Assembly (NCBI RefSeq): GCF_964355755.1
Contig: NC_092675.1
Span: 26,268,412-26,332,411 of the forward strand
Reading direction: 5' to 3'
DNA length: 64,000 nt
From: Antedon mediterranea
Lineage: Eukaryota; Echinodermata; Crinoidea; Comatulida; Antedonidae
Position 1 is the stretch's first letter; every line of letters begins with the position of its first letter. Positions 1 through 64,000 of the stretch are shown here, piece after piece. A program made the translations under genes and the position numbers. Under the pieces are notes generated by a model. That model searched no databases. It was not told where the DNA came from and worked only from the letters and a program-made list of their open reading frames with translations.

Positions 1-214
1 TGAAACAATTAATAGCTTACTTAATGTACATAACCAAATCTAATATTATGTTAAATTATATTATTTGATGTTTTAGATTTTTTTATATGTGGAAAGTTAA
101 GACAATCGATTTTCCTATTAGTATGAATCAGTCTAACTAAAAACAAAACATAAAATGTAATTATGTATTATTTTAAATTTATTTAATATTATTTTGTTTG
201 TTTTTCTTATTTAG

Positions 215-1008
215 GGAATGATGAATATATAACAGTTTTGAATATTAATCCACAAAGCAACAGTGACAATCCGTACCAATGTTACACTCCTAACTCATTT
301 ACTAATTTTAGTTTGAGTTACGGTAGATCATTTGCAACACTACTCACTGAAAGTTTAACTGAAACATCGTGGGACTTGATGGATGATCATAGATATGTAA
401 CACCTGAAGTTGGCATGGGGGTGTACTATTGCAAGATGGTGAAAGATGGTGTCACTACAATCATTCAAACTACTAAAATACGAAACGATGGTAAGCTAGA
501 TTTTCTATAATCATAGAGGAAATAAATGCTTATGTATACTATTGCATGTGCTTTCTATATATCACATAAATAATTTACAAACATTTTAAAATAATATTAG
601 GTAGGGGATCTTTCTTCACCATTAAAATGACTGTAATTTTTGCCACGAGCACACCGATAAAAAATCCTGCTACTGGTTTGGACGTTCCGGGTATCTAAAA
701 AGAAACAAGATAAATGTTTATTTACACGTCCATTAACACCGTTTTATTATCAACAGCCATTGTTACACCAGCAAACTATAAAAACACAGTGACCACTAAT
801 ATTGGCGATGCTGTCACAATTGGATTTGATACAGAATTTTCATCGCTTTACTGGAGAAAAGATGGTGTTCTAATAACAGGAATGTTGACGTCTGAAAATA
901 GCATGACCGTTAACGCTGTAACCACCCTTAATGCTGGAGTTTACGAGATGTATGTAGCTGGCGATCGGTCAAATCGTAGACATTCATTTGTAAAATTGAT
1001 TGTACGAG
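215..1008 (+). CDS. Gene A exons 215-490 and 757-1008: Ig-like domains 1 and 2
   Basis: Exon 215-490 follows a TTTAG acceptor and encodes the Tie-type N-terminal Ig-like fold, with CYTP near its start, LSYGRSF in the middle and the Ig signature GVYYC before the last strand. Exon 757-1008 encodes an Ig domain with the Trp core (LYWRKDG) and GVYEMY, ending in FVKLIVRG. Both exons begin and end in phase 1 (GTAAG donor at 491, GTAAAC donor at 1009), so each is a removable cassette. The order Ig-Ig directly followed by a [14 protein letters not shown] is the order found in Tie receptors. Confidence 0.85.
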
Positions 1009-1529
1009 GTAAACATTATACATACAGTAATCATAAAGAAAGTAATATAATTTATATATGAATAAAAATACTGAAAGATGAGGGCGTAGCAATTTGATCT
1101 CTGTTGCGCGTGCGTACAACTGAGGACTAGTGCTGTTCCGCCGTACCACGCCGAGAATGTTAAAGAGTCGCTATCCAATCGAGTTTGAACAATACCATGA
1201 AAGCCCCAGTGGTCTAATGGTTAGGACATCAGGACATCTGCATATCAAGCAGGCGGTCCGAGTTCGAGCCTCGGTTGGGGCGACTTTTTCTCATTCTCAC
1301 AGATTTCCTAATTTTATCGTTTCAAATTAATTAATTAAATTTCAGTATATCACCGGGCGGTTTCGAATTAATGTCCATTGCCTAATGTGTTTATATATAT
1401 AAAAGTATCTCTTCGGAGATCCCGCCTCGTGAATAAAAATACTGAAAGATGAGGGCGTATCAATTTGATCTCTGTTGCGCGTGCGTACAACTGAGGACTA
1501 GTGCTGTTTCGCCGTACCACGCCGAGAAT

Positions 1530-1569
<40 letters not shown>

Positions 1570-4500
1570 AAATCAGGCAAAGAAAATTAATTCTAAACCG
1601 CCCGGTGATACATACTGAAATTTAATTAATTAATTTGAAACGATAAAGATGAGGAAATCTGTGAGAATGAGAAAAAGTCGCCCCAACCGAGACTCGAACT
1701 CGGACCGCCTGCTTGATATGCAGATTTCACAAATCAAATTCCACCCTCATCATCATTTTGTGCATGCACAAATCATTTTCACAAAAATGTACATACATTT
1801 GGATCATACATTGCTTCATATTTCTTTAAGGAATGTGACTGCTTGATGACAATACACCATGTTTGTATTTATTTTTTCGCAGCATGTCCACGTCACAAAT
1901 GGGGTCCACCTGACTGCACTGGTGACTGTGAATACTGCTATAATGGAGGCGTATGTGATGACAAAACAGGATTCTGTATCTGTGCACCAGGATTTAAGGG
2001 ATCTTCATGTGCAATTGGTAAGGTATATAGTCACTATATAACACAAACCTACACCACCACCGCGGGAAACATTACATTTTCTTCTTTTATCGTTTTGTGA
2101 TCAAATTATTTATTTGATATACACCAACACAGATGCGTCTTCGTGATGCTAAAGCACGAACATGTATTTATAAACTTGTTATTTATTTTGTCTCACATCA
2201 AAGCCGATTCGGTCTGATTTAAAAAATGCTTTGGTAGAATTGTTCTTTTCAGAAGGCGGCAGACGACCAAATAATTCAGTTTACTAAATAAGGCCGATTT
2301 ACACAGAAAAGCGCTACCGGTAAGCGGAAACCGCGTGCTTGGCCATGTATCTGTATCTATCCTGAGAGGGTTTCCGCTCAACTCCGCGTTTTGTGTAAAT
2401 GGTCATAAGAAAAATTATGATTCTATATTATATCTACGTTACCGGATAAGAGATGTTACATTTCGAGTATGTATATTAGGAAAACCACAATTCTAGTATA
2501 CAACCATCAAGCAGAGATCGAAATATAAATCAAAGATTACCAGAATATATTTCCATCAAAATGAGAATGAAATAATGTTGCAATCCGATTGGTACAAACG
2601 ATTGATGCAAATTGTCAAGACACGGTATCTTTTTGATGGGACGATTAATGATGCCATATTATAGGCATCGTCAATATATCAAATGCATTGGTCAGATCGG
2701 GGAAAAGTTAACTCTTCCCTGGTCAGATATACATGTTGTAAAATTCTCAGAAATTGAGAAATACATCTGCTTTGAAAACCTAGCAGGACAGGCGTCTCAT
2801 ATTTCCAACAGCAAAAGTCGACGGAATAATGAGATATTCATTGCAACTGCAACCATTACTAAACATGTTATATCATTATTGAGAGTCTGCTTGTAATTTA
2901 TGTTTCATTGTTTAGAATGCGGTGGCAATAAGCATAGTTGGAATTGTGAAAGGGTTTGCGCCAGTAGTCGTGATGAAAGTAAATGCAGAAACTTTCAGTT
3001 TTGCTTACCTGATCCATATGGATGTAGCTGTGTTACCGGTTACAAAGGATTGAAATGCGATACAGGTAGATAGATATACAATGTCTCCAACATTCTAGGA
3101 TATTTTAGAAAAGTTCTATTAAACGATTTTAATTCCAAAAGGTTATGGTTGCCTTTGAAATATGTTTATATCTTCTAATCTTTTTTTTTCAATGCAAACT
3201 ATGCAATTTTATAGCAACATTGAAGAGTGAACATTTTACTAGATAGCATTAATTATTACAACTTTAGTTTGTAACTGATTCGTATCGATCTTTTTTTTTC
3301 ACAACGTTCCAACAAAAGACTATGCAGCTATCTAATAAGGCCGTATACATGGCTGCAGTCGCGTGATCAAGTTAGTGTTTACCGACCGACCAACCGACCA
3401 ATCAACATAGTGAGCTGTAGAGTCGCGTTGCACGCGACTAAAAATTGCTCTGCACACAATCTAAAATATATGAGCATGCGCAGCGTTGGTTGCTGCGTAG
3501 TTGACTGTAGTGAAAACAAAATTTCCGTTATCAAGCGTTATAGATGTTAACTTAACCAGCTATATGCCCTTTTTCCTTTAACAGCCTTAGTGTTGGCGTT
3601 TAAAAAAGTGGCATTGCAATTGAAATACAAATTAACATTCAATATTATAATCAACATTTATATCGACGAAACACACATTTTTTCTATATTTTTACAGAAT
3701 GTTCGTCGGGTACATTTGGTGCAGATTGTGCTCAAACTTGTCACTGTAAACAAGGTGGTTGTGATCGGTATACAGGAATATGCACTAACTCATCTTGTGC
3801 ATTTCCATGGATGGGATCTAACTGTCAAAGTATGCACATTTTTGCTTTACTTTTAGCACAGAAATCTTGGTGAGGTTCTGTAAAGCAAACTTAATTGATT
3901 TATTGTTACCTGTAAGGGACTAGGTCTAGAATTCCACACATAAGAAATAATGTACGTACAGTTTTTGTATAATAGCATTCTTCAAATATGCTACACAGTA
4001 TACACAGTATCGTAGGCATATATATTATAGGTTCCTGATCAGTAGCCTATACTAAGAATTAAGAATGTCGTGACAAAATGACATAGACTTAATAAAGATA
4101 AAGCCACATTTATCCATTTAGGCTACATATTCTGTACTGATTTGTAGATAAATACTTTTGTTGTAGTGTGCCAGCCTAATCTGTTTGGAGAAAACTGTGA
4201 AACTGAGTGTAAACAGCCATGTGAATGTCATAGAATAAATGGAAAGTGCATCCAAGGAACATGTTTTTCCAATTTCCTTAAACCAAATTGTGTACCAATA
4301 TATGGTGGAAATCTGAAGGCTAATATTTCAAGTTCCTCTGTTGATATACAGTGGACGACAGGCAATATAAATGGTCAGGTTGTTGGATACTTTTTAAACC
4401 ACAAACTGAGCAACACGAATGATTGGAAGAAGGAATTCTATAATACATCCTTATCAGGCACCATTACCGACTTGATGACGGACACAGAATACACTTTTGG

Positions 4501-7052
4501 TGTTTCAGCTGTGAGAGCTGGCAAAGAGGGTGAAGGACCAATTGGAGGTATAATCACAGTAACAACACTTTGTGGGAGTAAGTATATTACTTTACTAATT
4601 ATTATGTTTTTTATTTCAGTTTTTCCGTATTTTTGTTGGTTTTATTTCACACCAAATACAAAACAATCCTTTTTTTTTATAACATAGTGAGGTAAAATTG
4701 TCTAACGTATTAAAATGTTATATATTTAATACGACACGACTCCTCTCTTGAATCGGATGTTGAAGGTTGGGCCAAGACAATTCTCAGCTCTCAGATTTTG
4801 GACGCTGCGCAGACAATGATAGAAGATGCATTTTACATCTTAGTGCGCATTACGTGTTTATTGACCAATCATGTGCATAATATGTATCAACTGTATACAA
4901 TCTTATTGACTAATTGTAATCTATGGCTAATACAAAGTAAAAATCTATTTTTTAACAGAGCCGTCTCCTGTTGAGAACGTAAAATTCGAAGTTTCAGTTA
5001 ATGTTGACACTTCAAGTATCACGGTTACATGGATAGTGAGTAGAACTCCGTTCCTATAATAACTATGCCTTTACCAGAATAACCCAAGCGAATAACTTTT
5101 ATTGGCCAAACAATTATCGGAAATAAAACATAATCAAAACAAATACAAATAAACAAATATTTAGAACGACACAAATAATATATACAAAACAATTGTCTTT
5201 ATATTTAATTATTTCTTTTATAAGATTATTAGTATTCAGCATTCCGATAGGCGGGAAATTGAGTTCTGCGAATGTTTGCATGCTTTACTAATTGTACCAG
5301 AATCACAATTTTATATATGGTTAATATCGTTCTATTTAACCATATCATGTATCTGTATTGAGTACTGTGTCAGTCAGTCAATGGAAGTGATTTAGGCCCT
5401 ACAGTAATATATTCAGTTCCAGTCCATGATATGTTACGACATTTTCTTTGTAGCGTATATTTTACCGCTATAAAATCTTTCCAAACACACTACAACCCTC
5501 CTTCATCTTTTGGTGCAAGTTATTATGTTATCCTCATTTTTGTTGTTGTCATAGGGAAACCCTGACGCAGAGACACTGAAATGCTCGATTACAACATTTG
5601 TCTACAGAGTGTATCTAAGAAAAATCATCAATAAGGGTTGTCAGGAGGAGGTTTACCAGACACAAACCAATGAACTAACAATCGAAAATGTTGAGTTGGA
5701 ATACCCTTACGCTATCTTAGTCACAGTGGCTAATAAAGACAGCGAAAGTGAATCTACTCTTGGTAAAGAAAAAACAGGTAATTTGTAAATACTTCTATCG
5801 AACTACAATGTTCATATTTTATATTCAATTTTTCAATAATAATAATAATAATAATTTGTTATTGTCGTTAGTATTGTTGTTTTGATAGTTCGGCTGGTAC
5901 TCGAACATTCACAAAAAAATTTATATCGAAAATTCGATTCTCGATATGATAAAACATGTAACACATAATATTAATTTGAGGCAATATTCAAATTAGTTTG
6001 ATTCTTTTAAGCATTGTGATTACTTGATGATACAGTATTATAGTAAGCGTGTATATGAATTTTAAATGTTAATTAGTAGAAACAGTAGAGAAGGAAGAAG
6101 GAAATGCAAACAGCATCGGAGCAATTGGGGGCGCTGTGGCAGCAGGGTTGTTCTTTGGCATTGTCATTACTATTACGGTTACAATTTTGTAAGTAGGCCT
6201 GGTGCATTCAATTTCATTGTTATTTAAAACCCTTTATCTCGTGTTTTACAAAACAAACCTTTAGTAATTATATTGTTCTGTAATGTATAATATTCTCCAA
6301 TTAAATTTCAATAAACAGTTATTGTCCTGAGCCAAACATCCAATGGACTTGTTGAGGAGTGAGCCTTTTTAGTTCAGTTTACAAACGAGTATAGGTCTTT
6401 TTAGTCTAAATGGTGAATATTTCTTTTTTGTTAAAGTAAACACAGACTTTGTAAGAAGGCTAGTACATCTGACGATAATGCATCAAATGATCCACAAGTT
6501 CATTATAATTACGCAAGTAATAGTTACAATACTTCATTACCAGGGTAAATATAATCTTTATTATACATTTCTAAAAATAGCTTATTATTTCTTTAATTGA
6601 CAATTTTCTAACCTTGTTTTTTAAAAACATTATTTACATTATAACGCCAGGGGAACATCAGTAGCCCTACTTACTGCCTTGTATTTTTGGAATTTTATTT
6701 CATTTTCAACAGAAAACAGATAAATTGGAATGCTATGCATGCGGTACTTAAATGTGGGAAAGCTGTTCAGTAGGCTACTTAGTTAAAAATGACAGCTAAA
6801 TAACATGTTTTTATTAATTGATATTGTTGCCATTCATGGTAAGACAGGCGATGACCTCCTGGACATTCTCGGTATATATTTTCATTAATAACGACTGATT
6901 TGTCTTACAACTTTCTTAATTTAAGGAAAAATCAAGATACAACATATGAATTAACTGGTGATGATTATGCAACAGTTACTGGTGGTCCATGTTACAGTAA
7001 CACACCACAGGTGCCCATTGGGAGAGAGGATGATCCAGTATCTACTTATTAG
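215..7052 (+). CDS. Gene A: Tie-like receptor without phosphatase domains, tyrosine-rich tail (5' partial)
   Basis: Eleven exons are supported by GT-AG sites, compatible phases and alignment to the two full paralogs downstream: 215-490, 757-1008, 1883-2017, 2916-3065, 3698-3829, 4167-4577, 4959-5035, 5555-5777, 6077-6188, 6437-6544, 6926-7052. The signal-peptide exon lies before the window. About 667 residues are visible: Ig1, Ig2, EGF x4, FN3 x2, one membrane segment, then about 70 cytoplasmic residues ending at TAG 7050-7052. The third Ig domain of genes B and C is missing, and EGF4 and FN3-1 share one exon. No PTP or kinase domain follows before gene B. It is probably a type I surface receptor whose tail is phosphorylated by another enzyme. 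The ligand is unknown; Tie homology is an inference from motifs. Confidence 0.85.
1203..1374 (+). mobile_element. tRNA-derived SINE, copy 1
   Basis: The head 1203-1281 folds like a tRNA: GCCCCA pairs with TGGGGC, box A is TGGTCTAATGG and box B is GTTCGAGCC. A T5 run follows at once. A duplicated AGGACATC disrupts the D/anticodon region. A tail of about 90 bp is shared with the copies at 1588-1735 and 24437-24602, which marks a family and not a lone tRNA gene. Confidence 0.75.
1588..1735 (-). mobile_element. tRNA-derived SINE, copy 2, head truncated
   Basis: Reverse-complement copy of the 1203-1374 element. Shared are the tail (CCGCCCGGTGATA), the box B region and the GCATATCAAGC anticodon-loop stretch. 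The 5' part of the tRNA-like head with box A is absent. Confidence 0.75.
1883..4577 (+). CDS. Gene A exons: four EGF-like repeats, the last fused to FN3-1
   Basis: Exons 1883-2017 (EGF1, [11 protein letters not shown]...CICAPGF), 2916-3065 (EGF2, [17 protein letters not shown]), 3698-3829 (EGF3, laminin-like spacing) and 4167-4577. The last exon holds EGF4 (CQPNLFGENC...CECHRINGKC) and runs straight into an FN3 domain (YGG...DIQW...TEYTFGVSAVRAGKEGEGP). In genes B and C these are two exons separated by an Ig3 exon. The EGF4-FN3 joint in A is about three codons shorter than a clean splice of the B/C exons. Donors are at 2018, 3066, 3830 and 4578; all junctions are phase 1. Confidence 0.85.
2291..2404. 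mobile_element. Foldback/MITE-like element
   Basis: In gene A intron 3. The left end GGCCGATTTACACA and its neighbour AGCGGAAACC recur inverted at the right end (TTTCCGCT ... TGTGTAAATGGTC). The arms are about 44 bp and imperfect. No coding capacity and no certain target duplication. Confidence 0.5.
3336..3446 (-). mobile_element. Short GGTC-array element (collapsed form)
   Basis: Reads AAGGCCGTATACATGG..GCAGTCGCGTG, then a CCGACCGACCAACCGACC array, then GAGTCGCGTTGCACGCGACT and AAAAAT. Both flanks match the two ends of the 735-bp element at 13717-14451 in opposite orientation, with the internal 0.6 kb missing. A matching short copy is at 27685-27799. Confidence 0.65.
4959..5777 (+). CDS. 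Gene A exons 4959-5035 and 5555-5777: second FN3 domain
   Basis: The FN3 domain is split by a phase-0 intron after the first Trp strand (ITVTW, donor GTGAGT at 5036). The second half, 5555-5777, carries the Tyr strand (VYRVYL) and the closing strands (YAILVTVANKDSESE). The split position matches genes B and C exactly. The exon ends in phase 1 at a GTAATT donor. Confidence 0.8.
6077..7052 (+). CDS. Gene A exons: transmembrane segment and tyrosine-rich cytoplasmic tail
   Basis: Exon 6077-6188 encodes an acidic stalk and one hydrophobic segment (GGAVAAGLFFGIVITITV), then 6437-6544 begins with a basic stop-transfer (KHRLCKK). Exon 6926-7052 ends at TAG. The tail has seven tyrosines, including YATV (a YxxV motif) and YSNT (a pYxN, Grb2-SH2-type motif) and a close pair YELTGDDYATV. 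None is a perfect ITIM, because the -2 residue is Asp or Thr. The split codons across all three junctions (phases 1, 2, 2) stay in frame. Genes B and C have a different membrane exon and tail. Confidence 0.75.
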
Positions 7053-7120
7053 TTTACGACGACAGAGTATATTGTGTTAACAATTATCTAAATCATAAAT
7101 AGTGTTAAATTTTGTATACG

Positions 7121-7146
<26 letters not shown>
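7121..7146. repeat. (TA)n microsatellite
   Basis: About 13 TA units in the gene A 3' UTR. Confidence 0.9.
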
Positions 7147-7151
<5 letters not shown>

Positions 7152-7454
7152 TAATTGAAATTATAAACACAGGTGAACCTTATATTTTGACCACTAATTT
7201 AATAGTATTAGCTAATTTGTGACAACAAAAAAACAGAATTCGAAAGTATATCTTCCAATAATAGAAGTGTACCTTTATAACTAATTTATCTAAACATTCT
7301 ATTGTCTTAAAAAATGTTGCATATACCATTCATTTAAATAATATGTTATTATATTTCTTGTATATATTATATAAACTCACTGTATTGTAAGGTAAAATGT
7401 CTACCGAAACGTGTTTGTTACTTTATATCGTTTTGTTTCTAGATACTGTACTCA

Positions 7455-7460
7455 AATAAA
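7455..7460 (+). promoter_or_regulatory. Poly(A) signal of gene A
   Basis: AATAAA lies about 400 nt downstream of the gene A stop codon, in an AT-rich 3' UTR that also holds a (TA)n run at 7121-7146. No other good signal lies closer to the stop codon. Confidence 0.5.
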
Positions 7461-7905
7461 TATTTTAAAATGGTTAGCATCAAAATCTTTTTCTTCAATG
7501 CACTGTAATTATTCATTTATAATTTTTGGGGAACATTTTGTGTTATTTTTCAAAATATTTAAAGGGATGTCCGTTTGATTTTACAACAACAATTTTTCGA
7601 ATAGTTTTTTAATGCATTGATAGAGCCTCAACTTTCTAAACTCAACAATTCTTGTTAAACATATCTTTAATACCATGCTCAATTTACATTATCTGACGGT
7701 ATGTCAGAAAAATATTACCATTTTGAAACATTAGTTTAGATTTACTTTATGATTGAACTCAAGCCATAATAACGCCTTTGTTAGTTTTAACCTTGTATTC
7801 TGTACTTTTGTGGTTTTGTGTTTAGTGTTCTTTTATTTATTTTATTGTTTTTTTTACAACAGTGTTTCATGATAGTGGATGATCAATGCATATACTGTAA
7901 TAGTG

Positions 7906-10900
7906 ATGCTTTTACTTCCTTATTCCATTTTATTAGACGACATCCATGTTTGATTTTGGTTTTGAAGCTAAAATACGTAAGTATTCTTAATTATGATTAC
8001 GTATTTATGCAGGAATGATCTACCACTGGTTTGTCAAACCAGGGAGTTTATTAACAAGGAGAATAATCGATAAAATTCAGTAATGATTATATTATAATAA
8101 ATGATTACATTCCTGCTGTAAGGGCACTGTTGTTATAATTATAAACGACGCATCAGTTTTTATTAGAACATGAATACTAGGGATCATTGACCAGGAATAT
8201 TGTGTGAAATTGGTCATTCGCCATTTGTGAAATATGAATTCAATATTTATCAAGGTTTGAAATTAAATTACAATACACATAATGATAAATATAGGCCACT
8301 GAACAGTTTAATATTAGTATATGTGTTTCTTCCTTTTTCCATTTAATATGGATTTTTATTATTACCAATGAATAAGCTGGAGATAATGAGAAATACGATT
8401 TTAAATCAAAGATACATATTTTCAAAATAGATTTTACAATAATTATTATGATTATCATATTATATTATATTTATCTTATGAAACGAAGGTCTAGATCAGT
8501 CCTGCAGCTCAAACAAACACCCCTCCCCCTACACCCCCCACACACACACACACCCACCCCCACACCGGATATGATTTTGTGTAATAGGCCTGTCACAAGC
8601 GTTCTATCTTTATTTCTCCGACATTATCTTAGTGGTGAATTTATGTAGTGTTCCAAGTTAAGTAGGCATCGGGGAAAAAAAGGGGTGAATTATAGCCTGT
8701 GTAACTAATGGGGTTTGGTCCCACCATGTCATAACTGTATACATGCAAATGTTAATAGATATAAATTGTTTAAAATGTATATAAATCATAAGATGTGTTT
8801 AATAACTGTAGAATATGGCAAAAAAAACACGTTAATTACAGTTTAACTAAATTCTTGGTGATCTATAAACATATAAATTGAAAATAAAACAAAACTAGAT
8901 AATTTGATGAATAATTTTCAATAAAGAAAAGATTACAATATGTTATGAAATAGTATAAGGTGTGTGCATGGTATAGATGTATACTATATTGATACATAAA
9001 TATTTCTACATTCTTGTACTGCAAATAGTAAGCTTTGTGGCATGTAGCAAATTTAATTAGGCCTATGTCATTATGCTGAATTAGACTATAGATAATGTAT
9101 AATTGTAAAACTCATAAGAGTGAAACAATACTAATGATCGTGAAGTAAATGTGTGAAACCCACAAAAGACAAAAAAAAAACAAATCTTAGTGTTGAATTT
9201 GATGCCAGTAGCGATTTAAATGGAGGGTGTATCTTTGGGTATGCTAATTTAATTAGGCTACATTTGTATGAGCCTACTGATGTGGGATTAAACTACTGTG
9301 GTTCCATAAAATTATGCGGATCACTTAATTTATAATTATATATTCTGGAATATTTTTTATTTATTTGTTTTATGGTTTTACATTGTAGAATTTGTTTTTA
9401 AATTGTTGTTTTCTATATCATAAATGTAAGTCATAGGAGAAAAGTGATATTCATCAGAATAAAGACAATTTACAATTCATTTACAATATCATCTTTCGTC
9501 ACAAAGTGAGAATTATATACGTTTTTTTTTATGACAGAAAAGTATGATTGTTACAGTTCTAATCTTGCTTAAAGTTACCTTATCCTGCCTTGGTAAGTTA
9601 TATTTTAAAATACTTCCCGAAAAAAGGCCAACTGACAAATAATATTTCAGTCTGATGGTATCATTGTAAACTAACCAACCATAATTGATTAATTGTATGC
9701 CTATTCAATTTTTTTTAAATTGCAAATATTGTCATTTCATTGAATAGTAAATAGCATACGTTTTTTTCACAGTATTATAGTATAATGCTTTTACTTCCTT
9801 ATTCCATTTTATTAGACGACATCCATGTTTGATTTTGGTTTTGAAGCTAAAATACGTAAGTATTCTTAATTATGATAACGTATTTATGCAGGAATGATCT
9901 ACCACTGGTTTGTCAAACCAGGGGGTTTATTAACAAGGAGAATAATCGAAAATATTCAGCAATGGTTATATTATAATAAATGAATACATTTCTGCTGTAA
10001 GGGCACCGTTGTTACAATTATAAACGACGCATCAGTTTTTACTAGAACATGAAGATTATAGGGATCATTGACCAGAAATACTGTGTGAAATTGGTCATTT
10101 CATTCATATTTATCAAGGTTTGAAAATAAATCACAATACACATAATGATAAATATAGGCCACCTGAACAGTTTAATATTAGTATATGTGTTTCTTCCTTT
10201 TTCCATTTAATATGGATTTTTATTATTACCAATGAATAAGCTGGAGATAATGAGAAATACGATTTTAAATCAAAGATACATATTTTCAAAATAGATTTTA
10301 CAATAATTATTATGATTATCATATTATATTATATTTATCTTATGAAACGAAGGTCTAGATCAGTCCTGCAGCTCAAACAAACACCCCTCCCCCTACATCC
10401 CCCACACACACACACACCCACCCCCACACCGGATATGATTTTGTGTAATAGGCCTGTCACAAGCGTTCTATCTTTATTTCTCCGACATTATCTTAGTGGT
10501 GAATTTATGTAGTGTTCCAAGTTAAGTAGGCATCGGGGAAAAAAAGGGGTGAATTATAGCCTGTGTAACTAATGGGGTTTGGTCCCACCATGTCATAACT
10601 GTATACATGCAAATGTTAATAGATATAAATTGTTTAAAATGTATATAAATCATAAGATGTGTTTAATAACTGTAGAATATGGCAAAAAAAACACGTTAAT
10701 TACAGTTTAACTAAATTCTTGGTGATCTATAAACATATAAATTGAAAATAAAACAAAACTAGATAATTTGATGAATAATTTTCAATAAAGAAAATATTAC
10801 AATATGTTATGAAATAGTATAAGATGTGCATGGTATAGATGTATGCTATATCGATACATAAATATTTCTACATTCTTGTACTGCAAATAGTTTGGAGGCT

Positions 10901-11634
10901 TTGTGGCATGTAGCAAATTTAATTAGGCCTATGTCATTATGCTGAATTAGACTATAGATAATGTATAATTGTAAAACTCATAAGAGTGAAACAATACTAA
11001 TGATCGTGAAGTAAATGTGTGAAACCCACAAAAAAGACAAAAAAAAAACAAATCTTAGTGTTGAATATGATGCCAGTAGCGATTTAAATGGAGGGTGTAT
11101 CTTTGGGTATGCTAATTTATTTAGGCTACATTTGTATGAGCCTACTGATGTTGGATTAAACTACTGTGGTTCCATAAAATTATGCGGATCACTTAATTTA
11201 TAATTATATATTCTGGAATATTTTTTATTTATTTGTTTTATGTTTTTACATTGTAGAATTTGTTTTTAAATTGTTGTTTTCTATATCATAAATGTATAAG
11301 TCATAGGAGAAAAGTGATAGTCACCAGAATAAAGACAAATTACAATTCAATTACAATATCATCTTTCGTCACAAAGTGAGAATTATATACGTTTTTTTTT
11401 TACAGAAAAGTATGATTGTTACAGTTATAATCTTCCTTCAAGTTATCTTAATCTGCCTTGGTAAGTTATATTTTTCCGTAAAAAAGGAGCAACAATAATA
11501 GTTCAGTCTACTACTGACGGTAATCACTGCATGTTATATAGGCCTATCTAAACCAATCAACCAACCATAATTGTATGCCTATTCAATTTTTGTTAAATTG
11601 CAAATATTTTTTCACAGTCTTAGGCCTATAGTAG
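7906..11634 (+). repeat. Abutting tandem duplication of the gene B 5' region (2 x about 1.87 kb)
   Basis: Unit 1 runs 7906-9784 and unit 2 runs 9785 to about 11634. They start at the same ATGCTTTTACTTCC sequence and share long near-identical blocks, including a C-rich/(CA)n stretch (8515-8568 and 10379-10432), with small indels and point changes. Each unit contains one complete signal-peptide exon. The units touch directly, as expected for an unequal-crossover or slippage duplication. The rest of the block has no ORF that looks coding. Confidence 0.9.
9538..9592 (+). CDS. Signal-peptide exon in duplicated block, alternative or orphan first coding exon of gene B
   Basis: A 55-nt exon: acceptor TTTATGACAG, then AAAAGT and ATG at 9544, encoding MIVTVLILLKVTLSCLG, a hydrophobic signal peptide, with a phase-1 GTAAGT donor. 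It has the same length and layout as the first coding exons at 11406, 33449 and 55508. It could splice to the Ig1 exon at 12435 in frame. The acceptor in front implies an upstream 5' UTR exon. Whether it is used is unknown. Confidence 0.6.
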
Positions 11635-13613
11635 AATTTAGAGCTCTAACGATAACGATAGCGATAAAATACTGTTATTGCTTTTTGGGTTGAATTATAC
11701 AAAAAAATATAATTATGCTTAAATGAAAAAATATCAAACGTATCAACAACAAAAATCTAATTTTCTACGGAAGCCCTTTCGGACCATTAGTATGCCGCAC
11801 TATTCACTATTGGCCTGAGTTTCCGTACTATTTTCTTTCTAGTGAGACAACAAACATATCTAAATATAATACAAATAAAATAATTACGCCGCAATGATGT
11901 ACGGTAGGGCCTAAGTTTACAACCTGTGTGTGTGTGATTTATTCATACAAATTAATTTTTAATAGTTTACAATTTATGAAATCTAAGTAGTAAAATAGAT
12001 GTATCACTTCTCATCCATGTCTTGTAACGGTCATGATGTATTTGTCAGCGCTTGTATCCATTATGATTTATTCAACCGAATGATTGAACGTCAGTAACGT
12101 ACACAAAGGACTGACACTGCTACACTCAATATGATTAAAATAGAATCCTAAATAAAAGTGCGTCAATTTACAATCAAGAGAACTGTCCATATTACGCACG
12201 TTGGCATTTTGTCTAATTATTTTCTAACATTTCGATTCCGGCAAAGGCTACGAAATCTTCACCAAGTATAACCTCTACAGTACTGTATAAATGTGAGTAC
12301 AAAACACCATGACAATGACAAATCCGCGTTAACTGCAGTAGAAATTATTTAATTTCTCATCAAATAAATAATACCAATATGTAATGTATTTATTTTATAA
12401 TTGTTTAAGAAGTATGTGATACATTTTCTTTCAGGAAATGATAGATATATTACAGTTTTGAATATATATCCAAAATACGACAATGATTTCCAATACCAAT
12501 GTTATCCTCCTACTGGCTATACTGGTTATAGTCTGAGTTACGGAAGATCATTTGCAGTAGCGAATGGTGAAAGTTTGAATGAAACACCGTGGATCTTGGG
12601 CAGTGGGCGCAAGTATGTAGCACCTAATGTTGGTATGGGAGTGTATTACTGCATGATAGTAAACAATGGTATCACTACAGTCGTTCAAACTACAAAAATA
12701 AGAAATGATGGTAAGGTATATAGTACTGATAAAACCTAATTTAGTACAATATACTATTGTTTGTAAATTAGCGGCAAAATATAAACAATAATTATAATGA
12801 TTCAAGATATTTAAATATTTAAGCCATTTTAATTTTGTATTTTTCTTTAGGCGGTTACTGGTGTAATTGTTACCGTTTGGTTGAGCGTCCGTATGTCTCT
12901 AGGCCTGCGTATTTTTCATTTGAGATACAATCACTCATGTTATATCCTAAAAACGTCTTGTCTTGTATTGCTGTGTTGTAACAAAATGCAAATATTGTGT
13001 CGTTATAGTTTCAAATGTAAAATGTATTATATTGTACATGTATTGTGTGAACGTTAACAATAGATCTACAGGTATTAGTTGTGGGATTACTGACTTACCG
13101 GCTACTGGACCTATATTACTTACTAAACACTCAAACACTCTAAATAATAATATTTATTTCGTTCTTCAATTAAATAACAAAACAAAAATGACATAAATAA
13201 ACCTTTAAAGTAGTCTTAAATAAAAAAATGGTAGGTATAAAAAGTGCAGAATAATTAGATAATTGTTGTTTAAAGTTAGATGTTAACAATAAAGACTTCA
13301 TTTTAACATGAGAAACAATCTAATTGATTTGTGTGATTATTATTTCTTTTTTTCAAAACAGCCTTAATAACACCTGAAAATTCTAAAAACACAATCACTG
13401 TAAATGTTGGTGATGACGTCACCATTCGATTTGATACGGAATTGACCAGTGATTTAGTATGGAGGAAAGATGGCTCTACTACATTAAAGATTGGAACGGA
13501 AAAAAACATGACTTTTAACCCAGTAGAGACCAGTGATGCTGGGGTTTACGAGATGTATGAGGATGGCAACCGGGAAGATCGTAGGCATGCGTTTATCAAG
13601 TTGATTGTAAGAG
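11406..13613 (+). CDS. Gene B exons: signal peptide, Ig1, Ig2
   Basis: Exons 11406-11460 (ATG 11412, [17 protein letters not shown]), 12435-12710 (Ig1; [12 protein letters not shown]) and 13362-13613 (Ig2; [21 protein letters not shown], ending KLIVRG). Acceptors are TTTCAG at 12434 and AAACAG at 13361; donors are GTAAG at 12711 and GTAAT at 13614. All junctions are phase 1. Confidence 0.85.
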
Positions 13614-16600
13614 GTAATAGGTAGTATTAATGATTATAATGATTTTCAATGTGTGTTCTTTATTGATAGACGGCACACATTGCAATGATAATGATGATGG
13701 TGATGATGACGATTCATTTTTAGTCGCGTGGACGCGACTCTATAGTTCACTATGTCGGTCGGTCGGTCTGTCGGTCTGTCGGTTTGTCGGTCTGTCTGTC
13801 GGTCCGGTATCACTAAGCGTTTTATCGCTTTCTGACCTTATCTTGATATCAGTTTAATCTAGCTAAGTCAATTTTTCACAGTATATTCCTTATGGCCAGG
13901 AATCGATGTGGTTATGTTTTCACGGTGCACAATAAAAAATTACGCGGTCTACGCACGATTTAACGAAATCACGTTTGTAATCATATCTTCACAACCATGA
14001 ATCACAATTAAATAAAATTGGTACTCATAAATTTCAGGGCATAAATCATCATAATGGCAATACAATTACGTGCGTAGCGCATGTAACGCATGCGTACGCG
14101 CGCTTAACATTTTCAAAATTTATTTTCGATGAAATAAGAGTACGTTTCAGGCAATTTTAAGCGTTTACAAAATTGCCATGAGTGCGCAGATTTTTGCGTG
14201 CGCATTGCGCATTAAATGTTATTGCGCACTCTTTTTGCCCGATTTCTGTTTTCTTGACTTACTTTTCAACTCGAAATTACGTTATACGAGCACGTCAAAA
14301 GTGACAGGCTACGCACGTGTAAATTAAAATATAACTGTTTTTAAACATTTCAACATATTTAAACATGTTCAGTAATTTCGGTCAGTTGTAGGTTGGTCGG
14401 TTGGTCGGTAAACACTAATGAGCACGCGACTGCAGCCATCTATATGGCCTTGTTTATTTATATTGTATATTCTGAAATAAAAGAAAATAATTTATTTCAA
14501 ATTTGTTCTTTTTTTAATATCCATTTGAGTTAGAGAGAGTTAGAGATTTAATTGGAGGGAGACCTGTTACTTGAAAATGAATGAAAGCTCAACATGCTGT
14601 TTTACTTTATCGGTGTGATTTAGCTTTTGCTTTATACATTTTATTTGTATCTCCATTGAGATCCAGCCACAGCATTTTCAGTGGTTTTTTCTGCAAAGCA
14701 TTTTCAGTTAATATTTTTTCAGTAATTCGCCTTTTCATTTAATCATTAGAGACTTATGTACTATATTTGAACCTAAAACTTAAATTTTGCAAATACATAC
14801 CAAAAACGGTTAAAATAAGCTACTTAGAACGATTTTATTTATTAAATAGGAAGCTTTATATTTTGACTTAATTGATTTACAGTGAGGTTTCGTGTCTGAA
14901 TAAAAAAACGGTTCCGTTTGCCTTATCATATAAAGTATAAAGTAAATATAATAAAACAGTATTATAGTATTTACTTTTCATAGCTTGCCCACGTCACAAA
15001 TGGGGTCCACTTAACTGCACTGGTGATTGTGAATACTGCTATAATGGAGGCGTATGTGATGACAAAACAGGATTTTGTATCTGTGCACCTGGATTTGAGG
15101 GATCCATGTGTGAAACTGGTAAGGAATACTACTTTACACAAATAATTATTACATTCAAGTTTCAATTCATTTCTTCTAAAAATAATAAATGGAATGATAA
15201 ATATTCTAAAAATATTAATTCATTTTCAGTGGACATACCAAGATATTTGTAATTGTTAACAATTTCAATTACTGTACAATTTACAAGTTGTAAAAACATT
15301 ATCCACAACTTTTATAATAACAATCATATTTTTGTTTCAATCCAGCAAAAATAAAACATGTATCTAGCAAACAAAGAAAGCTTCAAATAATACAAAGATG
15401 TTTGTAAAGATATTTAATGTTGACCGAGGGAATCTCAATAGTGTTGTATATTTATTATATAGCCTATGCAAATACGTGAACGTGATTGGTTGAAACTGCA
15501 TCACATGACGCTAAATGAACAAAAGTCATCTACTGAGACTCATCACGATACAACGTTTTACACGCCACGTAACTTGCTTGAAGAATTAATCAACTAAACT
15601 ATTTAAATTATGCATATATAGCGCCCTTATTTGTTATTCACCCATTATAAATGTGACGAAAGACCGTTTGCGATTGGTCAACACTCACGCTAGTAGCCTG
15701 GTACGCGCGGCGCCCTTAACATCCGGTGATTCGGCTCGAAGAAGACAAATTATTATTTATTCGGCCTAGGTCTATCCCAAAGATCGTGGCGCTATAGTAT
15801 CATTGACATAGGCCTAGTATAGGGCCTACGTGATAATCTATATATAAATTATGGTTAATTCTGACATAGGCGAGCACAATACAAAAACTTCGGTATAAAT
15901 CTCCGCCTTGGATACCTACCTTATCTATCTCAGATGTACCGCGAAACGTAGATTTGATAATATTAGTTTTCAGTACTACGCTATTGTTCCATATTTCTAT
16001 CTTAGGAAGATATTATAAAGAGTTTTTTTAACAAAAATGTATGATTTCAACAGTAGATGTTCAACTCAATTTCAATTCTTCGCGGTCCATGTAATTTCCG
16101 GGTTCACGATTAGTTTACCTTGCAACAACCTGGTTTCAACTATTTTCTCTCTTTTATACACAAGGGAGCAGTAAAAATAATAGATTTGACCCTAAAGGTG
16201 ACTGGAAACAGGCACTTTCCATCCATCAATACAGTGTCCCTTTGGAAAACTGAAGAAAAAAACCGATAGTAGGACTGGAGCTTAAGTCATAGTGGCTAGT
16301 CATTCCGGTTTTTTTGTTTATTTTAGGAACGGACCGCGCGTGTGAAGGTACAGTAGTTACAAAATAAAAATTGTACTGCAAATTAATAAAGATCAAATTA
16401 AATATATGCCATAAAGAATCTGAATATATTGTGGGGAATAGTATTATAAAATTACATACGGAGATTTGATGATAAGATATTTTGTTTAAAATCGAGTGAA
16501 ATCCCGATATCCGAGTTTTATTGAGTAAGCTGGCAGGAATAACTGTAGGCTATCTCTGTCCCGTTAGGACCGAGATGTCTGCCCATGTTGCAAGCCGTAA

Positions 16601-19600
16601 TGCCTTCTTGGGCCGACGGCCCACTCTGTCACGGAAGTTAGTTTCAAAAGATGTTTAAATTAAATAATGTATTAATTATTAGGATGGTATTTATTTGAAT
16701 AAACGCCTCTCCAATAAAACATCACTTTGAATAATAATCCCCCTCCCAACCCAACTATCTAATAAACGTCCATCCACATTTATAACAACACAATTATACT
16801 ATTTGTAGTAGAATTCATCGCACTGCTATCTACAATTTACCAAGCATTTGTTATTCTTTTTTACCACTTTTCCAGCCGCGTAACAAGGGGGTCTTGTCAG
16901 GGGGGCAAAGAGGGGAAAATCCTTCCAGACACCAAGTACTTGAGCCACAGCCCCCCCATGGTGGGGGCTGTGGCGAAGCGAATTTTGGTAAATGACACCC
17001 CTAGATCGTCGGAAATGGTACTCTCGCACACAAAATTCATGACAAATGGCGCCTAACTAGTAGTAGTTGGCCTGGAAATAACACTCCCATTTATTGCACA
17101 GCAATCAGCAAAATGATCGTACATTTTCCACCGTTAAAAACACAGGTGACATAACATTTGAACATGTGAAAACCCAATCTAACATTGGATCCGCACCTGG
17201 CAAAGGTAGTAATTTTTCCGGTTAGAAGACTGAAACAGGGCCGTAACCAGGTTTGACGGCGGGGTGGATCGTTAAATTGTTTAGTGGAACCATAACCTCG
17301 AATTTTTTTTTCTCTATAGGCCTATGTATGGCCGCAAATCGCATTTCCGGCTAAACTCTTTTGTTTATGAACTATATAATTTGGTGAAATTTCCAGCCCA
17401 CGAATTTCAATTGCCGACCTTATTGCCGACCTTAAATTGTCAGAGGACGGCATTCTCTTGCCGACCGAAACTAGGCTAGATCCCTCCTCCCTTTAAGCCT
17501 CCTAGTAACAACATGGTACATTAAGGGATCGTATCATTGAGACTTTAACAGGCATATTCACCATCATGTGGTGTTTAGGTAGCAAACCATGGAATTAAGG
17601 TGATCCCTGAATTCACTCAACCATTGCATCTTGCACTTGCGTGAGCTGCATGCTTTCTCTCTATACATCAAGCAGCTGGCTGGGCACGTCACACGCACGC
17701 AGAGACCTGTGTAGGGGAATACCCTTTTATGTCAAGCAAACAACTATGCTCTGTGCACGGCTAGCTCCAGAACCACGATGTTCAGCAGTTATCAAATAGA
17801 ATTTATCTTGTAAATTTAGTGTTAGGTTTTTATATTTTAGTTAAAATATACTTTATATTCTTATGTCGATTTATATTAATTAAATTTATTAAGGCTTGAC
17901 TAGACCTGTAGTAAACAATCGTAGTGTTGTGTTAGTATGCCTGTGAAAGATTGAGTATTGGAGTGACAGCCAGCCACGAAAGTACGTTCGTTTTGCTGAT
18001 CGCTAGCGCGTTACATACGATTAGTAGGAGTGTATTTTTTTAAGGTGACCTCACACGCACAGCACAGCGTCACAATTGTGTATGAGAATGATGCCCGCGA
18101 TGGCGGCTTAGATAAAAGACGCCAAAAACCACAGTCAACTGACCGCATGTTAATGTACTGATAAGCAGTGCGTCTTCCCACGAGCTAGTTGTCAGTCAGG
18201 ATTTTGTGTATTTCATATCATCTTACTTGAATATCATACTGTACTGTGACTCATTTGAAGCCATATCATATATCGTATATTTTATTCTTATATTTTCTTT
18301 CTTTTTCTTTCTTCTATCCCTTCTTTGTATTTTATTTTATTTTTTTGACTTGTTACCCAGCCCGATCGAACGCTTCTCAACCCGGTAAAATCCGCCAGGG
18401 GGGTATTCCGCCCCCCCTGCCCCCCCGCCTGTTACGCCACTGCACTTTTCATATATATTAGAGGATTTCATTTGATTATAAATGTTACCATATTATTAAA
18501 ACTAAAAAATTTAACATATCCCTCGAATAAGCACCTTCCTCAAATGAACTTTCCCTCCCCACCTCCGCCCTATAAGGGCCCTACCAAACAATAAAAACTA
18601 TACTTTAAAATGTTATTAATCATCTAAGACACTGTGAAACAGAGTAGTTTAGTTTTACGAATATCAAGAATTTTCAATATTGGTAACCGACAGAAAACGT
18701 ATAAGGAGAACATTATTATTCCGAGAACCATCGTCTACACTTCCTAGAGGGGGAGCGAGCGAAGCGAGCTCACCCTCTAGTAATAATTATTATTATTATT
18801 ATTAATGTAGGCGCGCTTATTGGTGAAAATTCTTCTTTTATTATTAATACGACCTAGGCCTAAGTGAATATTTCATTGACAGGGAATTATTAATTAATAA
18901 TTATCTGTATATTATTCTTCGCAAGGTAAGGTAAATGCAACGCCTAACTATAGCCTAGGCTGGCTTACATACATTAAAGGAGGCCTAGGGGCTTAGCTAC
19001 CCGACCCAGGAGATATTCTACTTGTTGTTGGCTATATATCGCCTTTTATATCAGTAAAATATAAGATTTGACATCCACTCTCTAAAAAATTATATTCCCT
19101 CGAGCAAAAATATCATTCCCTCCCTCGGGGATGTCAAATCTTATATTTTACCTCTAAGCAGGCAATATCTGTATAATATTAATAATGACTTAACTACAAA
19201 ACCCTAAAGTTGATATCATAGCCCTTTGTGTAAGGGCGGGTTGCGCAGTGTGTTGGCAGTTCGACTACTGATCGTGAGATCGAGTTTTGAATCCAACTCT
19301 CTCCGCATTGCTTGTATCCTTAAGATATTTTACTTACGTTTGCCTCTCTCCATCCAGCTGTATAAATGGGAACCCGGTTAGATCAAGACACAATTTTGCG
19401 CTGATTACTAGCAGCATTATGGGACTATGCTTCCATATGTGTTTGTATACTGGGGTAATATATAATGTTCAGCGCTTAGAGATTTCACAACATTAGTCGC
19501 TAATTAAATCGAGGATATAATTATTATTATTATTAGTAGTAGTGTTATTATTATTGTTATTGTTGTTGTTGTTGTTACTATTACTGTTACTATTACTATT

Positions 19601-22600
19601 ACTATTACTATTTTATTGTTATTATTATAACAACGTGTGTTATTTTCACTTAGATTGCGGCTACAATAGGCATGGTTGGAGTTGTGAAAATCGCTGTTCA
19701 AATAAGCATCATCCTATAAGGTGTAGCGCCTTTCAGTTCTGCTTACCTGATCCATATGGATGTAGCTGTGTTACTGGCTACCAAGGAATAAAGTGCATTA
19801 CAGGTAAAAAAAAAATTTTAGCACCATAGTGTTAAGACTGTAATTCGCATATATTTGACATTATTAATAAATTCAATAAATCGTATTGTACAGAATGTTC
19901 ACCAGGTACATTTGGAGCAGACTGTGCTCAAACTTGTCATTGTGAACAAGGTGATTGTGATAGATTTAGAGGAACATGCACTGACTCTTCTTGTGCATTT
20001 CCATGGATGGGATCTAACTGCCAAGGTAGTTTTAACATTATTTTTTTCATTATTTAAAAAATAGGATGATTGAAACAATTAACGATCAATTTGATATTGT
20101 TAACATTCTTGAACGTGATTTTTCCAAAACAAGAGTAGTAGGCAAAATAAAATTTTGCCTCCTTGTTGCCTCCTTTATGATTCCCATCATAAAGGACGTA
20201 ACTTTGTATTTATTCTTCAAAAACTCGAAATCAATCCATTTCTTTGCCTTTTAAGATGTTTCTGTGAATTTGTTCAAACTTCATACCACGTCATGTAACA
20301 AAGTTTACTATATATTCTACATTAACTTTCGATTTTGTAGAATGCCAACATAACTTTTATGGCGAAAACTGTGATATGGAATGTCCATGCGAATGTCATA
20401 GAGTGACAGGCAAGTGCAAAGAAGGCACGTGTCTTCCAAATTGGCTTGAACCTGACTGTGAGAATGGTAAGTAAAATAATAATGTAATTAATCATTCTTT
20501 TTTTCGTTAAATCAAATTAATTAAGTTTTTTTTCCACTTTAATACAACTGTGTGTCTTCATCTTCAACTTCATAAGTTCCACAATTAACACATTGATTAT
20601 TACGGAACTAGAGGCCTATTAGAAGAGGAGATGACTATGCCTGATACACAGTGTCTCGCACACGCTTGCATATTGTACACTGGACCTACGGACTCGTTCT
20701 ACCAGAAAATAGAGTTGGAGTCTCGAACCTTTGCTGATATTATGGTGTATTCCGGTTCTACTGTCTTGACCACCCACTCTAAAGTTCAAGTAGAAAGAGA
20801 CAATTAACAACATGAACCCATTTTACTTTACGTGCATCCTTGCTGCATGACGTATTTTGAACTGTTCTCTCTCCATTCCGACGCAAATGTTGTATATTTA
20901 TTAATTGTTTTTTTACTAATTAGACTAATTTATTATTAAATTCAATATGTTATACCTAAAATTAAATCGCAATTATTACAACTCCCTTTGTTCTGTTTTT
21001 AAATAACTTTGAAAGCTATTATTGATCATTAACATGCTGTGTAACCAAATAAAAATAAATAAACATGCATATATAGGCCTAAAGTAAGTTTCCAATGTAC
21101 ATAGGCCTATCCAATTAAAACTTGACGAAACTGTTTGTTCAATCCACAGGAATCGTGAATACCACATTTACCCCAGCGAATAACGGCCAGAATACAACTA
21201 CCTCTTGTTCGGTTTATCAGAATGGTGTAAACGATGTTCAAACAATGATTGTAGTGACAAATACTGATGTCACTAAAACCATTACAACAATATTGGAAAA
21301 AAAGCAAAGTGGTCAGAATATAATGACTCAAGCATTTTCTGTGATAGCTGATGTTGATTCGACATATAAATGTGTAATTTCACAAGAAAGTATGTCAGCT
21401 CAGAGCGCGATTATTTCAGAAACATTTAGTAAGTTGTATATCATCAATAAACGTCATGCAACATAATCATTTTATTTATAATTTATGTAATTATTTGTTC
21501 ACAAAATAACGAATATTTATTTTGTTCACAAAAGAAATACCTTTATATGTCGGGAATCTGACGTTACTTAGTGTTTCAAGCTCCTCTATCACCATTGAAT
21601 GGACGGCATGGAATAGCAATACTGACGATGGAGATGGTCCAGTTGTCGGATACTTTTTATACCACAAACTGAACAATACTGACATTTGGAATCATGGACT
21701 ATACATCAATGCATTATCAGGCCCTGTTTCCGAGTTGATGTGGGATACAGAATACACTTTTAGTGTTTCTGCTGTGAGACCTGGTGAGGGCGGAGAAGGA
21801 CCAATCGGAGATGGAACAGTCACAGCAAAAACGATTTGCGGAAGTAAGTTATTTATATAATATCTTATATATTATTTCGGAAACACGCCGAACGTTTTTT
21901 TCGAGAGCTTTTCCAACTTTCCTTAGTCCTTGATTGACACCGAAGTGTTAAAATTGATGTCGTGAATTACGTTGCCGAAATTACGGCACAATTAAAACAT
22001 ACAATTAAGAAAAACTGAAGTTTAATGACAACATCGTCAGCGCAATGAAATACAGTCGTATGTGTTTTTATACCTTTATACAGGTAAATATTCAGATGTA
22101 TTTAATTAATATAATATCTTCATTGTTAGTCTTAATCTAAAGTAAGTGTATGCAATGATGTAATATTGATCAGTTATCAACCGAATAAAATAACCAACTT
22201 ATCCATCTATAGTATGTAAATAGAAAGCACACTATCAGTTCTTTTCCACTTAAAAATAATTAGAAGCATGAAGCATTTTTCAAAACATTAACATATTTGA
22301 ATTTTACGAGATTTAGGAACTTATAAATATATTTAAATTTGTTTGTGATCTAACATCAGCACCAGCTTCATTGGAAGAAGTCAATCATACGGTTTCCGAC
22401 ACGCCAAATATATTGGTGACCTGGACAGTAAGCAACTCTTGAACTTGTTGATTTGTTATAATAATTTTGTTTAGTTTAGCATGAATGAACGAGCAAATTA
22501 AAATAACCTAGGCCTGCTCCTTGTTTAGTTTCTTTGTATGTAAATTTGTGATTTTTAGTTTATTGTGAAATTTGACAACAAGCATTTAATCACTACGCTC

Positions 22601-25600
22601 CCAAAGATAAAAAAAATGCCATTGTTAATTATGTTCATTGTTTATCAAAGAGCAAATTTGCCAAATATAAATGTTGATTATTATTTTTGTTTATGTTTAT
22701 TTTTTGTTCTCTTTTGTGGCGTAAACACTAAATTTGATTTGTTTATTTATTATATTTAATTTTTACTTCAATCATACCATCTTTAGAAAATTAATGCAGA
22801 TGCAGAAACACTGAAATGTTATAACACGTCTTACGTATACAAAGTGTATCTCAAATCTAATGACGATGTTGGAATTGGTGAGGTAGTTTACATTGGAATT
22901 GACTCCAGCGTGACTATAGACAGTTCGAGAGTAGATGGTCTGTTGTCTTACAGCTTTTTAGTCACTGTATCTAACAAAGACAATGAAAGTGAATATGTTG
23001 AAAGTATCGATACTTCAGACAAAAATGAAGGTGGGTGCAGTGTCTCATTATTTAGGAAAAAGTAAGCAATTGTTTATAATACATGATTTGGAAAATTGTA
23101 AAACATGCACAACATCTCACTTTTTAGAGGGAATTATGACATTAATGAAAATACATTTTCATGATATATATTAATATTATAAAAATCTATAATTTTGGTC
23201 AGGATTACCTCACCTTTAGGTACATGTGTAGTCATTTATAAAATATGTAACATTACATGAACCAACAATACAATATAATTTAAAAAACATCGTACATCTA
23301 CAGGTCAAGGTACGGCACTTTTAAGCATTCCATATTTTACAGATATGTCTGAACCAAGTGGTGGCTCTTCTGGTGGTATTATTGGTGGTATAGTTGGAGC
23401 ACTCATTTGTATACTTTTGTTGGTTGCGGTTATCATTATTGTTATGTATGTATACATGTATATGTTAGTAATTATTATAAATATTTATAATAGTAAAATA
23501 AAAACATTTTAAATTATACTGAAAAATTGATATATTGTGTTTGCTGCATTTTATTTATTTTGTACAATTTAAAGGAAAAGAAAGAAAGATAAAGGCACTG
23601 AACATCGACAAAGGCAAGATAGAATACAATTTGAAGGCATGTTATTTAATTTAACTATGTTTATATATCATATATGCTTTCTAAAGTTGTTAAAATATAA
23701 TTTATAAGAACATGTTATTGTTTACAAGTTAACTAATTTAGAACTTTTTTCATTCTTAGACGTTACGTCACGCTCAGATGAATCAACAGCGCCATCAAAC
23801 ATCGATTTACCTGACGACACATCCTTTTTGTACGAGAACGTCCATGTGGAACCGTCAACAGCTTCAACATTTTCTCGAAGAATTCTAATTTCTGATTTGG
23901 TTGCTTATTTCGCCCATAAGCTTTCAACAGACTTACACAATGAATTTGATGTTAGAAAAACTGCCTAATTTATTTTATTAGATGTTTTAACAGGTTGAAA
24001 TAATTGTATAAGTAATTATTACAAGTACTTAAAACATTTTCTTTATAGCTATGTACTACAATATCAATATCAATGTTAATATAATATAACATTTAAAATG
24101 TTATTTCCTGTTACTATGCAAACAAAATGCACAAATAATAAATCAATAAAACAGCGGTGGAAATGTATCACAATACATTTTAACATAACATATTACTATT
24201 CTTATATTTCTAGCTTCTACCAGTCGACCAGACTCACCCATGGGAAGTAGCAGCCAAAGAATGTCACAAAACAAGGAACAGATTCAAGAATATTGTCCCA
24301 TGTAAATAAAGAATGTATGAATAATTACTTTGGCGGCTGCTGATCATGCGTAAAAAGTATAATGCTTCTTCTTGATGTGAAGATGTTGTTGTTTGTACTA
24401 AAATGAGAAAAAATGACAAATATCACATGCATAGAATAAATTCTAAACCGCCCGGTGATATACTGAAATGTAATTACTTAATTTGAAACGAGAAGGATGA
24501 TTAAATCTATGAGAATGAGAAAAGGTCGCCCCAACCGCCGAGACTCGAACCCGGAACATTCTGCTTGATATGCAGTTGTCCTAACCAATAGACCAATGGG
24601 GCTTTCATAGTATTGATCAATATAATATATATACTGTATTTAATTACATTAGTTTAATTTCTACTTAGATGATCATGCAAGAGTTGTGTTGGACAAGATT
24701 AACGGCGATCCTGATTCGGATTACTACAATGCAAGCTATATCGATGTAAAGAGATATGTATTTGAAATCGTTTTTAACATGTTTTTAAAGTATAATATCA
24801 CCTATTGCTTTTGTTTGTAGATATTAGAAAACATAAATCAATGGAACAATTATAGGCCTAATATTAAAAATCACTTTCAGTCAACAGTTTATATTATATT
24901 ATACTGTAATACAAAAAATAAAAGGGGGAATGGAATATCGATATATTCCTCATTTAAGAGGTTTGTAACATATCCCTCTATGTATTTATTGAAATAATAT
25001 ACAATCTTGACATTTTGTAACCCTTAACATAATAGTCTCTGTTATAAAAACGACTTCGACCATGTTGCTCTGTATTGATGTTAGTTATTGGTATTGTTTT
25101 AGGGTTACAGCAAAACGGAGCACTACATAGCGTGCCAAGGTAAGCAAACACAAATATTATCTAAAAAATAAACTTATGAGAAATAAATTCGTCTCATATT
25201 TGCACTATATATGACAATACTGAACACATTAATTTATAAATGATAAAGAATAAAATTAATTACACTTAAGCTCGTTTTTCCCTAGGTTTATATTCGCGAG
25301 AATCGGGCAAGCCATTGGTCACAACAAGTTGAAAACAATAATAATACGCGGCTCTAGTCAACGTTTCATTGGCGCGAATAAATTCGCCTAGTGGAAAACA
25401 TGCTTATATATTTTTTTTACAAATATTTCAGTGATACTTATTCCCATCCTCTAATTTATAAATGACCATCAACGATTTTCTTCAACAGGTCCTAACAAAA
25501 ACTCCCTTAGTGATTTCTGGCGAATGATCTGGCAGAAGAATATCAAAGTTATCGTTATGCTTACAAACATTCTTGAAGGAAATAAGGTGAATGAACTTTC

Positions 25601-28600
25601 AATATATCTATAAACATAAATGAATAGAAGACATTCACAGATCAATCTAAACCAAAATCACTGTAGGAGAAAGTTGTGAAACTTAAAATATTATTCTAAA
25701 AAATGTACTTAATAAACAAATAAAATAATAGTATAAAAAGAAAAGTTTAATACCCCAAATCAAGAGATTAACTGGACTTGTATGGACCACTATATAAGTA
25801 AAAAGGCAAATATAACAATTTGTATTTAGTTTGACGTGTTATATTTCTTGTTACAATCATTTGCATGGATATACTAATTAAAATGTTTATCTATTAATTT
25901 ATAACCAGGAGAAATGTAAGAAATACTGGCCTGATGAACAGGAAATGGTTGTTTTCGATGACATCACTGTAACGGTTACTAATGAAGAAACAACTGAGGA
26001 CTACACAACAAGAACTGTGCGAATCGTAAGTATTTAAGCTTGGTAAATTGATATAGATAAATATTCGTAATAACTAAGCAATTTAAATTTCATATTGAGC
26101 ATTACCATTATTCTGGTTATACTTTGACCAACACGGTCATTGGAAAACAATGCAGACGTAGAGCAAGAAGCTTGTAAGTAATGAATTTCCGTTAAACATT
26201 CTTGTTATATTATTTTATATTTTAAAAAAACGGATCATGAAACGTTATTATTAAAGACACGTTAAAGTGTAATGTATTTTGGCCAGTTAATTGAATTATT
26301 AATATTAAATTACGAATCATATTATTATCAATGGTTTATACTTTTTTAATATTGATCTTTCGTTCAGAACTATGATTGTATTTTTGGTGTTGATATCAAT
26401 GTGAATTATACTATTTACGTTGTAGGAAGAAATTGAACAACGTACCATTAAGCAGTTTCATTTCACTCAATGGCCTGATAAGGGAGTACCAAAGTCTGCT
26501 TCAGGATTACTGCGTCTTATCCAGAAAGTGAAAAGTGTTCGAGGAACTTCATTGACCCCGGTATTAGTACACTGCAGGTAAAGTACAATATTACCCAATG
26601 CTTATACAATGTATGATTAGGAATACATTCTGTAATAAAACCACATTTTCTTTTTTTAAAGTTCAAAGTGTACGTAGTTTACTGGTATTGAAAAGAAAAT
26701 GGTAGAGTATAGCTAGGATAGTGTCATCTTTAGAACTTCATTAAGTAAAATTAATAACATCCAATATATAAAAGATGTTAAATCAATTTATTTACGGTCT
26801 ATGTAACAAGAAACTATCCACACAATAAGCCTATTATATCATCAGATGCTGGAATTACTAATAACATTGCTTATAAATACTAGAAATTGTGAATTATTAC
26901 AGTGCTAATATCATTAAACCTCAAATTAACGAGTTTTGTTTTGTTAATAAACAGTGCTGGTGTTGGCAGAACCGGGACCTATATTGTCATTGACGCCATG
27001 TTGGATATGATAATGACTGAAGAAGCTGTTGATATTCTTCAATACATAACAGATATTCGAGAAGCTCGCATTAGTATGGTTCAGACTCCGGTAAGTTAAA
27101 TACAAAAAAAACGCCTCTTACTTTTAGAGGCCTACTTATGATAAAGTGTATACACTCTTTATTATTTAAATTTATTTTTTGTTGGTAATACTTGACTTAT
27201 ATTCTAGCATAGTTAATAATATAGATGTCTAATGTTTACTTTACTGTACACAGTACAAATTAAGGTATCAGTAAATGACCTTTAAGACAAAAAGTGGATA
27301 CAACGGAAAATTGTTTTTTAAATGGGTCTAAGATGATAAAACCCTAGCCTGTTGTGCATTATATGATATTAATGAATGACGGTCATCATTCCTATCATTT
27401 TTAGGAGCAGTATGTGTTCATTTACAGCGCCTTGAGTGAGTTTTATCTCAATGGTGTTGTACAATTCCCTGTCTCCGAATTTACAAGTCGAATGAAAAAG
27501 TTGAAGCGTGCAAATCCTAAAACAAAGAAAACGTTCATTGAAGAAGAGTTTGACGTAAATTTTATGTTTTTAATATATCTAGTTTTATAGGTAGGCCTAT
27601 TGCTCATTTATAACAATTGATTAGTAAATTATATAGTAGGTATTAACATTAACACAATGACAAACCATCCTGTCATAAACTGAACAAGGCATATCATATA
27701 CACGGATGCAGTCGAGTGCTCAAGTTAGTGTTTACCGACCAACCGACCGACCGACCGACATTAGTGAGCTGTAGAGTTGTGTTGCACTTGACTAAAAATG
27801 TAAACAATTCTGATTCATATTAACGGAAAACGTTTAAGAGAGGACGCAAGTGGTTTCACCAGAATTAAACACAACACATTTGGAATTAAAATTTCTCTTG
27901 CTGTATTATCTATCATCCCATTCTTCTTCATAATGTAAGTATAAATACAATTAACAGTTATCTCTGTGTTTGTCAATGACAGATGTTGGTTTCTGTAACT
28001 CCATCGCCACCTCTAGAAGAAATGTTGAGTGGACGTCAGGGGCACAGCATCAAGAAAAACCGATTTGGAAATGTGTTGCCAGGTATAAACGTTGATCATT
28101 GTTTAAAACATTGATAAATCAGAGGTGTAATGGTTGTTTGCTGTCCGTCTTACATTCAACCAGTGGATAGATTTGTTCAAGAAGTACTATCTATTCATAA
28201 CTTATCTATTCCATTGTGTTTGGCACGATTCTGCATCCCATTAAAAAAAAAGATTTTAAACATTTTGTTAATCTACCCCATTTCCATTTCTAATGAATAT
28301 ACTTTTGTTTTTTAACAATAGTTTTTGTTTCTTTGCTTCTTTTAACAGTTGATCGATCTAGAGTCATCTTAAAATCAGAAAGCAACAATTACATCAATGC
28401 TTCATTCATTAATGTAAGTTTTAGTCATTTATTTTATATATTTTATTTCAAATCAACTAACAGATATAAAAATACCCACAAAAAAGTTAGTAAGTTACTT
28501 AATAATAAATATATAAGTTGTAATAATCAACTTGTTTGAATTTAAATTTTGCACAATTATAAGAAATTCTTCGTAGATTTTACACACCCTTTTCAATCTC

Positions 28601-30822
28601 ACTATAATGAATTAACTTATACTCTCCTTATATATTAAAATGTTGTTTAATTGCAGGGTTGCAGAGTAAGTGACAGATTCATTGCTACTCAGATGCCAAT
28701 AGAGGATACAGTGGATGATTTCTGGCGACTTGTTTACGATTGGAAAACATCTACTATTGTGATGTTGAACTGCATGGATTATTCAGATCCGGTTGGTACC
28801 AATCAAATCATATGAGATGAACCAATTCTATTTTATTTTATTAATTTCGACAAACACATTTATACAAACATACAGACGAATTATCTAGGTTGCGCCAAGG
28901 AGTGGTAAAAGAAGCCAAGAGCTTTTGTCGCCAATAAGGCGTACCACTCCAACAAAATAGGCTAAAACGTACAAAAATTAATCTAAATTTATAATAAAAT
29001 TATATGGTTCTACAAAAAATTCAAAGAGAATTAGATTTAAACAAAAATTAAAAAACATAATTTATTGGCATTGGTAATTGTCAACCATAATAGTATCTAC
29101 TACTATCAGACATTTTACACTATAAATATTGTGTAAGTGAAGTGAGTAGTTACAGGTTCGATTCCAGCAAAAGTGGTTTCTTATCATAAAAATATCGGAA
29201 TATCAAAAATGATATGTCTAGCTCTATAATAATATTATTGATACTGTATAGGATGATATGCATATATTTTTCTAGTTTGTGTTATTATACTCTATATAAT
29301 TATTAACATATTTAGACATGCGCACAGTATTGGTTAGACGAGGGCAGCACTAAAACAGTTGGCAATTTGAAAGTACAATTTGATTCCGAAGAAATCAGAG
29401 GGCAAAATATAATCATCAGAAAAATGTCCATACATGCAACTAACAAGGTAAATCATTTAATATTTTTTGAAACCTGAAATGCACTGATTAAAAAGAAGAT
29501 CGAATATACTTTTTAGAGATTGGATAAATAATAATTATATATATTCGGTTTATTGTCCCTGACTATAATCCCAGTCTTTTGATATCTGTTTTTTTTTACT
29601 TACTGGTATATTACTTGGTATTTGTAAATTTGTTTGAGATTAAAATAGAAACAATTTAAAATAATAAAACATTTCCACAGAAATCTGAACCATTTTGTGT
29701 GACGCAATACCAAGTTACAGATTGGCCAGTTGACCAAGACACTCCAGAAAAGTTAGAAACATTGTTGCAGGTGTATGAAATGGTTCAATCCTCGCACACC
29801 TCCGTTGGAAACAGAGCAAATCCAATTGTAGTTCACTGCATGTAAGTATTACCAGTTCACCCTTCTCTGGTATTACCACTAACTTTTGTATAATACATTT
29901 TGCATATTATGCTACGCGATGTCGAAGCACAAACAGTAATATTGTAACACATTTTAGATGTAATACAATTAGAGACTGTGCACTCATGAAATGTCAAACT
30001 TATACCATTTTATCATTTATTATTGCAATTTAGGTTTAGTAATAGTTTAGTATACTTGTAATAACTATTAGTAATTATTATTATCTTTAATAGAATATTA
30101 TACAAATAAATGTTTACTTGGTATTTACTTTTATTACCTGTGTTTGCATAGCATATCTATTTAATGTATTGAATTCGTATTCATAGCCGGTGACATGACG
30201 TGACCCTTATGGGAGAAGAATGTTGTTGAAAAGTGTTACATTTAAGTCCACTGTGCTATGATCGCTATACAATACACAATGCAATACAATAAAACTTGAT
30301 TATCCCAAAACTCTGGGGAAATTCATTTGGTTGTGGTAGTACAATTTAGATTTTCATTATCCTATCTTCCGTATAGAAACGGTATTGGACGAACTGGCGT
30401 CTATTGTACAGTTACAGAAGCATTGGATAAAATGAAACAGGATGACGTCATCGATATTTTCCAATGTGTTAAACGACTTCGTAAAAATCGGCCAGGGTTG
30501 GTTACAAATGTGGTAAGTGGAACTATATACAGTAGTTGTTAATTGACAGAGTATGGAATGAATTTTGCATTAACTTGTGATGATTTAACTGTCATCTTGA
30601 TGGAATAACATTGAATAAAACCCCATCAAATAATTATTTGCATGCAATCGAGTTTTTATTTTACTTTTGTAACGTCACAATTTCAATGCACAATTTGAAA
30701 GTTTGCTCAATTGTAATTAAATTGTTAATAAAAATGATTGTTTTGCCATTTAGGAACAGTATTTGCTGTGTTATGACCTAGTGGGAGCCTACCTTCAGCG
30801 ATTTGCAACGTATTCTAACTGA
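11412..30822 (+). CDS. Gene B: Tie-like ectodomain receptor tyrosine phosphatase with two PTP domains
   Basis: A 29-exon model sums to 4029 nt (1343 codons including TGA) with every phase matching. Order: signal peptide, Ig1, Ig2, EGF x4, Ig3, FN3 x2, transmembrane segment (about residues 686-708), PTP D1 (nucleophile Cys about 981) and PTP D2 (Cys about 1274). The ectodomain matches Tie receptors in domain order and in motifs such as [11 protein letters not shown] and the Ig2-EGF1 joint (KLIVRG then C...KWGPPDC). The cytoplasmic half is a classical tandem RPTP. Expected role: plasma-membrane receptor that dephosphorylates phosphotyrosine proteins; the ligand is unknown. The junction after 23636 uses a GC donor. 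A second signal exon lies upstream at 9538. Confidence 0.88.
13717..14451. mobile_element. GGTC-array element, long form
   Basis: In gene B between the Ig2 and EGF1 exons. It begins with the hairpin TAGTCGCGTGGACGCGACT, then a (GGTC/GTCT)n array at 13755-13803, about 0.55 kb of unique sequence with no ORF, a second array GGTTGGTCGGTTGGTCGG at 14391-14408, and the end GCACGCGACTGCAGCCAT..GGCCTT. Short copies at 3336-3446 and 27685-27799 hold only the two ends joined through one array. The superfamily is not recognised. Confidence 0.6.
14984..20466 (+). CDS. Gene B exons: four EGF-like repeats
   Basis: Exons 14984-15118 (EGF1), 19654-19803 (EGF2, [17 protein letters not shown]), 19894-20025 (EGF3) and 20341-20466 (EGF4, [10 protein letters not shown]). 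The first two are separated by a 4.5-kb intron filled with mobile DNA, which includes a hAT-like element and a SINE. All exons are phase 1-1, and their six- to eight-cysteine spacing matches genes A and C. Confidence 0.85.
16865..18450. mobile_element. Non-autonomous hAT-like DNA transposon with 8-bp target duplication
   Basis: The element spans 16873-18442. Its termini are CAGCCGCGTAACAAGG and, inverted, CAGTGGCGTAACAGGC, followed on both sides by G-rich stretches. It is flanked by an exact 8-bp duplication, CACTTTTC, at 16865-16872 and 18443-18450. An 8-bp duplication and CAGTGGCGTA-type ends are typical of hAT elements. The 1570-bp body has no transposase-like ORF. It contains a GC-rich hairpin at 16945-16973. 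Confidence 0.8.
18743..18780. repeat. Hairpin, CTAGAGGG ... CCCTCTAG
   Basis: Near-palindrome with the inner part GAGCGAGCGAAGCGAGCTC, followed by an (ATT)n run at 18781-18803. Possibly the end of a mobile element. Confidence 0.5.
19054..19151. repeat. Perfect 23-bp inverted repeat with 52-nt loop
   Basis: Arms 19054-19076 and 19129-19151 are exact reverse complements (GTAAAATATAAG ... CTTATATTTTAC). Near the centre ATTCCCTC occurs twice. It could be a MITE fragment or a DNA hairpin. Confidence 0.75.
19225..19620 (+). mobile_element. SINE-like element with degenerate tRNA promoter and (ATT)n tail
   Basis: A box A-like stretch GGTTGCGCAGTGTGTTGG and a box B-like GAGTTTTGAATCC lie about 40 nt apart. 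A body follows with CAGCTGTATAAATGGGAACCCGG and TTCAGCGCTTAGAGA, ending in (ATT)n and (TTG/TTA)n runs at 19515-19630. The layout is that of a tRNA-derived SINE with a LINE-type microsatellite tail. Adjacent to the gene B EGF2 exon. Confidence 0.55.
21150..21428 (+). CDS. Gene B exon: third Ig-like domain
   Basis: A phase 1-1 cassette exon encoding the strand pattern TTSCSVY ... [16 protein letters not shown], with two Ig cysteines about 70 residues apart. Its homolog is 37255-37530 in gene C. Gene A lacks it. The position between the EGF block and FN3 matches Ig3 of Tie receptors. Confidence 0.8.
21535..23030 (+). CDS. Gene B exons: FN3 domains 1 and 2
   Basis: FN3-1 is one exon, 21535-21843 ([18 protein letters not shown] ... 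[19 protein letters not shown]). FN3-2 is split by a phase-0 intron into 22360-22427 (ILVTWT) and 22787-23030 (VYKVYL ... [13 protein letters not shown]). The last donor is GTGGGT, weaker than the GTAGGT in gene C. Confidence 0.83.
23343..23950 (+). CDS. Gene B exons: transmembrane segment and juxtamembrane region
   Basis: Exon 23343-23445 encodes a short Gly/Ser stalk and the membrane helix ([18 protein letters not shown]), ending in phase 2. Exon 23575-23636 starts with the basic stop-transfer MKRKKDK and must end at a GC donor (AAG|GCATGT) to stay in frame; the nearby GT at 23641 shifts the frame and hits a stop. Exon 23760-23950 encodes an acidic linker (FLYENVHVE) that leads to HNEFD, the start of the PTP fold, with an unusual GTTAGA donor that gene C shares as GTTAGT. 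Confidence 0.75.
24214..27554 (+). CDS. Gene B exons: PTP domain D1, catalytic
   Basis: Nine exons: 24214-24301, 24669-24745, 25103-25139, 25489-25586, 25909-26025, 26426-26577, 26955-27090, 27405-27554 plus the preceding linker end. Motifs in order: [19 protein letters not shown] (pTyr loop, with Phe where KNRY has Tyr), [39 protein letters not shown] (general acid Asp about 949), [11 protein letters not shown] (nucleophile Cys about 981), and QTPEQYVFIY (Q loop). All catalytic elements of classical PTPs are present, so D1 should be active on phosphotyrosine. Confidence 0.88.
24437..24602 (-). mobile_element. tRNA-derived SINE, copy 3, intact tRNA-like head
   Basis: Same family as 1203-1374. 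The 77-nt head (24526-24602) reads on - as GCCCCATTGGTCTATTGG with box A, a stem-loop with loop ATATCAA, box B GTTCGAGTCTC and the closing GGTTGGGGC. The tail ends ACCGGGCGGTTTAGAATT. Lies in the short intron between the first two D1 exons of gene B. Confidence 0.75.
25266..25405. mobile_element. MITE-like element with about 30-bp imperfect terminal inverted repeats
   Basis: The left end TAAGCTCGTTTTTCCCTAGG..ATTCGCGAG mirrors the right end GCGCGAATAAATTCGCCTAG..GGAAAACATGCTTA. In an intron of gene B D1. Too short to code for protein. Confidence 0.6.
27685..27799 (-). mobile_element. Short GGTC-array element (collapsed form)
   Basis: Matches 3336-3446: GGATGCAGTCGAGTGCTCAAG, then CCGACCAACCGACCGACCGA, then the hairpin region and GACTAAAAAT. 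Lies between the D1 and D2 exons of gene B. Confidence 0.65.
27983..30822 (+). CDS. Gene B exons: PTP domain D2, probably inactive
   Basis: Exons 27983-28082, 28349-28413, 28657-28791, 29316-29447, 29681-29841, 30377-30512 and 30754-30822 (TGA). The fold motifs [26 protein letters not shown] and FWRLVYDW are present. The signature HCINGIGRTG keeps CX5R (Cys about 1274). The WPD loop reads WPVDQ, so the general-acid Asp is a Val (about 1238). In RPTPs D2 is usually weak or regulatory, which fits. The donor after 28791 is GTTGGT, weak but conserved in gene C. Confidence 0.86.
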
Positions 30823-31984
30823 TGACGTTACACTATGTATATAGAAAATCAGCCAGAAAGAACCGTAATAATAATAATTATATAAGTATATAAAATAATA
30901 TATGTGTCTTTATCTTTGTTTGTAAAGAGTTAACTAACATTGTTAATAGTATAATATACAATAATATACAAACATCCATTGAATACCTACAATTGAACAA
31001 TATTACACAGAAAATCTTAAAGCCGCATGGCAGGTGATTTTGTTCCACTTTGTAAGATTCTTCTTCAATTCCTTATAATTTCATGTTTTATTTGAGTTTT
31101 AACGTTGGGTGGTTTTGAGTTTTTCTTTACACAACTATCAGTCAAGGAGGCCACGGTTAAACGTTGAGTGTTCCCCCTACTTTACAGTTGAGTCGTTTTT
31201 GTTCACTGAACCACAATCGTATAAGTACTGTGTAGCGTACACATTTCATAGAAATTGCACAATTATAGGCTACAAATTGTTAAAATGTAAAACCATTACT
31301 GGTTTCCTCGAGCCACCACAGGCACGAATATTTAGTACACAGTACTGATGAATCATGTAAAACAGTAATAATTTGAATTCAGCGTATACTGTGAGAAAAA
31401 AAAAACTAAATAATAAACTAAATTTCCAACGAAGTAGTTGAATGAATCATTGAAAGACTCCGGTTACCATAGTTTAGGCCTATTGTTCCTTCGCACATAA
31501 CAAATCCGGGTCTTGTATGATATTACATTGTTATTCATAATCATCTGTCTATGTGTGTACCGTAGTTTACGATAACTTCCTTATTCTGTTTATCATATCA
31601 TATCATATACGTACATCGAATCATATAAACAATTTCGGAATTGCTACTTGGAGCTTAATCATGTAAGTAAGCTATACATATATACATATGTTTTGTTTTT
31701 AGAAACGTGTATGTAATAAATTGACCTGTCGTATTTTGTAATAAAGTCAGCTATCATACTTTGTAATAACATCTGTCGTATTTTGTATTTTCTAATATCA
31801 TTTTGTAGGCCAATACTTATTATAACGGCTCAATACTTCGGCCAAACCTTAATTCCTAATGGGAAATGAAAACAAACACGCTCTTTGATCGCCGTGTCTC
31901 TGTTGCCACGGAAGATTCGAATCAACTGTTAATATCAGGATCAACGAAACAAATTACCCATGTATAAATCGTATGCGCAGTATT
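30823..31984. other. Intergenic region after gene B
   Basis: AT-rich sequence after the gene B stop codon. A candidate poly(A) signal AATAAA lies at 31412-31417. I see no other coding or repeat structure that I can support. Confidence 0.4.
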
Positions 31985-32472
31985 GTAATGTAATGATATA
32001 GATCAACCTTAGTATCACAATTCAATTGCCCCAGAAAGGTCCAGTGAATAGATTGTCCAGATGTTTTAATGTCCATTAGTCCATAATTATATCCCAAAAG
32101 AAAACAGTTGATTTGACCTCTAACCGTTCACATCGTAAAACTATTAGATATTGACAGTTTTAAGTGATATTCGACAGGGCCAATTCATCATTGTAACCCA
32201 CCTCCCCCCCATATAAGATCAATCACTTCTATCCAAGCGTACCTGGACAGACTTAGGACCAATCATTAACCTCAGAGATGTAATGACATACACTTCTTGG
32301 AGCACACACCTTACCGACACTTCCTCAGAAGCATATCTACAGCCACACCTCACTTACAGCATCACTTATATTTTGTTCCTGTTTCTTTATAATTATATTG
32401 TATTGTGTATTATTGAATAAACAACTGTGATATTCAATCAACCAAGCAAGTAGAGTCTTTAATATACAGTAA
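31985..32472 (+). mobile_element. Solo LTR related to the 39.8-44.5 kb element, 4-bp GTAA duplication
   Basis: 31989-32468 aligns with the reverse complement of the LTR at 39832-40416. Shared blocks include TGTCCAGATGTTTTAATG, GACAGGGCCAATTCATCATT and AAGTAGAGTCTTT. It begins TGTAATGATATA and ends AATATACA, and it has internal divergence and gaps. An AATAAA sits in the expected R region near 32414. GTAA flanks both sides (31985-31988 and 32469-32472), the same 4-bp duplication as at the full element. No internal region remains, so LTR-LTR recombination is likely. Confidence 0.75.
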
Positions 32473-32819
32473 AACCTCCACACATTATATTGCAGTATGA
32501 ATGCTCTATGGAGTTCATTATTTTATTTTACGACCGTAGTTTATTATTTGATAAGTTAAGTATTTGATAATATTAATACAAATATACAATTTTTATATTT
32601 GAATTACGTCAATCTATAGAATATAGATATTAAATAATTCATTTGAGCAGGAATGCTTCACTTATTTGACCATATATGTCTTTACCGTATACAGTGCAAT
32701 AATATTGTTTTAAATGTATGGCCAGGAAGCGGTTTTTCATGAAATTTATTTATATTCTAGTGCCTTGTGATTGGCTAGTGGCTACCCTTGTTGTTTGAAT
32801 ACTTGCCTTTTTGTTATTT

Positions 32820-33300
32820 AAATACTATACCTTATCGTTCTTCGTTGTACTTTTCCAAGGATGTCAATATCTTTTTTAGCGTTGGGTTCGGCCATTCCTG
32901 AATATAATACTCTAAATGGGGACATACATATGATTTATACAACACTAGGAAGCCTTCCTTTTCAATATAGGCCTACCTATATGTCTTTTGGCGGCCTTGG
33001 TGCTATGGGATCTTCTGAAACGTATACGACGCCTATTTGGCCTCATTCACATGTAGTTTTCGTGAGGATATTCGGATACAATAGTGTTGAAATCCATTTT
33101 ATCGGACCATTCCATAACAGTATCCAAGTTATTTTGAAAGAAATGTTGCTCCTGATTTATTCTTCCAAATATTTTGGTATCGTCGCGAACAGTTTGACAT
33201 GAGACGTATGTCTGAGTCAGCTATGTCATTAACAAACAGCAAACACATCGTTGGACCGAGTAACCTACGGCTCCTCGCGGGACTCCACTAGTAAACTGTA
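32820..33300 (-). pseudogene. Degenerate LINE reverse transcriptase fragment
   Basis: On the - strand, broken frames give typical RT stretches in order: GPTMCLLFVNDIADSD, then DTKIFGRINQEQHFFQN, LDTVMEWSDKMDF and further down PHLEYYIQEWPNPTLKK. These correspond to the palm and thumb of CR1/L2-type LINE RTs. Several frameshifts and stops make it a relic. An ORF of 113 codons on the + strand over 32861-33202 is its antisense shadow. Confidence 0.7.
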
Positions 33301-33448
33301 AACTTTGATTTTAAGGCAATAAATCAATGATGACCAGGAAATACATGTCATTTTATTGCGGTACAAGTTTTCATTTATATATCATTTATTGCCGTTATAA
33401 GTTTTGGTATAGGCGTATATGTGATTCTAAGAAATAACTTCTTTTCAG

Positions 33449-34957
33449 AAAAATATGATTGTTACAGTCGTGATCTTGCTTCAAGTTATTGCTTCATGTC
33501 GGGGTAAGTTAAGAATACGATTCAAAGATTGCGGATTACGTAAATTTAATATATAATGTCAATATATAATCTGCAGACAGACTGTGTCGTTTGGAAATGC
33601 ACAAAAAAATCACAATCTGGTTATCAGTGCCTATCGTGGTGTAATACGTATAATTGACCAGCTGTTATCATGGTCATAGTTTATAGGCCTATATTTATTT
33701 TAAGTATTACATGGATTCCAGCAACCGTACACAGATCTCCACTTAACATTTTCCTCAGTTCTGTGAATAATTACATTCATCAATAATGTAACACAACTAA
33801 ATCAAACGATTTGGTTGATCTGTGCTTTACAAACCTAGGTCTATAAAAGAAAAAAAACAGATATATTAAGCATACAATTCCGCACCAAATTCGATTACTT
33901 TTCAGCACCAAATGATTATAAAATACCATGATTATATTACATTTTATATTTTCTACATTTAGGAAATGATGGATATATAACAGTTTTGAACTTGTCTCCA
34001 CAAAGCAACACTAACACAGGGTATCAATGTTACACTCCTAGCACATTCAATGGTTATAGTTTGAGTTACGGTAGATCATTTGGTGTAGCGAATGGTGAAC
34101 AAGGAAATGAAATATTATGGAATGTGCCAGGTGATGAGATAAGTGGAAGGTATCTCACAGCAACAGTAGGCATGGGAGTATACTATTGCAAGATAGTGAA
34201 AGAAGGCGCCACCACATTCGTTCAAACTACTAAAATAAGAAATAATGGTGAGAAAACAAATGATAATAGTAATAATTGTATCAGCATTATTTAGTCTTTC
34301 TTATGGTACTGAATTTAATTGATAATAGTATATAATATACTTATAGGTTTTAAGTTCCACGGAGGTAATTTCATTTTTGCCTCTCTTTTTGGTGTAATTT
34401 AGCGTTTGACGTATTTATTTGTATCTGATTTCTATAATATTTTCAAGATTTGTTTCCAGTTATAACTGTCTAGAGAGAATAAACTGCGGTAACTTGTCCA
34501 TCCAACACACGATTACGATACTATCAGGTGACATAAACAGAACCCACATATGAAATAAGTTGAAGGCAGCAGACATGAAACTAAAAGTGATGTGTATTAT
34601 CCCTAGACATAAAATCTTTCGCGAATTATCAATTAGCAAGTACCTAGAATCACATGATTTTTACACTACTATGTATAAAACAATAAAAATGTTTTATTTT
34701 CAAAACAGCATTAATAACTCCTGAAAATTCAAAAAACACAGTGAGTGTAAATGTTGGAGATGAAGTCACGATTAGGTTTCAAACGACTGCGGGTGGTGTT
34801 TTAATGTGGAGGAAAGATGGCTCTGTATTGAATGATGCAACTGAAACGAGCCTCACATTTAACTCGGTAATCACCAGTGACACTGGGGTTTACGAGATGC
34901 ACATTAATGGTGACAGGGACAATCGTCAACACGCGTTTATTAAGTTGATTGTACGAG
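33449..34957 (+). CDS. Gene C exons: signal peptide, Ig1, Ig2
   Basis: Exons 33449-33503 (ATG 33455, [17 protein letters not shown]), 33963-34247 (Ig1; [16 protein letters not shown]; three residues longer than in B) and 34709-34957 (Ig2; [27 protein letters not shown]). The TTTTCAG acceptor before the ATG exon implies a 5' UTR exon upstream. Confidence 0.85.
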
Positions 34958-37900
34958 GTAAAACCAGTCAAAGTTATTATAGATTATAAATTTAATAGTT
35001 TTAAAGTGTGAAATCGGTACCTTTGGAAACAGTAAGAAAATGCTTACAAAGGAGAACATTTTAAGTGTTTACCTTTAGTAAGATAGGCCATAACCTCAAT
35101 ATTGAGAAAGTTTGTATATTTCTTTGTTATGCAAATGTTTGCTATTACACCCATCAATATCAAAATGAAATAACAATTATGGAAAGGTTTTAAACATATG
35201 ATTAGAATAATCACAGTCTTGAGTATAGCTAACAAGTTAAAGTAGGACATTCGACACGATTTGTCTTTGTTTATTATTTATGAAAGTAAATAATAAGTAT
35301 ATACTTACTTTAGCCTGTCCACGTCACAAATGGGGTCCACCTGACTGCACTGGTGACTGTGAATACTGCTATAATGGAGGCGTATGTGATGATAAAACAG
35401 GATTTTGTATCTGTGCACCTGGATTTAAGGGATCTACATGTGAGATGGGTGAGGATTAACTATAATATTGTTATTAGCATTTAGCCCTATTGTGTTTTCA
35501 TTCAGCCAATAGAATAAACATGGATTAATTTGACAACTGTTGGGATCGAATAAAAAAGTACTTCAAAATTGATCAGAAATACACGTACATTATGACTGTA
35601 GCTCAGAAGCACTCACCGATTTAAATTAACCCAATTTTATATAAAAAAAACATTACAACGAATTAAGCAGTCACAATAGTGTATACAATAATAATACTAA
35701 CACCATACTTAGCAGATTCTTTGAACGGGAACAATATGACACATGATTTACATACACTGTAAAAAGAACTGGCATCGTTGAATTTTGCTGTTCAAACAGC
35801 TTTTTTTAATCCATTTTTGTCAACTTCCACATTAATTTGATTAAAATAATCGCGGTATAAATGATGTGCTGTATTTAATGTAAATGATTTAAAATAAAAC
35901 GTTTGATTTGTTTAGAATGCGATGGCAATTATCATAGCTGGGATTGTAAAAATCGTTGTTCCAGTAGCGGTCCTCTTACTTCGTGTATAAACTATCAGTT
36001 CTGCTTACCCGATCCATATGGATGTAGTTGTGTTACCGGTTACAAAGGATTGAAATGTGATAAAGGTAACGAAAACAAAATTCAGACAGAATTAAACCAA
36101 TAGACAAAAAAAAAACACTAATTTAATTTGAATACTTTATTGATAGATATGATCGACTACAATCACTTTCATGGGTCTAATAATGTAAAAAAAATTCATA
36201 CGATTTATTACTAAAATACTTTTAACATGTTCTAATGTTTATTTGTAATTCAAGGGACACCCGAGTTTATTCAGATTATCCTAAATTCGATAAATCCTGA
36301 TTTGTTTCAGAATGTACATCAGGTACATTTGGTGCAGACTGTGCTCAAACTTGTCATTGTAAACAAGGTGGTTGTGATCGATATACAGGAAGATGCACTG
36401 ACACTCAAGACTCGTCTTGTGCGTACCCATGGACGGGATCGAACTGCCAACGTAAGATTACATTTTTTAAATTCAACTTTTAAGATACAAGCCGTTTCGA
36501 AAAAAAACAGTTATTTGCCCCTGCTGTTGCTTGCCAGTTTGATTCCAAAATGAAACGCTATGAATGCCATATATTATAAAACGAATTGTTATTAAACATG
36601 CAAGAGTGAACTTCATTCTTAAGTTTTAAGACATATATGTACATTCCTAGAAAATTATATTTATAATACTATCATATTTTTAGAAATACTTTTGTTTACA
36701 CTTGTTGGGTTTTCTTTTCTGACTGAGTTTGTGATAGAGTAATATTATTATTAATGTTATATTTTGATTTTTGTAGAATGTCAACCTAACTTGTACGGAG
36801 AAAATTGTGAAATCGAATGTAATAAACCATGTGAATGTCACAGGACTGGTAGATGCATAAAAGGCACGTGTGATTCTAACTGGCTAGAACCTGATTGCAA
36901 AGTTGGTAAGCAAAACGTTGTCATATAGAATATATATGGGCCTTTCTACATATTTCATTAAATTATTTAAGATATGTTGTTTGGGGTATCCCATTTACAA
37001 TGGTACTGGGCTTTTGGGCACCCAATATCATGACGTTTTATTATAATTAATTATTAAAGTATATTTCAGTTATGCTGACTTTACAAGCTCAAGTAATTTT
37101 GTGATTTTATATATTTTATATCTTTATCTTTTACTTGTTTGTTTTACTTTTGATATTAGTTTTGGGCAGCACCATAGTCCGATTTGACAGATACTTTTGT
37201 AAGTCGGCTGCCCCGGGTCTGTTTTATAAATATATAGTGTTTTTTAATCTACAGGAATTCTTAATACCACATTTACACAATCAAACAATGGGCAGAGTAC
37301 AACTGTATCGTGTTCAATTTATCATACTGGCACATCCTTCCAAACAATGATTATGGTTACAAATAATGAGGTCGCTGAAAACATTTCAACAGTAGAAGAA
37401 ACAAAAGAAGATGGTCAGAATATAATAACACATGCCTTTTCTGTGATAGCTGATGTCGATTCGACATACAAATGTATCATTTTACAAGGAGCTGTATCAG
37501 CTGAGAGTACCATTTTGTCAGAAATATTCCGTAAGTTATAGGCCTATCATACAAATACATTGTAACATAATTTAAAGCGGTAAGTAGAAGAAATTATTCT
37601 ATTAAAGAAATAGAATTTGTAAAAATAATAATACAATAGCTAACCATGTTTCTCATTCAAGTATTACCTCTATATGGCGGAAGCCTGACGGTACTCAATA
37701 TTTCAAGCTCCTTTGTCACCATTGAATGGACGGCATGGAACAGCAATACTGACGATGGAGATGGTCCAGTTGATGAATACTTTGTATACCACAAATTGAA
37801 CAATACTGACGATTGGAATAAAGAGCTATACAAGAATGCATTATCAGGCACTGTTTCAGGGCTGATGTGGGATACGCAATACACGTTTGCTGTTTCAGCT

Positions 37901-40900
37901 GTGAGACCTGGCGAAGGGGGTGAAGGACCAATTGGAGAAGGAACAGTCACAGCAAAAACACTTTGTGGAAGTAGGTTATTTGCACCATGGATCACTTACC
38001 ATAATATATTTTTTTTATTTTTATCCAGCAATTAGTGATTTAAGCTATTCTAATTTTATATTTCTATCAATATATTCTTATACTGTATACAGTTTGCTAT
38101 GTAACCAACAAGTTAACGTATCTAAACGTTATAAAATTCAATGTGAATTTGTTAAATACTGTATATCGGCTCTCCTTCATAACTTGAAACATAAACAGAC
38201 AATGATTCAGTTTTTTTTAAATACAACTATCTAGAGATGAAGATGGTGAAGATGAGTCTCGCTAACCTCATATTTAATGTTCTCACTTTATAGGACCTGC
38301 GCCAGTTGAGCAAGTAAACCACGAGGTTTCCGATACAAGCCCACAAATAATAGTGATTACATGGACAGTAAGTAATTGTATAACACTGTATTTTTTATTA
38401 TTTAATTACCTTACCTTCTTCAATTCAAACGTAAAGAAATTGATTTTGGTAAAGGCTGTGTTATATTTACAATGTTTCTGTCAATATGATGAGAACTATG
38501 ACATTTAAGTTTATATCTGATTTTGACATTTTATAATAAAAAGAAATACTAATCACTGATTATTAATTTACTATAATTTCTTTCGTATTCAGGAAATCAC
38601 AACAGACTCTGTAACTCTGCAATGCTATAACATGTCATACATATACAAATTGTATCTCAAATCCAATGACGATGATGGAATAGGTGAGGTAGTTTACAGT
38701 GGAACTGACTCGAACGTGACCATAGATAACTTAAGCTCGTCAGCTTACAGTTTGTTTGTTAGTGTCTCTAACAAAGACAGTGAAAGTGAATATGTTGAAA
38801 GCAATGATAGAACAGATACAATTGAAGGTAGGTGTCCCTTATAAAAATTGAAATTCCCTTATACAAAAAGTGACTTTAGTCTACAGGTGATTGTCTGTTG
38901 GTCACATTTATAAGGTGTTCAAGCACCCGGTCCCATGAGGTATACAAGACAGATTATGTCATAGGGTGGAGTATAATTAAATAATAGAATACATATACTG
39001 ACCCTGATTACTCCATGTTGCTGTTGAAAGACGGATTGTGAAGGCATGAAAAAGTCAATAAAGGGATTAATAAAGTAAAATGGCATGTATTAATGTTCAA
39101 TAATTGGAAACAAAGCTGTGTGATCAGAATTAATAATTCAAGTTAACATTAACCAATCACCTCGCTTTTCATTTTTAAATATTCCGTATTACAGATATGC
39201 CTGAACCAAATAGCGACTCTTCTAGTGCTGCTGGTGGTATTATCGGTGGTATAGTTGGAGCACTCGTTTGTATACTTGTGTTGGTTGTGATTTGTATAGT
39301 AGTTATGTATGTATTTATTCTTTTAGTTTAATACAGTGGCTTATTATTATTGTTTTGATCTACAATGTTCAATTTTGTATAATTAATGGTCAGGTGTTTT
39401 GCCCTACTCTGACGTAATTTGTACTTTATACTAAGAACAAAAAAAAAGTAATTCTCGGGTGGAACTTACCCACGACCGCCAGAGCCTGGCGTTCATACCT
39501 CTAGACCTCCGAGTTTGTGCTGATGGCTAGTGGTTAGATTAGAGCCCAAGTAAACATTGGGTACTGCACTAACAGGATAGATCGTTTGTAACTACTGCGT
39601 AGTAGCTTAATCAACACCCTGATGCAAAGCTACTGGAGACACTATAACATGATAATGTTATAAATCATTAATTTTAATTACGCGTAAGTTATAACAATGT
39701 ATATTACAATGTATGTCTCAGTACATGGTTTGCTACAAAACAGATGTCTGTATAATTTCTAGGAAAAGAAAGAAAGACAACAAACACAATGCACATCAAC
39801 CAAGACAAGATCGAATGCAATTTAAGGGTAATGTAATATAATGTTGCGTTGTTGAGGTACTAATGAAAGACTCTACTCGCTTGGCTGTCGTAACACTATA
39901 TTGTTTATTCAGTATAATACTTCAGTACAATATACAACTATAAGTATAGATAAGGAACGCGGAGGATCAATGATGCTGTCGGTGAGGTGCGGCGTGTGCA
40001 GGTCCGCCTCCGGAGAAGTGGTTGTAAGGTGTGTCTGGGCCCTTCTGAAACTTGGGAGTATATTGGCTCAGTTCATTTGCATAATGTCATTACATCATCT
40101 GTGAGGGTAACGATTGGTCCTAAGTTGATCCAGGGGTGTTTAAGTGGGAGTGATTGATCTTATCTGGGGAGGTTACAATGATGAATTGGCCCTGTCAAAT
40201 CTCTGCTTAAAACTGTCAGAATCTAATTGTTTTACGATGGGAACGGTCGCAAAGTTAAGCTAAGTGTTTTCTTTAGGGATTCTATTATAAACTAAATGGT
40301 CATTAAAACATCTGGACAAACTCTCCTTCGGACTTTCTGGGTCAAGTTTGTGAACCTGTTTGAATTCCGATACAAAGGTCAATTTCTTAAATATAAAGGT
40401 ATATCAATATATTACATCCCTCTGTTTCCCTTTTTTTTTTTTTTTTTTATCTATTTAACATATAAAAATGGTTATAATAGTGGCATGCAAAATTAAAGTT
40501 ATATAAAAGAAAAAAAAACATTATACATATATGCAAAAATTGAGTTAGCCAAAACCATTGACTCTGAAGTGTAACCTTATCACTTTCACTCTCTCTCTTC
40601 TCTCTCTTAAAAAAAATGAAATTAAAAATGAATTTGGTATAAAAATTCCGGAATTTATATAAAATTTGAAACAAAAAATGTATATAAAAAAAACAAAAGT
40701 GTTCTTCAAGATCGACATAATTGTGGGTCCGTTGCTTTGGAGATCGGTCAAGAAGTCGACTCTCGTTAATTATTTGAAATAGAAAAAAAAAGTTATAAAG
40801 GATAAATTGAAATCAATCGGTGGGTTTATATAATAATCGATAAAAACGGAATGCACTCCACGGTATGTCCAACATGTAGGTAGTGGTGTAAGGGATCTCA

Positions 40901-43900
40901 TTCAAATATACCATACCGCAATTCAAGCATTGGTATTTCTTGTTGAGGGATATTTGTTGGCAATTTTTGTGAAACAATGTTCCGCAGCATTTGTTGATTG
41001 TACAGTCAGTATGAAAGTTTTTAATTTCGGGGTTACATTGACAAATTTGGCAGGGGGTATCTTGGTATTTATTTTCCAGGTACTGCATGTTACGAATGTG
41101 CGAATATAGTTTTTTCTTATATTTAGTTACAACATATCCAAATGGTGAGTGTTCGCTAGGTTTTAATTCGTCTTGGGGTATGATGCCTGTTTGTTGTCGG
41201 ACTCTTGAAAAAAATGCTGTGCATTGTGGGGCTTTGATGTCTTTTGTAGTTGCTAAGAGCAGGAGGGTCATAGAATAAATATGTTGTCTGTGAAATTCAT
41301 GTGTGTTTGGTATACAAGTGGCGATGCCGTCTAGATTAATGGAAAGGTCGATTGTGGAAAAGTCAAGTAGGGCTGGTTCACTCTTATGCTTCCAAATGTA
41401 GTCTATAATGGGGGAGGACATTTTGTCGAAACAACATAAATAACTGCCAATGTGTAAAAGGGTATTTAATTTGAGGTTTGTCAGTTGGTCTGCTGGACGG
41501 ATGTCGCAAAGGAATAATAAAACTCTTTTCAAGGAATCTAAAGTAAATGGCATCATTTTGGTAATATGGAGAATTACGTTTTGTTCGCTTTGGTAAAGGA
41601 TTATCTTCTTTATAAGGGCACATTATGTGGACAGGGGCGTCATTTGAATTTTGTGTTTTAAGCATAACTGTGTAACGTCAAGCTTTTCGGATTCCATTTT
41701 AGGGGGAAATTTGGAATTGACTAAAATTAAGATAAATAAAATTAAAATGTATTTAAAATAAACAATATTAAACTAAATAAACGATATAAAACTCAAACAA
41801 TAAAATTTCAAGTTCAACTATTATAACAATCTCACAAAAGTAAATTAACTTATAATTCGACAGTAAATACTGTATATTTGATACGCTCGTGCGACTTATT
41901 TATAGTCTGCCCATCCGGTTGTTTATATATATAGCTCGTAATTGGCTCTACTCCTCCCTCGAGCGTTAATCAAACGTCAATTGGTCAAATTTAAAGAACT
42001 TAGAGAATATGTACAATGAATATATATCAAATAGCGCGACAACTTATCGCGTTCTAATGGCCTTCAAATATAAATCAATCAAATCAAAACGTAAAATTCA
42101 AGAAACTGTGGCTGATTAGCCTAAAATCAAATATCAAACTTAATCACTTAAAACTTTAAAGAAACAAATGTGTGTGTCCCGTTGACACAAACTTATCCAC
42201 AATATATCGTTATCATCACAACTTTATCGATTTAAGCATTTATATTCACAGGTAATTACGATTTCAATCGGTCGACAAATTCGACTTTTGTACTCAATGT
42301 CAAAAAAAATTACAATTAAAAGTACTAAGAAAATCTCCTGTTATTGTATATCAATTAATTAATGCTTGAGATTAACGACTCAAAGGTTAAACAAAATATT
42401 TGTTACAAAATGATTGTCGTTCTTTTTAATATCTCAATATATCGATCATCAAAATTCAAAATTAATCTTTATCAAAAAAAACTCGTTACAAAATCAATAC
42501 TTAAACATAAATTCAATTCTCTTTTAACTGAAATCACATTATTATTAAACAAATCTCATCAATAACGTAGACTATGCTATCGTTAATTTAGCAAATGTCG
42601 TAATTAAAAATAATCTTGCAAAAAAAAATTAAATCAGTAATTCGTTGCATTATACAAACGTTTTATGAATCGTTTTGGCGATCCACTTATCGGTATCTGT
42701 TTATCATTAATAATCTCTTTAATTAATTTATCTGTATCGTTATATCTGTCAATATTCCACCAAAATTTGCGATCATTAGATTCGTGTTTTGTTTTATCGG
42801 TGTTACGTTTGGCTGAAGTCGGTTTAGAATATGAAACTAAAACTTGGAAATGTCCTGCTTTAAATCTACCTCGGTTTAATGTCATACTTGAATCATTAGG
42901 TGCTGTCATAATTAAATTAGTTTGTTCCTTTATTTGTTCTTCTTTCATTTGGAATGGGGCTGCTAATCCCATGTTATTCTCTACACAGTCAATGTAAGGT
43001 TGCACGTTAAGGGGTTCAAATTTAGTTGGATGTGTAAGGGTATCTGATTGCAATTGGGTTGGTGTCCTATCATGTTCGTTGACAAATTAAACATTGTTTT
43101 CGTCATTTACTACGTTAACGGTGTTCTGAATTTTCTCATTATTATCGGTGGGTTTATTCAACAATTATTTTAACAATTTAAAAAACAGTTTTAGTGTGTA
43201 TATATGTAAACTCTCACTTTTTCAATCAAGGTTACAAATCAAAATCAAAATGGTTTTGACTTACCCCAAATGCTTCGGATCCAATTAAAAATGAATTAAA
43301 GGAATGCAAAAAGTGTTCAAAAATGTCTAAATGTTCAAACAACGAATTAAAGAAATGTTAAAGGTGCTCATCAATGTTCAAATTTTCAAACAACGAATTA
43401 AAAAAAATGCGATAGGTGTTCATCAATGTTCAAAAAAGGTAAATGTTAAAAAAAACGATCGAAAAAAAAACGGCGTGAAGTTGAAAGTCTCTAAACGAAA
43501 CAGTTCTTGTCCGCTTGCTTCTGTTTTGATTCTTCTTGGGTCTTCCTCGATTATCTTCTTTGTCTTTATCCAATGGTTATAATTTCATAAAATTTCTGCT
43601 TGTCTCGATTTCATTCAAATATAATTTCAGCTTGTCTTTTGTGTCTTCCTCGATTATCTTTTTTGTCTTCATCCAATGGTAATAATTTGATCAAATTTCT
43701 GCTTGTCTCGATCTCATTCAAATATAATTTCAGCTTGTCTTTTGAGTCAAAGTAAATTTCTCTCCTTTCAAACAAATATGTTTATTTTTGTCTTCGTCTT
43801 CGTCTTCGTGTCTTGTTAAGTGTTTATTTCTTGTTTTCTCACTCCGTTCCTTATGAAATTTGGGTCTTCCACCATGTAATATAATGTTGCGTTGTTGAGG

Positions 43901-46900
43901 TACTAATGAAAGACTCTACTCGCTTGGCTGTCGTAACACTATATTGTTTATTCAGTATAATACTTCAGTACAATATACAACTATAAGTATAGATAAGGAA
44001 CGCGGAGGATCAATGATGCTGTCGGTGAGGTGCGGCGTGTGCAGGTCCGCCTCCGGAGAAGTGGTTGTAAGGTGTGTCTGGGCCCTTCTGAAACTTGGGA
44101 GTATATTGGCTCAGTTCATTTGCATAATGTCATTACATCATCTGTGAGGGTAACGATTGGTCCTAAGTTGATCCAGGGGTGTTTAAGTGGGAGTGATTGA
44201 TCTTATCTGGGGAGGTTACAATGATGAATTGGCCCTGTCAAATCTCTGCTTAAAACTGTCAGAATCTAATTGTTTTACGATGGGAACGGTCGCAAAGTTA
44301 AGCTAAGTGTTTTCTTTAGGGATTCTATTATAAACTAAATGGTCATTAAAACATCTGGACAAACTCTCCTTCGGACTTTCTGGGTCAAGTTTGTGAACCT
44401 GTTTGAATTCCGATACAAAGGTCAATTTCTTAAATATAAAGGTATATCAATATATTACAGTAAGGTATTTCCTGTTGTATTTTGTTTCATCTATTTTTTG
44501 ATAAAACTCGTCGTATGTTTTTAATTTACACTAATAAATAAGTTGTAGTTCTTATTTAAATTTAATAAAAGTAATGTATTTTAATCTTAGACGTAACTTC
44601 ACACTCAGATGATTCAACGGCGCCATCAAACGTCGATTTACCTGACGATGGATCTTTTTTGTACGAGAACGTACATGTGGACCAATCAAGAGCTCCGATA
44701 TTTTCTCGAAGAATCCCAATATCTGGTTTGGTTACTTATTTTGCCAATAAGCTGCAAACAGACTTACACAGTGAATTTGACGTTAGTAAAACTTGATAGG
44801 CATTACATTTTATTCCGTATTATTACAGTTTTTTCTATAAGTTTAAGTTTATTTCTATTTATGGATTTTCCTATTAACTTCTACAATAAAATCAGTAAAT
44901 GTACATACGTTAAGAAGACTGCATTATTATAAATGTGTTCCTGATCTAATGCACTTAAATACAAAAAAAATATTATAATATATGAATTTTGTTTCAGGAA
45001 AATTTAATTTAAACATGTGTAGGAAATACACTTCCAAGAATAATTTATATAACTCAATTACAAATATAAATACTTACCATTTCAGCTGCTACCAGTCGAC
45101 CAGGCTCATCCATGGGAAGTAGCAGCAAAAGAATGTCACAAAACCAAAAACAGATTCAAGAATATTGTCCCATGTAAGTAACAAGTTTGCTGTTTTATTG
45201 CATATTGTCCCATGTAAAAAAAAACTACTGGTATTGGTACTGAGCCTGCGATGATAACTTGTATTAAGTACCGGTACTTTATTTTTTGTTTTGTTATAAT
45301 AAGTAAGTATTCATTCATTTTTGTCGAGTATTTTCAATAGTCAATTGTTGTACTTAAACAAACAAGACAAATTCCACCGATTAGGCCTATGCTACGCAAA
45401 GTACATTTTCTTTTTAAGAGGACCAATACAATTTCTTGAATCTTTTGTTATTAGATGATCATGCAAGAGTCGTGTTAAACAAAGTTGACGACGATCCTGA
45501 TTCGGATTACTACAATGCAAGCTATATCGATGTAAGTATAAAACAATTTAAATTAATTATTATAAAAATTAATTATTATCAAATTTGATTTTTGTTATTG
45601 CAAATTGATGTATTTTTTTTTAGCTTTATTTTCTTATAATTATGCCAAGAAAAATGAATAACATTTCTTGAATCTTGATTATTACTGTATAATATTTTAC
45701 AGGGTTATAACAACACGGAGCACTACATAGCGTGCCAAGGTGAGGAAATCTATACAAATATTAATTAGAAAACAGAAAGTTATCCTTATATATTTTAAAT
45801 ATTCTCTTACAATTGAAATTACAAAAATAAAAAAAGATAAATGATTTTTCCAACAGGTCCCAACAAAAATTCTCTTGGTGACTTCTGGAGAATGATCTGG
45901 CAGAAGGATATTAAAGTAATGGTTATGCTTACCAATATCTTTGAAGGAACTAAGGTAAATTGTGAGATTTTTAGCAAAGTGAAAAATTATCATTGAGTGG
46001 TTCCACATATTGTTCTTAACACTATGATTATACCAATTTGAATTATATTCATAAACCTCTAGGAAAAATGCAAGAAATACTGGCCCGATGAACAAGAAAA
46101 GTTTGTCTTCGACGACATCACGGTAACTGTTACTGATGAAGAAACAAGCGAGGACTACACAACTAGAACGATGATTGTGTGGCTCGTAAGTATTATTCAT
46201 ATTCATACTGAAAATGCAAAAAGTATGGAGAAGAATAAACGGTGAAACTCAAGTTTAATTCTCCTGATACTGGTATAAATATAACCATTTTCGATGTAGG
46301 AAGGACGTGAACAACGTACCATTAAGCAGTTTCATTTCACTCAATGGCCTGATAAAGGAGTACCAAAGTTTGCTTCAGGATTACTGCGTCTTATCCAGAA
46401 AGTGAAAAGTGTACGAGGAACTTCATTGACTCCTGCTTTAGTTCACTGCAGGTACGTTTAAGATAACGACAACGTGGTTTAAATATCATTGTGAACTAGG
46501 CCTACTGTAAGTATCTCGTAATCATCTTACAAAATCAATCTCAATGAGGTAGATATATATTCATTGTATTTATTATAAATTGTGTTATGCTGCTCGTGCC
46601 CATTTCTTTGTTTATCATGTACGTTATAGCGACTGAAAAGAAAATGGTTATTATAAGTATTCCTAAACTAGTGTTTAAAAAAAATTTGGAAGAGTAGTAG
46701 TGGGTTGGATGCGCATAATTTCGTTATATTAAGCATAACCGTCATGTTGCGTGAAGTTCAGTCATACTTTAGTACGTAAAATAAACTTGATAAAAAGGAT
46801 CAGATCAATACTAATATCATTAAACCTCAAAATAACGAATTATCAATCTGGCTTTGCTTTTCTTTACAGTGCTGGTGTTGGCAGAACAGGTACCTATATT

Positions 46901-49900
46901 GTCATTGACGCCATGTTGGATATGATAATGACTGAAGAAGCTGTCGATATTCTTCAATACATAAAAGATATTCGAGAAGCTCGCATTAGTATGGTTCAGA
47001 CTCCGGTAAGTTAAATATAAAAAAAACGCCTCTTACTTGTTTTACTTTTTGAATAACATAGGTCTAAGACCCAACCAATTCGTGGATATATCACAATGAT
47101 TTAGTCTTGTCATGAAGGGCAATTTCATATTCAACTATCTTACAATCAAGTTTTAAATTTAAATGGAAGTAGTGGGCCGATTTAAAAAAGGTTGACCTAG
47201 CTGGGTAAAGTTGTTGTGTTTATGTTATCAGAAGACATACATTACACATTCCTTATAATTCATTTTCAGGAGCAGTATGTGTTCATTTACAGCGCCTTGT
47301 GTGAGTTTTATCTCAATGGTGTTGTACAATTCCATGTCTCCGAATTTACAAGTCGAATGAAAAAGTTGAAGCGTGTAAATCCTAAAACAAAGAAAACTTT
47401 CATTGAAGAAGAATTTGACGTAATTACTGTTTTTATATATTTTATTATTGTATGAATAGTTGTTTAAATTTCATCACATGGTCGTTTCTAAAATGTATTA
47501 TTATTATAAAGTAGATAGATTGATCATTTAGATTAGAGAAAAATCAATCAAGAAGCAATTTTATTTCCCATTATTCATTCCTTGTATATGTTATTTTTAT
47601 CCGTTATCGATGAACATAATTTAAAGAAGTGCAAATACTCCAAATAATCTCTTTCACATAACCAATACAAAATTGTAATTATATTTTGAACAGTATACGT
47701 TGCAACACCCGAACAACGGAAATAAAACGGCTCACTCTAAAAAAAAAAGTGGGCCTGATATCATCTTTGTGTATTTAAATAAATAATCTTGCATGACAAT
47801 GTAACCATATTTACTACTGAATAAATAAGTTGTCTTTGATGTATGTACTAAACAGATGTTGGTTTCCGTAACACCACCGCCACCTCCAGAAGAAATGTTA
47901 AGTGGACGTCAAAAGCATACAATCAAGAAAAACCGATTTGGAAATGTGTTACCAGGTATGAAAATTGAGTACTCTGTTAGGAAAAAAACTTAAATTCACA
48001 TTTATTTACTCATTCGTTTTCACCTTTGAATTTACCGAAAACTATATTTGTCCACAATGATGTATTTAAATGGCATTCTCATCACTTTGTTCAAATGCTG
48101 AACCTTTCTAACGTGCTATTTCATACTTGATTCCAAATATTCACAACTGTATTGGATTGGTTATGTTTGACAATGTTTGAATAATGTATTAAATCCTTAT
48201 TTGATAGTCGATCGATCTAGAGTAATATTGAAAACAGAAAGCAACAATTACATCAATGCTTCATTCCTCAATGTAAGTTTTATTTACTATATCTTTATTG
48301 TCATTTTATTATTATGAACTTTGGTTATCAACATTTATTAGAGAAAAGAAAGTCATTGTACAAAATTTCAACATTTTATTGAATAATTATGTAAATAATT
48401 CAGACTATTTTTTTTAGTAATCAAATAGGAAGTAAAAAAAATACATATCATTATCATCAATATTAAACAATTATTAACCGTAACTTATCTTAAACCAAAT
48501 GTTTTATTAAAAATATAAAATTATAAAAGAATAAACATTAAAATTGACATCGGTTTTTATTTTGTTATTAACTTACAAACATAAAAAGTTCCGTTCCCTT
48601 AAAACGATTCAAATCCTAAATTCTGAAATTGATATAGTTTGTATAGGCCTAATTGTTTGATGAATAATGCAAAATTATGAATATTATAATTTTGTTATGA
48701 TTTTTTATAAATAATGAGTAATAAATTCGATAATAGTTAGAAGCTATACGTTTCATGTACTATAATAAAAATTGTATCAATCCATTCATTTTAATTCTAA
48801 ATTATATACAAAGGGGTACAGAGTAAGTGATAGATTCATTGCTACCCAGATGCCAATGAAGGATACAGTGGATGATTTCTGGCGACTTGTTTACGATTGG
48901 AAAACATCTACTATTGTCATGTTGGACTCCTTAGATAATTCAGATATGGTTGGTACAATACCCATTAAACATTACAAATTATAATCTTACACACTGACAC
49001 GTACTGACTGAAACTATCATTTAACTCTACTAAAACAACATAATTAGCTTAATCCCTAAACTAAAAGAGTCAACCAGTCAAAATGCATTTTAAAATATGG
49101 GTAAAAGTTTGAGACCGTTTGGGCATTGAGAAAATTCTAGTTTGTTAGCAGTTTCCATTTCATTTTCCTATCCAATAACGTATACAATACAAACTTTACT
49201 AAACCACACCTGGTTTTAGTAGATAATACACCAGATAAATCTGAAGTTTTTAAATATATTTATTTTATATTGTTTTATTCTATATTCCGTATATAATTTC
49301 AAACGCTTTTTTTAATTAGTTATTGATATATCGATGTATGTTGAATAATAAATAATATACCAGGTCAATTATAATTATTATTTAGACATGTGCACAGTAT
49401 TGGCTTGAGGAAGGCAGCACAAAGACTGTTGGTAATCTGAAAATACAATTTCATTCAGAAGAACGTAGAAGCCAAAATATTATCATCAGAAAAATGTCCA
49501 TATGTACAACTGACAGGGTAAAGAGTTAATATTTTTATATAATCCAATAAAATAAATAATCTATTTTTGTAGTATTAAAGATGTATTGTCCCCCAAAAAC
49601 ATTAAAAATGAAGATTAGTTAAATTGGACTTGGAATATGTTATTTTGTAGTTTTAATAAAGTTAATCACTTCCATAGAAAAAGAAAACAAAAAAATAATG
49701 TTTTCACTTGTAAAATGACAAAATAAATGGTTAAATTTAAGCAAAAATTCATTGGCTGGCAGCCAATTTGACCATTTTTTGCTTTTAAATTACATTTTTT
49801 ACAGGTAAATACTTTTTTTTTTGATCAAATTTTTTTATCGAAGTGGATAACTATTATGTTACATTAAAATGTAACAAAAATTTGTTTAAGAAATATTTTT

Positions 49901-51709
49901 TCAGGGGGACAATACATCTTTAATTAACATAGAGGAACATAGAGTTTAAAATAATTTAAGTAAGATCCCAGCTAAAAATAATATGAGGAATCATCATTGC
50001 TGGCGTGAAACATGCGGTATTGTTACGTAATAAATTGAACAGACTGAGGCAGTATTAGGTACGGTATGCTCTTGAAAATAAAACGTTATAGGCATATTGA
50101 TTGCAAACTTTCATGCTTATTTTGTATAGCACCATTGTCTTTAGTCTCGTCTGGACTGTAATAACTCGCTTCTGTACGGCCTACCAACTTCTTATCTGTC
50201 TCCTCTTCAACGAATCCAAAATTCCGCCGCAAGACTTATCACTGGCACTAAACGACATGAACATATTTCTCCTGTTTTACGTGACTTACACTGGTTGCCT
50301 GTTGATCAGCGCATTCGTTTTAAAATCCTGTTGCTGACATATAAGGCCATCAACGGATGTGCTCCAGCCTACATATGTGACATCATTACTCCGTCAACCA
50401 ACTCTTCGCTTCGTTCATCCAGCAGACTTCTTCTAAAACCTGGACCCCGTTCCAGAACTCGGTTTTACGGTGATCGTGCTTTCGCTGTCGCAGCCCCAAA
50501 ACTCTGGAACACTCTACCACTCGAAATACGCTCATCAAAATCTGTTTTTACATTTAAAACTAAACTCAAAACTCATCTTTTCAGAGAAGCATAATCGCAC
50601 GCTACTACTTGCACTGATCTTGGAAAACACAGCGCTTTGAAACCTTTGTCTCTTGCGCTTTATAAATGTTATTTATTATTATTATTATTTATTTAGAAAA
50701 TTCATATTGTAGGCTATATAGCTTCTTTTTCCCATTCCTTCAGAAATCTTCATCTTTCACTGTGACGCAATACCAAGTTACGGATTGGCCAGTTGACCAA
50801 GACACTCCCGAGCAGTTGGAAACATTGTTGCAGGTGTATGAAATGGTTCAGTCCTCGCACACCTCTGTTAGAAACAGAGCAAATCCTATTGTAGTTCATT
50901 GCATGTAAGTACAAGCAACGAAAATAGCCATTAAACGGTGTTTTATTATATTTACGGGACAGTTTGGGCCATTTGCAAATGTGGTCCACAGAATACAGTT
51001 ATTATGTTGACAGAATAGATTGCGTCAAAATAATTGATTATTTCATCAAAAAACTACATTCTGTTCAATCAATTTTCCCAATAAAATAATGTCATGTCCC
51101 TACTCGCGCCCCGTACATAGGCGCTCTGGCATACTATTTAAACAGTAATATGTATCAGCTGTAAATGAATAGCATAATAGCAACCACCTTGTCAAGCCCA
51201 AATTAATGGAAGAACGTTTTACTTACTTAGACTTAAAAGGTAATTATTTGAGTATTTTTACCATTAATAATAGAATAATTATAATCTAAATATTAAATGA
51301 TTTCTTGGAATTTTAACTGCACAGTATTTTTAAGAATCAAGTATTGAATTTGTATAGAAATGGTATTGGGCGAACTGGAGTTTATTGTACAATCACAGAA
51401 GCATTGGATAAAATGAAACAGGATGACGTCATCGATATTTTCCAATGCGTTAAACGGCTTCGTGGAAATCGGCCAGGATTGGTTACAAATGTGGTAAGTA
51501 AACGAACTAACAATGATTGATATATAACAATAATCAATAATAAGTGAATTTGCTTCCCCTAAAGTACCTAATACTGGCAAAACAGTTGTTTCCAGTCTAT
51601 AATATGAACGTCTTTCTTACAAAATGTTCTGTCATTGCAGGAACAATACGAAATGTGTTATGATCTAGTGGAGGCCTACCTTCACCGATTCGCAACGTAT
51701 TCAAACTGA
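33455..51709 (+). CDS. Gene C: Tie-like ectodomain receptor tyrosine phosphatase with two PTP domains, carrying an LTR element
   Basis: A 29-exon model sums to 4059 nt (1353 codons including TGA) with all phases matching gene B. Domains: signal peptide, Ig1, Ig2, EGF x4, Ig3, FN3 x2, transmembrane segment, D1 (Cys about 991), D2 (Cys about 1284). No inactivating mutation is seen in any exon. An LTR retrotransposon at 39832-44459 lies in the intron between the stop-transfer exon and the linker exon, and starts four bases after the exon end. A piggyBac-type MITE and a LINE fragment sit in a D2 intron. It is the closest relative of gene B and likely has the same role, if splicing survives the insertion. 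Confidence 0.87.
35314..36905 (+). CDS. Gene C exons: four EGF-like repeats
   Basis: Exons 35314-35448, 35916-36065 ([17 protein letters not shown]), 36311-36451 and 36777-36905 (CECHRTGRC). EGF3 is three codons longer than in B, through extra residues before SSCAYPW. Junctions are all phase 1. Confidence 0.85.
37255..37530 (+). CDS. Gene C exon: third Ig-like domain
   Basis: Homolog of 21150-21428 with the conserved core [15 protein letters not shown]. Phase 1-1, one codon shorter than in B. Confidence 0.8.
37662..38827 (+). CDS. Gene C exons: FN3 domains 1 and 2
   Basis: 37662-37970 (FN3-1; [33 protein letters not shown]), then 38294-38367 and 38593-38827 (FN3-2, split in phase 0 after ITWT). 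Same lengths and split as gene B, apart from small indels. Confidence 0.83.
39195..44781 (+). CDS. Gene C exons: transmembrane segment and juxtamembrane region, split by the LTR element
   Basis: Exon 39195-39306 encodes the stalk and helix ([18 protein letters not shown]). Exon 39763-39827 encodes [10 protein letters not shown] and ends AAG G in phase 1. Exon 44591-44781 encodes the acidic linker (FLYENVHVD). The donor after 39827 now reads GTAATG; before the insertion it would have read GTAAGG. The intron would have been about 131 nt and is now 4763 nt. Confidence 0.78.
39430..39515 (-). mobile_element. Possible tRNA-derived SINE head
   Basis: On -, GGTCTAGAGGTATGAACGCC resembles box A plus an anticodon stem, and GTAAGTTCCACCC resembles a decayed box B. 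In the gene C intron after the transmembrane exon. No second copy is in the window. Confidence 0.3.
39832..40416 (-). repeat. LTR (3' LTR of the antisense element)
   Basis: 585 bp, TG...CA ends. On - it contains TGAATAAACAATATAG, a likely poly(A) signal, about 80 bp before its end. Confidence 0.92.
40813..41665 (-). CDS. ORF in LTR element: putative RING/PHD-like zinc-finger protein
   Basis: The main frame is 40813-41556 (247 codons from Met). Its C-terminal half has a cysteine/histidine series CQIC ... DC ... CC ... FHKNC ... CLNC, which fits a RING-variant or PHD-like finger of the CxxC-(n)-CC-x4-HxxC-(n)-CxxC type. A second frame, 41384-41665, overlaps it and gives a basic stretch ([10 protein letters not shown]) upstream of the main Met, so the true start may lie there with a frame change. 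TATAAATA on - near 41905 could be an internal promoter. The function and origin are not recognised; it does not resemble Gag or Pol. Confidence 0.5.
42634..43053 (-). CDS. ORF in LTR element: hypothetical protein, 139 codons
   Basis: Reads on the sense strand of the element, first after the primer binding site and leader repeats. It is polar and Asn/Lys-rich with a C-terminal [10 protein letters not shown]. No family is recognised. It sits where gag would be expected but has no CCHC knuckle. It may be a decayed gag or an unrelated captured gene. Confidence 0.35.
   Translation of the reverse strand: MQSDTLTHPTKFEPLNVQPYIDCVENNMGLAAPFQMKEEQIKEQTNLIMTAPNDSSMTLNRGRFKAGHFQVLVSYSKPTSAKRNTDKTKHESNDRKFWWNIDRYNDTDKLIKEIINDKQIPISGSPKRFIKRLYNATNY
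43541..43745. repeat. Two tandem copies of about 102 bp in the LTR element leader
   Basis: TCTTCCTCGATTATCTT starts at 43541 and again at 43643, and the copies share most of their length (CAAATATAATTTCAGCTTG). A looser repeat of TTCAAACAACGAATTAAA lies at 43330-43440. Both are upstream of the ORFs in element sense. Confidence 0.75.
43875..44459 (-). repeat. LTR (5' LTR of the antisense element)
   Basis: 585 bp with no difference from 39832-40416 by eye, which implies a recent insertion. Followed directly by GTAAGG, the original gene C donor sequence. Confidence 0.92.
45086..47419 (+). CDS. Gene C exons: PTP domain D1, catalytic
   Basis: Exons 45086-45173, 45455-45531, 45703-45739, 45857-45954, 46063-46185, 46300-46451, 46870-47005 and 47270-47419. 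They encode [49 protein letters not shown] (Cys about 991) and QTPEQYVFIY. All classical PTP catalytic motifs are present. Exon 46063-46185 is two codons longer than in gene B. Confidence 0.87.
47856..51709 (+). CDS. Gene C exons: PTP domain D2, probably inactive
   Basis: Exons 47856-47955, 48208-48272, 48814-48948, 49386-49517, 50744-50904, 51358-51493 and 51641-51709 (TGA). The signature is HCINGIGRTG with WPVDQ in place of the WPD loop, as in gene B. The acceptor of exon 48814 (ATATACAAAG) has almost no pyrimidine tract, unlike its gene B homolog (TTAATTGCAG). Confidence 0.83.
49575..49923. mobile_element. piggyBac-type MITE with TTAA target duplication
   Basis: Perfect ends TTAAAGATGTATTGTCCCCC (49575-49594) and its reverse complement (49904-49923). 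Read as TTAA plus a 16-bp terminal inverted repeat, this is the piggyBac arrangement. The 341-bp body is AT-rich with no ORF. It lies in a gene C D2 intron. Confidence 0.8.
50125..50690 (+). pseudogene. 5'-truncated CR1/L2-type LINE, RT C-terminus and (ATT)n tail
   Basis: The + frames give [20 protein letters not shown], then [20 protein letters not shown] and [17 protein letters not shown], ending KTHLFREA. This is the usual C-terminus of CR1/L2-type LINE proteins. One frame change lies near 50150. The 3' end GCGCTTTATAAATGTTATT runs into (ATT)n at 50668-50690. In a gene C D2 intron. Confidence 0.85.
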
Positions 51710-51892
51710 TGACGTTACACTACCAAGTTCATATCTTACCGGTCTTTTTATATACACAATCATTGTTTTAATATATATATATTTAGGCAAATTGGATAAC
51801 CATAAGCGAATTCATTCACTATCTTTCTTAAAGGTGATAATCCCGTTCACAAGACAAACATATACACAAGATGGAGTGGAGTTGTAATTTTG

Positions 51893-51983
51893 TCCTTAGA
51901 AAATATCCTGACTTGACAGGACTTGAACCCAGGACTCTTGAATTGGTAGCCCATTATCATAACCACCAAGCCACAACTCCAAT
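51893..51983 (-). mobile_element. tRNA-derived SINE head
   Basis: On -, GGAGTTGTGGCTTGGTGGTTA holds a box A and GGGTTCAAGTCCTGTC holds a box B, spaced as in a tRNA. The acceptor ends do not pair well and there is no clear anticodon loop, so a SINE head is likelier than a tRNA gene. Confidence 0.5.
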
Positions 51984-52799
51984 AACTAATTACAAAAAAT
52001 CCTTCCTGTTTTAAATTACACCACTGCTACCGGATTTCATTTTCATTTGTTGTTATTATTATACATTAATTATGCAGCCATTTTACTCAGCTTTGCTCTC
52101 AGCAATATATTATTCAGTACAATATTATGCTTACATACAACATACTAATCGTATTATTTTTTTTTAGAGGCCTTTATAACATACCTGGTTGTATTCTTGG
52201 AATGTTATTGGTCAATCACGTGTCATTTGGAATTAACCCTAACTAATGAAAAAGTAATATAATGGTGATAATGAACGTGCAATGCACGTTCAGCTGCTTA
52301 TTGTAAACTTTGTCTATATAACTATTCTACTCCGCGTCTAGAGTTGAGAGACTTCCTTTTTTAATGGCCTAGCTCCCCGTCCTAGCATTCGTACAATGAT
52401 TTACGATAAATAAATTGAATGCGTAGGTGTGTTATAAAACAAATAATAAATATCCAACTCATAGGCCTAAACATTTATTATTTGTATAATATGTTATATT
52501 TGAAAACTAACCAGTTGTATATATTTATCTTCCTGTTTCTTTACTTCGGTAACAACATGAAACTTTTTGCCAATTTCCATTTAATTATAGTATATAATAG
52601 TAATATTACGTAGTATTGTAAATAATTATTATGATGCCTTAACGAAACAGTAACAAACCTCAAATTTCGAATCAGGTGTCAAGGAATATTTTGAGTAATG
52701 AGAAAAATTTATGTTTATTCTTTCTTCATTATGTAATACCAGATGAAACATAGTCAACTACATAGTCAATACACGCAATTCGAATGATTATCTTTTACT

Positions 52800-52956
52800 T
52801 AAATATACAAATAATTTGATCAAGAACTCTATTAAATACCATGGAGCTAAATTATGGAATTCAATCCATGTAGATTTTAAAACTACAAGCGCATCTATAA
52901 CTTCAAATTTAAATTAGTATACAAGAACTATTTACTTTCTAGATATGATGAACGTT
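52800..52956 (+). pseudogene. LINE protein C-terminal remnant
   Basis: The + frame gives NNLIKNSIKYHGAKLWNSI, then after a frame change FKLVYKNYLLSRY. GAKLWNSI...K.YLLSRY is the usual end of many non-LTR retrotransposon proteins. Broken and short. Confidence 0.6.
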
Positions 52957-54335
52957 AAATATATATTTCATAAAACCAGTTAAGATCGGATAAATAGAAT
53001 GTGTAGCTTTGTTTTCTTTTGTATATTATTAGTTTATGTAGTTTTCTTTTTCGTATTTAATGTTATATCTTGGGGTGGGTCGAACTTAAAGTCTTTCTGA
53101 TTTATATGGCTCTCCTACCACATGACAGAATACTTTATATTGTATTTATATACAATGCTATGAATTAACAAACTAGTTTAACAATAGGTCATTGTATATT
53201 ATCATGTATGTTATATTGTGGAAATTAAATTTAAATTGAACGTCATCAGACATTATCATGACATTGTTAATTGTTACATAAACGTATTGAAAGCTTATGG
53301 TATGTTGGATCTGTATGTGCTACTAGTCTATGCATGTACTTGAAGTAATTCTTGATTTTAGTGTGTGTGTAATATGGAAATCAAATGTGAAATCTTATGT
53401 CTTAGTTTTTTCTCAAAACATTGCGATTGTTCAATTCTTCTCTTCCATCTTCATCGATGTTGTTCGCATTGGACTTGAATCAATTCTATTGTTTTTTTCT
53501 CCCTACCCATTCCTTTTTTTTTTGAAAAAATTGATAGACTGGTGTTTATTACTAGGCCTAATGCTAAACGAAGATTATACTTCTTCCTTTCTCAAAATGA
53601 TTCACTGCTAAACGTGATAATTCAGATGATTGGTAAAGAAGTTTTGATTTCTTTAAAACGACTTTATTCATTATATTTCATTTTTTGTCCCAAATTTGAT
53701 CACAATTCTTCATATTTTGATTGTGTGTTGCCTTTTATTCAAAAGGGTCACACAACCACGTAATTAAAAATAGGGATATAATTACATTATTAATAAATAA
53801 CTCATTAAGGAATGAATTTAAATAAATAGAAAGAACAAGGAGAGATGGAATCAAATAGAAACAAACACTGTTTCAGGAAGTATAACTTTTAAAAGGTATC
53901 TTTTGGTATTTGATTTACATCATGTTTATTTTATGTATTATGTATGAGCTAAAACATTACCTACTTCAAGTGATATACTACATTAATACAGGAACTACAT
54001 AAAACAATATAGATAATTGATGATAACGTAAGTACTTTTCAAAAATATATTAAAACAAGATAACATAGTAAATATAAAACATTTGTATATAGAAAGATAG
54101 TTAAACAAAAAGTGGACTACTTTAGATAGATGAGTATCGTCAAATATCACTTAACATTCATTCATTAACAGTACAACAATGCTTCTGAGTAGTAGTGTAA
54201 ACTTAGTATGCAAATTTTGGAAATGTAATCGTTTATGTTATTATGATCATATGTTGAACTTTTATCAATAGAATAATATGGTAAAAATGGGTTTAAGTAA
54301 ACTTATTTTTAACTTCTTTTAAAACTTTTTTACCT

Positions 54336-54615
54336 CAAGGACTCCAATGGAAAAAACATGAGTTATTGGTTTTCTTGGACGATCCTGATCGAAATCACGT
54401 TTTTATCACCCTTTTTTCATCTCTTTTATGATTTTTTTATGGCTTTTTAAATATTTTAAAAATATTTTAAACATTGATTTTATACGGTTTTAAATGTTTT
54501 AAAATATTCTTATAATTGTTTTATATGTTGTTTTTTATACTATTTTATTCATGAACCTTTTTACTTGTTTTATGTGATTTTGATTAAATAAATGAATGAA
54601 TGAATGAATGAAAGT
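54336..54615 (+). mobile_element. Possible LINE 3' UTR with (GAAT)n tail
   Basis: CAAGGACTCCAATGGAAAAA ... TTCTTGGACGATCCTGATC, then T-rich sequence and AAATAAATGAATGAATGAATG at 54588-54612. Resembles the 3' UTR and microsatellite tail of LINEs; no coding part. Confidence 0.4.
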
Positions 54616-54755
54616 AATAATTTCATGAATATAATGAACCAGATTAAGCAAAAGGGAACATTATACAGAAATTGAATTGTTATATGTCATATTCGTTACG
54701 ATTTACCGCACTGATACCTTTTATAATTGTATCAGAAGTAGGCCTGATGTTTCAA

Positions 54756-55085
54756 ACTTTCAAAGTAATATTGAATGATTGATGTTTATCATTTGATTGT
54801 GTAACATACTGTTGTTGTATAAGTACCCTCCATCCACCTTTTTTCACATTACAGTTTCATGTACAACATCAGATAAAGGACGAGTTTTGTTTTGACATGA
54901 AGATAAAAAAAACAGCAATCCTAGCCTATTAAATAATACAAAGTGAAACTTTCAAATTATTATTGATTTGATTGATGTTTATCATTTGATTGTCAACATA
55001 CTGTTGTATAAGTACTTCCATCCTCTTTTATTCACATTATACTTCGACGTCGGGTAACGGACGATTTTTTAGTTGACATGACGCT
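54756..55085 (+). repeat. Local tandem duplication upstream of gene D
   Basis: The block GATTGATGTTTATCATTTGA ... ACATACTGTTGTATAAGTAC ... TTCACATTA occurs at about 54756-54905 and again at 54946-55085, with divergence. It lies about 0.5 kb upstream of the first coding exon of gene D and could be part of its promoter region. Confidence 0.6.
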
Positions 55086-55513
55086 AAGCTATGTAAGTAG
55101 ACTATTCTTAATCTTATCAAAATGAGGTTATGTTTCAGAAATTTTCTTAACAGGCCCACTAACCATAACCAAATAATTTGTGAATTCACATCAGTAGGTT
55201 TCTTCTCTGTGTTGTCTTCGATTGGTATAATTAAGCCAATTTTGATTACACAACCGAGTTAATGTACTTTCTTATATTCCGTTTTAGCATACGTACTTTT
55301 GGATAACGAACGTATTTTCTGTATCTTAACTTTTATAAAATGTCAGCATTACTTTTTACTTTAAACTTCCTCTTAAAAGGAGAAATAAGGAATAATATGC
55401 ATCGTTCAAAGTCAATTTTTAATCAAATGGTTAAATTAATAATGATGTGCAAAGTGAGGAAAGAAACACAGACAAATTATAATTCATCGCCTATTTCTTT
55501 TTAACAGAAAATC

Positions 55514-57894
55514 ATGATCGTTAGAATTGTAATTTTGATGCACGTTATATGTTCCTGTTTGGGTAGGTTATAATGTCAAATTAATTAACTTTTATGATTT
55601 TTTTCCCTATAAAATAAATAAATACATTGCTATAATCGCTTCAATACAATGTTTTTGTTCAGCTGAAATAAAAATAAACATTTAACTTCATGATTCCAAC
55701 ATGACGTAATAATAATACTATTTTTATTCTGTCATGTTATGTATATAATGTCTAATCCGAATGTAGACTATATAATTAGGTGTAAGTAGGTAAGTTAATT
55801 TTTTTTATTAATAATTATTTATATAGTCTAAAAAAATTATGATCGGATCGTCTAGAGGATGATGGTGATCACGTTAGCCATCAAATTATTTTTTTAAATA
55901 TAATTGGGCCAATTGTTTTCATTATTTTATTGCATTTGATATTGATCAGTACATATACAATTATTTTATTTATTATTATTATTTACTGTCTCAGGAACAA
56001 GTGGCTATATAACCGTTTTGAACTTATATCCGCAAAGCAATACTGACCACAAATACCAATGTTACACTCCTAAAGAATTCCCTGATGGTAGTAGCTTGAG
56101 TTTTGGTAGATCATTTGCAATAAGAAAAGATGAAGATTTGAAAGAAACGCAATGGAACGGAGTGCCGCGTGTGAAAAATAAATATGTTATAGATGATCCA
56201 CCGGTAGGCATGGGAGTATACTACTGCAAGGCAATTGAAAATAATATCATCACAATCGTTCAAACTACAAAAATAAGAAATGATGGTAAGTCAATCCTTC
56301 AGTAACATTTAGTTCTGTAGACAGTACATTAGATAAGCAGTTCAAAATTGTTAGCATTAACATTGAATTGTATAGTTATATAATAATTGTAATAGTAATA
56401 CATATTATATAATGCTAAATTTAAACCCAATTGTTTTGTCTCCTAGCCCTAATTATTAATGACCATGGAAAAATGTGTAATTATTTTGAATTTAATAAAT
56501 TATACATACATTTCATCCTAATACACATCTGTGTATAACTAAAGTGGCGTATGGAAATTGGTTGCTTAAAGTGTTCTCCAACAATAATTAAAAGTTGTGC
56601 GCCGAGTGAATGGGATAGAATAATCAATTGAAGTGCAATAGCTCGAAATATTAGTGACATGCACTTTAAAAATGCATCAATCTTGTAACTGATCTACCAT
56701 CAGAAAATATACATCCTTTGTACATTATGGTAAACTATAACAAGAGTTGATTGATAACACAATTCAATATTTTACAGTGATCCTTTAATAATTTTCTTGA
56801 AAGAATAATTGACACTACTAAAAAATTTAAGCAATTTTTAAAATTAAATATCTGTAAAGTAATAAATAAACTGTCTTATTGTTTTAACAGCCTTAATAAC
56901 GCCAACACATTCTAAAAACACAGTAACTGTAAATGTTTGGGAAAATGTCACAATTGGATTCAACACTAATTTAACAAGTGATTTAGTGTGGAGGAAAAAT
57001 GGCTCTACACAATTAATGATTGGAATGGAAAAGAGCATGACCTTTGACCCAGTAGAGACCAGTGATGCTGGAGTTTACGAGATGTATGAGGATGGTAACC
57101 GGAATGATAAAAGACATGCATTTATCAAGTTGATAGTACGAGGTAAATACAATTATCGCCTTAGTTTGAAGTCAACCAAGGATTAAAAAAAACCAATATG
57201 TTTTATTATACTATCAGTACCATAATATATCAATCAATCAATCGTTCGATTTATATAGCGCCATTCCAACATTCATTGCTCATGGCGCTGTAGAAAAAAT
57301 CAGAAAAGGTGAGTTTTGAGTAGTGACTTAAAGTGACTCAATAACGATGTGTGTTATATATATAACCTACTAATCCTCAGTTAAAAATAATTGACAAGTA
57401 CAATCATAAAATAGGCAAATTAATATAAAAATATGTATAATATAATGTTCAGTTCTTTTAAATCGATGTGCTATGTTTAGTTTAATTTAAAGTTTTTATC
57501 CCTTTTTTTGTAATCATATTTTGGTGATTTTACATAATTGCTACTAGAAAAAATAAATGTGTCACCCAACGAAAGAGAAATAGAAATGTACAGCGAAAAA
57601 AACAAAACTCTAGATATTAAACTATTCATATTTACGATGTCCATCTTCCATCTCACCTACGGAAATGGTAACACAGAGAGACTTTATTTTCTATCCCCAT
57701 TTGTTTTTAAATTCATAATGTAGTAGAGTATAAGTATAGTATGGAATTTCGTTTGATAGGGTGTCCACGTCATAAATGGGATCCACCTGATTGTACTGGT
57801 GACTGTGAATACTGCTATAATGGAGGTGTTTGTGATGATAAAACAGGATTATGTATCTGTGCACCTGGATTTATGGGATCAACATGTGAATATG
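55514..57894 (+). CDS. Gene D: fourth Tie-like receptor, N-terminal exons only
   Basis: Four exons: 55508-55562 (ATG 55514, MIVRIVILMHVICSCLG), 55995-56285 (Ig1; LSFGRSF, MGVYYCKAI), 56891-57142 (Ig2; [21 protein letters not shown]) and 57760-57894 (EGF1; CPRHKWDPPDC, CICAPGFMGSTC). All phases match the paralogs and there is no stop. The expected EGF2 exon is not found in the next 6.1 kb, which hold two antisense LINEs. The other genes have introns up to 4.5 kb at this place, so the gene may simply continue past the window. Whether it ends in PTP domains cannot be seen. Confidence 0.8.
57230..57345 (-). mobile_element. LINE 3'-end fragment
   Basis: On -, TACAGCGCCATGAGC ... GGCGCTATATAAATC runs into an (ATTG)n tail. 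The GCGC..TATA(A)AAT end is shared with the LINE ends at 50655 and 61860. In the gene D intron after Ig2. Confidence 0.5.
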
Positions 57895-58923
57895 GTAAGA
57901 ATTTTGAACATCTAGATAGATAGACACACCGCTCGTGTCGAGTTTACACCGCTCATTATATCGATAACTTCCAGTTCCAATATATCTGAATGTAATGCTT
58001 ATTTGTACTGCATTTAAACTTTGAATGGAATTTTATACATGTATACATGTATTATGTGAATGAACTTCTCCGACGACAGACGCCACACATTGATTGACCT
58101 GACATAGGTTGGTTAATGGTCATCGAAATCTAAAGCTCCTTGAGATAATAAGTCACACATAAAGTAATATTTAAAGTAATACGTCCGAGAGTTAGTACAG
58201 GTCATTAGGATGCTCTCTTTCTTCTTTTTCTGGTACGAATTTGCTATTCTCCGTGCCTCCTCGCCTATTACACAACATGGCAACTCCAGGTGATATTAAA
58301 CATTAGGTCAATTCCACAATTTTTTTGTTATTTTTAAAATTGTCAACTGTTAGCAATCTTAATATGTTTACGTGGTAAGAAAAATTATTTCCATTAAAAA
58401 AAATGATATTTAGAAAACTTAAAAAATAAATCAATATGAGGTTTAATTAAATTCTATAACAGACAACTAAATACATGTCATTTCTTTTTAGAATTAAAGA
58501 ACTAAATATATTGTTAGAGATTTTGTTTTAAAAAATAGAATTAATCCACATAGAAATATTAGGGAGGGGCCAACAGAAGTATTAATAATTTTATCGGGTT
58601 GTTACCAAAAAACAACATTTTTTTAAATCTAATTAAGAACAATTACAATATTTTCCAAACTATTAAAAAATATAGCTTTACATACACTTCATTCATTCTG
58701 CTTTTATTCAATATTTCTCTTTGCAGAATATATAAAATAAAACTGAATTGCGAGAGATTTACATATAAAATTGGTACAAGCTTTCAAACATCAAAATTTA
58801 CAACATTAAAAAGTTAAAAAGTTTAAAAAAAATATTTTTAAAAAGGAGATATTACACATGGAAGAAACTGATGAAAGTACTTATTACTTATTATTATTAT
58901 TATTATTATTGTTGTGTTTATTT

Positions 58924-60647
58924 TGGTTTATTAATGAGTCTACACAGTGCTGGGAAACATGAGTTGTTGAATCTTTTAGTATTGCCATATATTTCACTTT
59001 GCTTCTTAGCATTCCTAAGTATCCTGCCACACGTTTTGCCTCTCAATTTAGGAAGTGCGTTAGGGACGATTTTGTTAAGATTTTTAGCAAAATCAAAAAG
59101 AATATCTTCTCTTCTTTGATCTAAAAATTTAAGATTAGTTTAATTGCTTGATCATAGGATGCATATTTTTGTCCGAGAATTATTCTACATGCGCGTTTCT
59201 GTATAGATTCAAGCTCCATGGACTGTGCTATGGTTAAGGCAGAGTGCCATACCGGACACGCATCAGTTACAGGTCTTATGTGGCTAATATACATTTGACG
59301 CAGATGGTTACAAGGCATTCCAAATCTTTTTAAACATGTCAACATATGTAATCTGTTACTGGCTCTATTAACAACATCGTGGATATGCATATTCCATTTC
59401 AGATCATTAGTGATCTGAACCCCAAGTAACTTTAAACATTCAACATTGGTTATTTTTATATTATTTATCGTAAATGATTTAACAATGGGTTGAGATTTGG
59501 CAAAAGAAATGTTCATAAAGTTAGTTTTTTCAATATTAATTATCATATTATCGTCTTTGGTCCATTGTGATAGTTCGTTTAATTGATCTTGAACATTAGG
59601 CGGGGTTTTCTTGTTGTGAACTTCACATATTGAAAAATCATCTACATACTTCCACCGATTTGGGAAGTCTCTAAGCGAATTGTTAACCATTACTTGGAAA
59701 ATTAAGGGACCCAGTTTCGTCCCCTGAGGAACTCCGCAAGTTATTCCTTGCCAGTTTGAAAAACCGCCATTGAGTTTCACTCTCTGTTTACGTTCGCTCA
59801 GAAAATCACAAATCCACGGCATCAATTCAGGTTGAACTCCAATATCAATTAACTTCTTGACAGCGATTGTATGATCAATTAGGTCAAACGCTTTACGAAA
59901 ATCAACTGCAATAACCGTTGCTTCGTGTCCAGGTTTATCAAGACCTTGAAGTAAATAGTGTAACATGCTAGTAAGATAGTGACTTGTAGACGCTCCTGTG
60001 CGATTTCCAAATTGCATTTCGTCTAATTTAGGCGCGATCTTGGGTTTTATCCATGACGAGAAAAAGTGTTCTAGCATGCGTACAAAAATTGGTGTAATGG
60101 ATATGGGTCTGATTTGAGTTAAGTTAACCGGTCCTTTCACTTTAGGAAGTGGGGTTATGGTCGCCTCTTTCCACTTGCGCGGGACTATGCCTTGCGAGAG
60201 TGATGCGTTGTAGATGTCAACTAACGGTGATGCAATTTCAAATGCGAATTCTTTGATGACGCGAGGCGGTAGATCACCCGGGGCAACTGATTTGTTGCAG
60301 TTTATTTTCTGAAGCTGATGATACACCTGCCAGAAGTTGAGTGTCGGTGCATAGCCACAAGGAAGGTATGATGGTAGACTATTAGTTTGTAGGGGTTCAA
60401 TCTTCTGGCATATATTCGCCAGGTAGTTATTTATTAGTTCGCAAATTTTAAGCGGATCGGTTTCTTCAGTTTCTAGATTCAACACCGATTTCTTTTTATT
60501 CGTACCGCATATTTGGTTAACTTTTTGGAACCACTGCTTTGCGTTAGTGTTTTGCAGATTGTTAACTTCGTATTTGTAGTATTTAATCTTTGCTTGTTTG
60601 ATTTCCCAAATTACTTGGTTTCTAAGTGTACGGAAATGGCGGGACAT
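58924..60647 (-). pseudogene. LINE reverse transcriptase domain and C-terminus
   Basis: Main frame 59121-60647 (508 codons): TPLPKVKGP, RPISITP, VDFRKAFDLIDH (first catalytic Asp), GVPQGTKLGPLIF and KYVDDFS (YVDD box with the other two Asp), then the thumb. After the stop at 59121 the protein continues in another frame (FLDQRREDILFDFAKN ... LRGKTCGRILRNAKK) to about 58924. Catalytic residues are intact, but the frameshift separates the RT from the endonuclease. Confidence 0.88.
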
Positions 60648-61600
60648 TTTTTCATATTTATGAAAGCTAATTTGTCTCTCCTCTTACAAAGTCCTTTTAT
60701 TTTTGGTGTGATCCATGGTTTGTCATTTGAATGAACTTTAATTCTGCGCTTTGGGAAACAACGTTCGTATGCCAGACATAATGTTGATTCGAAAATATTT
60801 ACTTTTTCATCAAGGTCGTCGGTTTCCAGTATTTCATGCCAATCTTGTGATGTTATCCATTGACCAAATCTATTGCAAGCAGATTCGCTAAAAGGCCGGA
60901 AAGACTTAATAACATTGCGGCCCTTAATGCAGACGAATCCAGGTTTTGGTTTCCATAAAATCGAATTATGGTCACTACGACCAAAGGGTGCATGAACAAC
61001 CGGTTCTTCGTAATGTTGATAAAAGTTAGTTATAAGCAAGTCCAGAATATTACCACTGTTGTCCCTAGTTGAAGTTTTGACAACTTGTCGAAGACCAGTT
61101 GACGAGCAAAATTGTTTAACTTTCGCGCGGGCTTCGTTAAAATCACCGCTAATGAGAATCGCCGCTGACGGTGATGATGTTCTAATGCTGTCAACGGATT
61201 CTCTTAAATAACGAAGAAGTGTTGTTTGTGTACTAACTGGTTGTCCAGGGCTGTAATAAATAATACACAAATGTAAGGATGACATGATCCGTGGCGTTTT
61301 TGATGGCGATACTTTAATCCACATACCTTCCAGAACATCTGGAATAGGAATAGGATTGATTGTGCGAGCTTTGATAGTATCCTTAATTAGTGCAGCTACG
61401 CCACCCCCTATACGATCACTCCGTCCACTACTAAAACAAAAGTATCCGTCGATATCAATTTTGTGTTCGTTTTCTTTATTAGTCCATGATTCACTAAACA
61501 GGCCAATGTCAATATGTTTATCTTCCAAATACATAGACATTTCATCAATCTTATTCATTATAGACCTTATAAGGTTACTTTTTAAAAAACCTTATTTTTA
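60611..61600 (-). pseudogene. LINE apurinic-type endonuclease domain
   Basis: Starts within RSIMNKIDEM, equivalent to the usual RSLMNK..EL start of LINE endonucleases. Contains GLFSESWTN (catalytic Glu), LISGDFNE (catalytic Asp/Asn pair) and GRSDHNSIL (SDH motif). Cleaves target DNA in target-primed reverse transcription. The frame runs out shortly after CKRRDKLAF, where the RT continues in another frame. Confidence 0.85.
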
Positions 61601-61827
61601 CATTTTTATATGATATTAAAAAGCGTCTGGTTGTTACCGAGTTGGTCACGGACATGTCAGTCTGTGACCAGTGTTATTACAGTAAGCTAAAGTCAGCATT
61701 TTAACAGTAAAGTTTATTTCAATATGCTTTGAAATCAATAATCAAAATATAGTATATAGTTAAAAAAAATTGAATTAATCAACATAGAAATATTAAGGAG
61801 GAGCCAACATAATAACTACTAATCAAA

Positions 61828-64000
61828 ATAATAATAATAATAATAATAATAAGATTTTTATAGCGCACATACCACTCCAGAGTGCTCAAGGCGCATTTAA
61901 AAATAAAAAAGAAATAAATCATACAAATTCCTGGCAAATAAAATGCAATTTCTTTGGAGGGTCCCCATCCGTTGTCATTCTGTCGCGGTCCCGGACCCCT
62001 ACCTAGGTGACCAAACAAAGGAGCAGGATACACATTTGCCTTGCCACAGACGACCGGGTGCTCAGAGACAACAACCAAGACAGAGGCACCCCAAAGAGAA
62101 TGCTGGCCAGGAAAAGGTATAAAAAACAATTCTAAGTCTAAACAACTTTAAGAAAACTCATGATTTCCATATGCCTTAATGAATAAATGTGTTTTTAATA
62201 ATTTTTTAAAAGTATCAACAGTTTTGCAAAATCTTATAGAGCTCGGTAGAGCATTCCACAGACGAGGAGCAGTAACAGAGAATGCTCTGTCACCCCATGA
62301 GTGGTGAGACCTAGGCTGATGTAGAAGCAGCGAGTCACTAGAGCGCAGATTACGTCCGGGAACATACAGCCTAAGCATGTCAGAAATATATTCAGGAGCC
62401 ATGCCATTTATAGACTTAAAAACAAAGAGTAATATTTTAAAAACAATGCGGTACCTAACAGGGAGCCAATGCAATATTTCCAAAGTATTTGATATGTGTC
62501 CATATCTTGGTAATTTTTTAACAACTCGTGCCGCTGTATTTTGAATCAGTTGGAGCCTGTGGAGTTGTTTTTGTGGTAGCCCGTATAGCAAAGAGTTTCC
62601 CATATCTAGTCGTGAAGTGACAAAAGCATGAACAAGTTGTTTAGCTGCTGTCTCATTTATAAACTTACGAACCCTTCGAATGTTTTGCAAGTGAAAAGAC
62701 GACGCAGAAATAGTTTTTGAGATATGAGAAATCATAGTCATACCCACATCCATTTCAACCCCAAGATTTCTAACCTGCATAGCCGGGTCAATTTGGGTTT
62801 CACCAATGTGAATAAAGCTTGGTGGCAGTTTTTCCAACTGCTGTTTTGATCCAAAGAGAACAAATTCTGTTTTTTCATCATTTAATTTAAGAAAGTTGTT
62901 TTTCATCCAGACACGCAATTCATAGATACAATGTTGGAGCAATTCCAAAGAAATGTCACTGTGTTTCATAGTAGGTTTAAAAGAAATATAAATCTGAGTA
63001 TCATCAGCATAAACATGATAGCACAGATCATATTTACTTATGATATCCCGTATCGGGTGTAAATAAATAGTAAACCATTGCGGCCCAAGAACAGATCCTT
63101 GTGGTACCGAAAAGTTTAGAAAAGAAGCTTTTGAAATAGCATCACCAATACATACGTGTTGAGGTCGTTTTTCCAAATATGACCGACACCAATCAAGTGC
63201 ATTTCCTTCAATACCAATATAGGTACTGAGTCTATTTAGCAACACAGAATGATCAACCGTATCAAATGCTGCACTTAAATCTAATAATACTAGAGCAGTT
63301 AGCTTTCCATCATCCATCCCACGTAGGATGTCATTATTTACACGAAGTAATGCCGTTTCAGTACTGTGATGCGCTTTGTAGGCAGATTGATACGGATCAA
63401 GTAGGCCATGTTTTTGTACATGCGACAAAATCCGTTTAGAAACAACCTTCTCAATTATTTTTTCTAAAAAACTAAGATTCGAGATAGGTCTGTAGTTTTT
63501 CAGAATCTCGGGATCTAGACCTGTTTTTTTCAATGTGGGTCGAACATGGGTGACTTTTAGAGACTCTGGGAAAGAACCACTTTCAAGAGACTTATTAACA
63601 ATATGTGTGATTAATGGAATAAATGCAGAAGTACATTTCTTAATCAGTGAAGTTGGTACCGGGTCAAGTGCACATGATTTAGAAGGAGAATTTTTGACAA
63701 TTTTTAAAATTTCCTCATCACTTGCAGGTTCGAACTGAGAAAACCGTATAGACCTAGTTAAACCATAAGATATATTACATTTATCAGAAGCAGTTATAAC
63801 TTCGCCAGTATTTTCATTTTCTAGTGAATCACGAATTGATTTAATTTTATTTACAAAAAACACAGAAAATCTTTCAGCAAGAGCTTCATCGGAGACAGAC
63901 GAAGGAAGGACCGATGACTTGGAGTGATGTAAAAGTTTATTTACTATATTGAAAAGTTTCTTTTGATCACCTGTGCAGTCACTAACCAGACTAGAGTAAT
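61828..64000 (-). mobile_element. Second CR1/L2-type LINE, open to the window end
   Basis: The 3' end on - is GTGCGCTATAAAAATCTT followed by (ATT)n at about 61828-61852. A 3' UTR of about 300 nt separates it from the coding end at 62148. The 5' part, with the endonuclease, lies beyond 64000. Confidence 0.88.
62148..64000 (-). CDS. LINE reverse transcriptase, 5' part outside the window
   Basis: An uninterrupted frame from the window edge to TAA at 62148-62150, at least 617 codons. Motifs: KNYRPISNLSFLEKIIEKVV, LDLSAAFDTVDH, VPQGSVLGPQWF, YHVYADDTQIY (YADD box), LNDEKTE, then the C-terminal LHWLPVRYRIVFKILLFVFK and GDRAFSVTAPRLWNALPSSI. This is the same C-terminal family as the fragment at 50125-50690. 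No stop or frameshift is visible, so the element may be recent. It is antisense to gene D. Confidence 0.9.
   Translation of the reverse strand, partial: YSSLVSDCTGDQKKLFNIVNKLLHHSKSSVLPSSVSDEALAERFSVFFVNKIKSIRDSLENENTGEVITASDKCNISYGLTRSIRFSQFEPASDEEILKIVKNSPSKSCALDPVPTSLIKKCTSAFIPLITHIVNKSLESGSFPESLKVTHVRPTLKKTGLDPEILKNYRPISNLSFLEKIIEKVVSKRILSHVQKHGLLDPYQSAYKAHHSTETALLRVNNDILRGMDDGKLTALVLLDLSAAFDTVDHSVLLNRLSTYIGIEGNALDWCRSYLEKRPQHVCIGDAISKASFLNFSVPQGSVLGPQWFTIYLHPIRDIISKYDLCYHVYADDTQIYISFKPTMKHSDISLELLQHCIYELRVWMKNNFLKLNDEKTEFVLFGSKQQLEKLPPSFIHIGETQIDPAMQVRNLGVEMDVGMTMISHISKTISASSFHLQNIRRVRKFINETAAKQLVHAFVTSRLDMGNSLLYGLPQKQLHRLQLIQNTAARVVKKLPRYGHISNTLEILHWLPVRYRIVFKILLFVFKSINGMAPEYISDMLRLYVPGRNLRSSDSLLLHQPRSHHSWGDRAFSVTAPRLWNALPSSIRFCKTVDTFKKLLKTHLFIKAYGNHEFS

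What the first reader, a model, noticed from the sequence alone, without database searches (positions are those of the whole stretch)
11412..30822. Tie-type ectodomain joined to tandem tyrosine phosphatase domains
Genes B and C carry the domain order and diagnostic motifs of Tie1/Tie2 (Ig-Ig-EGF-Ig-FN3, with [11 protein letters not shown] in the second EGF and the KLIVRG-C..KWGP joint), yet the intracellular part is a classical D1-D2 RPTP and not a kinase. Kinase and phosphatase receptors with the same binding head would allow ligand-controlled antagonism. Motifs and in-frame models are seen; homology to Tie and the function are inferred.
Basis: partly seen in the sequence, partly recalled or inferred. 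Interest (0 to 1): 0.92.

Follow-up and report, generated by a model that had tools for sequence, protein, structure and literature searches.

The report
Tie-type receptor with phosphatase tail
In a feather star, the outer part of the blood-vessel receptor family Tie is built onto an enzyme tail that removes phosphate instead of adding it, and related animals carry this outer part on both kinds of tail, which suggests opposing receptors that read the same signal.

The parts
11412..11460 (+). Gene B exon 1: start codon and signal peptide
   Evidence: phase-1 donor, hydrophobic [17 protein letters not shown]
12435..13613 (+). Gene B exons 2-3: Ig1 (12435-12710) and Ig2 (13362-13613)
   Evidence: sequence match to TIE2 from the end of Ig1 on; fold of P0005 aligned to TIE2 from residue 19
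14984..20466 (+). Gene B exons 4-7: EGF1 (14984-15118, KWGP), EGF2 (19654-19803, [11 protein letters not shown]), EGF3 (19894-20025), EGF4 (20341-20466)
   Evidence: TIE2 alignment of residues 84-331, 7e-50 for the whole sequence
21150..21428 (+). Gene B exon 8: third Ig-like domain (assigned by order and predicted strands)
   Evidence: strands in this part of the P0005 model; no sequence match to TIE2 here
21535..23030 (+). Gene B exons 9-11: FN3-1 (21535-21843), FN3-2 (22360-22427 and 22787-23030)
   Evidence: Pfam fn3 1.1e-5 on FN3-1; stalk matches the PTPRM ectodomain 1.7e-9 and a TIE2 FN3 weakly
23343..23950 (+). Gene B exons 12-14: membrane span (23343-23445), basic stop-transfer exon (23575-23636, GC-AG intron after it), juxtamembrane exon with YENV (23760-23950)
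24214..27554 (+). Gene B exons 15-22: PTP D1, [10 protein letters not shown] and WPD intact
   Evidence: Y_phosphatase 2e-153 for the tail, two stretches; motifs
27983..30822 (+). Gene B exons 23-29: PTP D2, HCINGIGRTG kept, WPD changed to WPV, stop codon at the end
33455..51709 (+). Gene C: complete paralogue of the same architecture, 29 exons, 1352 aa; D1 45086-47419, D2 47856-51709
187..7052 (+). Gene A: paralogous ectodomain (no third Ig exon seen) with membrane span and a short tyrosine-rich tail, no PTP; first exon not found
55946..57920 (+). Gene D: start of a fourth copy (Ig1, Ig2, EGF1); the rest was not found before the window ends

Best explanation
Gene B is a real single-pass receptor in which a Tie-type head (Ig-Ig-EGF) was joined by exon shuffling to an Ig-FN3 stalk and a tandem receptor tyrosine phosphatase. 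Shown: gene structure, Tie homology of the head, phosphatase homology and intact catalytic motifs of D1, tandem paralogues with and without the phosphatase, and repeated kinase/phosphatase exchange under Tie heads among the public gene models of other animals. Inferred: the head binds a ligand or partner shared with sibling receptors (a Tie kinase in other echinoderms; tyrosine-tailed copies such as gene A here), and the active D1 removes phosphate from those siblings or their adaptors, so that the family sets signal strength by the ratio of tail types sharing one head. D2 acts as a non-catalytic regulatory or docking domain, as in classical RPTPs.
For: Full-length models of two genes with identical phases. 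TIE2 best by sequence and by fold. A head profile built only from 9 vertebrate Tie heads finds 188 of 190 listed hits, while 1 of 118 other RPTPs matches, weakly and in its EGF part only. D1 keeps HCx5R and WPD in B, C and 65 of 77 complete relatives; D2 keeps both in 2 of 52, by a simple motif search. Purifying selection. Head-only search: 42 PTP, 42 kinase, 36 neither among the 120 listed. At least 14 kinase/PTP switches on the head tree, 11 forced by well-supported branches. Best same-species kinase/PTP pairs with 80-84% identical ectodomains, identity collapsing after the membrane span in the pairs looked at. Proteomics lists a Tie-2-like kinase and RPTP F-like and A-like proteins in Asterias rubens coelomocytes (PMC13409769, passages seen).
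Against: No transcript or protein of gene B was examined. The relatives are almost all automatic gene models, often in tandem arrays, where models can be fused wrongly; P0001 itself mixes two genes. None of the 7 Antedon head-bearing proteins found has a kinase, so the antagonist in this animal is unproven. Ligand and substrate are unknown. Pfam's own Tie2 Ig model (PF10430) did not match gene B. The coelomocyte proteins were matched by name only, not by accession.
Confidence: 0.7

Rival explanations
1. Gene-model or assembly artefact: a Tie-like ectodomain gene and a separate RPTP gene lie next to each other and only look joined.
For: The region is a tandem array, and public models here are partly fused (P0001 takes D2 from gene C; P0002 begins with PTP parts before a full copy).
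Against: The joint lies in the genomic sequence twice (B and C), with the same phases and, in B, introns of only 123 to 312 bases from FN3 to D1. The same joint is in a model of another crinoid (P0005) and on two contigs too short to hold introns (P0030, P0036).
Confidence: 0.04
2. The ectodomain is a generic Ig/EGF/FN3 assembly that resembles Tie by convergence.
For: Pfam gives only weak EGF and fn3 matches and no Tie model for the ectodomain; Ig3 has no sequence match to TIE2, and the stalk also resembles PTPRM (1.7e-9).
Confidence: 0.03
3. The protein is a real Tie-headed phosphatase but an adhesion receptor of the PTPRM sort: head-to-head binding between cells keeps D1 near adhesion substrates, with no relation to Tie kinases or angiopoietin-like ligands.
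For: D1 scores best with PTPRK/M/T among single-domain structures (267, 266, 265 bits against 251 for PTPRA) and groups with PTPRM (82/98); the stalk matches the PTPRM ectodomain. Ectodomains of B and C diverge more than D1. No Antedon kinase with this head was found.
Against: No MAM domain, a module of adhesion in that family (recalled); in starfish and amphioxus similar heads do sit on kinases.
Confidence: 0.25

Closest known systems
Tie1/Tie2 receptor tyrosine kinases (TEK, TIE1; SpTie1/2 in sea urchin)
   Same: Ig-Ig-EGF head, motifs, fold of Ig1-EGF3; Ig and FN3 stalk in the same order
   Different: Cytoplasmic part is a tandem phosphatase; four EGF and two FN3 modules; angiopoietin binding untested
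R2B receptor phosphatases (PTPRK, PTPRM, PTPRT, PTPRU)
   Same: D1-D2 tandem; D1 nearest to this group in single-domain score and in the tree; Ig-FN3 stalk matches PTPRM at 1.7e-9
   Different: PTPRK has a MAM-Ig-FN3 ectodomain (structure title); this has a Tie head and no MAM match
R4 receptor phosphatases (PTPRA, PTPRE)
   Same: Best tandem-domain match by sequence (PTPRA 1.3e-140); amphioxus Tie-headed phosphatases belong here (100/98)
   Different: No PTPRA row among the 118 further RPTPs matched the head profile; the crinoid D1 groups with PTPRM instead
VE-PTP (PTPRB) acting on Tie2
   Same: A receptor phosphatase with Tie-2 as substrate (PMC10815196, passage seen)
   Different: VE-PTP has FN3 repeats and a single PTP domain (R3 type as in the abstract of PMC5336234), no Tie head
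Paired activating/inhibitory immune receptors (KIR, SIRP and the like; recalled)
   Same: Closely similar ectodomains with opposite outputs in one multigene family, as the starfish models suggest
   Different: Here each tail is itself an enzyme, not an adaptor-recruiting motif

Membership tests
Tie receptor (ectodomain) | Ig1-Ig2-EGF1-3 head homologous to TIE1/TIE2 | tested here: met
Tie receptor (ectodomain) | Third Ig followed by three FN3 domains | tested here: inconclusive
   order Ig3-FN3-FN3 by exons and predicted strands; only two FN3 found, Ig3 without sequence match to TIE2
Tie receptor tyrosine kinase | Cytoplasmic tyrosine kinase domain | tested here: not met
   Pfam finds Y_phosphatase in two stretches and no kinase
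Tie receptor tyrosine kinase | Binds angiopoietin through Ig2 | not testable with these tools
   needs a binding assay
Classical tandem RPTP | Single-span membrane protein with D1-D2 PTP pair | tested here: met
Classical tandem RPTP | D1 with HCx5R signature and WPD loop | tested here: met
Classical tandem RPTP | D1 dephosphorylates phosphotyrosine | not tested
   inferred from motifs
R2B RPTP (PTPRK/M/T/U) | D1 groups with PTPRM | tested here: inconclusive
   82/98, not a starred branch; one R2B reference only
R2B RPTP (PTPRK/M/T/U) | MAM-Ig-FN3 ectodomain | tested here: not met
   no MAM match; head is Tie-type
R4 RPTP (PTPRA/E) | D1 inside the PTPRA/E clade | tested here: not met
   Antedon D1 lies outside; amphioxus D1s lie inside

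The most novel reading that the evidence does not exclude
The Tie head is an old, freely traded module. It sat on receptor phosphatases before or alongside kinases (arachnids, echinoderms and amphioxus carry it on phosphatases of at least two types), and in starfish it forms true paired receptors, a kinase and a phosphatase with nearly the same ectodomain reading one ligand with opposite enzymatic output. Vertebrate Tie1/Tie2 would be the surviving kinase half of a once two-sided system.
Probability: 0.4. Interest if true: 0.93.

Novelty: new variant of a known kind. Interest (0 to 1): 0.8.

Why it matters
Tie receptors are treated as kinases whose opposing phosphatase, VE-PTP, has an unrelated ectodomain. 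A family in which the Tie head itself is attached to phosphatases, and was swapped between kinase and phosphatase many times, would be a natural experiment on how opposed signals are wired to one ligand. It bears on the origin of Tie1/Tie2, on the classification of receptor phosphatases (in the passages seen of the review PMC10815196, Tie appears only as a substrate of VE-PTP), and on echinoderm coelomocytes, where a Tie-2-like kinase and RPTPs are reported together. It also makes the paired-receptor idea testable with enzymes rather than adaptors.

Tried and rejected
The window's own genome search (genome search, family PF00102) was asked nine times and never answered, so copy number and any Tie kinase in the Antedon genome were not measured. 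The D1-only protein search was swamped by vertebrate PTPRA; it served as reference and negative-control set (118 new proteins). A single clade of all Tie-headed D1s was tried and rejected (57 rows, p-AU 0.0174); a single clade of echinoderm plus arachnid D1s without PTPRM is neither shown nor rejected (54 rows, p-AU 0.364), so whether phosphatase or kinase came first under the head stays open. Whether arachnids lack Tie-headed kinases cannot be said: 13 of 13 arachnid hits with a head carry PTP, but 11 of them came only, whose full-length query favours PTP; the head-only list has 2. First motif counts of the WPD loop picked the wrong WP and were redone. Gene C's second-last exon was first set wrongly and corrected; dN/dS was first computed on the faulty version and then redone, which changed D2 from 0.28 to 0.18 and the whole-gene value from 0.30 to 0.28 and left the other domains. 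Literature: ten searches in a library of open-licence PMC papers listed no title or abstract describing a Tie-headed phosphatase; passages of five papers were looked at, none read whole. Stevens 2010 on SpTie1/2 was seen only as a citation; Byrum 2006 (sea urchin phosphatases) and D'Aniello 2008 (amphioxus kinases) are recalled, not seen.

Full report
What was checked. The window is animal DNA of about 32% GC with no N. Translating the + frames showed four tandem copies, A to D, of one ectodomain. For gene B a splice-site score and reading-frame rule joined 29 exons from 11412 to 30822 into 1342 residues with one terminal stop. Twenty-seven introns are GT-AG and one is GC-AG; gene C has 28 GT-AG introns. 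Gene C gives 29 exons and 1352 residues, with the same phase as B at all 28 introns. Introns 1-9 and 11 are phase 1, the usual condition for exon shuffling of extracellular modules (general knowledge).

Where it comes from. The best match in the protein database is an uncharacterized protein of the crinoid Antedon mediterranea (P0001, 97% over the whole length). Its first 1084 residues equal gene B, its last 279 equal gene C, so the public model joins the front of one gene to the D2 of its neighbour. Gene B has its own complete D2 and stop. The ectodomain-to-D1 joint is thus in the public annotation too, but the annotated protein is probably not an exact product.

The tail is a phosphatase. 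Pfam gives Y_phosphatase at 2e-153 in two stretches and no kinase. D1 of B and C has [10 protein letters not shown] and WPD; D2 of B has HCINGIGRTG but WPV. Over the family 65 of 77 complete D1s keep both motifs and 2 of 52 D2s do, by a simple motif search: the familiar pattern of an active D1 and a silent D2. Between B and C, dN/dS is 0.14 in D1, 0.18 in D2 and 0.25 to 0.49 in the extracellular domains, so both genes look functional.

How far it spreads. Of the 188 head-bearing proteins, 86 have PTP, 44 a kinase, 58 neither and none both. As PTP, kinase, neither: crinoids 4, 0, 6; sea cucumbers 21, 0, 12; sea urchins 18, 2, 18; starfish 23, 25, 13; brittle star 1, 3, 0; amphioxus 4, 5, 7; arachnids 13, 0, 0; vertebrates 0, 9, 0; hemichordate 0, 0, 1; no species named 2, 0, 1. 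These are database rows, with isoforms and fragments, and only the best 120 of 290 and of 124 matches were listed. In the head-only search the split is 42, 42, 36 of 120. P0030 and P0036 are coded on contigs of 7068 and 7686 bases, which their 2082 and 2112 codons nearly fill, so they look like transcripts with head and PTP joined.

How often it happened. The D1 tree used 57 Tie-headed D1s and 12 references (four of them D2 domains) after 13 long rows were dropped, seven of them Tie-headed. Amphioxus D1s fall inside the PTPRA/PTPRE clade (100/98); those of echinoderms and arachnids fall with PTPRM (82/98). Holding all 57 together is rejected (p-AU 0.0174). Bit scores against single-domain structures agree for three of four: amphioxus P0035 prefers PTPRA (331) and PTPRE (323) over PTPRK (284); scorpion P0031 prefers PTPRK/T/M (282 to 280) over PTPRA (219); Antedon prefers PTPRK/M/T (267 to 265) over PTPRA (251); starfish P0037 leans to PTPRA (256; PTPRT 245), which disagrees with its place in the tree. 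So the joining occurred at least twice. On the head tree (89 heads, 56 PTP and 33 kinase; 153 of 188 were complete enough, 126 remained after removing near-copies, 37 without either tail were left out) at least 14 changes between kinase and phosphatase are needed, 11 forced by well-supported branches, against a shuffled mean of 26.9.

Kinase and phosphatase with closely similar ectodomains. Eight species have both tails in the set; pairs were measured in seven (in Amphiura no membrane span was found in the PTP row). Patiria miniata P0053 (PTP) and P0176 (kinase) are 83.4% identical over 827 columns, nearly all of their 834- and 833-residue ectodomains; P0048 and P0154 80.2% over 900; Asterias amurensis P0049 and P0142 84.4% over 710 of ectodomains of 1312 and 887 residues. 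These are the best three; other Patiria and A. amurensis phosphatases have nearest kinases at 26 to 77%, and in the other five species the figures are 25 to 62%. In the P0053/P0176 and P0049/P0142 pairs identity is about 73 to 97% per hundred residues where they align up to the membrane span, then falls to roughly 20%. Fused gene models could mimic some pairs, since these genes lie in arrays; this needs cDNA. Proteomics of Asterias rubens coelomocytes lists a Tie-2-like kinase and RPTP F-like and A-like proteins (PMC13409769, passages seen). In our set A. rubens P0147 is named Tie-2-like kinase and P0058 RPTP alpha-like, and both have the head; the match is by name only.

How it most likely works. 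Shown: a receptor with signal peptide, Tie head, membrane span and an active-looking D1. Inferred: the head binds a partner shared with sibling receptors, and D1 lowers phosphotyrosine on them or their adaptors. In the window the natural sibling is gene A, a related ectodomain without PTP and with a short tyrosine-rich tail ending near 7052. In starfish it is the kinase with the similar ectodomain. The rival with most weight is a purely adhesive PTPRM-like role: both the stalk and D1 lean towards PTPRM, so the gene may be a PTPRM-type receptor whose MAM end was replaced by a Tie head.

Standing against the known. It is not a Tie receptor kinase (no kinase) and not an R2B phosphatase of the vertebrate sort (no MAM); it works like a receptor phosphatase that has taken the Tie receptor's sensor. 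Searches of open-licence papers listed no account of it; public databases hold the sequences under names such as receptor-type tyrosine-protein phosphatase mu-like or angiopoietin-1 receptor-like.

Noticed in passing
39831-40416 and 43874-44459: Two direct repeats of 586 bases, 100% identical, bracket an insertion of unknown type (LTR-like layout, open frames on the - strand) inside intron 13 of gene C, between the membrane-span exons and the PTP exons: probably recent.
   Followed up: partly
7906-9606 and 9785-11474: A 1.7-kb tandem duplication, 95.9% identical, lies upstream of gene B; the second copy contains exon 1 and the first holds a similar signal-peptide start in the frame opening at 9535.
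   Followed up: no
187-7052: Gene A keeps the head but shows no third Ig exon and no PTP; its short tail holds several tyrosines (YELTGDDYATV...). P0029 of Anneissia also has a PTP-free tyrosine tail.
   Followed up: partly
27554 to 47856: NCBI's model P0001 goes from gene B's D1 straight to gene C's D2 exons; whether this is read-through splicing or an annotation error is open.
   Followed up: partly
proteins P0106, P0115, P0085, P0169, P0121: Tie heads also sit on other backbones by precomputed Pfam: 7tm_2 (P0106, P0115), C-type lectin (P0085, P0169), fibrinogen C plus kinase in amphioxus (P0121) (names of the accessions recalled).
   Followed up: no
protein P0281: Amphioxus protein with fibrinogen-C domain, EGF modules, FN3 and tandem PTP: an angiopoietin-like ligand fold on a receptor phosphatase.
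   Followed up: partly
59124-63998: Open frames on the - strand (520, 326 and 616 residues) beyond the start of gene D that look, by eye, like non-LTR reverse transcriptase and endonuclease.
   Followed up: no
intron after 23636: Gene B has a GC-AG intron where gene C has GT-AG.
   Followed up: yes
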